This document shows, piece after piece, positions 1-64,000 of a stretch of 64,000 nucleotides of DNA. Below the pieces are notes generated by a model that was given only the letters and a program-made list of their open reading frames with translations, did not search any database and had not been told where the DNA came from. Within the stretch, counting starts at the first letter, position 1. Each line of letters opens with the position of its first letter. Position numbers and translations under genes: made by a program. The stretch comes from Mariprofundus sp. GTDB lineage: Bacteria; Pseudomonadota; Zetaproteobacteria; Mariprofundales; Mariprofundaceae. Where the stretch lies: positions 36,633 to 100,632 of the forward strand of contig JAJFLH010000029.1 in assembly GCA_021772775.1 (NCBI GenBank), written 5' to 3'.

Positions 1-271
1 GAAAGACCGGGTCGCTGGCAATATGGTTTTTATTGTAAAGTGTTAACCATTTAGCATCGAAACCATAAGACGAAAACAGACTGGGCTGATGAGCCTCATG
101 ATCCTGATACAATAACAGCACTGACTTTGAAGCCGTTAAACATGCAATATTTTCTAATACCGTATCCCAGACATGACTATCCAATATAGCATCATAAATA
201 CGGCTAATGATTTCGCCTATATATTGTTCCTGATTAGAGAGGGTCTCGTTATCTCCATCCATTGATTGCAT
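1..271 (-). CDS. LuxR-like autoinducer-binding/HTH regulator, N-terminal part (runs off the window edge)
   Basis: Hand translation of the reverse complement from ATG at 271: MQSMDGDNETLSNQEQYIGEIISRIYDAILDSHVWDTVLENIACLTASKSVLLLYQDHEAHQPSLFSSYGFDAKWLTLYNKNHIASDPVF. The pattern resembles the N-terminal sensor part of LuxR-type regulators. An alternative in-frame ATG lies at 346. Confidence 0.5.
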   Translation of the reverse strand, partial: MQSMDGDNETLSNQEQYIGEIISRIYDAILDSHVWDTVLENIACLTASKSVLLLYQDHEAHQPSLFSSYGFDAKWLTLYNKNHIASDPVF

Positions 272-709
272 CCCCCGAACAGGCAAAACATATAGCACCT
301 GAACAACTTTTTCTTCATCTATATTGATGATGCATCGAAAAAACATCTGAATATTTTATCCATCATCATCCAAAAAAGTCATTTTTTATCAAAATAGGGA
401 AAAATAAATGCGTTTTATCATCAACATTGATGATGAGGAGCTTATTTTTTGATGTCAGCCTAAGCCGTTCAGATTTAATCCATTGAATGCTTTGCAGCAT
501 ACAAGTTTGAAAAAACTGCAACAACATGAACAAAGCTGTTTCAAAATCATCATTGAGCAGTTCATGGCTTTCTGATTGTAACTGCCATAAAAACATCGAA
601 GAGAGAACCTAGCTTTCATCATCAGAGATATCCGCTCTCTCACTCCTTGGTGCCTGAACAGGCACACCGAAAAGGCCACCACAGGCCTCGGTTTAATAAG
701 GAGAACACT

Positions 710-1954
710 ATGCAACCACAAAAAAAACAACAACACGACGAACTATTTTATCCTGAATTTGTGACCAAACGGGTGGAGCACTACTACAGTGAACGCGTAG
801 AAAAAACATGGGGGGGAGGTCATATCCTTCGTGGCAGAACACCTGATAAAAATTCCATTGTGCTGATGAGCAATGATTATCTCTCTTTGGCGAATCATCC
901 AGATGTTATTCAAGCACAAGCTGAAAGCTTACTGCAACAAGGTAACGGTATGATGATGTCCGGCGTCTTTCTTGATAATAGCAGCCCTCAAAAACAGTTT
1001 GAAGAGGAGATGGCCAGCTTCATGCAAGCGGAATCTGCTATTGTCAGCCAATCCGGTTGGTGCGCCAATATAGGTCTGATTCAATCTTTGGCCGATAAAA
1101 CTACCCCCGTCTACATTGATATGTTTGCTCATATGTCACTTTGGGAAGGTATACAGAGTGCCGGAGCGACAGCTAGAGCCTTTCGCCACAATGATCCCAT
1201 TTCACTGGAGAAAATGATCTGCCAACATGGTGCCGGCGTTATTCTGGTCGACTCTATCTACTCCACCAGTGGACGGATATGCCCATTGGCCGAAATCGCT
1301 GATATTGCGCATCGATATGGTTGCATTTTCATCGTTGATGAATCGCATTCTTTAGGCACACATGGTGACAACGGTGAAGGTTTAGTCGCAGCACTTGGTT
1401 TAACCGATCAGGTACACTTCCGCACAGCCAGTTTAGCCAAAGCCTTTTGCGGGAGGGCCGGTATTATCACATGCCCCTCCTGGTTTAGTGATTATTTCAT
1501 GCAAGAAGCAAGACCTGCTATTTTCAGTTCAACACTACTGCCTCATGAAGTAGCCTCACTATCAGCCTCTTTAAATGTCATTCGAAGTGAACAGTGGCGT
1601 CGTGATCGCTTACAAGAGAATGCAGATTATCTCCGCACTCAATTGGACCAATTGGGTTACAATGTCTCAGCAAGCCAATCACAAATCATCTCTTTAGAAT
1701 CAGGTGACGAGAAACAGACCATGATTCTAAGGGATGCATTGGAGTCCAGAGGTCTATTTGGAGCTGTATTTATGGCTCCTGCCACACCGAAGAAACGTTC
1801 TATTATTCGTTTTTCAGTTCAAGCATCCATGTCGAAACAAGATATGCAGCATATGATTAACGTCTGTAGAGATGTCCGGGAGGAGGTCGGTATGACAAAT
1901 TGGTCTTCGACACGCCGTAAAAACAGACCTTTACATATAGCAAAAGGAATTTAA
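710..1954 (+). CDS. lqsA/cqsA: alpha-hydroxyketone-type autoinducer synthase (CqsA/LqsA family, PLP-dependent)
   Basis: SD AAGGAG before ATG 710; aminotransferase class I/II, AONS-like sequence (SNDYLSLANHPDVI, IFIVDESHSLGTHG, SLAKAFCGRAGIITCP); paired with an Lqs/Cqs-like sensor kinase and regulator. Confidence 0.85.
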   Translation: MQPQKKQQHDELFYPEFVTKRVEHYYSERVEKTWGGGHILRGRTPDKNSIVLMSNDYLSLANHPDVIQAQAESLLQQGNGMMMSGVFLDNSSPQKQFEEEMASFMQAESAIVSQSGWCANIGLIQSLADKTTPVYIDMFAHMSLWEGIQSAGATARAFRHNDPISLEKMICQHGAGVILVDSIYSTSGRICPLAEIADIAHRYGCIFIVDESHSLGTHGDNGEGLVAALGLTDQVHFRTASLAKAFCGRAGIITCPSWFSDYFMQEARPAIFSSTLLPHEVASLSASLNVIRSEQWRRDRLQENADYLRTQLDQLGYNVSASQSQIISLESGDEKQTMILRDALESRGLFGAVFMAPATPKKRSIIRFSVQASMSKQDMQHMINVCRDVREEVGMTNWSSTRRKNRPLHIAKGI

Positions 1955-1976
1955 TCACTGGTTGATGAATATAATG

Positions 1977-2018
1977 AAACGTGGCAAGCACGGTTTAACC
2001 ATCTTGCCACGTTTTCTT
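1977..2018. terminator. intrinsic terminator between convergent lqsA and lqsR
   Basis: AAACGTGGCAAG...CTTGCCACGTTTTCTTT stem with T-tract. Confidence 0.75.
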
Positions 2019-2065
2019 TAAGCCTATTGAAATAAAGAAACCACTTTATGGAATGAATAAAAGTT

Positions 2066-3019
2066 CTATTCGTCTAGAAAATCATTAAAACTTAACAGAT
2101 CACCAGAGCTTTGGGCAGGAGACAAACCTTGAACCAAGGCATAGCGGTAGTTCTGTTTTTCTCCTTTAAAGTTCGATGCCTTATGCAAAGCGGATTGCCA
2201 GTTTATACAATCGGGCAAGTAATAACCGCCATCAGGGAAACAAGCGATAACATCCTTTTTATCCAACGCTTCGAGCAACTCTGTTGGGGCTTCTCGATCA
2301 TGGGCAACGACAAGCTGGTCTGCGCACAAGGCCTCACTTTGAATAGCTAAAAAATCACTATCACCATTAGCTTTTTGTAACCAGATCCCCCCCGGACTAC
2401 TATCAACATAATACTCAACATAATCGCCTTGAATAAAGATCTCATCAAACAAGCTACTAAAACCAGTTTCCTCCATAAATGGAAAATAATTGTGAATGAT
2501 ATGATTTTTCTGCAAGTAAAGCGTCTTATTTTTGAAATAGTCTTGCTGCAACACATCAATGCTTTCTATGATTTTCCCTAAAACATGCGCATCCTGTTTA
2601 ACAATAAATCGATCAATAATATCGTCATTAAACGCCTGAATTGCAATATTTTCACCAGCCACACCAGTCAACATAATCTTTTTAATTTCTGATTTCTTAA
2701 GCCCCTTACAGAATTCCAGACCGCTCATTTCTGGCATATCATAATCGACAACAACAAGAGTAACTTCATCAAAGCGTGAGACATCAAACATACGATTCTT
2801 AAACGATGGAAGTGCCCCCTCATCACTATCTAAACCCTCGAATATAGTAGTATATAATTTACTATCATTAATCCACTTAAGCGCTTCTTTAGCTGACCCG
2901 AACAGTTTAAAGTTCACATCTAATGCATGAAGTCCAAAACTTAAACTTTCCATAAATCGAACATTGTCATCAACCAACACAACGGTAGTAGGATGAAAAT
3001 AAGGTGTAGAATTAATCAT
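2066..3019 (-). CDS. lqsR: LqsR-like response regulator (N-terminal receiver)
   Basis: VVLVDDNVRFMESLSFGL, VVVDYDMPEMSG, KKIMLTGVAG receiver motifs; long non-DNA-binding C-terminal part; ATGA overlap with the upstream kinase. Confidence 0.65.
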   Translation of the reverse strand: MINSTPYFHPTTVVLVDDNVRFMESLSFGLHALDVNFKLFGSAKEALKWINDSKLYTTIFEGLDSDEGALPSFKNRMFDVSRFDEVTLVVVDYDMPEMSGLEFCKGLKKSEIKKIMLTGVAGENIAIQAFNDDIIDRFIVKQDAHVLGKIIESIDVLQQDYFKNKTLYLQKNHIIHNYFPFMEETGFSSLFDEIFIQGDYVEYYVDSSPGGIWLQKANGDSDFLAIQSEALCADQLVVAHDREAPTELLEALDKKDVIACFPDGGYYLPDCINWQSALHKASNFKGEKQNYRYALVQGLSPAQSSGDLLSFNDFLDE

Positions 3020-4311
3020 AATCTCTCCTTGGGAAAGTTTAACTGAAACTCAGTATATTCATGTTCAACTGAAAAGCATTCCATACTTCCCTGAAAGCTC
3101 TGCATCACCATTGAGCAATAAGAGAGTCCCACACCATGACCATATTTCGATGTTGAATAAAACCGTTTAAAAACATGCGCTAACTCTTCAGCCCCGATCC
3201 CCGGCCCTGTATCTCGAAAATGCAGATGATTGTAGGGCTCAGAGCTACTTATGGATATCCTAATTTCCCCTTTGCCAGCTTTAGCAATGGCATATAAAGA
3301 GTTTTTCAATAAATTAAACAATATATGCACAGTTAAAATATCCGAACCTTTAAATATAAAATCATCTTCACCAACACAAGTAATGCGTTGGCGGTCCTCT
3401 TCACTATTAAAAGGATAACGCTCCAAAGTCGTTTGAATACACTTTCTGATACTTTGTTGACTAAAGTCGGCTGTTTGAATAACTCCCTTATCTGAACTCA
3501 CCAATAGCATATCAATCACCGTATTCGCATAGTCCACCTCTTTACTGATACGACTGGGTAGGTTCACCAGTTGTATTCTATGTTCTTTACGCACTAAAGG
3601 AACCTTTAAGCCATGCTCTTTGGCTAATTGATAAGTCTCCAGTAGAGCTGGCATATATGCATCTAAGCCAGCACAATTACTTTTAATACTAAGCAGAGGT
3701 GTGCGTAGTTCATGAGCAATATTGCCGCTAGCGGCAACCAATGTTTCTAGTTTCTCAAATCTTATTCGAGCCATATAAGAGCGATAATTAAAAACACTTC
3801 CCACGCAGACTGCAAAAAAAGCAATGACCAGATATTGAAGAAACCCATCAGGAAAAATAAATCTCTCTTGATCCACAACAAAAGCCGACCAACCAAGTAG
3901 AGAACCAATCGAAAACAGAGCAATCAGGTTTTTCCAGCTCGTGACCAACATCATCATAACAAAAATTGCTACAAATGCCGACATACTCCAAGCCTCATTC
4001 AGATCATTTTTCAATAACATAAATGTAAAAAAGAAAGGCAAACAATAAAGAATAGTAATATGCCAATAGGCAAAAAAGAACTGCTGTAGCCTTATTGGCC
4101 AGTGCGTATAAAAAAACAACACAAGACAGAGCAGGGAGCCAATTAAACGCAAAGTAAGATTTTCATAAGGTTGAGGAAAAAAATCATGCCAAATAAAATA
4201 ATAGAGTGGAAAGCAGGTGACTCCTACTATGGATATAGCGGTAATATTCGTTGAGGTATAATCACTATCCGTCAACATTTCAGCCTGCGGACTAACCACG
4301 CGTTTATTCAT
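3016..4311 (-). CDS. lqsS: CqsS/LqsS-like membrane histidine kinase
   Basis: Multi-TM N-terminus, H-box NIAHELRTPLLSIKSN, G-box DTGPGIGAEELAHVFKRFYSTSKYGHGVGLSYC. Confidence 0.75.
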   Translation of the reverse strand: MNKRVVSPQAEMLTDSDYTSTNITAISIVGVTCFPLYYFIWHDFFPQPYENLTLRLIGSLLCLVLFFYTHWPIRLQQFFFAYWHITILYCLPFFFTFMLLKNDLNEAWSMSAFVAIFVMMMLVTSWKNLIALFSIGSLLGWSAFVVDQERFIFPDGFLQYLVIAFFAVCVGSVFNYRSYMARIRFEKLETLVAASGNIAHELRTPLLSIKSNCAGLDAYMPALLETYQLAKEHGLKVPLVRKEHRIQLVNLPSRISKEVDYANTVIDMLLVSSDKGVIQTADFSQQSIRKCIQTTLERYPFNSEEDRQRITCVGEDDFIFKGSDILTVHILFNLLKNSLYAIAKAGKGEIRISISSSEPYNHLHFRDTGPGIGAEELAHVFKRFYSTSKYGHGVGLSYCSMVMQSFQGSMECFSVEHEYTEFQLNFPKERL

Positions 4312-4380
4312 GTAAAAAAACTCTGTCTAATCCTGAAGAAGGTCAAGGAATTATATCAACACTGAAATCATCAAACTCTC

Positions 4381-4710
4381 TTACTTTTTGCCTTGCCAAT
4401 CACCCGTAACAATATTACCAGATTCATCAACATGGGCCGGCACATATTTATGTATTTCGGTGTCACCCGTGTCCAAACTCATAAACACCGACACTGCACA
4501 AGTCAGGCTAATCGCGACAACAAGAGCATAAAACCAGTTTGGGGCACGCTCTTTTTCCACTGGTGTAATATCTATGATCTCCACTTGTTGCGCTTGATCT
4601 TCTCGCCGTTTCGCTTTTAAGAGCAATAACAGGGTGATATTTCGCAACATGAATAACAGCAGTGCCGGCCCAAAGAAAAAGAACAGCGATACAAACAGAC
4701 TTCGAATCAT
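4381..4710 (-). CDS. small inner-membrane protein of unknown function
   Basis: 109 aa, two hydrophobic segments, overlaps the DUF1841 gene by 4 nt. Confidence 0.6.
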   Translation of the reverse strand: MIRSLFVSLFFFFGPALLLFMLRNITLLLLLKAKRREDQAQQVEIIDITPVEKERAPNWFYALVVAISLTCAVSVFMSLDTGDTEIHKYVPAHVDESGNIVTGDWQGKK

Positions 4711-5192
4711 AATTTAACCAACCCTTTTAATTGTTCTGCATAAACGAGCACATCGGGTTCAACCCCTCCGCGCTGCGACTCATAAACCCGTTCTGCCAAT
4801 ATTTCGAGAATTTGATGCAAGGCATCATGGCGTTCCATCTGATCAGCTGTGATCAGATGATGCAGTGCTCGTGCCATCTCAGGCGGATGTTTGGTTGCTG
4901 CCTGCTCTTCCAGAGCCAAATGGAGAGAGAGGTGCAGATACGGGTTCATGCCATCATCAAGCTGAAAGTCACGTTCCAGGAAGTCATCCATATCATCAAA
5001 ATAATGATGATATTCCGGATGCATTTGAATCACACGAGCAATTCGTACTTCCAAAGCATTCAATGGCAGATCTGCCTGAGCTTTATGCCAGGCATCCCAA
5101 AATATCTGCCGATGCGCCCGTAACTGTTCCCTGCTTGGCCCGTTTCCCAAATCAATCACCTTCCATTTTTTCAATAATCGAAATGGTAACAT
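4707..5192 (-). CDS. DUF1841 family protein
   Basis: SREQLRAHRQIFWDAWHKAQADLPLNALE...HHYFDDMDDFLERDF...NPYLHLSLHLALEEQ. Confidence 0.8.
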   Translation of the reverse strand: MLPFRLLKKWKVIDLGNGPSREQLRAHRQIFWDAWHKAQADLPLNALEVRIARVIQMHPEYHHYFDDMDDFLERDFQLDDGMNPYLHLSLHLALEEQAATKHPPEMARALHHLITADQMERHDALHQILEILAERVYESQRGGVEPDVLVYAEQLKGLVKL

Positions 5193-5353
5193 GATCCGAC
5201 GAATGAAAGAAAAAAAATTGCGTCGGTAAACACATTTAACTCGTCAATTGCATACAGCAGCACACTGTCAAATAGCTATCCTGCATTCTGGCATCAACCA
5301 TGCTAGCTGTATAAATATTACACAATCAAAATATACGAAGAGGTAACCACTTT

Positions 5354-5773
5354 ATGGATGCTAAAATTAATCGAACCCATATTGGTCAAGAGATATTAAC
5401 TACTATTGGAAACAATCACCTTGAAACCCGAGTTGATGATGGTTTTTATATCGAAGGGCCACATGCCCTAAAGTTTGGGGCAATACTTCAAGAGACAACT
5501 GAAGATTATCGTCTCTACTACAGCTTTGATGGCGTTGGTGTAGATATCATTTCACAACATATCCACATTATTTTGACTACCAGCAATTTTGGTACTCCCT
5601 TTCATCAATATAGCTGGATGTTTATTGGCCAGGAAGCAGTCCGCCTCACTTTCGAAAAAGAGACCGTTTTAGAAGAGAATCGCATCAGAATTTCTAGTCG
5701 AATGATGAAAGAGAACAGTGAATCTATTGCTACATTTCGTCGTCATATCGGTAAAATCATTAATGCAGGCTAA
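5354..5773 (+). CDS. hypothetical protein (139 aa)
   Basis: Isolated ORF, SD-like GAGGTAA upstream, no recognised family. Confidence 0.6.
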   Translation: MDAKINRTHIGQEILTTIGNNHLETRVDDGFYIEGPHALKFGAILQETTEDYRLYYSFDGVGVDIISQHIHIILTTSNFGTPFHQYSWMFIGQEAVRLTFEKETVLEENRIRISSRMMKENSESIATFRRHIGKIINAG

Positions 5774-5811
5774 TCCTGCACTAATCGTTGGCATGATGTA
5801 TGCTTAGATAA

Positions 5812-6000
5812 AGTGTAGTTGTTGCACTGGCATTATGGCTTATAAGTCTGGGCCTATGTGTACTGAAAGGGAGCTTGTCTATCCTCGCTGTTGTGCGTCC
5901 CTGAACTGGGATACCTGATGCTAAGGACGCGGCACCCACCTTAACAAAGGGTTTTAGTTCATTATAGGCCATAATGCCAGTACAACAACGTATAAGCCCC
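5812..6000 (+). ncRNA. ssrS: candidate 6S RNA (SsrS)
   Basis: Long closing stem GTTGTTGCACTGGCATTATGGCTTATAA (from 5818) with TTATAGGCCATAATGCCAGTACAACAAC (to 5989); inner stem GCGTCC/GGACGC; 3' half AAGGACGCGGCACCCACCTTA resembles the conserved 6S 3' strand; followed by an intrinsic terminator. Confidence 0.6.
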
Positions 6001-6001
6001 C

Positions 6002-6048
6002 AAAAAAAGGCCTGCCATCCCCCCACTCTCGGCAGGCCTTTTCTTTTG
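6002..6048 (+). terminator. intrinsic terminator after the candidate 6S RNA
   Basis: AAAAAAAGGCCTGCC...GGCAGGCCTTTTCTTTT. Confidence 0.8.
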
Positions 6049-6079
6049 TCTTAAAAAACAGCGCCTAATGAACAGACCG

Positions 6080-7078
6080 CTACTCTTGATAATAGTAGTC
6101 GTACATGCGCAGTAAGGACTCCGTTAAATTCCATGCTTCTGTATAGGAAAGACCACTCTCATCAGGAAAAATAATGCGTACATACAGTTTTTCACCATGC
6201 TTCTCTTGCAAAACAGACAGGCGTTTATGTAACTCAGTACCGTTAACCATCCCATAATTCGCATCGGTTGGCGATTTAAGCTCGATACTTAGCTTGCCAT
6301 CGAGTTTTTGATAACGCACCAGCGTCACCACCTTACCCAGCTGAGAGCGAGCCGGTCGAATCAATCGATTATATTTTATTTCAAGATTGGCATACTCCAA
6401 CTCCAGCTTCTTCAAACGATCAATATCGATATCCCTGCTGTTTTTCAGTTTACCGATCTCTTCCATTCTGAGCAGATATAAATGCTGCTGTTCAGCCAAC
6501 TCCTGCAAACGTTGTTGCAATTGTTCAGTCAGTTCGGCCTGATGCTGTTTTAGTGCTGACTGGCTATTTTCCAGCGCCAGTTTACTCGCCTCTAATGTTA
6601 GCTGACGTTTTTCCAACACAAGCTTAGCAGTTGTCAGTTCGACATTATCTTGCTCCAAAACACTTTTTTCACGTAAAGTAATCTCCTGCGCTTGGGTGAT
6701 TGCAGAGATATCACTCTTCAATTGCAGACTCTCCTGCTCACTGGCACTAAGCTGCGACAGACTACGGCCATGCTCTTCACCCAAATCCATCAAACGCATG
6801 CGCAACATCGAGGACTCTTGTTCCAATTGTTTGAGGCGAATGCTGAGATCTGAATTCATATCCGAGGTCGATTGCACTTGTGCGGTAGCTGTTCGCTCTG
6901 ATTCCAAAGAGGCACGCAACTGATCCACTAAATCCATATTTCTCACCAACAGCGTTAACATCACCGATAAAAATATAATCACAATGACTGTCATAATATC
7001 GGTAAAAGCGGGCCAAAACCCAGCCTCTCCAGAGGTTTCATCTTTCATGCGAAGATCAACAAACGGGCCTTTTTTCAT
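6080..7078 (-). CDS. MotB/ZorB-like membrane-anchored coiled-coil protein
   Basis: N-terminal single TM FWPAFTDIMTVIVIIFLSVMLTLLV, typical of MotB/ExbD-like stator partners, followed by a long coiled coil. Confidence 0.6.
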   Translation of the reverse strand: MKKGPFVDLRMKDETSGEAGFWPAFTDIMTVIVIIFLSVMLTLLVRNMDLVDQLRASLESERTATAQVQSTSDMNSDLSIRLKQLEQESSMLRMRLMDLGEEHGRSLSQLSASEQESLQLKSDISAITQAQEITLREKSVLEQDNVELTTAKLVLEKRQLTLEASKLALENSQSALKQHQAELTEQLQQRLQELAEQQHLYLLRMEEIGKLKNSRDIDIDRLKKLELEYANLEIKYNRLIRPARSQLGKVVTLVRYQKLDGKLSIELKSPTDANYGMVNGTELHKRLSVLQEKHGEKLYVRIIFPDESGLSYTEAWNLTESLLRMYDYYYQE

Positions 7079-7340
7079 ATATTATACTCAAACAAACCAG
7101 CAACACTTTTCAGTTTCATAGATAGCGCTGCCTCTCCCAAAGGCGTTAAATGAGCACGACAGATTGTCATTTTTATCATTTGAATCGTAACAGCTCGACT
7201 TTGTTCAGCTTTTGCATTGCCACCCTCCATTGATGATGAAACAACAGTACGCTGGCCTGACTAAAGCCCTCCTTCAAGTAATATGATTGATGCAAAAGCC
7301 TTAGCTAACTCTAAACCACCATCCAATTCGCCTCAGCCTG
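7075..7340 (-). pseudogene. truncated MotA/TolQ-like C-terminal remnant upstream of the MotB-like gene
   Basis: Reverse-strand translation LDGGLELAKAFASIILLEGGL*SGQRTVVSSSMEGGNAKAEQSRAVTIQMIKMTICRAHLTPLGEAALSMKLKSVAGLFEYNI*, with an internal TAG; its final TGA overlaps the ATG of the next gene (ATGA). Confidence 0.45.
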
Positions 7341-7406
7341 TCAAACACTGATGTGCAAAGTCCCCACCAATGTTTAGCATTGGCAGATAGACCAAAAGGG
7401 GTAAAT

Positions 7407-8246
7407 ATGGCTGAAATTGGACGCATGAATTCACTACGCATCATCAAAAAACTGGATTTTGGTATTTATCTTGATGGTGGGGATTTAGGCGAGATATTAA
7501 TGCCTATTCGTTATGTGCCAGAATCATGCGCGATTGATGATGAACTGGAAGTGTTTGTTTATCGTGATTCTGAAGATCGCCTCATTGCCACAACGGAAGA
7601 ACCCTTTGCCATGGTCGGTGAATTTGCTCTGCTGCAAGCTGTTGCAGTCAATCGTGTTGGCGCCTTTCTTAAATGGGGGCTGATGAAAGATCTGCTGGTA
7701 CCTTTCTCTGAGCAGAAGCCGCGCATGGAAGAGGGTCGACTTTATGTCGTACGGATCTTTCTGGATGACGATGGTCGTATTCTTGCTTCAGCCCGTCTCG
7801 ATGGATTCCTGCACCGTGAATCAGATGATGAGTTTGAAGCCGGAGAAGCCGTGAATCTGTTCATCGCCAATCGTACTGATCTGGGTTATCAGGTTATCGT
7901 CGAAAACAGTCACTGGGGTATGCTGCATAATAATGAAGTGCCAAAAGGTCTGAAGCGCGGAGAAATAGTTGCAGGTTTCATCAAGAACATTCGTGAAGAA
8001 GACGGGCGCATTGACCTCTGCCTACACCTCAAACCCAGCGAAAAAACGGATGAGATCTCTAGTATTGTCATCGAAAAACTCAAACTCAATGCAGGATTTC
8101 TGGCCCTGAATGATAAAAGTTCGCCCGATGATATCCGTGCAACACTCGGCATCAGCAAAGGTATGTACAAAAAAGCAGTTGGAGCACTGTATAAGAAGAA
8201 GTTAATCAGCCTCGAAAAAGATGGCGTCCGTTTGCTTAAAGCTTGA
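7407..8246 (+). CDS. cvfB: CvfB-like S1 RNA-binding protein (YitL family)
   Basis: MAEIGRMNSLRIIKKLDFGIYLDGGDLGEILMPIRYVP...; C-terminal winged helix DIRATLGISKGMYKKAVGALYKKKLISL. Confidence 0.85.
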   Translation: MAEIGRMNSLRIIKKLDFGIYLDGGDLGEILMPIRYVPESCAIDDELEVFVYRDSEDRLIATTEEPFAMVGEFALLQAVAVNRVGAFLKWGLMKDLLVPFSEQKPRMEEGRLYVVRIFLDDDGRILASARLDGFLHRESDDEFEAGEAVNLFIANRTDLGYQVIVENSHWGMLHNNEVPKGLKRGEIVAGFIKNIREEDGRIDLCLHLKPSEKTDEISSIVIEKLKLNAGFLALNDKSSPDDIRATLGISKGMYKKAVGALYKKKLISLEKDGVRLLKA

Positions 8247-8349
8247 TGAGTTCGTAAAAATCATCCATGGCCCATTCATGGGCGCGAAAATCACACTTCG
8301 CTTTCCGCAAGCAAAAAAGCCACGGATGGATTTTTTGCGAGGCGTTTAA

Positions 8350-8991
8350 TTAACGCGTATGACTCTCTTTCTTTTCAGTCAGCAGCTGTGTGCGCGATGA
8401 TACCCCACATGACCTTAGAATAATCGTCACATGAGCCTTCACTGTTGCCTCAGATATCGATAACTCTCTAGCAATCATTTTATTGGAGAGACCTGCCCGC
8501 AACAGAGTCAAAACCTCAATCTGTCGCTCGGTTAAACGCCCTTTTTTCCCCCCTCGCCGCTTCGTTTTGGAAAGGCTTTCCGGCAAGCATGATAATAAAT
8601 TTGGTGGTATGTAGAGCCCACCAGCAAGAATCAATTGAATAGCGCTTACAAGAACAGGCATAGGCGTATTTTTCGGAATATAACCCAAAGCTCCCAATTG
8701 CAGGGCATGCTGCATCAGTTCTGAATCTTCCCAAGCCGATAAAATAGCAATCGTGAGATGTGGATACTCATTCCGAAACTCGGCCAACAGTTCCACACCC
8801 AAGCCATCAGGCAATTCATGATCAAGAAGTACAAGATCAAAGCTCTGATGGTATTGTTGAGTAATCGCGTTGGCAGATGCAACTGAATCAGCTTCAGAAA
8901 TGGTTACGCCGTGAAAGCATTCTTGTAATATTTTCACAAGCCCATCTCTGAATAGATCATAGTCATCCACAATTAGAATGTGCATTGCCAT
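8350..8991 (-). CDS. NarL/LuxR-family response regulator
   Basis: MAMHILIVDDYDLFRDGLVKIL receiver; LTERQIEVLTLLRAGLSNKMIARELSISEATVKAHVTIIL HTH. Confidence 0.85.
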   Translation of the reverse strand: MAMHILIVDDYDLFRDGLVKILQECFHGVTISEADSVASANAITQQYHQSFDLVLLDHELPDGLGVELLAEFRNEYPHLTIAILSAWEDSELMQHALQLGALGYIPKNTPMPVLVSAIQLILAGGLYIPPNLLSCLPESLSKTKRRGGKKGRLTERQIEVLTLLRAGLSNKMIARELSISEATVKAHVTIILRSCGVSSRTQLLTEKKESHTR

Positions 8992-9103
8992 ATTCTTTAC
9001 TATTACCCTTTTGATGCAACGCCACAAAGGTCGTACGACTTCTCTTTTGATATAAATATTCGAACATTAGCTATCATATGGATGTGTTAGGGGCGAATAA
9101 TCG

Positions 9104-9517
9104 ATGTCTATTCATATTGATGATGATGTAGTAATCACTGAGGTTTTATCCTCCATCCTTAGCACCAAAGCTGAAATCATTATCTGTTTTGAAAGTGCCA
9201 AAGCCTACATCACACATATGAATTCAAACCACTTTCATGAGCCAAAACTTATCCTTACTGATGTACTTATGGATGGCATCAGTGGATTTGAATTGGTCAA
9301 ATTCATTCGCAAAAAGAGCTCTGATGTTAAAATCATCGTGATGTCCGGTTATTACGGTCATACCTCCGGTACACCTGACGGATTACATATTGATGCTACG
9401 CAATGCAAACCTTTTGACATTGAAGATCTACTATCGCTAGTTTCACGTTTACTGCAAAAAACTAACTCATTTCATAAGAACAAAGCGATCTTTAGTGCTT
9501 TGAAAGCGCCCCATTGA
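9104..9517 (+). CDS. single-domain response regulator
   Basis: IDDDVVITEVLSSIL, LILTDVLMDGISGFELVKFIR, KIIVMSG. Confidence 0.7.
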   Translation: MSIHIDDDVVITEVLSSILSTKAEIIICFESAKAYITHMNSNHFHEPKLILTDVLMDGISGFELVKFIRKKSSDVKIIVMSGYYGHTSGTPDGLHIDATQCKPFDIEDLLSLVSRLLQKTNSFHKNKAIFSALKAPH

Positions 9518-9624
9518 TGATCTCTATTGCGCCAACATCAAGGATAAAATGATCTCATCCCTGCTCTTTATCGTGACAGGCTCAGCACTTTTCAAACATG
9601 CGAAACTTCATCATCCATTGAGGC

Positions 9625-10755
9625 TTAATCATCATCTGTAAACAGATCGATTTCATCCGTCTGATTTTGGCCACAATGGGGGCAGTATTTATGTTCTGAA
9701 GATACCGGTTTGTCGCAGCCAAAACAGACTTTGGTCATATTCACCATACGCCCGACGCGCACTGCAATCACCGCTGTCATCATAGCCACCACACAGATAC
9801 CAATGAGAATCAATGCACCACCCAAAATCATGCCTCCAGCAGTATGCGGTACCAGATCACCATAACCAACTGTACTCATGGTAACCAGACTCCACCATGA
9901 GCCTACAAATGCATTTTGAAAGGTCTCAGGCTCAAGCATATAAGCCAGATTGCCGGCAAATATTGATACTGCTGTAATGGTCGCTAAAACGGCAAGAATC
10001 ATATGTACAGCATCGGATACAGAGCGTAAAAGCGTGCTTAAGACTGGGAAATACTGCGCCAGTTTCATAATGCGCAACAGGCGGAACAGGCGCATAATCG
10101 CTGAGCCTGGGCTACCAAAGAAAAGTGGAACAATCGTCAAAAAGTCAATAATTCCGTAAAAACCAAACACATATTTCCCGCGCTCTTTGGCTGCATAAAT
10201 CCGCAACAGGTACTCGATCAAAAAGACATACAACACGCCCATTTGAAAGTTGAAGATGATATCGCCCCACTGTGAGTGAATCTCCGGCACAGTATTCAGC
10301 ATAGAGATTACTACAGTAGCGAGAATCAGAGCGAGGATGCCGTAATTCACGACCTTGCCAGCCGTTGAACTCATATCAAACAGATAGCGGTTTAGCTCTT
10401 CTTTAAACTGTTTGGATTGCTTATGAGATTGATCAGAAGCTGATTGTTCAGCCACAGCGGCTTGTTGCATGGCCTCCATAGACAGCGGAGCTGTGTTTCC
10501 TGCATCTGCTGCAGACTGCTCCTCCAGCGCCTCTCTCTGCATACGCTGCATCGGTGTCTCATCCGGATCGGTGCTAGCTCCAGCCTGAATAGCATCAGCT
10601 TTTGCCTGTTCTTCTAAAGCTTCACGCTGCATTTTCTGCATAGGCGTTTCAACTTCTTCAGCTGATTCAGTTACCAGCGAGCCATCGGCTGCTGCTTGCT
10701 CAGCTTCAGCCTCTTTCTGCATCTCTGCGAGAGCTTTTCTTGTCGCTTCATCCAT
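9625..10755 (-). CDS. voltage-gated-type K+ channel with N-terminal repeats and C-terminal zinc ribbon
   Basis: S4-like IMRLFRLLRIMKLAQYFP; selectivity filter TMSTVGYGD; zinc ribbon CFGCDKPVSSEHKYCPHCG; tail DEIDLFTDDD. Confidence 0.85.
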   Translation of the reverse strand: MDEATRKALAEMQKEAEAEQAAADGSLVTESAEEVETPMQKMQREALEEQAKADAIQAGASTDPDETPMQRMQREALEEQSAADAGNTAPLSMEAMQQAAVAEQSASDQSHKQSKQFKEELNRYLFDMSSTAGKVVNYGILALILATVVISMLNTVPEIHSQWGDIIFNFQMGVLYVFLIEYLLRIYAAKERGKYVFGFYGIIDFLTIVPLFFGSPGSAIMRLFRLLRIMKLAQYFPVLSTLLRSVSDAVHMILAVLATITAVSIFAGNLAYMLEPETFQNAFVGSWWSLVTMSTVGYGDLVPHTAGGMILGGALILIGICVVAMMTAVIAVRVGRMVNMTKVCFGCDKPVSSEHKYCPHCGQNQTDEIDLFTDDD

Positions 10756-10802
10756 ACAGCAGAGCTGTACCCTTCATCCGAATTAGCCAGCCATCATGTA
10801 GA

Positions 10803-11780
10803 TTAAAATAGGTCAACATCACCTTCATCCATACTTTCCTGTGAAACAGGATTCGTATCTTCCAACTTCAGCGCCTGATGATATTCCATCATCGTAATAT
10901 GAATGACTGAGACACGGCTGGTATACTCTTCCATGGTGATATCAGATTGCTCCAACCCTTTCAGTCCATCGGTCAGAATCGACAACATACCTTCCATACG
11001 TTCCAGATGCCTATCGGTATAACCTAAGCTCTGTCTGGAAATATCTTCAAATTGAAGCGCTCGAATCGCTGATCCCAAATGCTGGCGAATGCCTGCATTA
11101 ACCTGTGTAACAGTAGATCGGCTATTCGACACAAAGGTATTGATATCGAAAAAGTGCTGTACGATCTGCTCCACTTTGGCTTTGGACGCAAACACTTCGT
11201 CCATATCCTTAGAGGCAATTTTATCAATTAAAGCGTGCGTTTTTTTAAACACAAACATTGTTTCTCGACTAAAATCAGCCTGCTGTTGCTGTTGCTCACG
11301 CAGCTGTATGGCAAATTGCTGCATGGTTCCTGCATCCATAGAGTCCGATTCAACGCAGAGCAGAAGCTTCTCCATCGTTGCATTTTTCTGTTTATCCATC
11401 TCTTCCATCTGTTCCAAACGGATACGCAGCACATCCATTGCTGTCAGTGCACGCAGATTATTTTTACTGCTAAGCAATAAAGTATCAACCAGATCCGTTA
11501 AAATCTGACTGGCACTTTCTGCCTGCTGAAAAATATTCTTATCGTTCTCAGCACCAACCACCTGCATCATCAGAGCAGTCATGGTATTCATCTGATCATT
11601 CGTGGCGGAATGAATAGAGCCAAAGGCATCATGCAAAGAAGCAATAGCATCTTCCAATAGCGACTTGATCTGATCGGTTTGAGAACGGATTGCGCCAACT
11701 TCAGATAATACGCTCTCTTGCATATCATGAAATACAGCAGACATCGATTGTGATAATTGAGAGTCAATTTTATTTTGCAT
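10803..11780 (-). CDS. soluble coiled-coil chemotaxis protein with CheZ-like motif
   Basis: Helical throughout, no TM; QFEDISRQ resembles the CheZ catalytic DFQDLTGQ; C-terminus DEGDVDLF. Confidence 0.6.
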   Translation of the reverse strand: MQNKIDSQLSQSMSAVFHDMQESVLSEVGAIRSQTDQIKSLLEDAIASLHDAFGSIHSATNDQMNTMTALMMQVVGAENDKNIFQQAESASQILTDLVDTLLLSSKNNLRALTAMDVLRIRLEQMEEMDKQKNATMEKLLLCVESDSMDAGTMQQFAIQLREQQQQQADFSRETMFVFKKTHALIDKIASKDMDEVFASKAKVEQIVQHFFDINTFVSNSRSTVTQVNAGIRQHLGSAIRALQFEDISRQSLGYTDRHLERMEGMLSILTDGLKGLEQSDITMEEYTSRVSVIHITMMEYHQALKLEDTNPVSQESMDEGDVDLF

Positions 11781-11790
11781 AGCTATATCC

Positions 11791-12858
11791 TCAGCAATTC
11801 AAATTTTTCATCAGCGCCTGTGCAATTTTCCCAAGCGGTTTTACATCTTTTGCTGCTCCCAACTTATAAGCAGCTCCCGGCATACCCCAAACTACACTGG
11901 AGGCTTCATCCTGAACCACGGTATAAGCACCGGCATCCAACATCTCTTTCATCCCTTCAGCACCATCTGCCCCCATACCTGTAAGCATCACACCAAGGGC
12001 ATTAGGACCAGCATTCTGAGCTACCGAACGAAACATCACATCGACGGATGGACGGAAACGATTCACTGGCGGGCCATCATTAAGACTACAGACATAACGG
12101 GCACCATCACGTTTCACCAACAGATGCCGGTCACCGGGAGCCAGATAGACATGACCTGGAATAATCTGCTCCCCATGCTCGGCCACTTTCACTTTCATCT
12201 GACAACAGGCATCCATACGTTGTGCATATGAATCACTGAATGCGCCTGGTAGATGCTGACTGATCACAATCGCAGGAAAACTGGAAGGCAACGACCTCAA
12301 TACTTCAGGTGTGGCCTGTGTTCCTCCAGTTGATGCACCCAACGCAACAATCTTCTCGGTTGTCGTAAAGTGGCGTTTACCCGTTTTTCTTGCCAGTACC
12401 GAATCAGTTGTATTACGTTCTGACACTTCAAGTAATTTTACCGGTGCGCGTGATTTTGCCCGCACATGTACTCCTGCAGCCATGCGTACCTTGGCAACAA
12501 TCTCATCGGCATAATCTTCCAGGCCACCACCAAGGGCCGCTGGTTTACTAACAAAATCAACAGCACCCAATTCCAGCGCATCCAGAGTGACATCTGCACC
12601 CTTCTGGGTTAATGATGAGACCATGACCACAGGCATAGGCCTTAAGCGCATGAGGTTCCCCAAAAAGGTTAGCCCATCCATACGTGGCATCTCTACATCC
12701 AGAGTTAATACATCAGGATTAAGCTGCTTAATCTTTTCTCGGGCTATTAATGGATCTTGAGCCGTTCCAACAACTTTAATACCTGCCGCACCATCGAGCA
12801 TTTTTGTCAGCAATTGACGCACCAGCGCTGAATCATCGATAATTAATACTTTGATCAA
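11791..12858 (-). CDS. cheB: chemotaxis protein-glutamate methylesterase/deamidase CheB
   Basis: Receiver plus methylesterase motifs [29 protein letters not shown]. Confidence 0.95.
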
Positions 12859-13481
12859 AACAGGTCGACCTCCCCACCAACAGGTGCATCTTCAATATTA
12901 CGAAAGTATTTCTTCTCTCGTTCAAGCACTGTGTCATTGTGCAAACTTTGTAATCTTTTCATCATTACACGTCCAGTTTTGGGGAAATAATAGATCTTGC
13001 GTGGATAATTACCGTTTAGGTCCTGTGAAACGACGGGTAAGCCCTCTTCACGCAGGTAATCGAGTACAAATTTAACATTACAATCACCAATATCTGACAT
13101 CCCGCGTACAATACGCCCGCCACCAAATAGCTTTACCTCAAGATTCTGGCGCATACCACCATGTGATAAAATATCATTAATCAGATGCTCCATGGCATAG
13201 TTACCAAAACGGGTAATATTATCCACCACACCACTTTTCCATTGTTTACGTTCACCTTCATGGATCGGTAACATGAAATGATTCATGCCACCTATACCAA
13301 ATACTCTATCCCTGATACAGGCCGACACACATGAGCCCAGTACAGTTACCACAGCCTCTGGTCGTGTGGTGACATAATATTCACCAGGCAACAGTTTGGC
13401 TGTAGGAATATCATGCACGTTATCGAAATAGGTATTGATGTGATCAAAACCAGGCAGACGCATTGAAACAGGAATGACCAT
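12855..13481 (-). CDS. cheD: chemoreceptor glutamine deamidase CheD
   Basis: [22 protein letters not shown] motifs; ATGA overlap with cheB; C-terminus GGEVDLF. Confidence 0.93.
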
Positions 13482-14327
13482 CTAGCTATCCTTTTTAATA
13501 TAAACAGATTTACCACATAAGGAATAACGCTCGCTCATATTGTGCATCGCCTCAGAGTGACCAAGAAAAAGATGCCCGCCGGGAATCAACAGATCAGCAT
13601 ATCGATTCATCAACATCTGCTTGGTAGGCATATCGAAATAGATAATCACATTACGACAGAAGATAATATCCAGAGGGCCACTCATCGGCCAATCCTGCAG
13701 CAGGTTAAGCTGCTTGAAATGGATCATATTCTGTAGCTCAGGACGCACTTTTACATGTGTCGGATGCTTATTGCTATTTTTCATAAACCAGCGTTTCACT
13801 ACGCGTTTATCTAAACTTTCAACTCGGGAAATATCATAGACACCCTTCTCGCCATGACTCAATACATCGGTATCCAGATCCGTCGCCAATATTTTAACAT
13901 CCCAGTCGGAAGGCACTGTACCTGCCACTGTCATAGCAATCGAATAAGGCTCCTCACCGGTCGAACAGCCAGCCGACCAGATACGAATGCGTCGACTAAC
14001 CCGATTGCGTTTCATTAATTCAGGCAATAGCGACTCTTTCAGATAATCAAAATGATGATTCTCACGGAAGAAGGAGGTCAGGTTTGTCGTGACGGCATTG
14101 ATAAATTCGCCAAACTCTTCGCTCTTATCACCCTTCTCAATCAGCTTAATGTACTCTCCGAATGAGCCCATATTGAGCTTGCGCAAACGACGCGACAAAC
14201 GCCCATAAAGCATGTCCTCTTTTCCTGCCGCCAGCTGAATGCCCGTATGTTTATCCACAATTTTACACAATTGTTCATAGTCTTTACGTGTAAATGTAAA
14301 TTCACGTTTGTTTTCAGGCACTGTCAA
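13482..14327 (-). CDS. cheR: chemotaxis methyltransferase CheR
   Basis: RIWSAGCSTGEEPYSIAM, DIIFCRNVIIYFD. Confidence 0.95.
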   Translation of the reverse strand: MTVPENKREFTFTRKDYEQLCKIVDKHTGIQLAAGKEDMLYGRLSRRLRKLNMGSFGEYIKLIEKGDKSEEFGEFINAVTTNLTSFFRENHHFDYLKESLLPELMKRNRVSRRIRIWSAGCSTGEEPYSIAMTVAGTVPSDWDVKILATDLDTDVLSHGEKGVYDISRVESLDKRVVKRWFMKNSNKHPTHVKVRPELQNMIHFKQLNLLQDWPMSGPLDIIFCRNVIIYFDMPTKQMLMNRYADLLIPGGHLFLGHSEAMHNMSERYSLCGKSVYIKKDS

Positions 14328-14682
14328 ACCTCATACCTTCGGACAAGCCCAGTCTTACAGCTGACTCCCGTAATTCGTCAGACACAGACACCCACTTGAT
14401 AGAGATCGCAAGTTGCCCAGCTTCTCTTACAAAAGCATAGAGTAGCTGCGTTCCAGCACTATCTACCCGGCTCAATGCTTCTGATTGAATAGTTACATCA
14501 ATATTGGCTTGTAAGATAGCAGATAACTTATGATGCATCGTTTCTGCTTCTACCATGCCAAGACTACCTTCAAGTACAATATCACCTGAAACTGGTTCCT
14601 TCTCAACGACATCTTCGCTTTCAGATGTACTCGCAACAATCCAATCCAGTGCTTCACCTTCAGTTGCATTCGTCATATTCAC
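14314..14682 (-). CDS. STAS-domain protein
   Basis: LEGSLGMVEAETMHHKL...VDSAGTQLLYAFVREA; overlaps cheR. Confidence 0.75.
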   Translation of the reverse strand: MNMTNATEGEALDWIVASTSESEDVVEKEPVSGDIVLEGSLGMVEAETMHHKLSAILQANIDVTIQSEALSRVDSAGTQLLYAFVREAGQLAISIKWVSVSDELRESAVRLGLSEGMRFDSA

Positions 14683-14711
14683 CTCTTAGAAAACTATTCA
14701 CATTGAACCGC

Positions 14712-17519
14712 CTAAAACTCTTCCCACACATCATCGTCAGTACTCTGTTTCTTTTGTGGGCGTGGTAGGGGAGCCGCCGCCTGCTTGCGTGACTCTTTTG
14801 CTTTGGATCTCTGAGGTTGAGCTTTCGCTGCAGTCGCAACCGGAGATGTGGAACCTTCACCTAAATCAAACACACCAACCTGCTGGCGTAGTTCATTGGC
14901 CTGCTCGCTGAGGTTTTGACTCGCCGCTGCCGACTCCTCTACCAGTGCAGTATTTTGCTGCGTACCGGCATCGAGTTGGGCAATAGCTTTATTGATTTGA
15001 TCAATGCCCGATGTTTGTTCGGTGCTGGCTGCAGCAATTTCAGCAATAATGTTACCAACCTTAGCAACTGCACCGACAATCTCAGTCAATGCAGAACCCG
15101 ATTCATCCACCAGTCGACTACCTGCATCAACACTCACTACACTCTGATTGATCAATACCTTGATCTCTTTTGCAGCTTCTGCACTACGCTGAGCCAAAGA
15201 CCGGACTTCTGCTGCAACCACTGCAAAACCACGCCCCTGTTCTCCTGCACGTGCTGCTTCCACCGCAGCATTGAGTGCTAACAGATTCGTCTGGAATGCA
15301 ATCTCATCAATGACTCCGATAATGTCAGATATTTTTCGGCTACTGGCACTGATATTACTCATCGCTTCAACGGCCTGATTAGCAACCGATCCACCCTTCT
15401 CAGCCTGCTCCTTGGCATCAACAGCCAATTGATTCGCCTGACGTGAATTATCTGCCGTCTGTTGCACTGTACCGGCAATTTCTTCGATACTGGCTGCCGT
15501 CTCTTCCAAAGCTGCCGCTTGCTCCTGAGTACGTGTATTAAGCGTATTATTGCCTTCTGAAATTTCATCAGACCCAGTATCCACCTCTTTGGCAGTTCGG
15601 ATCACATTACCAATCACTTCAGACAGTTTTTCTGAGGTATCGTTGGTTGACTGCTTAATATCATCAAATGTGCCTTCGTAATCGTTGCCAATACGATGTG
15701 TTAAATCACCGCGATTGAGTGCATCTACAGCTTTGCCAATATCATCAAATGCCTGCTCCAGAGTACCGTTAAGCGTATTCACCATTTCAGACAGTTGGGC
15801 AAAGAAACCTGATTTATCATCCAGTCCTATGCGCTCTGAGAAGCTACCCTGTTGTGCTGCAGAGAAGACTTTAGCAATCTCTTTCTCCACTTTAATTTCA
15901 ACTGTACGGTCATCCCACTCCACAATTGTAGCAATACGCTCACCGGCTTCGTTCTGCACTGGAGTCGCCGCGACCTTCACTACAAAATCATCGTCAAACG
16001 CAATATCATCAGAAACATATTGCCCTTGAAGACTATCAAGTAGACGACGTTGATGAGATGGATCTTTATGGAACATATCAACATTAGTTCCCATCACCTT
16101 ATCTGCATCAAAGTCACTGATCTGCTTGCGAATAAATTCCTGATTGGATTTAAACAGGCGATCTGCTGCAAGATTGGTATAGAAGATATTGTAATCATTA
16201 TCAGCGATCTGCACTGGTGATGCGACCTGATCCAGAGCATTTTTAATTTTCAGCGCTTCATTGGCCTGTTCAGTCACCCGCAGAATGGAGTAGCCCTGAC
16301 ATGTCTGCATCGACTTCATGCTATCGAGCATATCGCCAATTTCATCGGTATCACCAATATCTACCCAATCAAAATAATTACCTTCCTGAATAGAGTCTAG
16401 CTTGTCAGATGTGTATTTCAGGCGTCGGATCAAACCACGCAGCAATATCCATGAAAACACCAGAGCCAATATAAGAGACATCACAGCCGATATGGTCGAA
16501 TGATTACGAATTTCCACAAAAGCCTCTTCAGCTCCTGATGCCTCTTCTTCGCTCACCCGTGTTTGAATGGTGCCAAACAGATGGTCAGTTTTTTGCATTT
16601 TTTCGTAATCTTCATTGTTGAGGTGAATAACGATTTCGTTAAACCTACCTTCCTCTTCTTCCTGCATCGCAACCTTCACAGGTTTTAGCGTGTTGCCAAT
16701 ATATGCCTCTACGGATTTGACGAATTCACTGGCTGCTGCTCTCTCCTCTTCGCCCAAATCAGCAGCTTCAATCAAGCCAATATCTTGTTTCACCTCAACT
16801 AACATCTCATCCATAAATTTGATGCTATGTTGATAGGCTTCCGGCTCCAAAATAGTCTGAGTCCTTTTCAAATCGATCATCACAGCTAATACCGACATAT
16901 TGATATTGGCTGCAGCCAATGCCACCCGGCGGTCATTGCCGGCCATCTTCAGATCATCATGCATCTCTCCCAAGCCAGCCAGAGTAAGCAACCATGAACC
17001 GGTTAATAGCACAGCAGTAAGCAGAATGGTTGCAGCAATTTTCTGCCATATTTTCATTCTTTTAATAAAATTAATTTTTTCTAACAGTGACTTTTTACCC
17101 AGAATAACCTTGCCGCTATTGATATCTGCATAGAGAGCTGCAGCTGCGTCGATTTGCTGACGTGTGGGTTTAGTGCGCACGGATAGATAACCGGTGATGC
17201 GACCATTTTCTACAATGCCCGTCACATGCGCATGAACCCAGTAAAAATCACCATTTTTAGCACGGTTTTTAACAAAACCTGTCCAGGGTTTACCGGCTTG
17301 AATGGTATCCCAGAGCCATTGGAATGCAGCTTCCGGCATATCTGGATGGCGAACAAGATTATGACTCTTACCAATCAGTTCTTCATTCGAATAACCACTG
17401 ACATTCATAAAACACTGATTAACTCCAGTGATCCGCCCTTTCAGATCTGTCTCCGAAATAATGACCTGCCCTTCAGCCATCACTATTTCGTTGTCTGTTA
17501 CCGGTAGATTTCTTTTCAT
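14712..17519 (-). CDS. methyl-accepting chemotaxis protein with Aer-like N-terminal PAS
   Basis: [28 protein letters not shown]; signalling hairpin [56 protein letters not shown]-terminus DDDVWEEF. Confidence 0.95.
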
Positions 17520-17568
17520 GTGTACTCCTGCATCTGACTATATTGATTCTGGATCTACGACGTTGTAA

Positions 17569-19941
17569 CTAAAATTCTTCCCACACATCATCATCTTCAA
17601 CCGTACCAGGCTTAGGATATGATGGTTTAGGCGCCTTCTTAACTACTGAGCTTTTCACATTACGGGGTGGTTTAGATGCCGATGAGAGCTTTTTTTTCGC
17701 TGGCCGAGTTCTGTCAACCTTGCTCTTAGGGTTTTGGTCCAGATTAAATATTGCCACTTGCTGACGTAGATTATTAGCCTGATCACTCAAGCGTTGACTA
17801 GCCGCAGCCGACTCTTCCACCAAAGCGGTGTTCTGCTGGGTACCTGAATCGAGTTGAGCAATGGCTTTATTGATTTGCTCAATGCCTGAAGACTGCTCAG
17901 TGCTGGCCGCTGCTATCTCAGCAATAATGTCTCCAACTTTGACAACAGCGCCAACAATCGTTGTCAAAGTGGCACCCGACTCATCAACCAAACGACTGCC
18001 AGCATCAACACTTTCCACGCTTTGATTGATCAACAGCTTAATCTCTTTAGCAGCTTCTGCACTGCGCTGAGCCAAAGAACGGACTTCAGCTGCAACCACA
18101 GCAAACCCACGTCCTTGCTCACCTGCCCTTGCCGCTTCCACTGCCGCATTCAAAGCCAACAGATTGGTTTGGAATGCAATCTCATCAATGACACCAATAA
18201 TATCGGCAATTTTACGACTACTGGCACTGATATCAGCCATCGCAGCAACGGCCTGTTCAGCAACTTTGCCGCCATTCTCAGCCTGCTCTCTGGCATCAAC
18301 CGCCAATTGATTGGCTTGGCGGGAGTTATCTGCCGTTTGCTGCACAGTGCCGGTGATCTCTTCAATACTGGCGGCGGTCTCTTCCAAAGCTGCAGCCTGC
18401 TCTTGTGTACGATTATTAAGAGTATTATTGCCTTCAGCAATTTCGTTGGAGCCAGCATCCACCTCTTCGGAAGAATCAATCACACTACCGATCACTACAG
18501 ATAGTTTTTCAGCCGTATTGTTGTTGGCCAGTTTAGCTGTCTCGAAAGAACCGCTATAACTATTGCTAATGCGATAGGTCAAATCACCGTCTTCCAAAGC
18601 CATCAAACCTTTAATAAGATCATTCACACCATTTTCAGTAATATCGAGCAAATCATTCAAAGAGTGACTCAAATCACACATCTGACCTTCAAGCGCGCTG
18701 GTGTCGATGCGTTTGGACAGTTCACCGCGTTTAGCTGCCTCAACCATACCTTTCACATCATGCTCAATCAGACTTTCAATACCCTTTTCTATGGTAACAT
18801 CTTGCCACTCGGTAACGATTGCAATGCGCTTACCGTTAGCATCGACAACTGGATTAGCAATAATTCTCACCCAACTACCACCAAGATTCATATCCTGCGA
18901 TGTATACGTTGATGATAGTTTATCCAACAAAGTACGCTGATGTGACGGGCTCTTATGGAACACATCAATGCATTTACCCATAAGTTTTTGTGCATCAAAG
19001 TTAGGCAACACCTTTTTAAAGTTGGCTTGATTAGCCTCCAACATGGCCTGCATAGATCTGTTGATATAGGTAATCTTATAATCATTATCAGCCATCATGA
19101 CATTGGCGGTGACACTATCGAGTGCCGTATTGATGCGCATAGCCTCTGCTTTGTCTGCATTAAGTTTGGCAAGCAGTTCACTCTGCATGCGCTCCATCGA
19201 ATGAAACAGACCACCGATTTCGTCAGAGCGATCTGTATGCAGGGTATCGACAAACTGCCCTGATGCAATTCGACTGGCCCCATTAGCAGCAAGCTGCAAC
19301 GGCTTGGATACTATGCGTTTGAGTAACAAATTGATCAGTATCAGCCCCACCATTAAAAGCAGCGCGTTGGTAATAATGCTTTTCCAAAATGCATTCTCAA
19401 TGGCTTTGTAAGTAGGCTCCAATGTCATACTGATGCGAACACCACCCAATGTCTCGCCTATTGAGCCATTATGGCATGACGTACAATCGACACCCCGGGT
19501 GTTTTCACTCGTCTTAAATGGTAAAGCAACGGTAATGGACCGCTGCCCATTGATCTCAGACTCTTCATTAACAATATTACCTGCCAGCACCTGCGTATCG
19601 ATACTATCAACCGCAGTTTCATTGGCTAAACCTTCACCATACTCCTCTGTGACACTATCACCACGCAGAAAGCGTACATCCAGCACATTATTCCCGGCTT
19701 TTAGCTTCTCCCTCAATGTTTCCCGCTCATCCATGCTGCCGCCCAACATCAGCATATTCAGACTATCAAAAACCATGGTGTTTTGATCAGAGACCTGTTG
19801 CTTGAACATCTCCAACACACGCTCCTTCTCATCGAGATGAGCCATGAACGTAGAAAACAGCATGATAGCAATAACAACAGCACATACGGCTGAAATAATT
19901 TTTGCAGAGAGTGATTGATGAAGCGCTTTGAGAACGAACAT
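17569..19941 (-). CDS. methyl-accepting chemotaxis protein with periplasmic c-type haem motif
   Basis: N-terminal TM; sensor domain with CTSCH (CXXCH); HAMP; PAS; MCP signalling domain; C-terminus DDDVWEEF. Confidence 0.95.
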
Positions 19942-19951
19942 ATTACTACCC

Positions 19952-20464
19952 CTAATCTGAAACTACATCAGCAGTGGGAGATGTTCTGGATTTATTGGAC
20001 AACACCCCTTCTGTCACTAATTTATTGATATCAAGCAGGATGACCATTTTCTCATTCATCGTAGCCAACCCGGTCACAAAATCGATGGAGATTGCCCCAT
20101 CCATCTCTGGTGGTGGTTGCATATCTTTTTGTGCAATGTCGTACACCTCGGAAACCGCATCAACAACAATACCCAACACACGCTCTTTACCGTCTGCCAG
20201 CACTTTAACGATAATAACCACAGTGGTCGGCCCATATTCGATCTTCTCCAAGCCAAAACGATCACGTAAATCCACAATAGGAATCACCACACCGCGCAAG
20301 TTAATCACCCCCAGTACAAAAGTGGGGGTATTAGGAATCGGCGTCGTATCTTCCCAGCCACGCAGCTCCTGCACAGTCAGGATATCTACGCCATATTCCT
20401 CTTGAGCCAACATAAACGTCAGATATTGTTGTATTTCCGCATCAGAGTTTGCTACTGCTACCAT
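19952..20464 (-). CDS. cheW: chemotaxis coupling protein CheW
   Basis: [54 protein letters not shown]. Confidence 0.95.
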
Positions 20465-20515
20465 GTTACTCTCCCACTAATTACCAAGCTTTCACTAGGA
20501 CGGTTTTCACACCAC

Positions 20516-22569
20516 TTACCTGCCATTTTCTGCTGCACGATTGGGTATCTTTTTCTGCTCACTTGAGAGCTCGATCAAACTGGAAATATCGAGAATGAGA
20601 GATACTGTGCCATCACCCAGAATAGTGGCGCCGGACAAACCTGGCACACGTTCATAGTTGGTCTCCAGGCTTTTAATAACCACCTGTTGCTGACCCAATA
20701 GGTCATCGACTAACAGCCCCACACATTTATCTGCCCACTCGACAATAACCAGTAAAGAACCGGCTTTATCATGAACACTTACCTCGGAGCCGGAGCTACT
20801 CGTAGCAAACAGATTAGAGAGACTGACTATTGGAATATATTCATCACGCAATCGATAAACTTCGGCATCACCAGCCAATGTGCTGACAGCTTCTGCTTTC
20901 ATTTGTAATGATTCAACGATGACACTCAGTGGTAACACATAGGTTTGATCATCAACAGTAAGCAATTGACCATCGAGCACAGCCAATGTTAGAGGCAATC
21001 GAATAGTGAATACTGTTCCCTCACCAAGCGTTGAGCGAACCCCAACATTGCCACCAAGACTCTCGATATTTCGACGCACCACATCGAGACCAACACCACG
21101 GCCTGAAATATCACTCAAAGCCTCAGCGGTAGAAAAACCAGCTGCAAACAATAACAGATAAACCTGTTCATCACTGAGCACATCTGTCTCTTTGATCAGT
21201 CCCTTTTCAACACCTTTATTAAATAACTTATCACGATCGAGTCCACGCCCATCATCAGAGACTTCGACTACAATGCTACCACCCTGGTGAAAAGCCTTGA
21301 GCCGAACGCAGCCCTCTTCTTCCTTACATGCATTCAAACGCTCTTCTGGTCCTTCAAGACCATGGTCGAGCGAATTACGAACCAGATGCACCAATGGATC
21401 ATTAATTTTTTCCATCACAGTCTTGTCCATTTCGGTATCTTCACCGACCAGCTCAAGACGTATTTTCTTATCCAGCTTCTGGCTCAGATCGTGCACCATG
21501 CGCGGAAAGCGGTTGAATGCAAATGAAATAGGCTGCATACGTACTTTCATCACCGCTTCTTGAATTTCGCGTGAATTGCGCTCCAACTCTTCCAAGCCTT
21601 CACGTAAACGAACCAGTTTAGTCATATCAAAGTCTTCGCCCAATTGGCCAAGCATCGACTGGGTAATCACCAGCTCTCCAACCATCGCAATCAATTCATC
21701 AATGCGATTGGTGTCGACTCGAATATTGGTGGATTGAGCTGCTGGGGCTTTATCAGTCGGACGGCGTGGGCCGGAGCGTCGATCATTCTGACGACGGTCT
21801 TCGGTCTCAACTTCAACCCTACGATCACCCGCACGGCGATCAGACTCTTTGCGTTCAGGAAAAATGCCTTTGAGCACCAAATCACATTCATCTTCGACCC
21901 ACTCAAAGATTTCAGTAATCTGAGCTTCTTCGACATCTTCACCGAGCAATTCAAATAACATTGTTCCGGATTCATGCTGGCAAATGATGGTAGGCTGGAA
22001 TCATCCATACTTAGCGTCATCTCACCGAGTTCATCTAACTCTGTAATAAGTAAAGCAGGATCATTGCCTGTAGTCAGAAGATCATCATGCGGCGTAAACT
22101 CAATATGCCAGCCCTGTCGTCTATCGCTGGCTGCATCGCTGCTACTTTCATCATCAGGAGTGTCAGATTTTACACTTGATTCCATGCCACAAACTTTTTC
22201 CAGCTTCTGCTGCAGCTCCTGCATATGCTCAACATCGGGCTCTTCGTTGTTTTGATAGGCACTCATCAATGCACGCATCTCATCGACAGACTCCAGCAGT
22301 ATATTGACTACAGCCTGATCCGCATCACGTTTACCTTCACGCATCTCATCCAGAAGCCCTTCCATAATATGGGTGAATGAAGCCAAAGCAGAAAATCCGA
22401 AGGTAGCACTGCCACCTTTGATTGAATGAGCAGCCCGAAAAATATCATTTACAACATCCAGATCCGTGCCGCCATCGCTCATACCGAGCAGGCCGGACTC
22501 CATTGTATCCAACCCTTCAAAGCTCTCCTCATAAAATATCTGTTTAAATTGGTCGAGGTCGATACTCAT
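20516..22569 (-). CDS. cheA: chemotaxis histidine kinase CheA, split across two frames near 21930-21961
   Basis: N-terminal Hpt ORF 21691..22569 (FRAAHSIKGGSATFG) and C-terminal kinase ORF 20516..21961 (LVHLVRNSLDHGLE, GRGVGLDVVRRNIESLGG); homologous content switches frame around YLNC / LLGEDVEEAQITEIFEWV. Confidence 0.9.
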
Positions 22570-22574
22570 TGGAT

Positions 22575-22940
22575 CTACCTAAGAACTTTTTTGATCGTCA
22601 TCAGTAATTTATCAGGATCAAACGGCTTCACCAGCCAACCTGTAGCACCAGCAGCTTTACCTTCCATTTTCTTGTCTTTGCCTGCTTCCGTCGTAAGCAA
22701 AAGAATTGGAGTAAATTTTAATGACGGTATTCCACGCAATTCACGCGTCAAAGTAATGCCATCCATATTCGGCATATTGACATCGGTAATGACCAGCGCG
22801 AATCCAGTCTGTTGTTTTGCTATTGCAAGTGCAGCATCACCATCATCAGCCTGAACAACTTCATGTCCTGAGCTCTCCAAAGTGAAGGCAACCATTTTTC
22901 GCATACTGGCCATATCATCCACAATTAAAATTTTTGCCAT
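22575..22940 (-). CDS. cheY: chemotaxis response regulator CheY
   Basis: MAKILIVDDMASMRKMVAFTLESSGHEVVQADDG...DVNMPNMDGI...WLVKPFDPDKLL. Confidence 0.93.
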   Translation of the reverse strand: MAKILIVDDMASMRKMVAFTLESSGHEVVQADDGDAALAIAKQQTGFALVITDVNMPNMDGITLTRELRGIPSLKFTPILLLTTEAGKDKKMEGKAAGATGWLVKPFDPDKLLMTIKKVLR

Positions 22941-22983
22941 TGCATCCTCCTGTTCTCTATTTCATATTATTTTTTAATAACTC

Positions 22984-22999
22984 AGCAACTATCAGGCCA
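22984..22999 (-). promoter_or_regulatory. candidate sigma-54 promoter upstream of cheY
   Basis: Reverse strand TGGCCTG-ATAG-TTGCT against consensus TGGCACG-N4-TTGCW. Confidence 0.4.
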
Positions 23000-23046
23000 A
23001 CTCAGCATTCAAAGCTTGAGTTCCCTCTTTAGCGCACTAAATTCAA

Positions 23047-25920
23047 TCAAAACAACTCAACATCATCATCACCACCAAGTGTGATCAGCTCGACAATCTC
23101 ATTCCGACTCTCTTCCCATGTGGCTTGCGAATATGGTGTACCATTCGGATTGATCACAATTTGATTCTGACGGTGGCAGGTAAACGTGGTCTGACGTGGA
23201 AACAAGGCGTTAATTGTATAACCGACAGGATCTTTCTTTTTATAGCGTTTATTCATCGTGTAACCGATCCAGATATAACCAGCCTCCCTCAAGCTATAAA
23301 ACAGCGCCATGGGATCTTCAGGCAGAGGAGTTGATACCGTCAAAATCTTCAAGCCCATATCGGCATCTTCGCCGGAATCAGACATCATTTTATCCAGCAT
23401 ATGACGGAAAGCGCGTTTACTCTTACAGTCATCATCTTTTTCAACCGCATACATATGAAAAGAGGTATGAGCGACAAACACACCATAAAACTCATTTGGT
23501 ACTGTCACATGCACTTCTGTAGGCAGATCGTACTTACTTAACTCTTTCTGAAGCAAGCTGGCCTGCTCCTGATTATCCAACAGAGGAAATATCTGCGGCT
23601 GCACATCTTCATCTCTACAGATTGTAACAATATGCGATAAAACAGTTGTAATCATCGCATAGGCCGACTCATTCATACACATCGGACGCGATAGAATAAC
23701 ATGGTTGGAATTGGCGATATGACTACGCAGGCGCTCCATATCATGAAAATTCCATGCTTCGATATGAATAGTTACAAGATCTTCCAGACCAGGCTCTTCA
23801 GACAGACGTTTTTCAAGGTACTCCTGCTCACTTTTACTCTGTTCGGGGGTCAAGTCATCAAAAATAACCAGATCCAGCTCATGATAAAAGCGCAATAGCC
23901 GCTTCAACAACAGCGGCAAACTTCCCACCCAGCCCATCACCAACAATTGCATTTTTTCTTCCGGTTCCTGCAGCACCAGACCAAGTGTATCTAAATCATC
24001 AGGGCAAACCGCCCCCTCTTCCGAGGCAATAGCAGGCTCGCGAATACAAAAGACAGTTTCATCGTAAAGTGCAGAGTCACTAATGGCGATACCAATCAAC
24101 GCTCGCACCTGCAACGACTCCACATATTGATCATCCAGACTATAGAGCGGTATGGTCTCCCAATCTTCAGATACAATACCGAAAAGTATCACACCACGTT
24201 CAAAAAGCTGAGACTGAACCCCCAAAATACCAGCACTGTATTTTTCATCGGGTGAAAACAGCTGCCATGCATTGGTCTCATTGCGTTCCAGTTTAGAATT
24301 CCAATTCACCAGATGAGTGGATGATTCATCCAACAACTCCGGAATCATCAGGCGCTGTAGCACTTGATCAAAATCACTATAGCGCAACACATTACACAGC
24401 GCTGTTGCCCTAAAATCGGCTTCGGACATAACAACAGTGGGTTCATTATAATGCCCCACATTATCCCATCCCACCTGTAACATATGCTGATGCGTGTTTA
24501 AACGCGGGTAATCCATGCCCGGAATCGCAAGGCTGAGTTTAATACGCCTGTTCTCAGTACGTACTGCCAACATGCTATAAAAGGCATGTGACAAAGAGAC
24601 CGATTCACTCTCTTTTTCAGGTAAAACAATCAAAGCCTGTTTTGCCTCTGCAATATTGATGCGCTTAAGATCCACGGAGGAGTCAATCTGACCCTGGCGA
24701 TAAGTAATCCACTTCTCATTGATCAATTCAGCCGGTGGATGGTCTGCATGATGCAACAGCACCACTTTCAAACGGGTAAATGTGCGATCAGAGATAATGC
24801 GCAATTGATCCAGAATATAGGGCAATGCAGGCGACCAACCGAGAATCGTCATATGATTTTTTATCAACAGATCTTCATTACGCAGACGACGCATCAAACC
24901 GGATACAATATTGGCTCCAATACCAATGAAAAATGCAAAAATAAATACACCCAGGATTACAGCCATAATAGAGAACACTGCAACCGTCATATTATCTGGA
25001 TAAATCACAGAGTTACCGGGATCTGTCAGCAGTCGGAAAGCAAACCAGATTGATGATAAAATTTCATTTTCAATAGGCTTGTGATACAAGCCCATGGTGT
25101 AATCAAAATCCTCAAACAGGAAGTGAGCCAGTACACCGCCACCAATGGACAAAATAGCCAAAAACAGAACAATCAAATTGATCTCCTGCATGAACTGCCC
25201 TTCTCTTAATACATCTCTCAAGTTGCGAATGATAATTTGCCAAGGCCTTAACAAACGAACCAACCTGAGCATACGCAACGCACCGCTATACGCGAAACCG
25301 GTAATAAATGGCAGCATGAAAATGGTCGCTATAAAGTCCAGCCACCAGAAACCCCATTCTGAATACCTATCCAGCTTGGTTTCAAATTTCATTCCACGCA
25401 TCACAATAAGACGCAGCGCCAACTCCACAAAAAAGAAAATAATAATAGCAATCAAAAAAGCCCCATCCGCAAAAAATGAGACCAGAATGATCAGTGAAAT
25501 TAACATACCATAGGTCGGTGAAAACATCGCGCTATGCAGATCAAAATAGCGCACAAACCGCAGCGAACGTAACAGATAGACACCGCGTAGAAGACGGGCC
25601 ATAGCAATGTTTTCAGCCGCAATTTGGAGATCAAAAACAGTCACCAATAGTGATGACACCGCAATGATATCAATCACCAACAGTAGCAGGTCAATTTTTT
25701 GATTGGTTGAAGAGCGATATGGGTTGATCTTAATTTTACGCTGAAACAGCATAATCCGAGCAACAATCTCCATTGAAAAGAGTGCAAACAGAACGGTCGC
25801 AAGCATTTGATTATGGGTAAACGACAAGGCTATCAAGCCCATCATAAAGAACCCAAAGCGCGGATGGCCTAAGACCCTTTCCAAGTGATGATATTTTAAT
25901 GCCCGATCAATGGAACTCAA
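23047..25920 (-). CDS. large cation-channel protein: voltage-gated-type TM domains plus RCK/TrkA-N-like cytoplasmic regions
   Basis: Multiple TM helices with arginine-rich segments (LRGVYLLRSLRFVRYF, LRMLRLVRLLRPW), cytoplasmic Rossmann-like segments (HMTILGWSPALPYILDQL; LLVMGWVGSLPLLLKRL), C-terminus GGDDDVELF. Confidence 0.75.
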   Translation of the reverse strand: MSSIDRALKYHHLERVLGHPRFGFFMMGLIALSFTHNQMLATVLFALFSMEIVARIMLFQRKIKINPYRSSTNQKIDLLLLVIDIIAVSSLLVTVFDLQIAAENIAMARLLRGVYLLRSLRFVRYFDLHSAMFSPTYGMLISLIILVSFFADGAFLIAIIIFFFVELALRLIVMRGMKFETKLDRYSEWGFWWLDFIATIFMLPFITGFAYSGALRMLRLVRLLRPWQIIIRNLRDVLREGQFMQEINLIVLFLAILSIGGGVLAHFLFEDFDYTMGLYHKPIENEILSSIWFAFRLLTDPGNSVIYPDNMTVAVFSIMAVILGVFIFAFFIGIGANIVSGLMRRLRNEDLLIKNHMTILGWSPALPYILDQLRIISDRTFTRLKVVLLHHADHPPAELINEKWITYRQGQIDSSVDLKRINIAEAKQALIVLPEKESESVSLSHAFYSMLAVRTENRRIKLSLAIPGMDYPRLNTHQHMLQVGWDNVGHYNEPTVVMSEADFRATALCNVLRYSDFDQVLQRLMIPELLDESSTHLVNWNSKLERNETNAWQLFSPDEKYSAGILGVQSQLFERGVILFGIVSEDWETIPLYSLDDQYVESLQVRALIGIAISDSALYDETVFCIREPAIASEEGAVCPDDLDTLGLVLQEPEEKMQLLVMGWVGSLPLLLKRLLRFYHELDLVIFDDLTPEQSKSEQEYLEKRLSEEPGLEDLVTIHIEAWNFHDMERLRSHIANSNHVILSRPMCMNESAYAMITTVLSHIVTICRDEDVQPQIFPLLDNQEQASLLQKELSKYDLPTEVHVTVPNEFYGVFVAHTSFHMYAVEKDDDCKSKRAFRHMLDKMMSDSGEDADMGLKILTVSTPLPEDPMALFYSLREAGYIWIGYTMNKRYKKKDPVGYTINALFPRQTTFTCHRQNQIVINPNGTPYSQATWEESRNEIVELITLGGDDDVELF

Positions 25921-26104
25921 AGCTGCCTCCTACTTCATTCCCCACCTATCCCCTAGTGAGTAGACGGTAAGTCAATGCTTCTTCATTTTTCATGAAACTC
26001 GGGATAGTATCACCGCGTATTTCAATTAACCTGAATGTGCTTAACTCAACACATATTCAGCAAGATGCTTGCCAAAACCATTTTTTTTATTGCAGAGGTA
26101 TAAG

Positions 26105-26494
26105 ATGTTAAAAGCCATGATCGTGGAAGATTCACCGACTGTATTAATGACTATCAAATTAATGATGACATCCATTGGTTTTGAAGTAAGCACGGCAGAA
26201 AGTGCTGAGGACGCACTTCTCCTGCTCGCACCAAACAGTGACTACCAGCCCGATCTGATCATCACAGACTTACAAATGCCTGGTGATGACGGTATCACGC
26301 TGATCACTAAAATTAAGGCACATGATGTATTCAAAAACACACCAATTCTCATTCTCACCTCAGATACAGAAAAAACTGAGCGCCAAAAAGCTAAAGACGC
26401 AGGTGCTGTTGGCTGGCTAGTCAAACCTATTGCTCAGGCACGCCTGTTAGACATTATCAAAAAAGTTTTGCCTAATTTCACTGCCCGGAAATAG
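26105..26494 (+). CDS. CheY-like response regulator
   Basis: MLKAMIVEDSPTVLMTIKLMM...DLIITDLQMPGDDG...ILILTSD...WLVKPIA. Confidence 0.88.
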   Translation: MLKAMIVEDSPTVLMTIKLMMTSIGFEVSTAESAEDALLLLAPNSDYQPDLIITDLQMPGDDGITLITKIKAHDVFKNTPILILTSDTEKTERQKAKDAGAVGWLVKPIAQARLLDIIKKVLPNFTARK

Positions 26495-26556
26495 CCACTC
26501 AAACCACAAACATAATGTGAATTCAGCATAGCATTGAGACATAACATCACGTGTTA

Positions 26557-26573
26557 TGGAACGTTTCTTGCTT
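26557..26573 (+). promoter_or_regulatory. candidate sigma-54 promoter for the hybrid kinase
   Basis: TGGAACG-TTTC-TTGCTT, preceded by the inverted repeat CATAACATCACGTGTTATG. Confidence 0.5.
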
Positions 26574-26682
26574 AAGCCCTTGGCTCCTATACACCCGATA
26601 GTTTAAAGGATCACGATGGCATGAGTACACTGACGCAGCACATAACACTCCTACCCACACAGCATGGCTTAAGCGACTCATC

Positions 26683-28653
26683 ATGAAAGAGACGAAAATA
26701 AAGTATGATCGTCTTCTCAACGCCATTCACGAGGTTTATTACTATACCGATGTAAATGGAAATATTGAGGAAATCAGCCCTTCAGTTGAAACCGTCGCAG
26801 GTTATGCTCGTCAGGATGTTATTGGTAAACAGGTCACTTTCTTCTATAAAAACCCTGAAGATCGAAACCGGTTTATTGAACTGTTAAAAACTCAGGGTTT
26901 TATCACAGACTATGAGTTGGAACTGCTGCATAGGGATGGATATAGCATCCATGTATCCGCCAATGCGCATATGATTTTTGACGATCAAAATAACTACATC
27001 GGTGTAGAAGGATTGCTGCGCGATATATCTGAACGTGTAAAACTGGAAAAAAAGCTACACAGCTTAAATCAACAACTTGGCATCCTGAACAATGAACTTG
27101 AGTCTCGCGTAATCCAACGCACTGCTGAACTAGAAGAGCAAAACCTTCGTCTTCAGACCCTTTCACAAGCCATCGAACAGTCTGCCGAAGGTTTTATTAT
27201 TACCGACCATTCCGGACGCGTAACATATGTAAACAAAGCATTTGAAACGATTAATGGCTATAGCCCTGATGAAGTATATGGGAAAAGTTTATCTATACTT
27301 GATAGCGGCAAACATAACGCCGATTTCTTTCACGATATATGGCAAACCATTCGCTCCGGCAAAGTATGGGAAGGCAGCATCATCAATCGACGTAAAGATG
27401 GCAGTGAGTACCCTGCACTGATGACTATTGTGCCCATTAGCCTCAAAGGTAAAATTGAATTTTATAGTGCCATTCAACAGGACATGACCGAACACGAAAC
27501 ATTAGAAGCCAAGTTTAGACAAGCCCAAAAAATGGATGCATTAGGCACACTGGTTGGCGGCATCGCACACGATTTTAACAATATGTTGGCTGGTCTTCTC
27601 ATGCATCTTTTCCTAGCCAAACGAAATATCAACACCCCTGAGAAAGCTATTGAGACACTCAACAAAGCTGAACAACTCGGTTATCAGGCATCAGAGATTA
27701 TCAAAGGTTTATTGATCTTCTCCCGAAATGATGAAAGCGAAATGAAATCGTTGGTATTCAATGAGATGCTTCGCGACAGCATCGATTTATTAAAAATATC
27801 CATCCCCGAACATATCCAGCTTAGCCTCAACATCTGTACTGAAAACATCTCTATTTCAGGTGACATCACACAACTGCAACAGGTGCTAATGAATCTGTTG
27901 AACAATGCTCGTGATGCACTTCAAACATGTCAGCAAGGACGTATAGAAGTTCATCTGGAATATTTTGTAATTGACCAGGAGTTTGCCAATCAACATCCGG
28001 ACATTCATGAGGATGCCATGCTCCGACTATGCATCCGAGATAATGGTTGCGGCATCGACGATGAAACAATTCATAAAGTTTTTGACCCTTTCTTTACCAC
28101 CAAGGAAGCTGGGCATGGTACCGGACTCGGTCTATCTATGGTCTATGGCTGCATCAAAAAACATCATGGTATCGTGGAGGTAGAGTCTCAGCCCGGTGTA
28201 GGTACAACATTTCACATCTATCTGCCCATCATTAAAGATCAATTTGCCACCGAAGATCAACACCGCAGCAATCATAGTATTCAAGGTAATGGCGAATTAA
28301 TACTGATAGCAGACGACAATAAAATCATTCGAAAACTCATTGTGGAAGCGCTTCAAACGCTAAATTATCAAACTATACAAGCGGCCGATGGCAACGAAGC
28401 CCTACGCCTGTTTCATAAACATCAACACGAAATAAGCTTGGCTATTCTTGACATGGTCATGCCCTGCATGTCTGGCCAGGAAGCCGCCCGCCGCATGCGC
28501 TTGAGCGCTCCTGAGCTACCATTTATTTTTTCCACCGGTCATGACCCGCAAGACGCCAAACATGAAATCATCGCTTTCGACCACTGCTCCCTGTTTCAAA
28601 AGCCGTTCAAAATAACGCTTCTGGCCCAGGAAATTCACAAGCTGTTAGCTTAA
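26683..28653 (+). CDS. PAS-PAS hybrid histidine kinase with C-terminal receiver
   Basis: GGIAHDFNNMLAGLL H-box, GTGLGLSMVYG, receiver LILIADDNKIIRKLIVEAL. Confidence 0.92.
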   Translation: MKETKIKYDRLLNAIHEVYYYTDVNGNIEEISPSVETVAGYARQDVIGKQVTFFYKNPEDRNRFIELLKTQGFITDYELELLHRDGYSIHVSANAHMIFDDQNNYIGVEGLLRDISERVKLEKKLHSLNQQLGILNNELESRVIQRTAELEEQNLRLQTLSQAIEQSAEGFIITDHSGRVTYVNKAFETINGYSPDEVYGKSLSILDSGKHNADFFHDIWQTIRSGKVWEGSIINRRKDGSEYPALMTIVPISLKGKIEFYSAIQQDMTEHETLEAKFRQAQKMDALGTLVGGIAHDFNNMLAGLLMHLFLAKRNINTPEKAIETLNKAEQLGYQASEIIKGLLIFSRNDESEMKSLVFNEMLRDSIDLLKISIPEHIQLSLNICTENISISGDITQLQQVLMNLLNNARDALQTCQQGRIEVHLEYFVIDQEFANQHPDIHEDAMLRLCIRDNGCGIDDETIHKVFDPFFTTKEAGHGTGLGLSMVYGCIKKHHGIVEVESQPGVGTTFHIYLPIIKDQFATEDQHRSNHSIQGNGELILIADDNKIIRKLIVEALQTLNYQTIQAADGNEALRLFHKHQHEISLAILDMVMPCMSGQEAARRMRLSAPELPFIFSTGHDPQDAKHEIIAFDHCSLFQKPFKITLLAQEIHKLLA

Positions 28654-28911
28654 TCGCTTAAGTTCCACCCATAGCGCTGTTATGACACCCCACCAGCTTA
28701 TCGACCGTTTCACTGGATATAACCCTATAAACATTGCATGATAAGGCCTACTTACCCAACCTTAGTTTGGAACAGAACTCATATCCCTGTTTCATCTGTC
28801 GAAACAGCCTTCACGCTGAGTAATAGAGGCAAGGGGTTTCAACAATCAGTAAGCCGAATATGTGAGGTATCATGCGCCAAACAATCTTGGGACAACATAA
28901 GTAGCTCATAT

Positions 28912-31074
28912 ATGCAGCAAGGCTCTTCAAACCGACTCTTTTCCATTCAACCGGAATTGTTGCGGCTGCTTTTTGCTCAGGCACCACCGTCATTTGTGGC
29001 ATCAATCATAGGTACTGTTGTTCTGGCTTTTGTGCTTTGGGACGTTGTAAACCATACTTCATTAGCCATCTGGCTGTTACTCATGATTGCTATCAATAGT
29101 ATGCGATTTCTGCTGGTCTACCGCTTCAAACAGAGTGAGTCTTTTCAGACACAAAAGCCACATTGGCATCTATATTTTATATTGCTCACACTGGGGATTG
29201 GTGCTGTTTGGGGAGTTGGGGCGGTGCTATTTATGCAGCAGGTTGAACTTCCCTATCAAGTTTTCATAGCGTTGATGATTGTAGGTATGACCGCCGGTGC
29301 AATTGCCAGCTATACACCATCAATTCTTGCTTACACTGCTTTTATCCTGCCGGTCATGCTTCCATCCGGTTTTTGGCTACTGTTCCAAGATAGCAAAATT
29401 GATCTGGCTATGGGCATCATGGGCTTGCTGTTTGCGCTGGTAATGTGGCTCATTGCACGTCAACAACATCACACACTGATCGAAAACATGGGTTTACGCT
29501 CCGAAAAAGAGAATCTGTTCAAACAGTTACAAGAGAGCAAAGAACGCCATGAAAAAGCCCAATTGCTTGCCCATATGGGCCACTGGGAGCTGAATCTATC
29601 AACCGGCAACATGTTATGGTCTGATGAGGTCTACCACATATTCGAAATTGACCCAAACCAAAAAAACGCCACATATGAACTGTTTCTCAAGTCCATTCAT
29701 CCGGATGAACGTGAGCAGGTCAATGCTACTTATCAAATGTCGCTGAAGAATCAGCAGCCTTATGAGATTGAGTACCGTCTTCTGTTTTCAGATGGACGCA
29801 TCAAATGGGTGCATGAGCAGAGTGAATCTGAATTAGACGCTGATGGTGCCACCCTGCGCTCCGTTGGCACCGTACAGGACATCTCAGAGCGCATTGCTAT
29901 TGAACAGGAGCGCATAAGCCTGCAAGCTCAAATGGAGCATAGCCAACGTCTCGATAGTCTGGGCATATTGGCTGGTGGCATCGCCCATGACTTTAATAAT
30001 ATTCTGACCACGATTCTGGGTAATGCAGCCATGGCAGAGCGCAAAGCACTGACCCAGCCTGAGGATCTGCCAAAACATCTGCATAATATTGTCGCCTCCA
30101 GTGAAAAAGCCGCCGAATTATGCAAACAGATGCTAGCTTATTCGGGCAAGGGTGAGTTTATCATCCAGTCGATCAACCTCTCTGATCTGGTTAAAAGTGT
30201 GAGTAAGTTACTTGAGATCTCTATAGGTAAAGGTGTTGCGCTGAAATACCATATGATGGAAGAGCTGCCGGCCGTCGATGTTGATCTGGCACAGATGCAG
30301 CAGGTCATCATGAACCTGGTCATCAATGCCTCCGATGCTATTGAAGAAAAGAATGGCATCATCACCATAGGTACCGGCCTTATAGAGCTTGATCACGCTT
30401 ATCTGCTCTCTATCAATCTCAATGATGAGCTTCCCGAAGGGCCTTATGTGTTTCTTGAGGTTTCCGATACCGGTTGCGGCATGGACAAAGAGACGCAACA
30501 GCGTATTTTTGAACCTTTCTTCAGCACAAAGGTTTCCGGACACGGGCTCGGCATGAGCGCTGTAGCAGGTATTGTGCGTGGACATCGCGGTGCGATCAAA
30601 CTCTATAGCGAAGCAGGTAAAGGCAGTACCTTCAAACTGCTGTTACCTGTTTCTGATGCCAAAGCCGAATTAATTGAGCACAAAGCAACTGCTTTATCTC
30701 CGTGGCAGGGATCAGGCACAATCTTAATTATCGATGATGAAGAGAGCATTCGTGAAACAGTCGCTATGATGCTCGAAGATTTGGGCTTTGCGAGCCTTGC
30801 GGCTGTAGATGGCGAAGATGGTGTGGAACTGTACCGCCAGCATCAACAGGAAATCGTTGCGGTGCTACTGGATATGACCATGCCAAAACTCGATGGCAAA
30901 GGCTGCTTCAGGGAACTGCGTCGGATCAACAAGAATGTGCAAGTTATTCTCTCCTCCGGTTATAATGAAAAAGAAGCAACCAGTCGTTTTACAGGCAAAG
31001 GACTAGCCGGTTTTGTACAGAAGCCTTACAGGCCTGAGATATTGGAAACAGCCATACGCAATATCCTTGAATAA
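28912..31074 (+). CDS. membrane PAS hybrid histidine kinase with C-terminal receiver
   Basis: Multi-TM N-terminus, GGIAHDFNNILTTILGNA, GCGMDKETQQRIFEPFFSTK, receiver TILIIDDEESIRETVAMML. Confidence 0.92.
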   Translation: MQQGSSNRLFSIQPELLRLLFAQAPPSFVASIIGTVVLAFVLWDVVNHTSLAIWLLLMIAINSMRFLLVYRFKQSESFQTQKPHWHLYFILLTLGIGAVWGVGAVLFMQQVELPYQVFIALMIVGMTAGAIASYTPSILAYTAFILPVMLPSGFWLLFQDSKIDLAMGIMGLLFALVMWLIARQQHHTLIENMGLRSEKENLFKQLQESKERHEKAQLLAHMGHWELNLSTGNMLWSDEVYHIFEIDPNQKNATYELFLKSIHPDEREQVNATYQMSLKNQQPYEIEYRLLFSDGRIKWVHEQSESELDADGATLRSVGTVQDISERIAIEQERISLQAQMEHSQRLDSLGILAGGIAHDFNNILTTILGNAAMAERKALTQPEDLPKHLHNIVASSEKAAELCKQMLAYSGKGEFIIQSINLSDLVKSVSKLLEISIGKGVALKYHMMEELPAVDVDLAQMQQVIMNLVINASDAIEEKNGIITIGTGLIELDHAYLLSINLNDELPEGPYVFLEVSDTGCGMDKETQQRIFEPFFSTKVSGHGLGMSAVAGIVRGHRGAIKLYSEAGKGSTFKLLLPVSDAKAELIEHKATALSPWQGSGTILIIDDEESIRETVAMMLEDLGFASLAAVDGEDGVELYRQHQQEIVAVLLDMTMPKLDGKGCFRELRRINKNVQVILSSGYNEKEATSRFTGKGLAGFVQKPYRPEILETAIRNILE

Positions 31075-31120
31075 CCGTTAATTCCAAACGAAGAAAGAGA
31101 TCAATCAGCCATGGAAATCA

Positions 31121-31885
31121 TCAAAAACGAAATGATAAACCTGTTTTATAGCTCACATCGCTGCTTTTAACACCTGCAGGTGGACGCGAATCCTGTGACA
31201 GTTCCATGGCAACTTTCAAATCAAGATTATCGCTTAATGCAACATGTAGGGCGGCATCATCAAGCAGGCGATAATCGGCACCATCTTTCCATGCTGGCTG
31301 ATAATAAACGGTATTTTGTAAACGTACACGACCATTAAACGCATAGCGTAATGCCAGATAAGAGTTTCCACGCCACAGGCGGGTCACCGGAATAGCAATT
31401 ACGCCTGCGCGTAGAGCCTCCCGCTCATAAAAACTTCCCAACCCCACATTACAGCTCAACGCCTGCAACTGATACGACCAGCGCACACCACCACCGAGCA
31501 GGGTACGTAATTTAAGTCGTGCAAACTCATTTTTCTGAGCCTGAGAAAACCCCTCGACAGCCCAGTTCTCACTCAAACTATACCGATGTCGAAAATGCAT
31601 AAATGATTTGTTGGTATCCCTCACACCACGGCTTTTTCCATAGCTGAAACTACCAACCAGAATATTGGTATGTTGCCCATGCTGCCAGATCAGCCGCCCA
31701 CTACTCTCGGCAGTCAATTTAACACTGTTGCCTGAGCTACCACTGAATGAAAGATCCAGTTTTCCAACCAGCCCATCTCCATCGGCAATCAGATCCATAT
31801 CCTCAGCATTGATAATAGCCAAAGCCTGCATAGGCATGGTTTGAATAGTAAGAATAGAGAGGAATAACAGAATAATGATTCGCAT
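31121..31885 (-). CDS. DUF481-like outer-membrane protein
   Basis: Signal peptide; beta-strand pattern; NKSFMHFRHRYSLSENWAVEGFSQAQKNEFARLKLRTLLGGGVRW. Confidence 0.65.
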   Translation of the reverse strand: MRIIILLFLSILTIQTMPMQALAIINAEDMDLIADGDGLVGKLDLSFSGSSGNSVKLTAESSGRLIWQHGQHTNILVGSFSYGKSRGVRDTNKSFMHFRHRYSLSENWAVEGFSQAQKNEFARLKLRTLLGGGVRWSYQLQALSCNVGLGSFYEREALRAGVIAIPVTRLWRGNSYLALRYAFNGRVRLQNTVYYQPAWKDGADYRLLDDAALHVALSDNLDLKVAMELSQDSRPPAGVKSSDVSYKTGLSFRF

Positions 31886-31970
31886 GTGCCAATGTTAACC
31901 CGCATTTTTCAGATGTCTTGCGCTTACGATGGTTGGCAATCAGAGCACATCTATTCAGCATGCCTGCATG

Positions 31971-32813
31971 CTTAGTTACCAACACACTTACCATGCAGGC
32001 AATCACGCCGATCTGTTAAAACAGATCATCCTTGGCGATGTCGTTTCCGCCATGCAAAAGAAAGAGACACCCCTGTTTCTATTCGACGCTTTTGCCAGCC
32101 GTGGCATCTACGATCTCACATCTGTCGAAGCATTGAAAAACTGTGAGTTCAATACAGGTATCGGAAAAGTATGGTCTTTAAAAGATCACCCCAGCCCTGC
32201 AGGCATCACTCGCTGGTTCAGGCTGATTAAACGTGAAAACATGGATAACACATTCAACAGATTCCCTGGCTCCACTGCTGTTCTCGCATCAATGTTACGC
32301 GAATCTGACCGCCTTGCGGCCTGCGACCTCCATCCACAGGAGTTCGAAGGACTGCGCCACAGCATCCAAAGCAGTCGTAAGCTTGCCCTGCATAAACGCG
32401 ATGCGTTTGAAGCAATGGGAGCACTCTTACCGCCTAAAGAGAAACGCGGTGTGGTATTTATTGATCCATCCTATGAAGACAAATCCGAATACCAGAAAGT
32501 AGCCCAGACCATTAGCGACACCTACCCCCACTTTCGTGCAGGTGTTTATGTCATCTGGTATCCGCTACTGCCCGCTGAACGTCATCACGAACTATTTAAG
32601 GAGCTTAAACGCTCTGGCATCCGCAAAATTTTACGCATTGAGTTGGATTGCGGCGATAGCTTCCCGGATATGCAGATGCACGGCTCCGGCATGCTGATTG
32701 TGAATCCTCCATGGCATGCAAAAGAGGCCATGCAAGCATCACTGAACTGGATCAATGAAAACCTAACTGGTGGCAAAGGCGAAACCCACTCCAGCTGGCT
32801 AGTTCCCGAATAG
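31971..32813 (+). CDS. rlmJ: 23S rRNA (adenine2030-N6)-methyltransferase RlmJ
   Basis: MLSYQHTYHAGNHADLLKQ...GVVFIDPSYEDKSEYQKV...MLIVNPPW. Confidence 0.93.
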   Translation, partial: LSYQHTYHAGNHADLLKQIILGDVVSAMQKKETPLFLFDAFASRGIYDLTSVEALKNCEFNTGIGKVWSLKDHPSPAGITRWFRLIKRENMDNTFNRFPGSTAVLASMLRESDRLAACDLHPQEFEGLRHSIQSSRKLALHKRDAFEAMGALLPPKEKRGVVFIDPSYEDKSEYQKVAQTISDTYPHFRAGVYVIWYPLLPAERHHELFKELKRSGIRKILRIELDCGDSFPDMQMHGSGMLIVNPPWHAKEAMQASLNWINENLTGGKGETHSSWLVPE

Positions 32814-32934
32814 GTTTAAAAAAACAGTGCCATAAAGTATCCGCACCATCAATATTGATGAAAAACAGCATTTATTTTAATTTTACTCACAGCCATACTA
32901 CGACGGTTTGTGATGTGCTGAAGCGTTAGTGGTA

Positions 32935-33290
32935 TAGGCGAGTTCGTTCATTTCTTTTACAAAAAAGAAACGAACCAAAGAAAGTTGCCTGCAAATCTGC
33001 TTCTCCCTGCGTATTGATCGTGAAATAGGGCGAAAAGACTTTCCGCCTTTCCCCATTTAACAATCAATACTCAGGCGCATCTCGCAGCAGGGGTAAAAAG
33101 ACTTATCTCCCCCCGCTAGCAGGCTGCCGAGACAAGTATTCAGAATCGGATGAGAACGGCAGATGCCGTGACCGATTATGGATACGCAGGATCGGGTACC
33201 CGAAGGGCTGGCTGATTTGGGGCGGCTTCCTTTCGTTCTCTCTTTGCCGTTAAAGAAAGGACAAGAGCCCTAGCTCTTCATTGCAGGAAA
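32935..33290. repeat. intergenic imperfect palindromic element (~350 bp)
   Basis: Outer arms GTTCGTTTC...GAACCAAAGAAAGTTGCC and GGCGGCTTCCTTTCGTTCTCTC; inner arms GCGTATTGATCGTGAAATAGG and CCCATTTAACAATCAATACTCAGGCGC are inverted copies; no convincing ORF. Confidence 0.5.
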
Positions 33291-33308
33291 AATAACGAGT
33301 AGCGGTGA

Positions 33309-34820
33309 TTAACTCGCCTTTCTGCTTAGGTAATCAACAATCAAACGTACGCCGGCGCCTGTTCCGCCTTTGGCAGAAATGTCATTGCCCTTCATATTCC
33401 AGGCTGTGCCTGCGATATCGAGATGAGCCCATGGCACATCTCCCACAAAACGAGATAGAAAGCAGGCAGCAGTGATTGTGCCACCATCACGACCACCGAT
33501 ATTACGAATATCAGCAATATCAGACTTGATCTGCTCCTGATATTCCTCATGCATCGGCAGCTCCCACACACGGTCATAAGTATGGTCACCGGAAACTTTC
33601 AGATCGCTTTTAATCTTTTCACCCGTCCCCAACATACCCGTAGCATGTGAACCTAAAGCGACTACGCAGGCACCTGTCAGCGTAGCAAAATCGATAATCT
33701 CAGCCGGTTTCTGCTCAGCAGCATAAGCCAGTGCATCTGAGAGGATAATGCGCCCTTCTGCATCTGTATTCTGAATCTCAATAGAGATATCTTTTTTATA
33801 ACCAACCAGAACATCACCCGGTTTGTAAGCGGCTGATCCCAACAGGTTTTCAGTCGATGGAATAAGCCCCAGCACATTGATCGGCAGATTCATTTCAGTA
33901 ATAGTTTTAAATATACCCAGTACGACAGCTGAGCCACACATATCAAACTTCATCTCATCCATCTGAGCACCGGGTTTAATAGAGATACCACCGGCATCAA
34001 AGGTCAAACCTTTACCCACCAGTGCAACCGGCGCATCACCTTCGTTTCCACCCTTATAATCCAGAATGATAAAACGTGGTTCTTTAGCAGAGCCCTGATT
34101 CACTGCCAAAAGGTTATAAAAGCCAATCTCTTCAATAGCAGCCTTACCCATCACGGTTACATTGAGCTTTTCATGGCTAAGTGCGGCGGCCTGATCACCA
34201 AGAAATTCCGGTGTACAAACGTTACCCGGCTCATTGGAGAGATCACGTGCAAAGTTCGTTCCGGCAGAAACGGCACGCGCTCGTGCTACGGCCAACTCGG
34301 CATCATTCAGTTCTTCTTGTGACGAGATCATGATTGTGATCGAACGCAGACCACGATGTTTATCATCTTTCTTATGTTTATATTTATCAAAACGGTACAG
34401 GCCCAGCTCTACGCCTTCCGCTATAGCCTGAACTTTTTCAGCCAACGAAGCCTCGCCTACAGCTAGCTCAGACAGATACAGAGATACATCTTGCGCGCCG
34501 CTTTTTTCTAACTTACGTGCCGCTTTTGCAGCCAGCACACGCAGTTTATGCAGCGTCAACTTCTTCTCATCACCAACACCTAGCAACATCACACGCTGTG
34601 TCAGCGTACCTTCCACATCATACAGTGTTCTAGTCCCACCAAATGAGCCGGTAGAGTCAAATTTATTCAAAAAATTAGGCAATACTTTACCTGTTGCAAG
34701 CTGCAAAGCCTTGCCTGAATCTGTCAATTCACGCCCTTCCAGCAGAGCAATGACCACCGCATCATCACGCTGTTGATCAGCAGGCCCTGCCTTAACATTC
34801 AATTCGATCATAAAAAACAC
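33309..34820 (-). CDS. pepA: leucyl aminopeptidase (M17)
   Basis: VGKGLTFDAGGISIKP, NTDAEGRIILSDAL. Confidence 0.95.
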   Translation of the reverse strand: MFFMIELNVKAGPADQQRDDAVVIALLEGRELTDSGKALQLATGKVLPNFLNKFDSTGSFGGTRTLYDVEGTLTQRVMLLGVGDEKKLTLHKLRVLAAKAARKLEKSGAQDVSLYLSELAVGEASLAEKVQAIAEGVELGLYRFDKYKHKKDDKHRGLRSITIMISSQEELNDAELAVARARAVSAGTNFARDLSNEPGNVCTPEFLGDQAAALSHEKLNVTVMGKAAIEEIGFYNLLAVNQGSAKEPRFIILDYKGGNEGDAPVALVGKGLTFDAGGISIKPGAQMDEMKFDMCGSAVVLGIFKTITEMNLPINVLGLIPSTENLLGSAAYKPGDVLVGYKKDISIEIQNTDAEGRIILSDALAYAAEQKPAEIIDFATLTGACVVALGSHATGMLGTGEKIKSDLKVSGDHTYDRVWELPMHEEYQEQIKSDIADIRNIGGRDGGTITAACFLSRFVGDVPWAHLDIAGTAWNMKGNDISAKGGTGAGVRLIVDYLSRKAS

Positions 34821-34845
34821 CTCAACAAATAAATAAGTCAGTTAC

Positions 34846-36291
34846 TCAGTTCCGCCAAAACTCTGGGATCAACAATACAAAAAATGTATAGATCTCTAAA
34901 CGGCCAAGCACCATTCCAAAAATCAAAACTGATTTTGCCATATCCGGTAAAGATTGATAATTATCAGCCGGGCCCACCTGACCAAAACCTGGTCCCGTGT
35001 TGGTAATACAGGCTGCAGCTGCAGTAAATGATGTCACCATATCCACGCCGGAAATTGCCACCAACACTGCAATAATAAGATAACAGACAATAAATAGAAC
35101 AGCGAAACCCCACAAAGCTTCCGTCACATTCGATGTAATACGATGACTACCCATTTTCACATGAATCACACCATGCGGGTGCACCAGACGACGGATTTCA
35201 CGTACGCCCTGACGAAAGAGCAGCAGAATACGCACCACTTTCATACCACCACCGGTTGAGCCCGCGCATGCACCGACAAACATCGTCAATAACAATAAGA
35301 GCGTTGCACCAGCTGGCCACTGGCCATAGTCACTAACAGCAAAACCTGTTGTTGTAGCAACGGCCACCACATTAAACAACACATCAATGGCTTTATCATT
35401 CTCACTTGAAGCTAGGATAAGACTGATCAATATCACCAGCACAGAGATCCAGATGATGTATGTGCGGAACTCTTCATCTCTAAAATAGGCACGCAGAGAA
35501 AAGCCCTGCAAAGCAGCTGCAAAATGGAGTGTAAAATTGATACCGGCCAGCACCATAAAAAACACACCCATCAATTTCAGCGTAGGACTATCAAAATAAC
35601 CAAAGCTGGCATCATGAGTAGAAAAACCACCAATGGCGACCGTACACATCGCATGATTAATCGCATCAAATGTATTCATGCCACCAAAGCTATAAGCCAC
35701 CGCACAAACAATCGTCATACCGAGATAGAGATACCACAGTAGTTTAGCCGTTTCCGTCACCCGCGCAGTCAATTTATCTTTCACCGGCCCCGGTGTTTCA
35801 GCCTTAAACAGCTGCATGCCACCCACACCCAATAACGGCATCACCGCAACGGCCAATACAATGATCCCCATGCCACCCAACCACTCCTGCATAGAACGCC
35901 AAAACAGAATCGAACGGGGTAGATCATCCAGACCAGAGAGCACTGTCGCACCTGTCGTAGTCAAACCGGATGCCGACTCAAACATGGCATCTACCATGGA
36001 TGGCAATGTACCCGTTGTCCAAAACGGTACTGCGCCAATCAAGGCCAGAACCAACCAGGCCAATGCAACAATCAAAAAGCCATCACGATGGGTTAATCGC
36101 TTCGGTGCACCACCGCCAAAACGCATCATTGCCGCCCCCAATAGAATCACGATACCACCGGCTTCTAAAAACTCGGCAACATGCCCTGCATCATAATACA
36201 GCGCCACCAGTGCAGGCACCATCATGCTGGCGCCATACAGCATTACCAGCACCCCAATCGTCCAAATTACGCCCTTAGGATGCATCAGCAC
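34846..36291 (-). CDS. trkH: Trk-type K+ uptake protein TrkH
   Basis: ASGLTTTGATVLSGLDDLPRSILFWRSMQEWLGGMGIIVL; GACAGSTGGGMKVVRILLL. Confidence 0.95.
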   Translation of the reverse strand: MLMHPKGVIWTIGVLVMLYGASMMVPALVALYYDAGHVAEFLEAGGIVILLGAAMMRFGGGAPKRLTHRDGFLIVALAWLVLALIGAVPFWTTGTLPSMVDAMFESASGLTTTGATVLSGLDDLPRSILFWRSMQEWLGGMGIIVLAVAVMPLLGVGGMQLFKAETPGPVKDKLTARVTETAKLLWYLYLGMTIVCAVAYSFGGMNTFDAINHAMCTVAIGGFSTHDASFGYFDSPTLKLMGVFFMVLAGINFTLHFAAALQGFSLRAYFRDEEFRTYIIWISVLVILISLILASSENDKAIDVLFNVVAVATTTGFAVSDYGQWPAGATLLLLLTMFVGACAGSTGGGMKVVRILLLFRQGVREIRRLVHPHGVIHVKMGSHRITSNVTEALWGFAVLFIVCYLIIAVLVAISGVDMVTSFTAAAACITNTGPGFGQVGPADNYQSLPDMAKSVLIFGMVLGRLEIYTFFVLLIPEFWRN

Positions 36292-36315
36292 TACCCATCA
36301 TTTTATAGTTATCCA

Positions 36316-37689
36316 TCAGAAAAATTCCAAATGTACTTCGAATAGCGCTTCAACAGCAGCAACCGATGCACTTGTTGTGACAATCAGCACATGATCTTGA
36401 CTTTCAACCTGCACATCACCATTGGGCACAATCACTTTCCCTTTACGCAAAATAGCCCCCACCACAGTATCTTCCGGTAAAACCAGCTGACGCAGTGGCG
36501 TACTCAAGATTGCACTGGTTTCCAACGCCTCAGCTTCCAGCACTTCCAGATTACCATCAGCCAGCGATGCCATGCCGTGAATTCTACCCTTACGCACAAA
36601 ACTCAATATAGATGCTACAGTCGACAAACGCGGTGATACCGTAACATCCAGGCCAATCTGACGTACCAACTGTCCATAAATAGAACGATTCACCAATGTC
36701 ACCACATGCGGTACACCATAACGTTTAGCGATTAAACTACTGAGGATATTGGTCTCATCATCATTGGTCATGGCCAGAAAATCATCCATTTTATCAATGT
36801 TCTCTTCTTCCAATAACTTCTGATCCAAAGCATCACCTTGAATCACTACAACATCATCAAACTGGTCAGAGAGCCACTCCGCTCTCTCCCTGTTGAATTC
36901 AATCACCTTCACATAAGAGCCTGCTTTTTCCAGCTCTTTGGCCACAATAAAGCCGATGTGACCACCACCAACCATCAACACATTACGCCCCTGTGGCGAA
37001 TGACAGGTGAAATTAAGCACCCGCATCAATGGATCCAACTGCTCTTTGGCCACAGCCACATAAATACTGTCGCCCGCCAAGAGTACAGTGTTCCCCTTGG
37101 GCACACTCCAACGACCATTATGTTCGTGAGCCACAACATAGATACGCAGTTCACCCATCACTTCCGGCAGTTCCATCAGCGAGAGACCAGCTAAATTACT
37201 TTTGGGGCGTACAGTAAATTCAACCAACTGGATGGCTCCACCAAAAAACTCTCTCGCATCCAGTGCACTCGATACATTCAAGCGCCCCATCACCACCTTA
37301 GCCGCTTCCCCTTCCGGTGAAATAATCACATCAATAGGCAAATCATCCCGGCCAATCAGACCTGGATAATTGGCATAATCCGGCTCACGCACACGGGCCA
37401 GTTTAGTCGGCACTTTAAACAGCGAATGTGCCACCTGACAGGCCAGCATATTCACTTCGTCATTGGTCGTTACGGCAATCAGAAGATCCGCATTCTCCGC
37501 CCCGGCCTGCTCCAGCACAGATGGGTGAGATGCCATGCCAGATACCGTTTTCACATCCATCGAGTCTGCAATCACTTGCAAGCGATCCGTATCCAGATCA
37601 ACCACAGAGACATTATTACCCTCTGCAGATAAGCGGCTAGCAATATGATAACCCACCTCTCCAGCTCCTAGAACGACGACATTTTTCAT
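36316..37689 (-). CDS. trkA: Trk system K+ transport regulatory subunit TrkA
   Basis: Two TrkA-N domains: VVVLGAGEVGYHIASRLSAEGNNVSVVDLD; VLMVGGGHIGFIVAKELEKAG. Confidence 0.95.
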   Translation of the reverse strand: MKNVVVLGAGEVGYHIASRLSAEGNNVSVVDLDTDRLQVIADSMDVKTVSGMASHPSVLEQAGAENADLLIAVTTNDEVNMLACQVAHSLFKVPTKLARVREPDYANYPGLIGRDDLPIDVIISPEGEAAKVVMGRLNVSSALDAREFFGGAIQLVEFTVRPKSNLAGLSLMELPEVMGELRIYVVAHEHNGRWSVPKGNTVLLAGDSIYVAVAKEQLDPLMRVLNFTCHSPQGRNVLMVGGGHIGFIVAKELEKAGSYVKVIEFNRERAEWLSDQFDDVVVIQGDALDQKLLEEENIDKMDDFLAMTNDDETNILSSLIAKRYGVPHVVTLVNRSIYGQLVRQIGLDVTVSPRLSTVASILSFVRKGRIHGMASLADGNLEVLEAEALETSAILSTPLRQLVLPEDTVVGAILRKGKVIVPNGDVQVESQDHVLIVTTSASVAAVEALFEVHLEFF

Positions 37690-39107
37690 GGGACTTCCTT
37701 CTCAGGGGGCTGTAACCCGAATGATTTAATTTTGCGATGCAACTGGCTGCGCTCCATACCGATATCGGCAGATGTACGACTGATATTCCAATCATGTTTA
37801 TTCAGATGCTGCAGCAGATAGACGCGTTCAAAGGCCTCGCGTGCGTCATGAAAGCTATCCGCTTCCACATTCGAAACATCATCTCTTCCAGGCATATCCG
37901 CTATAGATGTTGCATGCGCTGCTGTTGCTTGAGTAGAAGATTGATCCGGTGGCAACATCGTTGCCATGGTCATCTGTTCTCCAGGCATCAGAATATGGCA
38001 CCGTTCGATATAGTTGCGCAGTTCACGCACATTACCTGGCCAGCCATATAATTTAAGCGCTTCGATAACATCAGCCTCAAAACGCACCGCTTCTCCACCT
38101 AGAATTTTAGCTTGCTCATCAGCCAGCGTTTCAAGCAGTAGTGGTAAATCTTCCAAACGCTCCCGCAATGCAGGCATACGAATAGAGACCACATTCAGGC
38201 GATAATAAAAATCTTCCCTGAGCTTCTCTTCACGCAACACCTGATCAAGATCACGTGTACTGGCTGCAATCAAACGTACATTACTGGCCATCGAGGTAGG
38301 ATTACCCAAACGCTGAATCACACGCTCCTGCAACACGCGTAACACCTTCGCCTGTGCTGCCATGCTCAACTCTGTCACCTCATCGAAAAAAAGCGAACCT
38401 TGATGAGCTGTTTCAAAACTCCCACGCTGCGCATGCAAAGCACCTGTAAAAGCGCCTTTTTCGTGACCAAACAGCTCAGAGTCCATACGTCCGGCTGCTA
38501 TACTGGCAGTATTCACCTCAACAAAGGGAGCCTCTTTTCGTCTTGAAGCAAGATGCAACATTCTCGCAGCCACAGCTTTGCCGGTACCATGCTCACCGAG
38601 CAGTAACACCGGCGCATCAGATAGGGCAATACGCTTTATCAACGCTCTTACCTCAGCAATTACAGCACTATTACCGATTAACTCCTGACGGCTATGATGC
38701 ATCACATCCTGCCGTTTCAAATCTCTATTTTCCTGCTCCATTCTACGTTTTTGCACTGCATTACGGACAATAATCATCAAACGATCAAATGAGAGTGGTT
38801 TTTCAACAAAATCAAATGCGCCTAGTCGGGTTGCGCGAACAGCCGTATCAATGGTGGCATGGCCAGACATCATAATGACAGGCAGGTGAGCATCCATCTG
38901 CTGAATCCGGCTTAAAGTTTCTAGGCCGTCGATTCCGGGCATCCAAATATCGAGCAACACACAATCTACCGGCTGCTTACGCAAACGGGCCACGGCCTCT
39001 TCGCCAGAGGCCGCACTCACCACCAGATACTCTTCATCCTCAAACAAACCCTGCAGGGAGTCACGAATCGGTTCTTCATCATCAACAATCATGATACGTG
39101 CAGTCAT
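37686..39107 (-). CDS. ntrX: sigma-54-dependent response regulator, NtrX-like
   Basis: Receiver; AAA+ GAFTGA (GHEKGAFTGALHAQRG); Fis-type HTH; ATGA overlap with the kinase. Confidence 0.88.
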   Translation of the reverse strand: MTARIMIVDDEEPIRDSLQGLFEDEEYLVVSAASGEEAVARLRKQPVDCVLLDIWMPGIDGLETLSRIQQMDAHLPVIMMSGHATIDTAVRATRLGAFDFVEKPLSFDRLMIIVRNAVQKRRMEQENRDLKRQDVMHHSRQELIGNSAVIAEVRALIKRIALSDAPVLLLGEHGTGKAVAARMLHLASRRKEAPFVEVNTASIAAGRMDSELFGHEKGAFTGALHAQRGSFETAHQGSLFFDEVTELSMAAQAKVLRVLQERVIQRLGNPTSMASNVRLIAASTRDLDQVLREEKLREDFYYRLNVVSIRMPALRERLEDLPLLLETLADEQAKILGGEAVRFEADVIEALKLYGWPGNVRELRNYIERCHILMPGEQMTMATMLPPDQSSTQATAAHATSIADMPGRDDVSNVEADSFHDAREAFERVYLLQHLNKHDWNISRTSADIGMERSQLHRKIKSFGLQPPEKEVP

Positions 39108-41242
39108 GTCGCCTCCTTCTCTTGCACTTGGCGTGGCAATCTCAAACAAAAATGTGTGGGCTTGGATGGTGAGAGTAGCCTTAAATCACCGCCATGATCT
39201 TCGGCGATACGTTTGGCGATAGCCAAACCTAAACCTGAACCATCCGACTTGGTTGAATAATAGGCTTCAAATAACTTGCCAGCCCCATTTTCATCAATGC
39301 CTTCTCCATCGTCCTCAACATGCCATTCGGCAAACTCATCGCTCACCACTGCATAGAGACGAATTGCACATGTCTCAGCCGTTGCCGATACCGCATTATC
39401 CATCAAATTAATCAACACCTGGCGCACCTGATCAGGATCACACTGACAATACGACGCATCATGTTCAACAATCTCAACGTGGATCCTTCCATAACCGTGG
39501 AATAGTTCATTCATATCAGTGAGTAGTGTATTGACCAACACAGAACGCAGTTTTGGTTGCGGCATACGTGCCAATGTCGAAAAATCTGAAATCAGCCGTT
39601 GTAAACGCTCCGTCTGATCAATGATCGCTTTGGTACAAACATCAAAAACCTGCTCATTATCAACCTGCGAACGAAACCGCCGCTGTAGGCGTTCTGCCGA
39701 TAGTTTAATAGGTGTTAATGGATTCTTGATCTCATGCGCCAAACGCCGTGCCACTTCAGCCCACGCCTTACTTTTCTGCGCTTCAGCCAGTGCCGAGATA
39801 TCATCTATCACCAAAAGATAACCTGAAAATGCCGCTCCGTTCGCACTCAAACGAGCCCCTCGAGCCAGCAGGTGTAAGGTCTTACCTTCTGACATCTCCA
39901 CATCGAATTCGCGTTGCAAATAGTCTTCCGACTGATGCAATAGTTCATCATAGAAACCACCAATATCGCGCATATTGCCTCGACTCAGCTCTGAGAAGTC
40001 GGCACTTGGCACCCAATCTTCAGAGAGTTGAAGAATATCACGCACAGCTTGATTGAGCAGTCGCACTCGTCCATCTGCATCCACCAGCACTACGCCGGAG
40101 TGCAAATTGGCCAACAGTGATTCAAGCACATATTGACGACGCCTACTGCTATCGAGCGCTCGGGTTAAATCGCCCTGAGCCTGCTCAATGGCTTCAACAT
40201 TTTGTTTCAAGCGGGTCGCCATAGTATTGAATGAACGCCCCAACGAACCGAGTTCATCACGTGGCGAAGCTGATATTTCCACATCCAGATCACCTTCTGT
40301 GACCCGGTGCAGTGCCTCGGCCAAATCACCAACAGGTGCGGTTAATCGGCGCGCAAATAATAACGCAACTACACCAGCCAACAAGACAACAATCAGCGTC
40401 ACAAATAGCATTACATGGGTAAAAGTGGCCCGAATGGTCTGACGATTGCGCTCCAATTGGCGATAATTACTATAGTCCGCTTCAACAGAACGGGCATTTT
40501 GAATCACACCGGCAGGCAACGCCACCTCCACCCTTAACAGGCCGATTACTGAGACTGGACCTACCAACGGCGCATATCCCACTGCCACTTCACCATTATT
40601 GCGGGTCACCATCTCGGTCACCACCCGCCCCAAACGCATCGATAAACGCGCTGTATCACTCAATGGACTGGCTTGCAGGGCCGTCAATTCACCAGCCTGA
40701 ATACCTCCAACCTGTCTTTCATTGATATCGAACAACTCCACTTTTTGCCAACCTTCTGATTTACTCATTTCGGTTAGATAAGCACTGCTCGTACGGTAAT
40801 CCATATTGCCGCTAACCGCCGCCAATAGAGCCCCATCAGATATATAATCGAGCAGATTGCGTTTCATATCTTTTTCGACACGTTCATAAAAACCCTGTGC
40901 CAGATTCAGAGCACGATCAAGCAACGTATCCACACGAACATCAAACCAGACGTCCATACCCTTATCGACCATCTGACTAGCGGCCATTTGAATCACCATG
41001 GCAGGCACCAGCAGCATTGCCACCATGGCAATCACCAACTTGGCACGCAATCTGGAACCAGGGGCTGGCTCAATCGTCTCACGCAGTAGACGTATACCAT
41101 ATTGAATAAGCACCAGAGTCATCACCAGCATCAAACCAACATTTACCCATGCCAAAAATCCACCACCATCATCGGCAGATGGCCATAACATGACAGTAAC
41201 GGTTATCAATACCAATGCCATCAACAAGGGCACCAACCGCAT
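39104..41242 (-). CDS. ntrY: NtrY-like membrane histidine kinase
   Basis: TMs, HAMP, PAS, ARRLAHEIKNPLTPIKLSAERLQRRF. Confidence 0.88.
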   Translation of the reverse strand: MRLVPLLMALVLITVTVMLWPSADDGGGFLAWVNVGLMLVMTLVLIQYGIRLLRETIEPAPGSRLRAKLVIAMVAMLLVPAMVIQMAASQMVDKGMDVWFDVRVDTLLDRALNLAQGFYERVEKDMKRNLLDYISDGALLAAVSGNMDYRTSSAYLTEMSKSEGWQKVELFDINERQVGGIQAGELTALQASPLSDTARLSMRLGRVVTEMVTRNNGEVAVGYAPLVGPVSVIGLLRVEVALPAGVIQNARSVEADYSNYRQLERNRQTIRATFTHVMLFVTLIVVLLAGVVALLFARRLTAPVGDLAEALHRVTEGDLDVEISASPRDELGSLGRSFNTMATRLKQNVEAIEQAQGDLTRALDSSRRRQYVLESLLANLHSGVVLVDADGRVRLLNQAVRDILQLSEDWVPSADFSELSRGNMRDIGGFYDELLHQSEDYLQREFDVEMSEGKTLHLLARGARLSANGAAFSGYLLVIDDISALAEAQKSKAWAEVARRLAHEIKNPLTPIKLSAERLQRRFRSQVDNEQVFDVCTKAIIDQTERLQRLISDFSTLARMPQPKLRSVLVNTLLTDMNELFHGYGRIHVEIVEHDASYCQCDPDQVRQVLINLMDNAVSATAETCAIRLYAVVSDEFAEWHVEDDGEGIDENGAGKLFEAYYSTKSDGSGLGLAIAKRIAEDHGGDLRLLSPSKPTHFCLRLPRQVQEKEAT

Positions 41243-41256
41243 TACATTCAGCCTTG

Positions 41257-41820
41257 TCACTGCAGCGTGAACTCCTTTTGCATCTTGGCTGCCGTGGATG
41301 GCCACAAACCAGACCACCAGGCATCATTAGCATCACCAATATGAATATTTACATTCACACCTACGCGGTACGGTGTTTTCACCAACAATAGACTTCGATC
41401 CAGTACTGGAAAATGATTCAGACTGGTGAGAAACGCGATCGCACTATCAATACTGTATACACGATGGGAAATACCACTGGAGTGATCAATCAACAACCAG
41501 CTCCGGGTCAATAGATCCGGCTCAACACGCCGAATAACTGTAATATCGCCTATATTGTCATTCAACCAATATTCACGAACCTTGCCCACTTTCACTCGCC
41601 ATTCTGTCGCCACGGCAATCCCATCTTGCAACGGCTGCTGAAACATTTCACCTTCGACAGCCAACTGAGCAGTGCAATAAATCACCTTCGCATCGGTTTG
41701 AACCTGCAAACTCTCAGAAGCATCAGCAGCAAAACTCACCGGCACAAACAGCACTGCAGCCATCATGACTGCAATCCAAGTCGAAAGAAATTTATAACAT
41801 TTATAAAACAAATTAGACAT
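41257..41820 (-). CDS. DUF4390 family protein
   Basis: VEGEMFQQPLQDGIAVATEWRVKVGKVREYWLND...DLLTRSWLLIDHSSG. Confidence 0.75.
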   Translation of the reverse strand: MSNLFYKCYKFLSTWIAVMMAAVLFVPVSFAADASESLQVQTDAKVIYCTAQLAVEGEMFQQPLQDGIAVATEWRVKVGKVREYWLNDNIGDITVIRRVEPDLLTRSWLLIDHSSGISHRVYSIDSAIAFLTSLNHFPVLDRSLLLVKTPYRVGVNVNIHIGDANDAWWSGLWPSTAAKMQKEFTLQ

Positions 41821-41984
41821 CCGCCCGGAGTGTACCCCCAAGTTCTGACATTGACACGCAGCATATATTACAGACCTATGGTCAGCCATGGCATTTTCAA
41901 ATTGAGAACTCTGCGGATAGAGCAAAAAATAAATGAAGCTCTATTTCATCTTGTTTTACCCGCATAGCAACGCTAGAAAGGGCT

Positions 41985-43253
41985 ATGCGTTATTTATTCT
42001 GCTCACTCTTACCTCTACTCTTATCGACTCAGCTTTTTGCCGCTGATTTCGACATCTACCAGTCCGACTATCGCCCTCTACAACTGGCTTTAGTCATCGA
42101 TGCCAAAGCCGAAGCCGGTGGTGATCAGCGTTCCATATATCAAATTATTAAAAACGACCTTACCTCCAGCCAATCCTTTAATCTCATTGATCCCATGGCC
42201 TTTATAGCCAGCCCCGACAAGGCCATGCAACAGCTCGACTATGGTGACTGGCGCTTGATTGGCACAGACATTCTCGCCTTGTGCCGCATCCAGCTTTCCG
42301 GTTCAGATACCATCACGGTACATATTCAGGTGCACGATCCATTCCGCCACAAACAGTTGATTGCACTGAGCGTGGAAGGCAGTCGCAGCAATATGCGTGT
42401 CGTAGCGCATCGTGTAGCAGATCAGCTCTATAAAGCTGCTCTTGGCATTCCCGGTTATTTCACCAGCCACCTGCTCTATGTCACTAAACGCGGTGACCTC
42501 TCAGATCTGATTTATATGGATCAGGATGGTGCCAACAGACAAACCGTAGGTAAAAACTTCACACTGCTGTTATCACCCGACTGGTCACCAGATGGCCGTC
42601 AGGTCGCACTCAACACCTATGTCGGCAACCATCCCAGACTCGAGTTCTTTGATCTACACAGCGGCAAACGAACCGCCTTCGGCAACTTTAAAGGACTCAA
42701 CAGCACACCTGAATTCTCACCTGACGGAAAGTATGTCGCTGCCACACTCTCCTACACAGGCAATACCGATATCCACATTTACGACATCAAGAAACGCACA
42801 TGGCGCGCTTTCACCCATAGTAAAGGCATCGACACCACACCAACATGGTCACCGGATAGCAAGTGGATTGCCTTTGTCAGCAACCGATCAGGTAACCCAC
42901 AGGTCTATAGAAAACCTATCTCCGGCGGAAAGGCTCAACTGGTCAGCACCAAAGGCAGCTACAACACCTCCCCAGCCTGGTCACCAGCCGGTGATAGAAT
43001 CGCTATGATCTCAAAAAAGAACTGGGCTTTCGCAGTTGCAACAGTGCGTCCCGATGGCTCTGACATTCGTTATCTGGCCGAAGAAAAACGCATTGAATCA
43101 CCATCCTGGTCACCCAATGGCCAAATGCTGCTGTTTTCAGTCGAAAAACATAATGTCCGTCGTATCTATCGTGTGCCAAGCTGGGGAGGCCGGGCTGAAC
43201 CGATCACATCCAGCAGCATTGACGCATCGGACCCGGCTTGGTCACGGCATTAA
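41985..43253 (+). CDS. tolB: Tol-Pal system beta-propeller protein TolB
   Basis: Repeated SPDWSPDGRQVALNT / PTWSPDSKWIAFVSNRSGNPQVY blades; followed by pal. Confidence 0.95.
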   Translation: MRYLFCSLLPLLLSTQLFAADFDIYQSDYRPLQLALVIDAKAEAGGDQRSIYQIIKNDLTSSQSFNLIDPMAFIASPDKAMQQLDYGDWRLIGTDILALCRIQLSGSDTITVHIQVHDPFRHKQLIALSVEGSRSNMRVVAHRVADQLYKAALGIPGYFTSHLLYVTKRGDLSDLIYMDQDGANRQTVGKNFTLLLSPDWSPDGRQVALNTYVGNHPRLEFFDLHSGKRTAFGNFKGLNSTPEFSPDGKYVAATLSYTGNTDIHIYDIKKRTWRAFTHSKGIDTTPTWSPDSKWIAFVSNRSGNPQVYRKPISGGKAQLVSTKGSYNTSPAWSPAGDRIAMISKKNWAFAVATVRPDGSDIRYLAEEKRIESPSWSPNGQMLLFSVEKHNVRRIYRVPSWGGRAEPITSSSIDASDPAWSRH

Positions 43254-43336
43254 AGACAAAGTATTAGCCTTTTAAGTTGACTGAATTTGCTCCAATGTCA
43301 CTATACGTCATCATAATGCACTTAGGGAGAAAATAA

Positions 43337-43861
43337 ATGTTAGTAAACCGTTCAAAAACACAAATCCTCATGGTTTCTATTGCCGCTGCGGCTATGCTGT
43401 TCGCTGGCTGCTCCAAAAAAGTAGAAGTCAGCTCTGATGCCGGCGCAAAATCTTCCGCCAGCCATTCAAGCACAGGCACAACAAGCCCTTCAACTCATGG
43501 CATCAACAATGGCGCTTCTGTAGCCGGCAAGCCTTCGACCAGCTCTGTGCACTTTGCTTTTGACAGTGCAAATCTTGATGCTGCTGCAAGCGCTACTCTC
43601 GATGCTTATGCAGCATGGTTGAATGCAAACAACTCCAGTAAAATCACTATCGAAGGCAACTGCGATCAACGCGGTAGCCGTGAATATAACCTCGCCCTAG
43701 GTCAGCAACGTGCCGACAGCATTCGTGATTATCTCACTACAGGCGGCGTAAGTGCCGGTCGTATTGATACCGTTTCATTCGGTGAAGAGCGTCCAGCTTG
43801 TTCTGGCAGTGGCGAAGCCTGCTGGGCACAAAATCGTCGTGGTGATATTGTCACCCGTTAA
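43337..43861 (+). CDS. pal: peptidoglycan-associated lipoprotein Pal
   Basis: Lipobox LFAGCS; OmpA-like VHFAFDSANLD...EGNCDQRGSREYNLALGQQRADS. Confidence 0.95.
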   Translation: MLVNRSKTQILMVSIAAAAMLFAGCSKKVEVSSDAGAKSSASHSSTGTTSPSTHGINNGASVAGKPSTSSVHFAFDSANLDAAASATLDAYAAWLNANNSSKITIEGNCDQRGSREYNLALGQQRADSIRDYLTTGGVSAGRIDTVSFGEERPACSGSGEACWAQNRRGDIVTR

Positions 43862-43869
43862 TTCACACC

Positions 43870-44748
43870 ATGCATTATGATTACGTACATGTTCAACAAC
43901 GGTCAGCGGTTCGCCCGCTGGCCGTTGTTTGCTTGTGTGCAATCGTTTTAAGCGCATGTGCCAGCGATGAAAAAACGATCAGCTGGGAACAGGATAAACC
44001 GCAATTTCAACACGGCATAGAAACAGTTCAGCATGAACAACAGGTCACTGCCGATAAACTACGCAAACAGACGGCCACCATTGAAGAGCTACAGCAAAAA
44101 GTTGAATCCCTGCAGCAAATAAATCTACAGCAGGTAGAGAGTATTGCATTACTAGCCAACCACGTTGAAGAGTTGCACCGTGTGAAAAAGGTTAAAGCTA
44201 GAAAAAAAGCTCCCATCATTGCAGTCACCCCTCCTAAAGCAAAGGTAACAATCAAACATCCCACCCCCATCATCAAGCCAGTCGTAAAAGCAGCTGCCCC
44301 GGCACCTGCCGTGCCCAAAGTTGATCTGGCAGCTCAAGCAGAAGCTGAGAAAAATGCCTATACAGCAGCTTATCTGGCGCTGAAAAGTGGCCGTTTCGAT
44401 GAAGCATCCACCGCGTTCAATAAGCAGCTGGACCTCTACCCGAATGGTGAATACGCCGATCAGGCGTGGTACTGGCTTGGGGAGACCCGTTTTGCTCAAG
44501 GTAATAACACCAAAGCACACAATGCTTTTAAATATGTAGCCGACCACTATGCCAACAGCGTCAAGCATGCTGCCGCACTACTCAAACTCGGGCAGCTTGC
44601 GCAGAATCAAAAAAATTATTCAGAAGCAAGAACGTACTATCAACGTCTGATTCAAAGCCACGCTGATTCCAGCCTGACTGAACAAGCTCGTGCCGCTTTA
44701 TCAAACTTGCCAACTAAACCGCAAACCAGCATGGAGAGTCAGCAATAA
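43870..44748 (+). CDS. cpoB: Tol-Pal accessory protein CpoB/YbgF
   Basis: Coiled coil plus TPRs (AYLALKSGRFDEASTAFNKQLDLYPNGEYADQAWYWLGE). Confidence 0.92.
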   Translation: MHYDYVHVQQRSAVRPLAVVCLCAIVLSACASDEKTISWEQDKPQFQHGIETVQHEQQVTADKLRKQTATIEELQQKVESLQQINLQQVESIALLANHVEELHRVKKVKARKKAPIIAVTPPKAKVTIKHPTPIIKPVVKAAAPAPAVPKVDLAAQAEAEKNAYTAAYLALKSGRFDEASTAFNKQLDLYPNGEYADQAWYWLGETRFAQGNNTKAHNAFKYVADHYANSVKHAAALLKLGQLAQNQKNYSEARTYYQRLIQSHADSSLTEQARAALSNLPTKPQTSMESQQ

Positions 44749-44819
44749 CTGCTTCTTCGCACCGCCTTCGAATTTATGAAACGTATGACAGCATCCAGGG
44801 TGAAAGCACTCTGGCTGGT

Positions 44820-45410
44820 ATGCCCTGCACCTTCATCCGGCTGGCAGGCTGCCCACTAAGATGCACATACTGTGATACCCTCAAAGCTATCCCGACCGAT
44901 AGTGGCAGTCTCATCGCCATTGATGATTTAGTACAACATGTGAGCAATCAGAATCGCCCCCTCGTGCTGGTTACCGGTGGTGAACCACTAGCGCAACGGC
45001 ACTGTATCGAACTGCTAACACGCCTATCTCAGCTCGATTGTTCCGTGCAACTGGAAACATCTGGAGCGTATTCTGTACAAAATGTACCAGCTGGCATTCG
45101 TCGCATTATCGACATCAAAACACCGGGTAGCGGAGAAGTAGAGCGCAATCATCTGCAAAACCTGCAATATCTGGCAGCTGGTGATGAGATCAAATTCATT
45201 CTGACTGGACGTGACGATTACGAATGGGCTCGCGACTTTATTCTTGAACATAAGCTAGGCCTGGGTGATGTTCCCGTACTACTCTCCCCTGCATGGGGTG
45301 ATGTAGCGACTAGCGCCCTATGTGAATGGCTACTGGAAGATGCTTTGCCTGCTCGCTTGCAGATTCAAATGCATAAAGTAATTTGGGGATCAGAGTCAGA
45401 AGGCGTTTAA
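44820..45410 (+). CDS. queE: 7-carboxy-7-deazaguanine synthase QueE (true N-terminus probably upstream of this ATG)
   Basis: CPLRCTYCDT radical SAM motif; conserved RIYETYDSIQGESTLAG is in frame upstream of the first ATG. Confidence 0.9.
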   Translation: MPCTFIRLAGCPLRCTYCDTLKAIPTDSGSLIAIDDLVQHVSNQNRPLVLVTGGEPLAQRHCIELLTRLSQLDCSVQLETSGAYSVQNVPAGIRRIIDIKTPGSGEVERNHLQNLQYLAAGDEIKFILTGRDDYEWARDFILEHKLGLGDVPVLLSPAWGDVATSALCEWLLEDALPARLQIQMHKVIWGSESEGV

Positions 45411-45449
45411 GCAGAATGAAATGGATTCAAAAGGCATGAGAACAAGAAC

Positions 45450-46169
45450 ATGAATACAGACAATCATAACACAGAAAAAACCAAAGCCGTCGTACTTCTT
45501 TCCGGCGGACTGGACTCCAGCACTGCACTGGCCTGGGCAGTCAAACAACAGGGTTGGGAGTGCCATACTGTCGCTTTTGATTATGGTCAGCGCCACCATA
45601 TTGAGCTGCAGGCCTCTGAACAGGTAGCAGATGCTTTTGGCGTTATTAACCACCGTGTAATCAAGGTAGATCTTCGCAGTATCGGTCATTCTGCTCTTAC
45701 CTCAGATATGCCCGTCCCCAAAGATCATGCTGATACAAGTGAAATTCCAAGTACTTATGTGCCAGCCCGCAATCTCATTTTTTTATCCCTGGCGGCAGGG
45801 CTGGCTGAAGCCGTGCAAGCAACCCGTTTAGTAATTGGTGCCAATGTAGTTGATTACTCTGGTTATCCTGATTGCCGTCCTGAATTTATGGACGCCTTTG
45901 TGCGTACCGCCCTGCTCGGTACAAAAGCTGGCAGTGAAGGTGGAGAGCTGGAAATTGCAGCACCATTGATCACACTGAAGAAATCCGAGATCATCGATTT
46001 AGGACTACAGCTGGGGCTAGATTATGGTTTAACACGCTCCTGCTACGATCCACTACCAAGTGGCTCCCCCTGCGGTCACTGTGACTCCTGTTTCTTCAGA
46101 CAACAAGGTTTCGCTGAACTCGGAAAATCTGATCCACTAGACTACCCGAAAGAAACAACTATCGATTAA
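45450..46169 (+). CDS. queC: 7-cyano-7-deazaguanine synthase QueC
   Basis: KAVVLLSGGLDSSTALAWA; CYDPLPSGSPCGHCDSCFFR. Confidence 0.96.
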   Translation: MNTDNHNTEKTKAVVLLSGGLDSSTALAWAVKQQGWECHTVAFDYGQRHHIELQASEQVADAFGVINHRVIKVDLRSIGHSALTSDMPVPKDHADTSEIPSTYVPARNLIFLSLAAGLAEAVQATRLVIGANVVDYSGYPDCRPEFMDAFVRTALLGTKAGSEGGELEIAAPLITLKKSEIIDLGLQLGLDYGLTRSCYDPLPSGSPCGHCDSCFFRQQGFAELGKSDPLDYPKETTID

Positions 46170-46463
46170 CGATCCTCTAACCTTTAAACTTTTTTTACCA
46201 CATAGTAGACAAAGCCACGCAGAGGAAAACAGAGAGTTAGGGCTGAAAAGATCACGACTAAATCATGCGATGAGAGCACTACGCGCTGCTGTCGACCACC
46301 TGACACCTGATCTGGTCGTCGGTTCTCAAAATCTTTCTTCTTCCTTCAACCAGTAGTCAGTCGACTCAAACCTCTTTTTTTGGCACAAGAATATGAATAA
46401 AGGAACGTTTTTTGACATGGTCACCCTAGATACCTATAGAGGCTTTGCGTTACCACTCAGTTG

Positions 46464-46829
46464 TTATTTAAGGAAATCAACAAATGGAGATAGACTCACA
46501 TAGAGCACAAACAACGACATCATCACCAGTAGCACAGACTGCACGGGATTCTGCTTAACCTTATCGAACACTGTCGGCTGTAAGCCCTGCTCTTTTTCCA
46601 ATTGGTACTGGGCTCTGGCCTGCTCACCACGTTGTTGCTGATAGACCTCAATCAAGGCCTTAGCCCGATCCAGATCAGTTTCATCATGAAGCCATATCGC
46701 AGGTACTGAAATCCCCCAGCCTCCGGCTTCGGTCTCATAAAATGTTATCTCATGCTCTAATAACAGCTGCCTGATATCTTCAGCCTCATCATCTGGAACA
46801 TGTCTCAATTTAAATAATTTAGCTGCCAT
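46464..46829 (-). CDS. DUF6164-like small membrane protein
   Basis: MAAKLFKLRHVPDDEAEDIRQLLLEHEITFYETEAGGWGISVPAIWLHDETD plus C-terminal TM. Confidence 0.7.
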   Translation of the reverse strand: MAAKLFKLRHVPDDEAEDIRQLLLEHEITFYETEAGGWGISVPAIWLHDETDLDRAKALIEVYQQQRGEQARAQYQLEKEQGLQPTVFDKVKQNPVQSVLLVMMSLFVLYVSLSPFVDFLK

Positions 46830-46939
46830 GACTCACCTTTTAATGTTTCCGACACGCTAATCGTCATGATATGATGTTGTCAGCAGAAACATCTAAACCC
46901 CAAACAACTCAGAACCTGACCAAGCTCGACACCCTCCAA

Positions 46940-46954
46940 TGACAACATTTGTCA
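46940..46954. promoter_or_regulatory. palindromic operator candidate upstream of the pilin promoter
   Basis: TGACAA-CAT-TTGTCA perfect palindrome 39 nt upstream of the -24 element. Confidence 0.4.
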
Positions 46955-46992
46955 CTCCCGTAAAAACACCCGTTTACGCTACCCACCACGAC

Positions 46993-47009
46993 TGGCACAA
47001 ACATTGCTT
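46993..47009 (+). promoter_or_regulatory. sigma-54 promoter of the pilin gene
   Basis: TGGCACA-AACA-TTGCTT, near-perfect -24/-12; 51 nt upstream of the pilin ATG (47060). Confidence 0.85.
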
Positions 47010-47059
47010 CTGTAGAGCATCACTCTTAGTGACAGACACCACCCCAAGGAGAAATACCC

Positions 47060-47581
47060 ATGACAAACATCGCAAAGAAAGAACAGGGCTTCACACTGAT
47101 CGAGTTGATGATCGTAGTAGCCATCATCGGCATTCTAGCAGCCATCGCTATTCCACAGTTCTCTAATTACCGTACCAAAGCATTCAATGCAGCCGCTATA
47201 TCTGATCTGCATACTGCACGACTTGCTGAAGAAGCTGTTTTCGCTGACTACCAGAAGTACGGCGCAACCGTTGCAACTGATGTAGGGGCAGTCGTTGGAG
47301 GCGCAGCACTCACTGCTAACGGCTGGATTGCAACCACCACCTCAGGCCAGTCTGCACCAATATCAATCAGCAAAAATGTAACCCTTCATGCTAAGGTTTT
47401 GACAGCAACACTCGCCACCGCCACTGTCACATCTCAACATGCGAGTGGTGATAAATCTTATGCTGCAGAGACTGATCAGTCAGGCACTTTCCAGAAAGCT
47501 GCTACCGTAGGTACAATTTCTGCCGCAGTCGCAGCAACCGCTGCTGCTGATGCAACTACAGCTAGCTACGCAGCAATGTAA
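47060..47581 (+). CDS. pilA: type IV pilin
   Basis: [30 protein letters not shown] class III signal peptide. Confidence 0.95.
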
Positions 47582-47604
47582 TACGATTGCTTTTTTGTTT
47601 AATC

Positions 47605-47642
47605 AGCACGAAGGGAATGCTATCAAGCATTCCCTTCGTGCT
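47605..47642 (+). terminator. perfect 16-bp hairpin downstream of pilA (attenuator or mRNA stabiliser)
   Basis: AGCACGAAGGGAATGC-TATCAA-GCATTCCCTTCGTGCT; no U-tract afterwards. Confidence 0.6.
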
Positions 47643-47671
47643 ATTACCGACATGAGTGAATGACTTTTATT

Positions 47672-48427
47672 ATGATCCAGTTTATCGAAGTCCATAAAAC
47701 ATACCCAAAACAAATCAATCGCAGCCCTGCCCACCGTGCTCTAAAGGGCATTTCATTTTCTCTGAATCAAGGGCAAACACTTGGTCTGATTGGTCAGAAT
47801 GGGGCTGGGAAGAGTACCAGCATTCGTCTGATCATGGGTTATATGCGAGCAGACAAGGGTAAACTTATATTACTACAGGATGAAAACCCATCCCCTCTCA
47901 CCCGAAGACATATCGGCTACCTGCCTGAAACATCCAGCTTCCCAGCCAACCTGACCTGCATGGAGTTACTACACTTTGCTGGCCGCTGTTGTGATATGCC
48001 CAAACAATTGATTATGGACAGATCAGAGTCTCTGTTAAAACGCTTAGGCATATGGAACGATCGCAACCGTAGGCTCAGCCAATACTCCAAAGGCATGCAA
48101 CAACGCGCCAGCTTTGCTGCAGCACTCATTCATGATCCAGAGCTACTTATTCTCGATGAACCCATGTCAGGTCTTGATCCTATTGGCAGAGCGGAAATCA
48201 TCAGCCTCATCCACGATCTGCGCAAACAGGGAAAAAGTATTCTATTCTGTTCGCATCTACTTGATGATGTGGAACGCATTACCGATCATGTTGCTATCCT
48301 CCATCATGGAAAAATGCTCTATAATGGTGCAATCGCCGATTTATGCGCACAACAAAGCACGCAAGAAAAAGATCACATTAGCCTGCAAGATGCGTTTGTC
48401 AGTGTAGTACAGGGTAAACAAGCATGA
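47672..48427 (+). CDS. ABC transporter ATP-binding protein
   Basis: Walker A GQNGAGKST, signature LSQYSKGMQQR, Walker B LLILDEP. Confidence 0.93.
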   Translation: MIQFIEVHKTYPKQINRSPAHRALKGISFSLNQGQTLGLIGQNGAGKSTSIRLIMGYMRADKGKLILLQDENPSPLTRRHIGYLPETSSFPANLTCMELLHFAGRCCDMPKQLIMDRSESLLKRLGIWNDRNRRLSQYSKGMQQRASFAAALIHDPELLILDEPMSGLDPIGRAEIISLIHDLRKQGKSILFCSHLLDDVERITDHVAILHHGKMLYNGAIADLCAQQSTQEKDHISLQDAFVSVVQGKQA

Positions 48428-49242
48428 ATCGGATTATAGCTTTAGCGCATATCACCTTTCTTAACGGCCTACGCCGCAATGCAGTCTGGGGCCTATGCCT
48501 GTTTGCACTGGCTTTTGAAGTCTGTGGTATATTTTTTATGGACTTTTTTGGCCACAATCTGGGTCGTGTCATATGCGACTTTCAATTTTCCATCATGTGG
48601 GCTGCTGGTATGATCTTTATCCTTTTTTATGCAGTACAAGCCATTGCATGGGATGATGAGCACAAAGCCATAGACAGCATCTTGGCGCGCCCTATCTCAC
48701 GCACAGAATTCGTTTTGGGAAGCATGTTGGGTTTATCCCTGCTGCTATTATGCTTCGAGTTACTATTAGCAGCCCTCGCCTTAGGTGAAATCATCTGGGT
48801 CAAACCTATCATTGGGGAAACCTATTTTCCTGTCTTTTCCATACCTCATTTCTTTATCACATGGATCGCACTTCAACTTATATTACTTATCCATCTAGCC
48901 ATTGTAATGCTTGTCTCTTCAGCTATTCGAGGGGCTTTCCCGGTCATGTTACTCACCCTGGCTTATTCTCTGATTTGCTCTGGCTTGCCAGTCGTCAGGC
49001 AGTCAATCTTTCAAAATCAGCCAGCAGAAACTAGCTCAGGATTAGAAAGCACCCTACAGGGCATGAGCATGCTATTCCCTGACTTTAGTAAACTCGACTT
49101 TAAAGACACAATATTAAGTTATCAAAGCATCGAAAGCATAATCGGCATTTCAGCATGGCTCCCTCTAACGTTATCAAGCCTATACTTGGCAATCATATTG
49201 CTTCTTTCCTGTATGATTTATCAACGCAGAGATATTATATGA
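48424..49242 (+). CDS. ABC transporter permease
   Basis: Six-TM ABC-2-like protein; ATGA overlap with the ATPase gene. Confidence 0.85.
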   Translation: MNRIIALAHITFLNGLRRNAVWGLCLFALAFEVCGIFFMDFFGHNLGRVICDFQFSIMWAAGMIFILFYAVQAIAWDDEHKAIDSILARPISRTEFVLGSMLGLSLLLLCFELLLAALALGEIIWVKPIIGETYFPVFSIPHFFITWIALQLILLIHLAIVMLVSSAIRGAFPVMLLTLAYSLICSGLPVVRQSIFQNQPAETSSGLESTLQGMSMLFPDFSKLDFKDTILSYQSIESIIGISAWLPLTLSSLYLAIILLLSCMIYQRRDII

Positions 49243-50078
49243 CATGTAAAACACCCTCTCATTTTATATCTATGATGGTGTTACCCGGACTGCTACTTAG
49301 TTATTTTTTTCTATTTATGATGCATGAACAACGCACTTCACATACAACAACAGATATATCACCCTCCCTGCCCACTAGTGTATTGAACCTAGTCGGTCAT
49401 AATTATCTCAATCAGTTCATCGCTGAAGCCTTATTCATTAAAACTGCCGTATATTATGGCGGACTGAATCAACGCATGAATAAAAGTAACCTTGATCTAA
49501 TAGCTCAACACCTCATAACCATGAGCAAACTCCACCCCAGGTTGTTAGATATCTACTATCGCAGTGAGTCCGTTTTAGCGCACCGAGGAAAAATATACGC
49601 CGAAACAGCCAATCAAATACTAGAAACTGGAAGAGTCCATCTTCCCAATCAACTTGCTCTACCCTTTTTTGAAGGCTTTAACCATTTCCACCACCTGAAC
49701 GACCCAATCAAAGCTGGAGAGGTCTTGCGAATTGCTAGTAACATCCCCAATTCACCACAATGGATAGGTCATCTGGCCAGCATGTTGATGGCCAGTGGTG
49801 GCAATATTCGCACCGGATTGATCTGGTTAAAAGGTATGCTTGCAGCATCTAACGATGAAGATGAGAAAAAACGTTACAACAAAGAGATATTAGCTTTTGA
49901 AAAAGCCATGATTATCCAGTTAGCACTGGATGAGTACGCTAGTAAACATGGCTTTTACCCTGAAAATTTAAGCGACCTTTCACCAAATTTCTTGCATACT
50001 CTTCCACTAACGGATGATCATTTTCAACTCGTTTATCAAACGCCTAAGCTATTCCTGAACAGGAGTCCGCATGAATGA
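49239..50078 (+). CDS. membrane-anchored helical-repeat protein in the pilin/ABC locus
   Basis: N-terminal TM; TPR-like helices; DEYASKHGFYPENLSDLSP segment reminiscent of pseudopilin C-domains; overlaps neighbours on both sides. Confidence 0.7.
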   Translation: MTCKTPSHFISMMVLPGLLLSYFFLFMMHEQRTSHTTTDISPSLPTSVLNLVGHNYLNQFIAEALFIKTAVYYGGLNQRMNKSNLDLIAQHLITMSKLHPRLLDIYYRSESVLAHRGKIYAETANQILETGRVHLPNQLALPFFEGFNHFHHLNDPIKAGEVLRIASNIPNSPQWIGHLASMLMASGGNIRTGLIWLKGMLAASNDEDEKKRYNKEILAFEKAMIIQLALDEYASKHGFYPENLSDLSPNFLHTLPLTDDHFQLVYQTPKLFLNRSPHE

Positions 50079-50589
50079 TAAAGTTCCTAACACAACTAAA
50101 CAGCATGGATTCTCATTGATTGAACTTATGGTAGTCGTTGCGATTATCGGTATTCTGGCGGCTATCGCCGTACCTGCATTCTCTGAATATCGATCCAGAG
50201 CTTATAATTCTGCTGCCATATCTCACATTTCTTTTATCGCCAATGCACAGGCGAACTATTGGGTGGATGGACACACATATATTTCTGTACCAGCCGGTGA
50301 TGGCCCGAGTGCGACGGGTATCATACCCAACACAACCGTACCCTCAGGAGTCGGTTATATTATTGGTGTTTTTCCAGCAACAGGAACTGATGCAACCTTA
50401 GGATATGCCACTGGTACGGATTATGTTGCCTATACCGGACATATCAATGGAACTCAGGTTTATGCTCTGGACTCAAACAGTAAACCACAACGGCGTAATA
50501 AAAAAGCAGCCGCTACAAGCCCTGCTAGTGATGCTAAAACAGAAACCATAACAGGATTCCTACCTTCCGGTTGGGGAAGTCCACTTTAA
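50071..50589 (+). CDS. second type IV pilin
   Basis: [43 protein letters not shown]. Confidence 0.93.
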   Translation: MNDKVPNTTKQHGFSLIELMVVVAIIGILAAIAVPAFSEYRSRAYNSAAISHISFIANAQANYWVDGHTYISVPAGDGPSATGIIPNTTVPSGVGYIIGVFPATGTDATLGYATGTDYVAYTGHINGTQVYALDSNSKPQRRNKKAAATSPASDAKTETITGFLPSGWGSPL

Positions 50590-50593
50590 GCTC

Positions 50594-50851
50594 AGGCAAT
50601 CGCATTAAAAAGTGGGGTATGATTTGGTAATGTACTCAAAGCTTCGTCATACCCCAGGGCAGCTTCTCTGCCGCAAGCGGCATTCACCTTCTTTTTGAAA
50701 GTTTCATTGGGCAAGGTGAATGGCTCAGCCAGAGAGCCCCCTGGGTGAAATCCATATGTTATAAGTGGATCACCGACACCAACATTCGTGGGTGACGCAC
50801 AGCAATATCTGGAAATATAATAAAACTCAGGATATTTTAATGCGATTGCCT
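50594..50851. repeat. 258-bp multi-hairpin element enclosed by perfect 17-bp inverted repeats
   Basis: AGGCAATCGCATTAAAA (50594-50610) and TTTTAATGCGATTGCCT (50835-50851); inner hairpins TGGGGTATGA/TCATACCCCA, CATTCACCTT/AAGGTGAATG, GGCTC/GAGCC, ATCCA/TGGAT. Confidence 0.75.
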
Positions 50852-50856
50852 TGGCT

Positions 50857-51891
50857 TTAAGCTAGTTCAGACAGGCTCCACCTTGGTCTGGCATCCCACT
50901 CATCAGTTACTGGCTTAGCGCTACGTAAGTTTTGGAATCCGGCATAGGCAATCATGGCGGCGTTATCCGTACAGTGTTTGGGATGCGGTAGAAACACATC
51001 CACGCCTTTCTCTTTGGCTAGTTTATCTAGCAATGAACGCAGCTTTTTATTGGCTGCTACGCCACCTGCAATCACCAATCTCGGCGCATCCACCTTTAAA
51101 CAGGCACGAATCGATTTTTTCACCAACACTTCACAGATGGCAGATTCAATGCCTGCTGCCATATCCTGTTTGTCGGTGTCACTCATGCTTTCCTGACCGC
51201 CAATGCCTTTGACAGCGTACATCACAGCTGTTTTCAGACCTGAAAAACTGAAGTTCAGATTATCGCGATTGAGCATCGGGCGCGGCAGCTTGAAACGTTT
51301 GGCATCACCATGCTCTGCCATCATGGCGATTTCAGGGCCTCCTGGATAAGGTAAACCCAACAATCGCGCTGACTTATCGAAACACTCACCTGCGGCATCA
51401 TCGAGTGTCTGACCAATCACTTCATATTGACCAATGCCTTTCACATGCACCAATAGCGTATGACCACCGGAAACCAATAGCGTGATAAATGGGAAAGCTG
51501 GCAGATCACCGGATAACCCCGGAGCCAGCAGATGCCCTTCCATATGGTGAACAGGCAATACCGGCACACTGTTTACCATGCCCGCAGCGCGTGCATAAGA
51601 CGTTCCCACCAACAATGCCCCCATCAGGCCGGGGCCAGAAGTCACCGCGATCTGATCAACATCAGACCAGCTCAACGATGCCTCTTCCAACACACTCTCC
51701 ACCATCGGTGGCAGGGCCATGAGATGTTCACGCGATGCCACTTCGGGTACTACGCCTCCAAATTTAGCATGCGTTTCGATCTGGGATGCAATCTGCTCGG
51801 CTAGAATCGTACCCTTGCCACTGCTGAGATCTCCATCATAGAGAGCCACAGCTGTCTCATCACACGATGTTTCAATACCTAAAATAATCAT
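50857..51891 (-). CDS. tsaD: tRNA N6-adenosine threonylcarbamoyltransferase TsaD
   Basis: ILGIETSCDETAVALYD; LPVHHMEGHL; VAGGVAANKKLR. Confidence 0.97.
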   Translation of the reverse strand: MIILGIETSCDETAVALYDGDLSSGKGTILAEQIASQIETHAKFGGVVPEVASREHLMALPPMVESVLEEASLSWSDVDQIAVTSGPGLMGALLVGTSYARAAGMVNSVPVLPVHHMEGHLLAPGLSGDLPAFPFITLLVSGGHTLLVHVKGIGQYEVIGQTLDDAAGECFDKSARLLGLPYPGGPEIAMMAEHGDAKRFKLPRPMLNRDNLNFSFSGLKTAVMYAVKGIGGQESMSDTDKQDMAAGIESAICEVLVKKSIRACLKVDAPRLVIAGGVAANKKLRSLLDKLAKEKGVDVFLPHPKHCTDNAAMIAYAGFQNLRSAKPVTDEWDARPRWSLSELA

Positions 51892-51918
51892 ATCTCACCT
51901 TGAAGATCATAAAGATCT

Positions 51919-52082
51919 TTCACCGCAGAGTGCGCAACTAACGCAGAGTAAAATCAAAAAACTTATCATTGAAACAACGTTCCTGCCGTACAATTGCCTA
52001 CTACTGAGATGAAGATAATATTCACATTCATTTCTTTTTTATAAGCCTTTACTCTGCGTACTTTGCGCCCTCTGCGGTAAAT
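51919..52082. repeat. imperfect inverted repeat around the tsaD/hyuB gap
   Basis: ACCGCAGAGTGCGCAACTAACGCAGAGTAAA and TTTACTCTGCGTACTTTGCGCCCTCTGCGGT. Confidence 0.6.
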
Positions 52083-52087
52083 GCTTC

Positions 52088-53665
52088 TTAATAACTTTTT
52101 TCTTTCTTCTCCGCGCCGAATCCACCACCACCAGGGGTTTCAATGCGAATGATATCGCCTGCTTTAAGTTGCCACGAACCTTTCGCTGCCAACTGCTGCC
52201 ACTCACCATCTCTGTGAAAACGGTTGATGCCCATAGCTCCTGCATCACCACCCTGTAATCCGTAAGGCGAAGTTCTACGCCTTTCGCTTAGAAGTGACAC
52301 CGAGCAATCACGTCGAATCAACCACTCCCGTATCAAGCCATTACCGCCCTGATACTGCCCAGCACCACCAGAACCACCGCGCATGGCATACTCCTGCACC
52401 TGCAAGGGGTAGTGCATCTCCAACACTTCAATGGATGAATTCTTGGTATTGGTCATATGGCACTGCACGGCAGATAGACCGCCTCCACTAGCATGCGCTC
52501 CCATGCCACCAGCCAGCGTCTCATAATAGAGCCAATCCTCACCGGCTGCTTGATCACCAATACCCTCTTCACCACCAAAGATAACATTATTCATCGTGCC
52601 CTGTGCAGCAGCAGGGATGCGTTCAGGAATCGCTTTGGCCAGTGCACCCAGCACCACATCAACAATGCGCTGACTGGTCTCCACATTACCGGCGGCCACT
52701 GCTGCACCATCTTGTGCATGCAGCAGAGAGGCTGCAGGGGCAATGATCTGAATCGGATGAAATACGGCTGCAGTTTGCGGCGTATGTTTGGGCATCAGAC
52801 AACGAAAGACATATAACACGCTGGCTGCAGTCACCGCCAACGGACAGTTCACTGGGCCACGCGTTTGATCGGCTGTACCGCTGAAATCAACAATGGCCGA
52901 ATCGCCTTCAATCGTGATGCTAACACGCACAGCTAACGCCTCTGAACCACAACCGTCATCTTCAATCACATCTTCAAAGCAGTATCTACCGTCGGGAATA
53001 TCGGCAATTGTACTGCGTCCATAGGCTTCTGACACATGCATAAGTGCTGAGACTTTGTCATTGAGAGTGGCTATTGGAAATTCAGCCAGACGCTGAGCGC
53101 CAACACCACAGGCAGCCTTCTGGGCAGCGAGATCACCCAGTCGCTCCTCAGACGCTCTTACCCGTTCACGAAATTGTGTTGGTAGATCAATATGCTCTTG
53201 CCCCGCTTCAAACCAGTAGCTGGGAGAGATAATCAAACCCTCATCCTCCAACCGTGTCTCTACACCCATCGAGCCGGGTGACTTGCCACCGATATCTGCA
53301 TGATGGGCCCGCGTAGCCGAGAAGCCGAACAACTCTCCCTCAATAAAGACCGGAATAACCACTGTGATGTCAGGAAGATGTGTACCGCCCAGAGCCGGAT
53401 CGTTGAACACCACCACATCACCAGTGTGCCAATCGAACCTGCCAACCACATCAGCCATCGCAAAAGCCATCGAACCAAGATGAACAGGAATATGTGCAGC
53501 TTGTGCAATCAGAGCCCCGTGCTTATCAAACAGCGCACAGGAAAAGTCTTCACGATCCCGGATATTGGGGGAGATAGCACTGCGCTTGAGTACCGCCCCC
53601 ATCTCCTCACAAATAGCCGATAGACGATGGGCAAACAAACTTATGCTGACCGCATCATTTCTCAT
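52088..53665 (-). CDS. hyuB: hydantoinase B/5-oxoprolinase subunit family
   Basis: ISPNIRDREDFSCALFD; VVVFNDPALGGTHLPDI; GGGGFG near C-terminus. Confidence 0.92.
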   Translation of the reverse strand: MRNDAVSISLFAHRLSAICEEMGAVLKRSAISPNIRDREDFSCALFDKHGALIAQAAHIPVHLGSMAFAMADVVGRFDWHTGDVVVFNDPALGGTHLPDITVVIPVFIEGELFGFSATRAHHADIGGKSPGSMGVETRLEDEGLIISPSYWFEAGQEHIDLPTQFRERVRASEERLGDLAAQKAACGVGAQRLAEFPIATLNDKVSALMHVSEAYGRSTIADIPDGRYCFEDVIEDDGCGSEALAVRVSITIEGDSAIVDFSGTADQTRGPVNCPLAVTAASVLYVFRCLMPKHTPQTAAVFHPIQIIAPAASLLHAQDGAAVAAGNVETSQRIVDVVLGALAKAIPERIPAAAQGTMNNVIFGGEEGIGDQAAGEDWLYYETLAGGMGAHASGGGLSAVQCHMTNTKNSSIEVLEMHYPLQVQEYAMRGGSGGAGQYQGGNGLIREWLIRRDCSVSLLSERRRTSPYGLQGGDAGAMGINRFHRDGEWQQLAAKGSWQLKAGDIIRIETPGGGGFGAEKKEKSY

Positions 53666-55646
53666 TTTGGCCCCCACTACTCTCTTGCGAAGAGTCTTTC
53701 TCCAACAACAGATGGCCATCTCTGGAGACTCTCATCTGCCACCCTTTGGCTAACCACAACGTCGCAATATCTTCCACGATTAACGCAGGCCCTTCATATA
53801 TTGGGCCAGGTTTTAAATCTACCCGCCTGTAATGCACAACCCGCCCTACCCCATAGACTTCGGACTCATCAGACACAGCAGCTTTTTCAGTAGCAGTTTC
53901 TAGCTCCGGCAACTGCGGCATAGGCCGATCAACAAAAGCGCTTAAACGAGCCGTCATAATCTCAATCGGGCGATGCAGGCAATGGCCATAAGCCTGCTGA
54001 TGCGCATCTGCAAAATGCTGTGCCAATGTTTTCAGATCATCATAAACAATAGTCAGATGAAAGCCCTGCCCGACATAACGCACATCGACTGAGCGCTCAA
54101 AACTAAGTTCTAGACCCTGCATCTGCTCTGCGGCTTCTGTTTCCATCTCAGCGAACAGCTGCTGCAGATGCATTGCGGTAGAGTCATCCTGCAGTGCAAA
54201 ACGTCGACTGCGCGAGAATTCACTCTGCTGTCGACCCAACAACATCCCCAAAGCTGAAAATGCTCCACTGGCAATCGGTACAATAACTTTTGTCATCGCC
54301 AGTTTTTCAGCCAGAGCACAGGCGTGCAGACCACCTGCCCCACCAAAACAGAAGAGGGAAAAATCAGCCGGATCATATCCCCGCTGCACCGATACCACGC
54401 GCAACGCACCTGCCATATGCTCTTCAGCAATATCAATAGCCGCAGAAGCCGCATCCTCGGCGCTTAAATTCAGTTTTTTTCCATAGGCTGAAAATGCCTT
54501 ATAAGCGGCATCTCTATCCAATGGCATGGAACCCGCCAAACTGGCATCCGCTGGGATGCGTCCCAACAGCAGGTTCGCATCGGTCACACAGGGTTTCTCG
54601 CCACCTAAGCCGTAACAGACAGGCCCAGGCTTAGCTCCTGCCGATTCAGGCCCAAGCTGCGGCAAACCAGCCTCATCTAGCCAGGCCACAGAGCCACCAC
54701 CGGCACCAATGGTATGAATATCCAGCATGGGAAGAGAAACAGGCATACCGGCAATCTCGCCCTCTGTCGTTTTAGCTGCCTGGCCCTGAATCAGAGCGAC
54801 ATCGGTACTGGTACCGCCCATATCAAAGGTGAGCATATTTTGTTCACCCAACTGATGACCAATCGCCTCGGCAGCCACTAAACCACCGGCAGGGCCAGAT
54901 AGCACCAGACGCACAGCCTGTTGACCCGCCAGTTCAGCCTGCATCACACCACCGGCGGAATGCATCACAAACAGATGTTTGGCAGCCAGTCTGGTTTGCA
55001 GTCGTTTCAGATAGCGTTGCACCAGTGGGCCTACATAGGCATTGAGAAAGGTTGTCGCACCACGTTCATATTCACGATATTCCGCCAGCACCTGGTGAGA
55101 AAGCGATAGAAACAGATCTTTTGGCAAAGCCTGGGACAACATGCCCTCCAGCTCACGCTCATGCTTTGGATTCATAAATGAGAACAGCAGACAGACCGCT
55201 ACAGCCTCATATCCACCATTTGAGATCCGTTCAATCAAGGCGTTCACCTCATTGGCATGCAGTGCTGATTGCTCTTCACCTTCGGCATTGATTCGGCCAC
55301 TGAGACCAATGCAATCTTCTCTAAGAACAGCAGGTATGATGGGGTCAGGGCAGAGCTGATATAGTTCAGGACGCGTCTGACGACCAATAATAAGCAGATC
55401 TTCCAGCCCCTGATGGGTAACAAACAGTGTCGGCACACCCTTGCGCTCCAATATCGCATTGGTCGCTACCGTTGATCCATGCACCACATGCAGTGCAGTG
55501 GCATCCAGCCCCAGCTCACCAATGCCCTGCTCAATGGCCCGAGATGGATCATCCGGACTTGAAAGTACCTTATGAAAACGCAGCTCCTGCGCATCGAAGC
55601 AGACAAAGTCTGTAAAAGTTCCACCTGTATCCACACCTAAAAACAT
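53655..55646 (-). CDS. hyuA: hydantoinase A/5-oxoprolinase subunit family
   Basis: MFLGVDTGGTFTDFV; LTFDMGGTSTDVALIQG; FCFGGAGGLHACALAE. Confidence 0.93.
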   Translation of the reverse strand: MFLGVDTGGTFTDFVCFDAQELRFHKVLSSPDDPSRAIEQGIGELGLDATALHVVHGSTVATNAILERKGVPTLFVTHQGLEDLLIIGRQTRPELYQLCPDPIIPAVLREDCIGLSGRINAEGEEQSALHANEVNALIERISNGGYEAVAVCLLFSFMNPKHERELEGMLSQALPKDLFLSLSHQVLAEYREYERGATTFLNAYVGPLVQRYLKRLQTRLAAKHLFVMHSAGGVMQAELAGQQAVRLVLSGPAGGLVAAEAIGHQLGEQNMLTFDMGGTSTDVALIQGQAAKTTEGEIAGMPVSLPMLDIHTIGAGGGSVAWLDEAGLPQLGPESAGAKPGPVCYGLGGEKPCVTDANLLLGRIPADASLAGSMPLDRDAAYKAFSAYGKKLNLSAEDAASAAIDIAEEHMAGALRVVSVQRGYDPADFSLFCFGGAGGLHACALAEKLAMTKVIVPIASGAFSALGMLLGRQQSEFSRSRRFALQDDSTAMHLQQLFAEMETEAAEQMQGLELSFERSVDVRYVGQGFHLTIVYDDLKTLAQHFADAHQQAYGHCLHRPIEIMTARLSAFVDRPMPQLPELETATEKAAVSDESEVYGVGRVVHYRRVDLKPGPIYEGPALIVEDIATLWLAKGWQMRVSRDGHLLLEKDSSQESSGGQNEK

Positions 55647-55788
55647 GACGGCATTGTAGCTTCTGTCAGCCTTGCTTAACACTGATTACTGTCATCCTTA
55701 AAAATATAGTGTGATAATAATCACTGCATTGAAAACCTAAGCTAGTAGTGTGCCTGCTCATAAAATATCGATATTGTGGAGTTCTTTG

Positions 55789-56544
55789 ATGAGATTAAAA
55801 ATACTCGCGCCAATGTTTACCGCACTGCTGGCCTTTTCAGCCTCAGCCCATGCCGACGAAACCGTGGCTATTAAAGCTGGCGTCATGCTCTTATCAGCCA
55901 CCGGTCAATTTGGTGCAACGGTAAACAATCTAGGCACCAATATTAATACGGAAAGCGATCTGAACCTTGGCAACAGCATTCAACCGACGGGTGAAATCAC
56001 CATCAGCCTGGGGGACTCGCTGCTCTCCTTTGGCTTTATCCCATTCAGCTTTAGCGGTTCCAACACACTGACACGTAACATCAACTACAATGGTCAAACG
56101 TTCGTTACCGGACAAACTGTACAAAGTGAGCTTAAAGCAGACATTTTTGATATGTCTTACGCCTATTATCTGGTCAATATGGATGACTTACCATCCCGCT
56201 TGCAGATCGCTTTTGAAACATCGGTCAAAACCATTAACTTCAAAACCAGCTTAACCAGTGCAGGTGTAACCACCAGCAAGAGTTCCACTATCCCGATCCC
56301 TACCGTTGGTCTCCGTGGCCGGGTGGCATTGGCAGATTTTATTGGTCTGACCGGCCGTGTCGGTTATTTGGGTTATTCCGGCAACAGCTTCACCGATTTT
56401 GATACTCAGGTTGAGTTCTCACCGTTGCCTACATTGGGCATCTACGCCGGTTATCGTTTCCTCAAGGTAAAACTGGACAACAATGCCCTCACAGCGAACA
56501 CCACACTCAAAGGCCCATATATCGGCGGTTTCTTCCGCTTTTAA
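55789..56544 (+). CDS. outer-membrane beta-barrel protein
   Basis: Signal peptide ending ASAHA; alternating beta pattern; terminal aromatic GGFFRF. Confidence 0.7.
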   Translation: MRLKILAPMFTALLAFSASAHADETVAIKAGVMLLSATGQFGATVNNLGTNINTESDLNLGNSIQPTGEITISLGDSLLSFGFIPFSFSGSNTLTRNINYNGQTFVTGQTVQSELKADIFDMSYAYYLVNMDDLPSRLQIAFETSVKTINFKTSLTSAGVTTSKSSTIPIPTVGLRGRVALADFIGLTGRVGYLGYSGNSFTDFDTQVEFSPLPTLGIYAGYRFLKVKLDNNALTANTTLKGPYIGGFFRF

Positions 56545-56820
56545 CTTAATCCCATCTGGATCCGTTCAGCTGTTTATTGATCTCCCCAAACATTGGCTTC
56601 AGGTATCTGCCTGGAGCCTTTTTGTTTTCTATCTCATGACTACTCAGCCCCGATGTATTCTCCGGCTAAAGGAATGCCGGAATGACGCTGATGTGTAGCT
56701 ATTAAAGCCTTGCACAAACAACATTATATAGTTCGTAAACTGTGACCAATAAAGTGGCATTGCTATTGCTGGACAATAGCAGCTATTCAGCAGAGGCCAT
56801 CATTTAGCCGGGAGATAAAC

Positions 56821-57462
56821 ATGAGTCAGCCATTTTCAATTTTATCCGCTCAGAAGTTTCTACCTGAAGAGACGATAGAGCTGCTTAAACAATATGGTTC
56901 AAACTTCCCACATGATCTCGCTCTGGAGCAAGACATGAGCATCCTCTTCAGCGATATGCGTGGCTTTACTGAACTGGCAGAGAATTATCAACCGCGTGAA
57001 GTATATGCCACCATCAATGCCAGTCTGGCCGTTCAGGTACAATGCATTCATGCCCATGGAGGCAGCGTAAACAAGTTTTTAGGTGATGGACTACTGGCCT
57101 GTTTCTCCGGAGAAGGGAAAAGTGAACGGGCACTCGCCTCTCTGCTCGAGATGCTCAAAAAATTACCTGAGAATGAGGGTCAACTACTACCATGCCGAGT
57201 TGGCTTTGGACTTCACTGCGGCAAGGTACTGCTTGGTGTACTGGGCAATGAAGAGCGCTGGGAATATACCGTCATCGGCGATGTCGCCAATACAGCTGCG
57301 CGTCTATGCGGTATTGCGCAACCATTTCAGGCGCTCTTAACCGAGAGTGTGATTGCAGATATTCCAAGCTCACAACGCAAGAGCTATTGCAGTTATCTGC
57401 ATCCGCAAATGTTCAAAGGCAAAAAACATGCTATTGATATTTATCAGGTGAAGAGTGGGTAG
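56821..57462 (+). CDS. class III adenylate/guanylate cyclase domain protein
   Basis: ILFSDMRGFTELAE; HGGSVNKFLGDGLLACFSG; YTVIGDVANTAARL. Confidence 0.88.
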   Translation: MSQPFSILSAQKFLPEETIELLKQYGSNFPHDLALEQDMSILFSDMRGFTELAENYQPREVYATINASLAVQVQCIHAHGGSVNKFLGDGLLACFSGEGKSERALASLLEMLKKLPENEGQLLPCRVGFGLHCGKVLLGVLGNEERWEYTVIGDVANTAARLCGIAQPFQALLTESVIADIPSSQRKSYCSYLHPQMFKGKKHAIDIYQVKSG

Positions 57463-57568
57463 TCATCTCATATCCAACAAATTAAAAGTCCGGATTATCG
57501 ACCCTGCCTATTAATAATGTTCAAAATCTAACCCGGATTATTTATAAATAGTCCGGGCTAAAGCTTAA

Positions 57569-59317
57569 TTAGTAACTCTTGCGGAACTCCGTTGCATGAC
57601 ATCTCGGACAAGGCGGGACACGCCCAGTCTTTTTGAAATGCATTTCACAATCACATGAAACACAAGTCAGCGTGCCCGCACTGGTAATTTCTCCAGAGCG
57701 ACATGAGATAGCTTTCTGCGTTTTTTCTGCAATCGACGATATCGCACTACCAGCCATATTCAACAGCGATGAGAGAGAAGACATTGCACCAGCACTAACA
57801 CGGGAAGGGTTGAGTTTTTCCTTGGCCTCATCGCGCATGGTATCTGCCATTTGGGATAGGTCACGTTCAAGAAATCCTTTCAGATTCTTGCCCTGCTCTT
57901 CTGAAAATGCACCCGCAGCAGTAAGCTGTTTACGCGCTTTTTCCATCGCGACAGCAGCAAAGTCAGCACTCTTTTCTGCACCTGATTCAAACAACTCTTT
58001 AAAACGTTCAGCCAACTCATCATATTGATCAGCTACGGTATCGCCCTGATCGACATCAATCACATCCATTGCTGCAATGACCGCATCACCATATGCAGAG
58101 GTCGATAGCTTCGTTGCATCATCCATCAAACGGTGGAAATCATAGGTCACAGTCTTGGCTGCAATGGTGCCATTGATACCTTTGATGATCAGATCAGCGG
58201 CTTCTACCCACCCCATGTAACGCAACATCATCTCACCGGAAAGCAGTACAGATGATGGGTTCACCATATCTCTATCCGCATATTTTGGGGCCGTACCATG
58301 CGTCGCTTCAAAAATCGCGTGACCCGACAGATAATTGATATTCGCACCCGGTGCGATTCCGATGCCACCTACCTGAGCAGCCAGTGCATCTGACAAATAA
58401 TCACCATTCAAATTCAGTGTCGCAATGACATCAAATTCGGTCGCACGTGTGAGCACCTGTTGCAGCGCGATATCAGCAATCGCATCCTTAATCACAATAC
58501 CATTCGGCAACTTGCACCATGGGCCACCATCAATCTCTTCAGCACCGAACTCTTCTTTGGCCAAGGCATAACCCCAGTTGCGAAAAGCGCCCTCGGTGAA
58601 CTTCATGATGTTGCCCTTATGTACCAGGGTAACTGATGAACGCTTATTATCAATCGCATACTGAATCGCCGCACGCACCAAACGCTCTGTACCTTGACGC
58701 GAAACAGGTTTCACACCAATGCCGGAGCTTTCAGGGAAGCGGATGTTGCTCACACCCATCTCATCCTGCAAAAAGGTAATCACTCTGTTTACTTCATCCG
58801 AGCCTGCTGCCCACTCAATACCGGCATAAATATCTTCGGCATTTTCGCGAAAAATCACCATATCGACATCTTCAGGCCGTTTAACCGGTGACGGCACACC
58901 CTCAAAATATTTCACCGGACGCAAGCAGGTATAGAGGTCCAGCTTCTGACGTAGGGCAACATTTAACGAACTTATGCCACCACCAATCGGCGTAGTCAGC
59001 GGCCCCTTAATACCAATCAGATACGTTTTGAATGCCTCTAGCGTTTCATCTGGCAGCCATGCATCATCACTCTGCCCATACATATTCCAAGACTTTTCAC
59101 CGGCAAACACTTCCATCCAGGCAATCTTACGCTCTCCGCCATAGGCTTTTTCAACCGCCGCATCCAACACACGCTGTGCAGCTCGCCAGATATCACGGCC
59201 AGTACCATCGCCCTCGATAAATGTAACAATCGGCTGATCAGGGACTTGTAACAGTCCATCATCACCCATGGTAATTTTTTCACCTGTATCTGGGATAGCT
59301 ATATGATCAAAGGCCAT
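57569..59317 (-). CDS. icd: NADP-dependent isocitrate dehydrogenase with C-terminal zinc-ribbon (DUF1451-like) extension
   Basis: IDH motifs [55 protein letters not shown]-terminus [37 protein letters not shown]. Confidence 0.93.
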
Positions 59318-59360
59318 GATTAATCCTCACTGGTTGTTCTAGTTGAAAGGGCAGGTACTC

Positions 59361-59642
59361 TTAATGATGTTTTGATTGCTTTAGACGTGCCGCCTGCTGT
59401 GCATTACGCTTGGCTTCCAAGGCTTTGTGACGGGCACGCTCATAGCGCTCGTGCTGAATGGCATCTGCGGCCTCTTCCAGAGCCTGCTCAGCACTCTTGA
59501 GATAGGAGTCGGCTTTCTTCTGCTGACCGGGAAGCTCTTGTGCCATCTTGATAGCAATACGCGCATCAGACATCTCCTGTGCTGGTGGTTTCGTCACACA
59601 GGAAGCTAAAAACAGCAATGGTATCAGTAACAAACGACTCAT
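59361..59642 (-). CDS. DUF4398-like lipoprotein
   Basis: Lipobox LFLASC; helical AEQALEEAADAIQHERYERARHKALEAKRNAQQA. Confidence 0.7.
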   Translation of the reverse strand: MSRLLLIPLLFLASCVTKPPAQEMSDARIAIKMAQELPGQQKKADSYLKSAEQALEEAADAIQHERYERARHKALEAKRNAQQAARLKQSKHH

Positions 59643-59894
59643 CGTTGCATGATCGTATCATTTTCAAGCGATGTCAACGCGCTCAAATAGAATATTCTCC
59701 ATGAATAACAAGTATCTAGACCTGTTAACAGGTATTTGATCCTAGCACTGCTGCCTAAACAATATTTAGTGTCCACTATTTTAGTACTCATCCCCCCTCC
59801 ATTGATTCGAAATACTCTGATTTCAATAGACCTTAAAAAGGTGACAGTATACTTTTTAAAGTGCCTTTTCCCGGCAATTTGATAAGTAGGTATA

Positions 59895-60650
59895 AGCAGG
59901 GGCGGGGTGGGGTCTTGATTCACGCCCTTTTGATCTTTTTACTTATTGTCGAGTGGTGCAGTCCTGCATAAGTAGCAATATCCTACATGGTATATCCATG
60001 CTCCGTATAAGCTTCATACATCTACTCTTGCTGCTCTTTTCCTCGTTCAATTTCAGATAACGGTAAATGCCTGAGTATTCTTTTTCGCTAGGCACTTCAT
60101 GGCTTTCAACATCAACTTTTGCCTGCAAGTCACACCGAAACTCATCATCACCTAAAATGTCCGGGCCATTAAATTGATCCTAGGGAGAGGCTAAATCATC
60201 TCTTTCAACAAAGTTGATATATGCTCTCTCCGCCTGTTTCTTAGCCGAACTAAACTGTGAAAGCAGCCATTGCGTTTCAAGCCAAGCAGGAGATCTACCT
60301 TGAAAGAGGTGCCCAACATGTCCATGACTTCGATTAAATCGCTGAGTATAAACGCCATTAAGCTGCCGCATTCCACGACTTAAATTTGCATGAGGTGTTT
60401 CAATCATTAGATGATAATGGTTACTCATCAAACAATATGCATGGCATTTCCATCTGAATCTATCCACCACAAAGACAAGTACATCCAGAAGCATTTCTCT
60501 ATCTTCATCATTGAAAAAGATGTTATCACGGACATTTCCGCGTGAAGTTACATGGTAAACAGCACCATCAAATTCGATTCGTAAAGGCCTAGCCATGCAG
60601 TGATAAGATCAGCCCAATACCGCGAATCAAGACCTGAACCCCTCTCACTC
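59895..60650 (-). mobile_element. RAYT/IS200-like element remnant with imperfect terminal inverted repeats
   Basis: GGGGTGGGGTCTTGATTCACGC (left) and GCGAATCAAGACCTGAACCCC (right) flank a REP-associated transposase ORF. Confidence 0.5.
60180..60596 (-). pseudogene. internally deleted REP-associated tyrosine transposase (TnpA_REP/Y1 family)
   Basis: MARPLRIEFDGAVYHVTSRGN, YCLMSNHYHLMIETP (HUH) present; jumps from GHLFQGR directly to a WLLSQF-type C-terminus. Confidence 0.7.
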
Positions 60651-60713
60651 TTATTTCCTTCAGATTGAGGCCTGCATAATAAAGCTCAGAGTTCGCAGCG
60701 GGCTGGAGAAACA

Positions 60714-60750
60714 AAAAAGGCTCGCTTACGTTTGTAAGCGAGCCTTTTTA
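60714..60750 (-). terminator. intrinsic terminator downstream of aspS
   Basis: AAAAAGGCTCGCTTAC-GTTT-GTAAGCGAGCCTTTTT. Confidence 0.85.
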
Positions 60751-60778
60751 AACAGCACATTTAAAGCTAAGTTAAGCT

Positions 60779-62575
60779 TTACTCTGAATCTTTTTCTATA
60801 AGAGCCCTGCTCTTACGCAGCCCCAGCTCTTTCCACTGTGCATCAGCCACTTCAGACGGGGACTCAGACATCGGATCAGCAGCACGCTGGGTTTTAGGGA
60901 ATGCGATGACATCACGAATCGATTCAGCACCCACCATCAAACTCAACACACGATCCAGACCAAATGCCAGTCCACCATGCGGTGGTGCACCATATTTAAG
61001 CGCATTAAGCAGGAACCCGAATTTATCGTTGGCTTCTTCATCAGAAATATTCAGTGCTTTCAATACACGGGCCTGTACTTCGGTATCGTGAATACGAATC
61101 GAACCACCACCAATTTCCGTACCATTCCAGACCAGATCATAAGCCTGCGAACGCATCTCAAGCGGTGCAGTCTCCAGTTTATCCAGATCTTCAGGATAAG
61201 GTGCTGTAAACGGATGATGCAGGGCCTGAGGACGTTTGTTCTCGGCATCCCATTCAAACATCGGGAAATCTACTACCCAGACAAACTGATTGGATTTAGG
61301 ATCAAACAGACTCAGGTCTTTGCCCAACTCAACACGCAGATAACCCAGGGCATTATTCACAACTTCTTTGGTATCAGCACCAAAGAACAACAGGTCGCCA
61401 TTTTCTGCACCTGAACGTTCAAGCAGTGCTTTCAATACATCGTCAGAAAGATTTTTAACGATCGGTGACTGCAAACCACCCGGAATATCGTCTTTATCGT
61501 TCACCTTGATATACGCCAAACCACGCGCGCCATAGATGGAGACAAATTTGGTGTAGTTATCGATCTTCTTACGGCTTAACTGACTGCAACCATTCGGTAC
61601 GCGAATCACTTTAACCAGACCACCATTGTTGGCAGGGCCACTGAATACTTTGAAATCCACTTCCTTCATCAGGTCGGTGACATCAATATGCTCCAGACCA
61701 AAACGCACATCTGGACGATCCAGACCATATTTATCCATTGCTTCGGCATAGGTGATACGAGGGAACACTTCTTCAATCTTCTCATTCATGCCGGCTGCGA
61801 ACATCGAACGAATCAGACCTTCGGCCACGGCCATCACGTCGTCCTGATCAACAAATGACATCTCCAAATCGACCTGAGTAAATTCAGGCTGGCGATCTGC
61901 TCGCAGATCTTCATCACGGAAACAGCGGGCAATTTGATAATAACGATCTACTCCAGCCACCATCAACAGCTGTTTAAAAAGCTGTGGGCTCTGCGGCAGA
62001 GCATAAAAAGAACCCGGATAAATGCGCGATGGTACCAGGTAATCACGCGCGCCTTCCGGTGTGGATTTATTCAAAATTGGCGTTTCAACATCGAGAAAGT
62101 TTTGTGTATCCAGATAGTTGCGCGCGGCATGAGTCACTTTATGACGCAACATCAGATTCTTCTGCATACAAGGGCGACGCAGATCCAGGTAACGATATTC
62201 TAGGCGATGCTGTTCACCGGTATTGCAATCATCTTCAATCGCAAATGGTGGCGTTTCGGCACGATTCAACAGCGTCAAGGTGTGTATTTTTACTTCAATC
62301 TCACCTGTCGCCAGTTTGGGGTTCATAGCATCAGCATCACGCGGAACCACTTCACCGATCACTTCAATCACATTTTGCTGGCGCATGGAGTGAGCCAGAG
62401 CATGCATTTCAGGCGTATCCGGATGTGCTACAACCTGCACAACACCAGTGCGATCACGCACGTCCAGGAAGATGACGCCACCATGGTCACGATTGGTCTC
62501 AACCCAACCATTCAAGCGAACCTCTTTTCTCAGATCTGTTTTGCGAAAATCACCACAATATGTACGCGCTAGCAT
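60779..62575 (-). CDS. aspS: aspartyl-tRNA synthetase
   Basis: [60 protein letters not shown]. Confidence 0.97.
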
Positions 62576-63144
62576 TGCTTTACCTCTGAACTATCTCTAT
62601 TTTTTAACGGTCGCGCAGACTAGCGCCGGCAATGAATGCAAGCAAAGGCGCATTCATTGATTATAGGATTAAAATTTTAAAGCAGTAACTGCATTAGCGC
62701 GTTGAAGTAAGCAGTAACATCTCCCGCACACACTTGGCTGCCAGTACTGATCAACAACCACTGGCATCAAGTTGTGGTGCCAACTCAGCTGCATCGAGAC
62801 CGACGAAGTCGATGTGCTGATTTTGGACATCTCAGCTACCAGCCACATGCCAGACGTACTGGACCGCCCTGCCATGACCAGCTCGACGGCACATTGTGTC
62901 CTGCCGGTGTATGATTCATTCGATACACCTCTGTAACCGAGCAATCGTCTGGTATTTGAAGAGATAATTCACTATCGCGTAGTTAAAGCCACCATGTTCA
63001 ACGGTGTCCGTTATCCCGACATCAGCATCTGGCATACGGAGAACGCTTTTAAACTAGGCATAGCTTTACCGGCTCAGGATTTCGCGACCGGCTTGCGTAA
63101 CGAATAGGTTTTCATGTAGATAAGAGTCAAACTCAAGCTAACTC

Positions 63145-63466
63145 TTAGCGCCCCTGAATTGAACGAAATGAGTAGATTCGGACAGGACTGACTATAGCTG
63201 CACTGCTAGTTATTGCCTCTTCACCGTCATCCTCGCTGACTTCGGTGTCTCCCCAGCAGTAACTGAGTGAATCACCATGCTCGAGATGAGCTTCGACAGC
63301 AGGTTCTCCCACTTCGATGCTGTGCATGTTATCGGGATTGCCCGGAGGGATATGACAAATCACCACCTTCTCTTTTGGCGTTGCGTAAGCACTACTCCCT
63401 GTGATTGCGGTCAAGACCGAAAACACTGAAATAAGTATTATTAACTTAAAGGCGGATTTTTTCATC
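63145..63466 (-). CDS. small secreted protein with CHIPPGNP-type domain
   Basis: SD AAGGAGAG; signal peptide ending SSAYA; KVVICHIPPGNPDNMHSIEVGEPAVEAHLEHGDSLSYC. Confidence 0.7.
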
Positions 63467-63868
63467 TCTCTCTCCTTGGAATATGGGCACACACCCATTT
63501 GCTGCAAGGAGTACACTAACCGGAAATCAATGCAATGATGTGTTCCACATCACACCAGACTATCGATGTTCAGCAGCGATTTAGCTGTGCATAAAGAAAG
63601 CGCCACCAGATAGAAAACAGAGTAAGGCAGCATGGTGTTGTAAATGACAATCATTAACGATTGGCTGAAGGAGTCGTTTTGACAGTATAAAACGACTCCT
63701 GCCCTTTAACAAGATGGATTGATCAGGTATCTATTCGACTCATTAACCATCTAATCTCCCACTGAAAACACCTGCGAAAATCATTTCAGACCTCCTCATA
63801 AACTATATATGCATAAAACCACATTTTGGCACTTTTTATGCTTCAAAAAACCTACTTATAACGCGGAT

Positions 63869-64000
63869 TCAATTCCCAAGTGCAACTCCAGTAAGTTGAG
63901 TTTTGGTATTGAAGAACACTTCGTGGGGTGTTCTGTAGCCCAGCGTCTTTCTTGGTCGATGATTTAGCCTGTGCATGATGAAGTCAACCTCCTCATCAGT
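63869..64000 (-). mobile_element. IS30-family transposase, C-terminal fragment at the window edge
   Basis: Reverse-strand translation TDEEVDFIMHRLNHRPRKTLGYRTPHEVFFNTKTQLTGVALGN*. Confidence 0.8.

Follow-up and report, generated by a model that had tools for sequence, protein, structure and literature searches.

An F7-type chemosensory gene cluster of a Zetaproteobacterium from the Mariprofundus group (genome G000) is headed by a gene for a large membrane protein, here denoted CHAN1, which raises the question of what an ion channel might do next to a chemotaxis operon. We analyzed the surrounding stretch of 64,000 nucleotides (the window, G000:C22:36633-100632; Table 1). A first-pass annotation, made from the sequence alone, described the 957-aa product as a multi-TM channel with arginine-rich S4-like helices and two cytoplasmic Rossmann-like segments, resembling the RCK-gated or CASTOR/POLLUX type. 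The open reading frame is a real gene: it begins with TTG, has a GGAGG sequence shortly 5' of the start, and has full-length relatives with 40-79% identity in many genomes. No Pfam or NCBIfam family matched CHAN1 at the cut-off, the matches to Slo-like_RCK and Ion_trans_2 being sub-threshold only.

Table 1. Features of the chemosensory locus, in positions of the window
Feature	Position	Strand	Evidence or remark
Sigma54-type promoter-like site upstream of CHAN1	26059..26074	-	TGGC-N7-TTGCT
CHAN1, 957-aa double-VSD, single-pore, tandem-RCK channel	23047..25920	-	ORF, AlphaFold2, homologues
First voltage-sensor-like domain S1-S4, residues 20-132	25525..25863	-	AlphaFold2 helices, invariant S4 Arg
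Second voltage-sensor-like domain, residues 135-240, homologous to first	25201..25518	-	hhalign
S5-P-S6 pore, residues 243-347	24880..25194	-	AlphaFold2; filter alignment
Selectivity filter TDPGN	25012-25026	-	filter alignment
RCK1-like domain, about residues 357-630	24031..24852	-	profile matches to DMI1/CASTOR/MthK/BK; Foldseek
RCK2-like domain, about residues 656-950	23071..23955	-	AlphaFold2; Foldseek to Slo1 and CASTOR gating rings
Tail DDDVELF, predicted disordered	23050..23070	-	sequence; pLDDT < 50 for last five residues; pattern
Sigma54-type promoter-like site between CHAN1 and cheY	22984..22999	-	
cheY	22575..22940	-	76-92% identical in relatives' F7 clusters
cheA, N-terminal frame (Hpt)	21691..22569	-	ORF, Pfam, comparison with relatives
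cheA, C-terminal frame, out of frame with first	20516..21961	-	intact in relatives
cheW	19952..20464	-	Pfam CheW
MCP ending WEEF	17569..19941	-	ORF
PAS-MCP (Aer2-like) ending WEEF	14712..17519	-	ORF
STAS-domain protein	14314..14682	-	Pfam
cheR	13482..14327	-	conserved in F7 clusters
cheD, tail EVDLF	12855..13481	-	NCBIfam PRK13487
cheB	11791..12858	-	ORF, relatives
McpA-like protein, MCP tip lost; tail SQESMDEGDVDLF	10803..11780	-	alignment A1
CHAN2, Kv-type channel (TVGYGD) with zinc ribbon, Ion_trans protein	9625..10755	-	
CHAN2 near-C-terminal motif DEIDLF	9640-9657	-	

Two voltage sensors ahead of one pore

The structure prediction that the first-pass annotation had proposed recovered the pore, the S4-like helices and both RCK domains. 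The AlphaFold2 model, built from an alignment (A3) of 45 CHAN1 relatives (pLDDT 81.9, pTM 0.79), contains ten TM helices and a pore helix followed by two Rossmann-like RCK domains, in the order S1-S4, S1'-S4', S5-P-S6, RCK1, RCK2 and a disordered tail. Profile comparison detects homology between the two S1-S4 blocks (hhalign E 5.7e-13, probability 97.9); as a control, the first block was compared with the pore in this way, without a match. The arginine-rich S4-like helix is present twice, with arginines at i+3 spacing in both copies: in the first, R109, R112, Y115, R118, R121 and R124 are invariant in 45 of 45 sequences; in the second, R216 and R219 are invariant in all 45, and R222 in all 41 short members. 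Both blocks keep the S2 glutamate and the S3 aspartate (E51 and D84; E166 and D195). Most short members have TDPGN as their filter, one subclade has MAAGN, and the filter of long members is DPG-like; the K+ signature TVGYG is absent from every filter in the family alignment. The channel is presumably a tetramer. To our knowledge, no channel with two tandem voltage-sensor domains (VSDs) ahead of one pore has been described, and a literature search that covered few subscription journals returned none.

A profile search of PDB sequences ranked the RCK1 domains of DMI1 (the top match, E 0.0012) and CASTOR first, followed by MthK and BK, and a Foldseek search with the CHAN1 model ranked Slo1 and the CASTOR gating ring first. 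The best full-length Foldseek matches are BK/Slo1 structures (TM 0.40-0.44, E down to 2e-16), which, like CHAN1, combine a VSD, a pore and two RCK domains on one chain, but Slo has a single VSD (S0-S6) and a K+ filter, in contrast to the two VSDs and TDPGN of CHAN1. The tandem RCK gating ring resembles that of CASTOR (6o7a, TM 0.73 by target, 13% identity), and CASTOR, POLLUX and DMI1 share with CHAN1 a filter other than TVGYG; these plant nuclear channels, however, have four TM helices (PMC6697748), compared with ten in CHAN1, and lack a che tail, whereas CHAN1 has one. Thus, the kinship with RCK-gated and CASTOR channels seen by the first-pass annotation stands, but membership in the CASTOR/POLLUX family does not, given that CHAN1 shows no match to the Pfam family Castor_Poll_mid and that its membrane part differs by the tandem duplication of the voltage sensor. 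Among bacteria, NaVBP of Bacillus pseudofirmus OF4 is reportedly linked with chemotaxis and MCPs and is likewise of the voltage-gated type; unlike CHAN1, it has a single VSD and no RCK domain, and its gene is not known to lie in a che or fli operon.

The F7 cluster and its two channels

The gene content and order of the cluster (Aer2-like MCP, cheD, mcpA-like gene) agree with those of stage-1/2 F7 clusters (PMC7184735), the order in the window being cheY-cheA-cheW-Aer2-like-cheR-cheD-cheB-mcpA-like, with the addition of a STAS protein. It differs from the described clusters in that channels lie at its ends, that they share the tail of McpA and CheD, and that the McpA-like protein, as elsewhere in Zetaproteobacteria, has lost the MCP hairpin tip and kept the tail (alignment A1). 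The operon was initially taken to be complete, which is correct for gene content, but in this assembly a frameshift near 21934-21960, either an assembly error or a real mutation, breaks cheA into two frames; in five relatives the gene is intact and encodes 686-702 aa. The second channel, CHAN2, closes the cluster as the first-pass annotation had stated. Channels adjoin F7 clusters repeatedly in the relatives, but the bracketing by two channels is one of several arrangements: CHAN2, not CHAN1, adjoins the F7 cheY in G024 (L186 14236-15087) and G077 (L256 3-794), and both lie beside it in G064. Residues 36-85 of CHAN2 consist of N-terminal repeats, ETPMQ[KR]MQREALEEQ, the number of which varies among relatives. 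Elsewhere in the window (34846-41317), sequence reading indicates TrkH- and TrkA-like K+ uptake genes, preceded on their strand by an NtrY/NtrX-like two-component pair.

Distribution and flagellar context of the family

In a scan of 85,462 species (one genome per species, with two peptide patterns that distant members could escape), the CHAN1 family was found in Zetaproteobacteria only, at 55 loci; some match to the family is present in 56 of 78 Zetaproteobacterial genomes. In these iron-oxidizing bacteria, most relatives with visible neighbours sit in a flagellar operon, fliH-fliI-fliJ-motE-channel-fliK-flgD, which recurs whole or in part at 25 loci in 24 genomes (motE is our name for a gene whose coiled-coil product matches MgtE_N weakly); for Mariprofundus ferrooxydans PV-1, Pfam supports the flagellar neighbours. 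The F7 setting was found in G000, G002, G005, G014, G022, G064 and G085, and in G022 the two settings are joined, with fliHIJ-motE-channel-cheY-cheA-cheW running continuously along one contig stretch (L035). The fliHIJ-motE operon of G000 lacks the channel, which fits relocation of the channel gene to the che cluster. Given the predominance of the flagellar setting among relatives, we reject a strict linkage of the channel to che genes. The association with chemosensing, which the first-pass annotation had emphasized, is supported for the tailed sublineage; the majority of relatives are indeed encoded apart from che genes, as its counter-argument would have it, yet their usual place is the flagellar operon. 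Mariprofundus erugo P3 is a cultured isolate with a tailed, che-linked channel. G030 has two channel genes, one by fliK-flgD and one by fliH-fliI-motE (L053, L068), as if a split flagellar operon had kept one channel per part.

A long paralogue of 1200-1700 aa, with 23-29% identity to CHAN1 across the channel part, lies between an MCP gene and cheY of a second che operon; a fusion of MCP and channel at this locus was considered and rejected, the two being separate genes. The representative in G000 (1434 aa; L069 8406-12710, G000:C33) has two C-terminal helical-hairpin repeats (DxxxQ) with a long EEVAEEVAEEV stretch between them, and that of G039 has three repeats along with a free-standing copy right before cheY (L047 7020-7373). 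The McpA-like protein and these repeats have in common a DxxxQ element and a helical make-up. We do not claim that they are CheZ: Pfam CheZ matched no protein of any Zetaproteobacterium, hhalign against CheZ gave short or weak matches only, Foldseek with the hairpin returned nothing significant, and these searches did not establish such an identity. A further paralogue (G000:C22:16992-19805; L050 3627-6530), about 17 kb before the window on the same contig, lies opposite an MCP gene and ends in DDDDIFF, not VELF.

These neighborhoods bear on the simplest alternative, namely that the channel serves ordinary ion homeostasis, its gene hitch-hiking in motility clusters and its tail having no signalling role. 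In its favor, one channel subclade adjoins leuS, without motility neighbours, other paralogues likewise lack such neighbours, and no channel was found in the complete genomes G008 and G012, which have fliI, so that the channel is not required for flagella. We nevertheless consider this explanation improbable, given that channel genes with 40-80% identity recur in fli and che operons, and given the distribution of the tail: in G000 it is common only to che proteins and one GGDEF protein, and no genome without F7 encodes a tailed channel.

A tail shared with chemotaxis proteins

The VELF tail of CHAN1 reported by the first-pass annotation exceeds chance expectation. At the DNA level, the pattern [DE][VI/M][DE][LF]F-stop has four matches in the 3.1-Mb genome, namely CheD, the McpA-like protein, CHAN1 and one GGDEF protein, three of them in this che cluster. 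CheD, the McpA-like protein, CHAN1 and CHAN2 all carry the short motif [DE][VI][DE]LF; in CHAN2 orthologues of F7 genomes it takes the form D[E/N/D]I[D/Q]LF, followed by four residues to the end. Across relatives, the tail occurs on CheD, McpA-like proteins, channels, GGDEF proteins, a few MCPs and a related helical family. GGDEF-type proteins with a DVDLF or DIELF tail (L167 3323-4462 in G000:C25, L168, L172, L173 and L128) are candidate c-di-GMP outputs of the same system.

Twelve tailed CHAN1 genes were found in 11 genomes, all 11 of which encode F7 CheD, including G065, G071 and G086, where the tailed channel has no che genes nearby and CheD is encoded elsewhere in the genome. Among channel-bearing genomes, counted by hand and including several incomplete ones, a tailed channel is present in 11 of 15 with CheD vs 0 of 33 that have a short channel but no CheD (Fisher p 6e-8, uncorrected for kinship). 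In the channel tree the tail was gained once, so many independent gains can be rejected and the Fisher statistic overstates independence, reflecting one event followed by retention and co-transfer. The CheD and channel identities vary in parallel (Spearman 0.82, 10 genomes), and this parallelism, together with the patchy spread of the tail over three genera, is better read as co-inheritance or co-transfer.

McpA C-termini are highly conserved, with a valine at the second pentapeptide position; they do not bind CheR, and their role is unclear (PMC7184735). The tail could be a variant CheR/CheB pentapeptide tether that recruits an adaptation enzyme, with the channel either modified or merely parked: x-V-x-x-F resembles x-W-x-x-F, the window MCPs end in DDDVWEEF, and the McpA end has been treated as a variant pentapeptide (PMC7184735). 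However, because of the valine none of the four P. aeruginosa CheR proteins can interact with the McpA end (PMC7184735), and the CHAN2 motif stops four residues short of the C-terminus, so we hold this possibility to be remote. Because [DE][VI][DE]LF resembles both the EIDALL motif of FliM, which is bound by CheY-P (PMC9126983), and the ends of divergent CheZ proteins (SQEDIDALLASFD or QSEIDALFN), CheY appears, on motif resemblance, to be the likeliest partner, with a chance that we put slightly short of even. A literature search found nothing on a C-terminal motif common to CheD and CheZ.

Alternatively, the channel could be an input: a voltage or ligand sensor that the tail, acting as an array-localization tag and not as a CheY target, holds in or near the array, where it would report the energy state of the cell to CheA (energy taxis). 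The presence of the tail on McpA-like proteins and some MCPs, the position of the long paralogue next to an MCP, and the two voltage sensors and two RCK domains, which suit a sensor, all agree with this. CHAN1, however, has no MCP-like signalling part, and CheD and the GGDEF proteins, which carry the tail as well, are not receptors; overall, we regard this alternative as rather unlikely.

Transcription of the channel and cheY

As noted in the first-pass annotation, CHAN1 lies just upstream of cheY on the same strand, and the gap is 106 bp. A sigma54-type promoter-like site is located between the two genes, and hence the shared strand is no proof of co-transcription. Such sites precede cheY as a strict match in 5 of the 6 relatives tested and as a near match in the sixth: in the window, G022, G014, G002 and G085, TGGC-N7-TTGCW is located in the gap from channel to cheY; in G024 too it precedes cheY, and G064 has the near match. 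Upstream of CHAN1, within about 160 bp or less, a site is present for 6 of the 9 tailed channels tested, window included (G000, G014, G064, G002, G065, G071). Counted on both strands, the strict pattern has a frequency of about 0.08 per kb. Independent transcription had been named at the outset as an argument against a link with the che operon; the predicted sites indeed suggest separate starts for the channel and cheY, which are probably two sigma54-type units, separate but commonly controlled. The 106-bp gap showed no terminator-like site, and therefore read-through may occur.

A proposed role in chemotaxis

We consider the initial observation to be real, and its context to be stronger than the first-pass annotation described: a new channel architecture, tied to flagellar and F7 chemosensory genes, with a shared tail of docking type. 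Our preferred explanation, to which we give somewhat better than even chances, is that CHAN1 is a flagellum-associated, voltage- and ligand-gated channel docked through its tail to an F7 component, most likely CheY. We infer the partner, the ion, the gating and the direction of signalling, next to the modelled architecture, the genomic contexts and the tail distribution, which are observed. Under this scheme, the tail motif would dock its bearers to one common F7 partner; the binding of CheY to the tail and of a ligand to the RCK domains would tune channel opening, and the voltage sensors would read the membrane potential; the resulting ion flux would shift the potential, or a local ion level, felt by the flagellar motor and the sensory array. 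The modelled architecture with its RCK kinship, the flagellar operon loci, the joint contig of G022, the long paralogue in the second che operon, the range of proteins that bear the tail motif, the confinement of tailed channels to genomes with F7 CheD even where unlinked, the parallel CheD and channel identities, the CHAN2 motif in F7 genomes, the sigma54-type sites ahead of both channel and cheY, the EIDALL motif as a CheY-P target, and the conserved McpA C-terminus count for this explanation. The single gain of the tail, the channel-less G008 and G012, the leuS-adjacent members, and the tail on MCPs, which fits an array component better than CheY, count against it. A bolder version strikes us as a long shot: the F7 array and flagellum would be coupled to two channels that form an excitable pair, one a CASTOR-like cation channel whose voltage sensors are doubled, the other a Kv channel, each docked through a CheY-type tail, and the chemosensory output would then be partly electrical.

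Literature searches returned nothing on chemotaxis and ion channels in Mariprofundus, and nothing on motility and membrane potential in Zetaproteobacteria. Two questions named as open in the literature are what the ancestral F7 system has as its output and what the conserved McpA C-terminus does (PMC7184735); for these, a tail common to CheD, McpA-like and GGDEF proteins and two ion channels provides a concrete, testable list of targets. A channel gene lying within flagellar operons would link motility with membrane potential, and the shared tail suggests that in this bacterium an ion channel has become wired into the machinery of chemotaxis.
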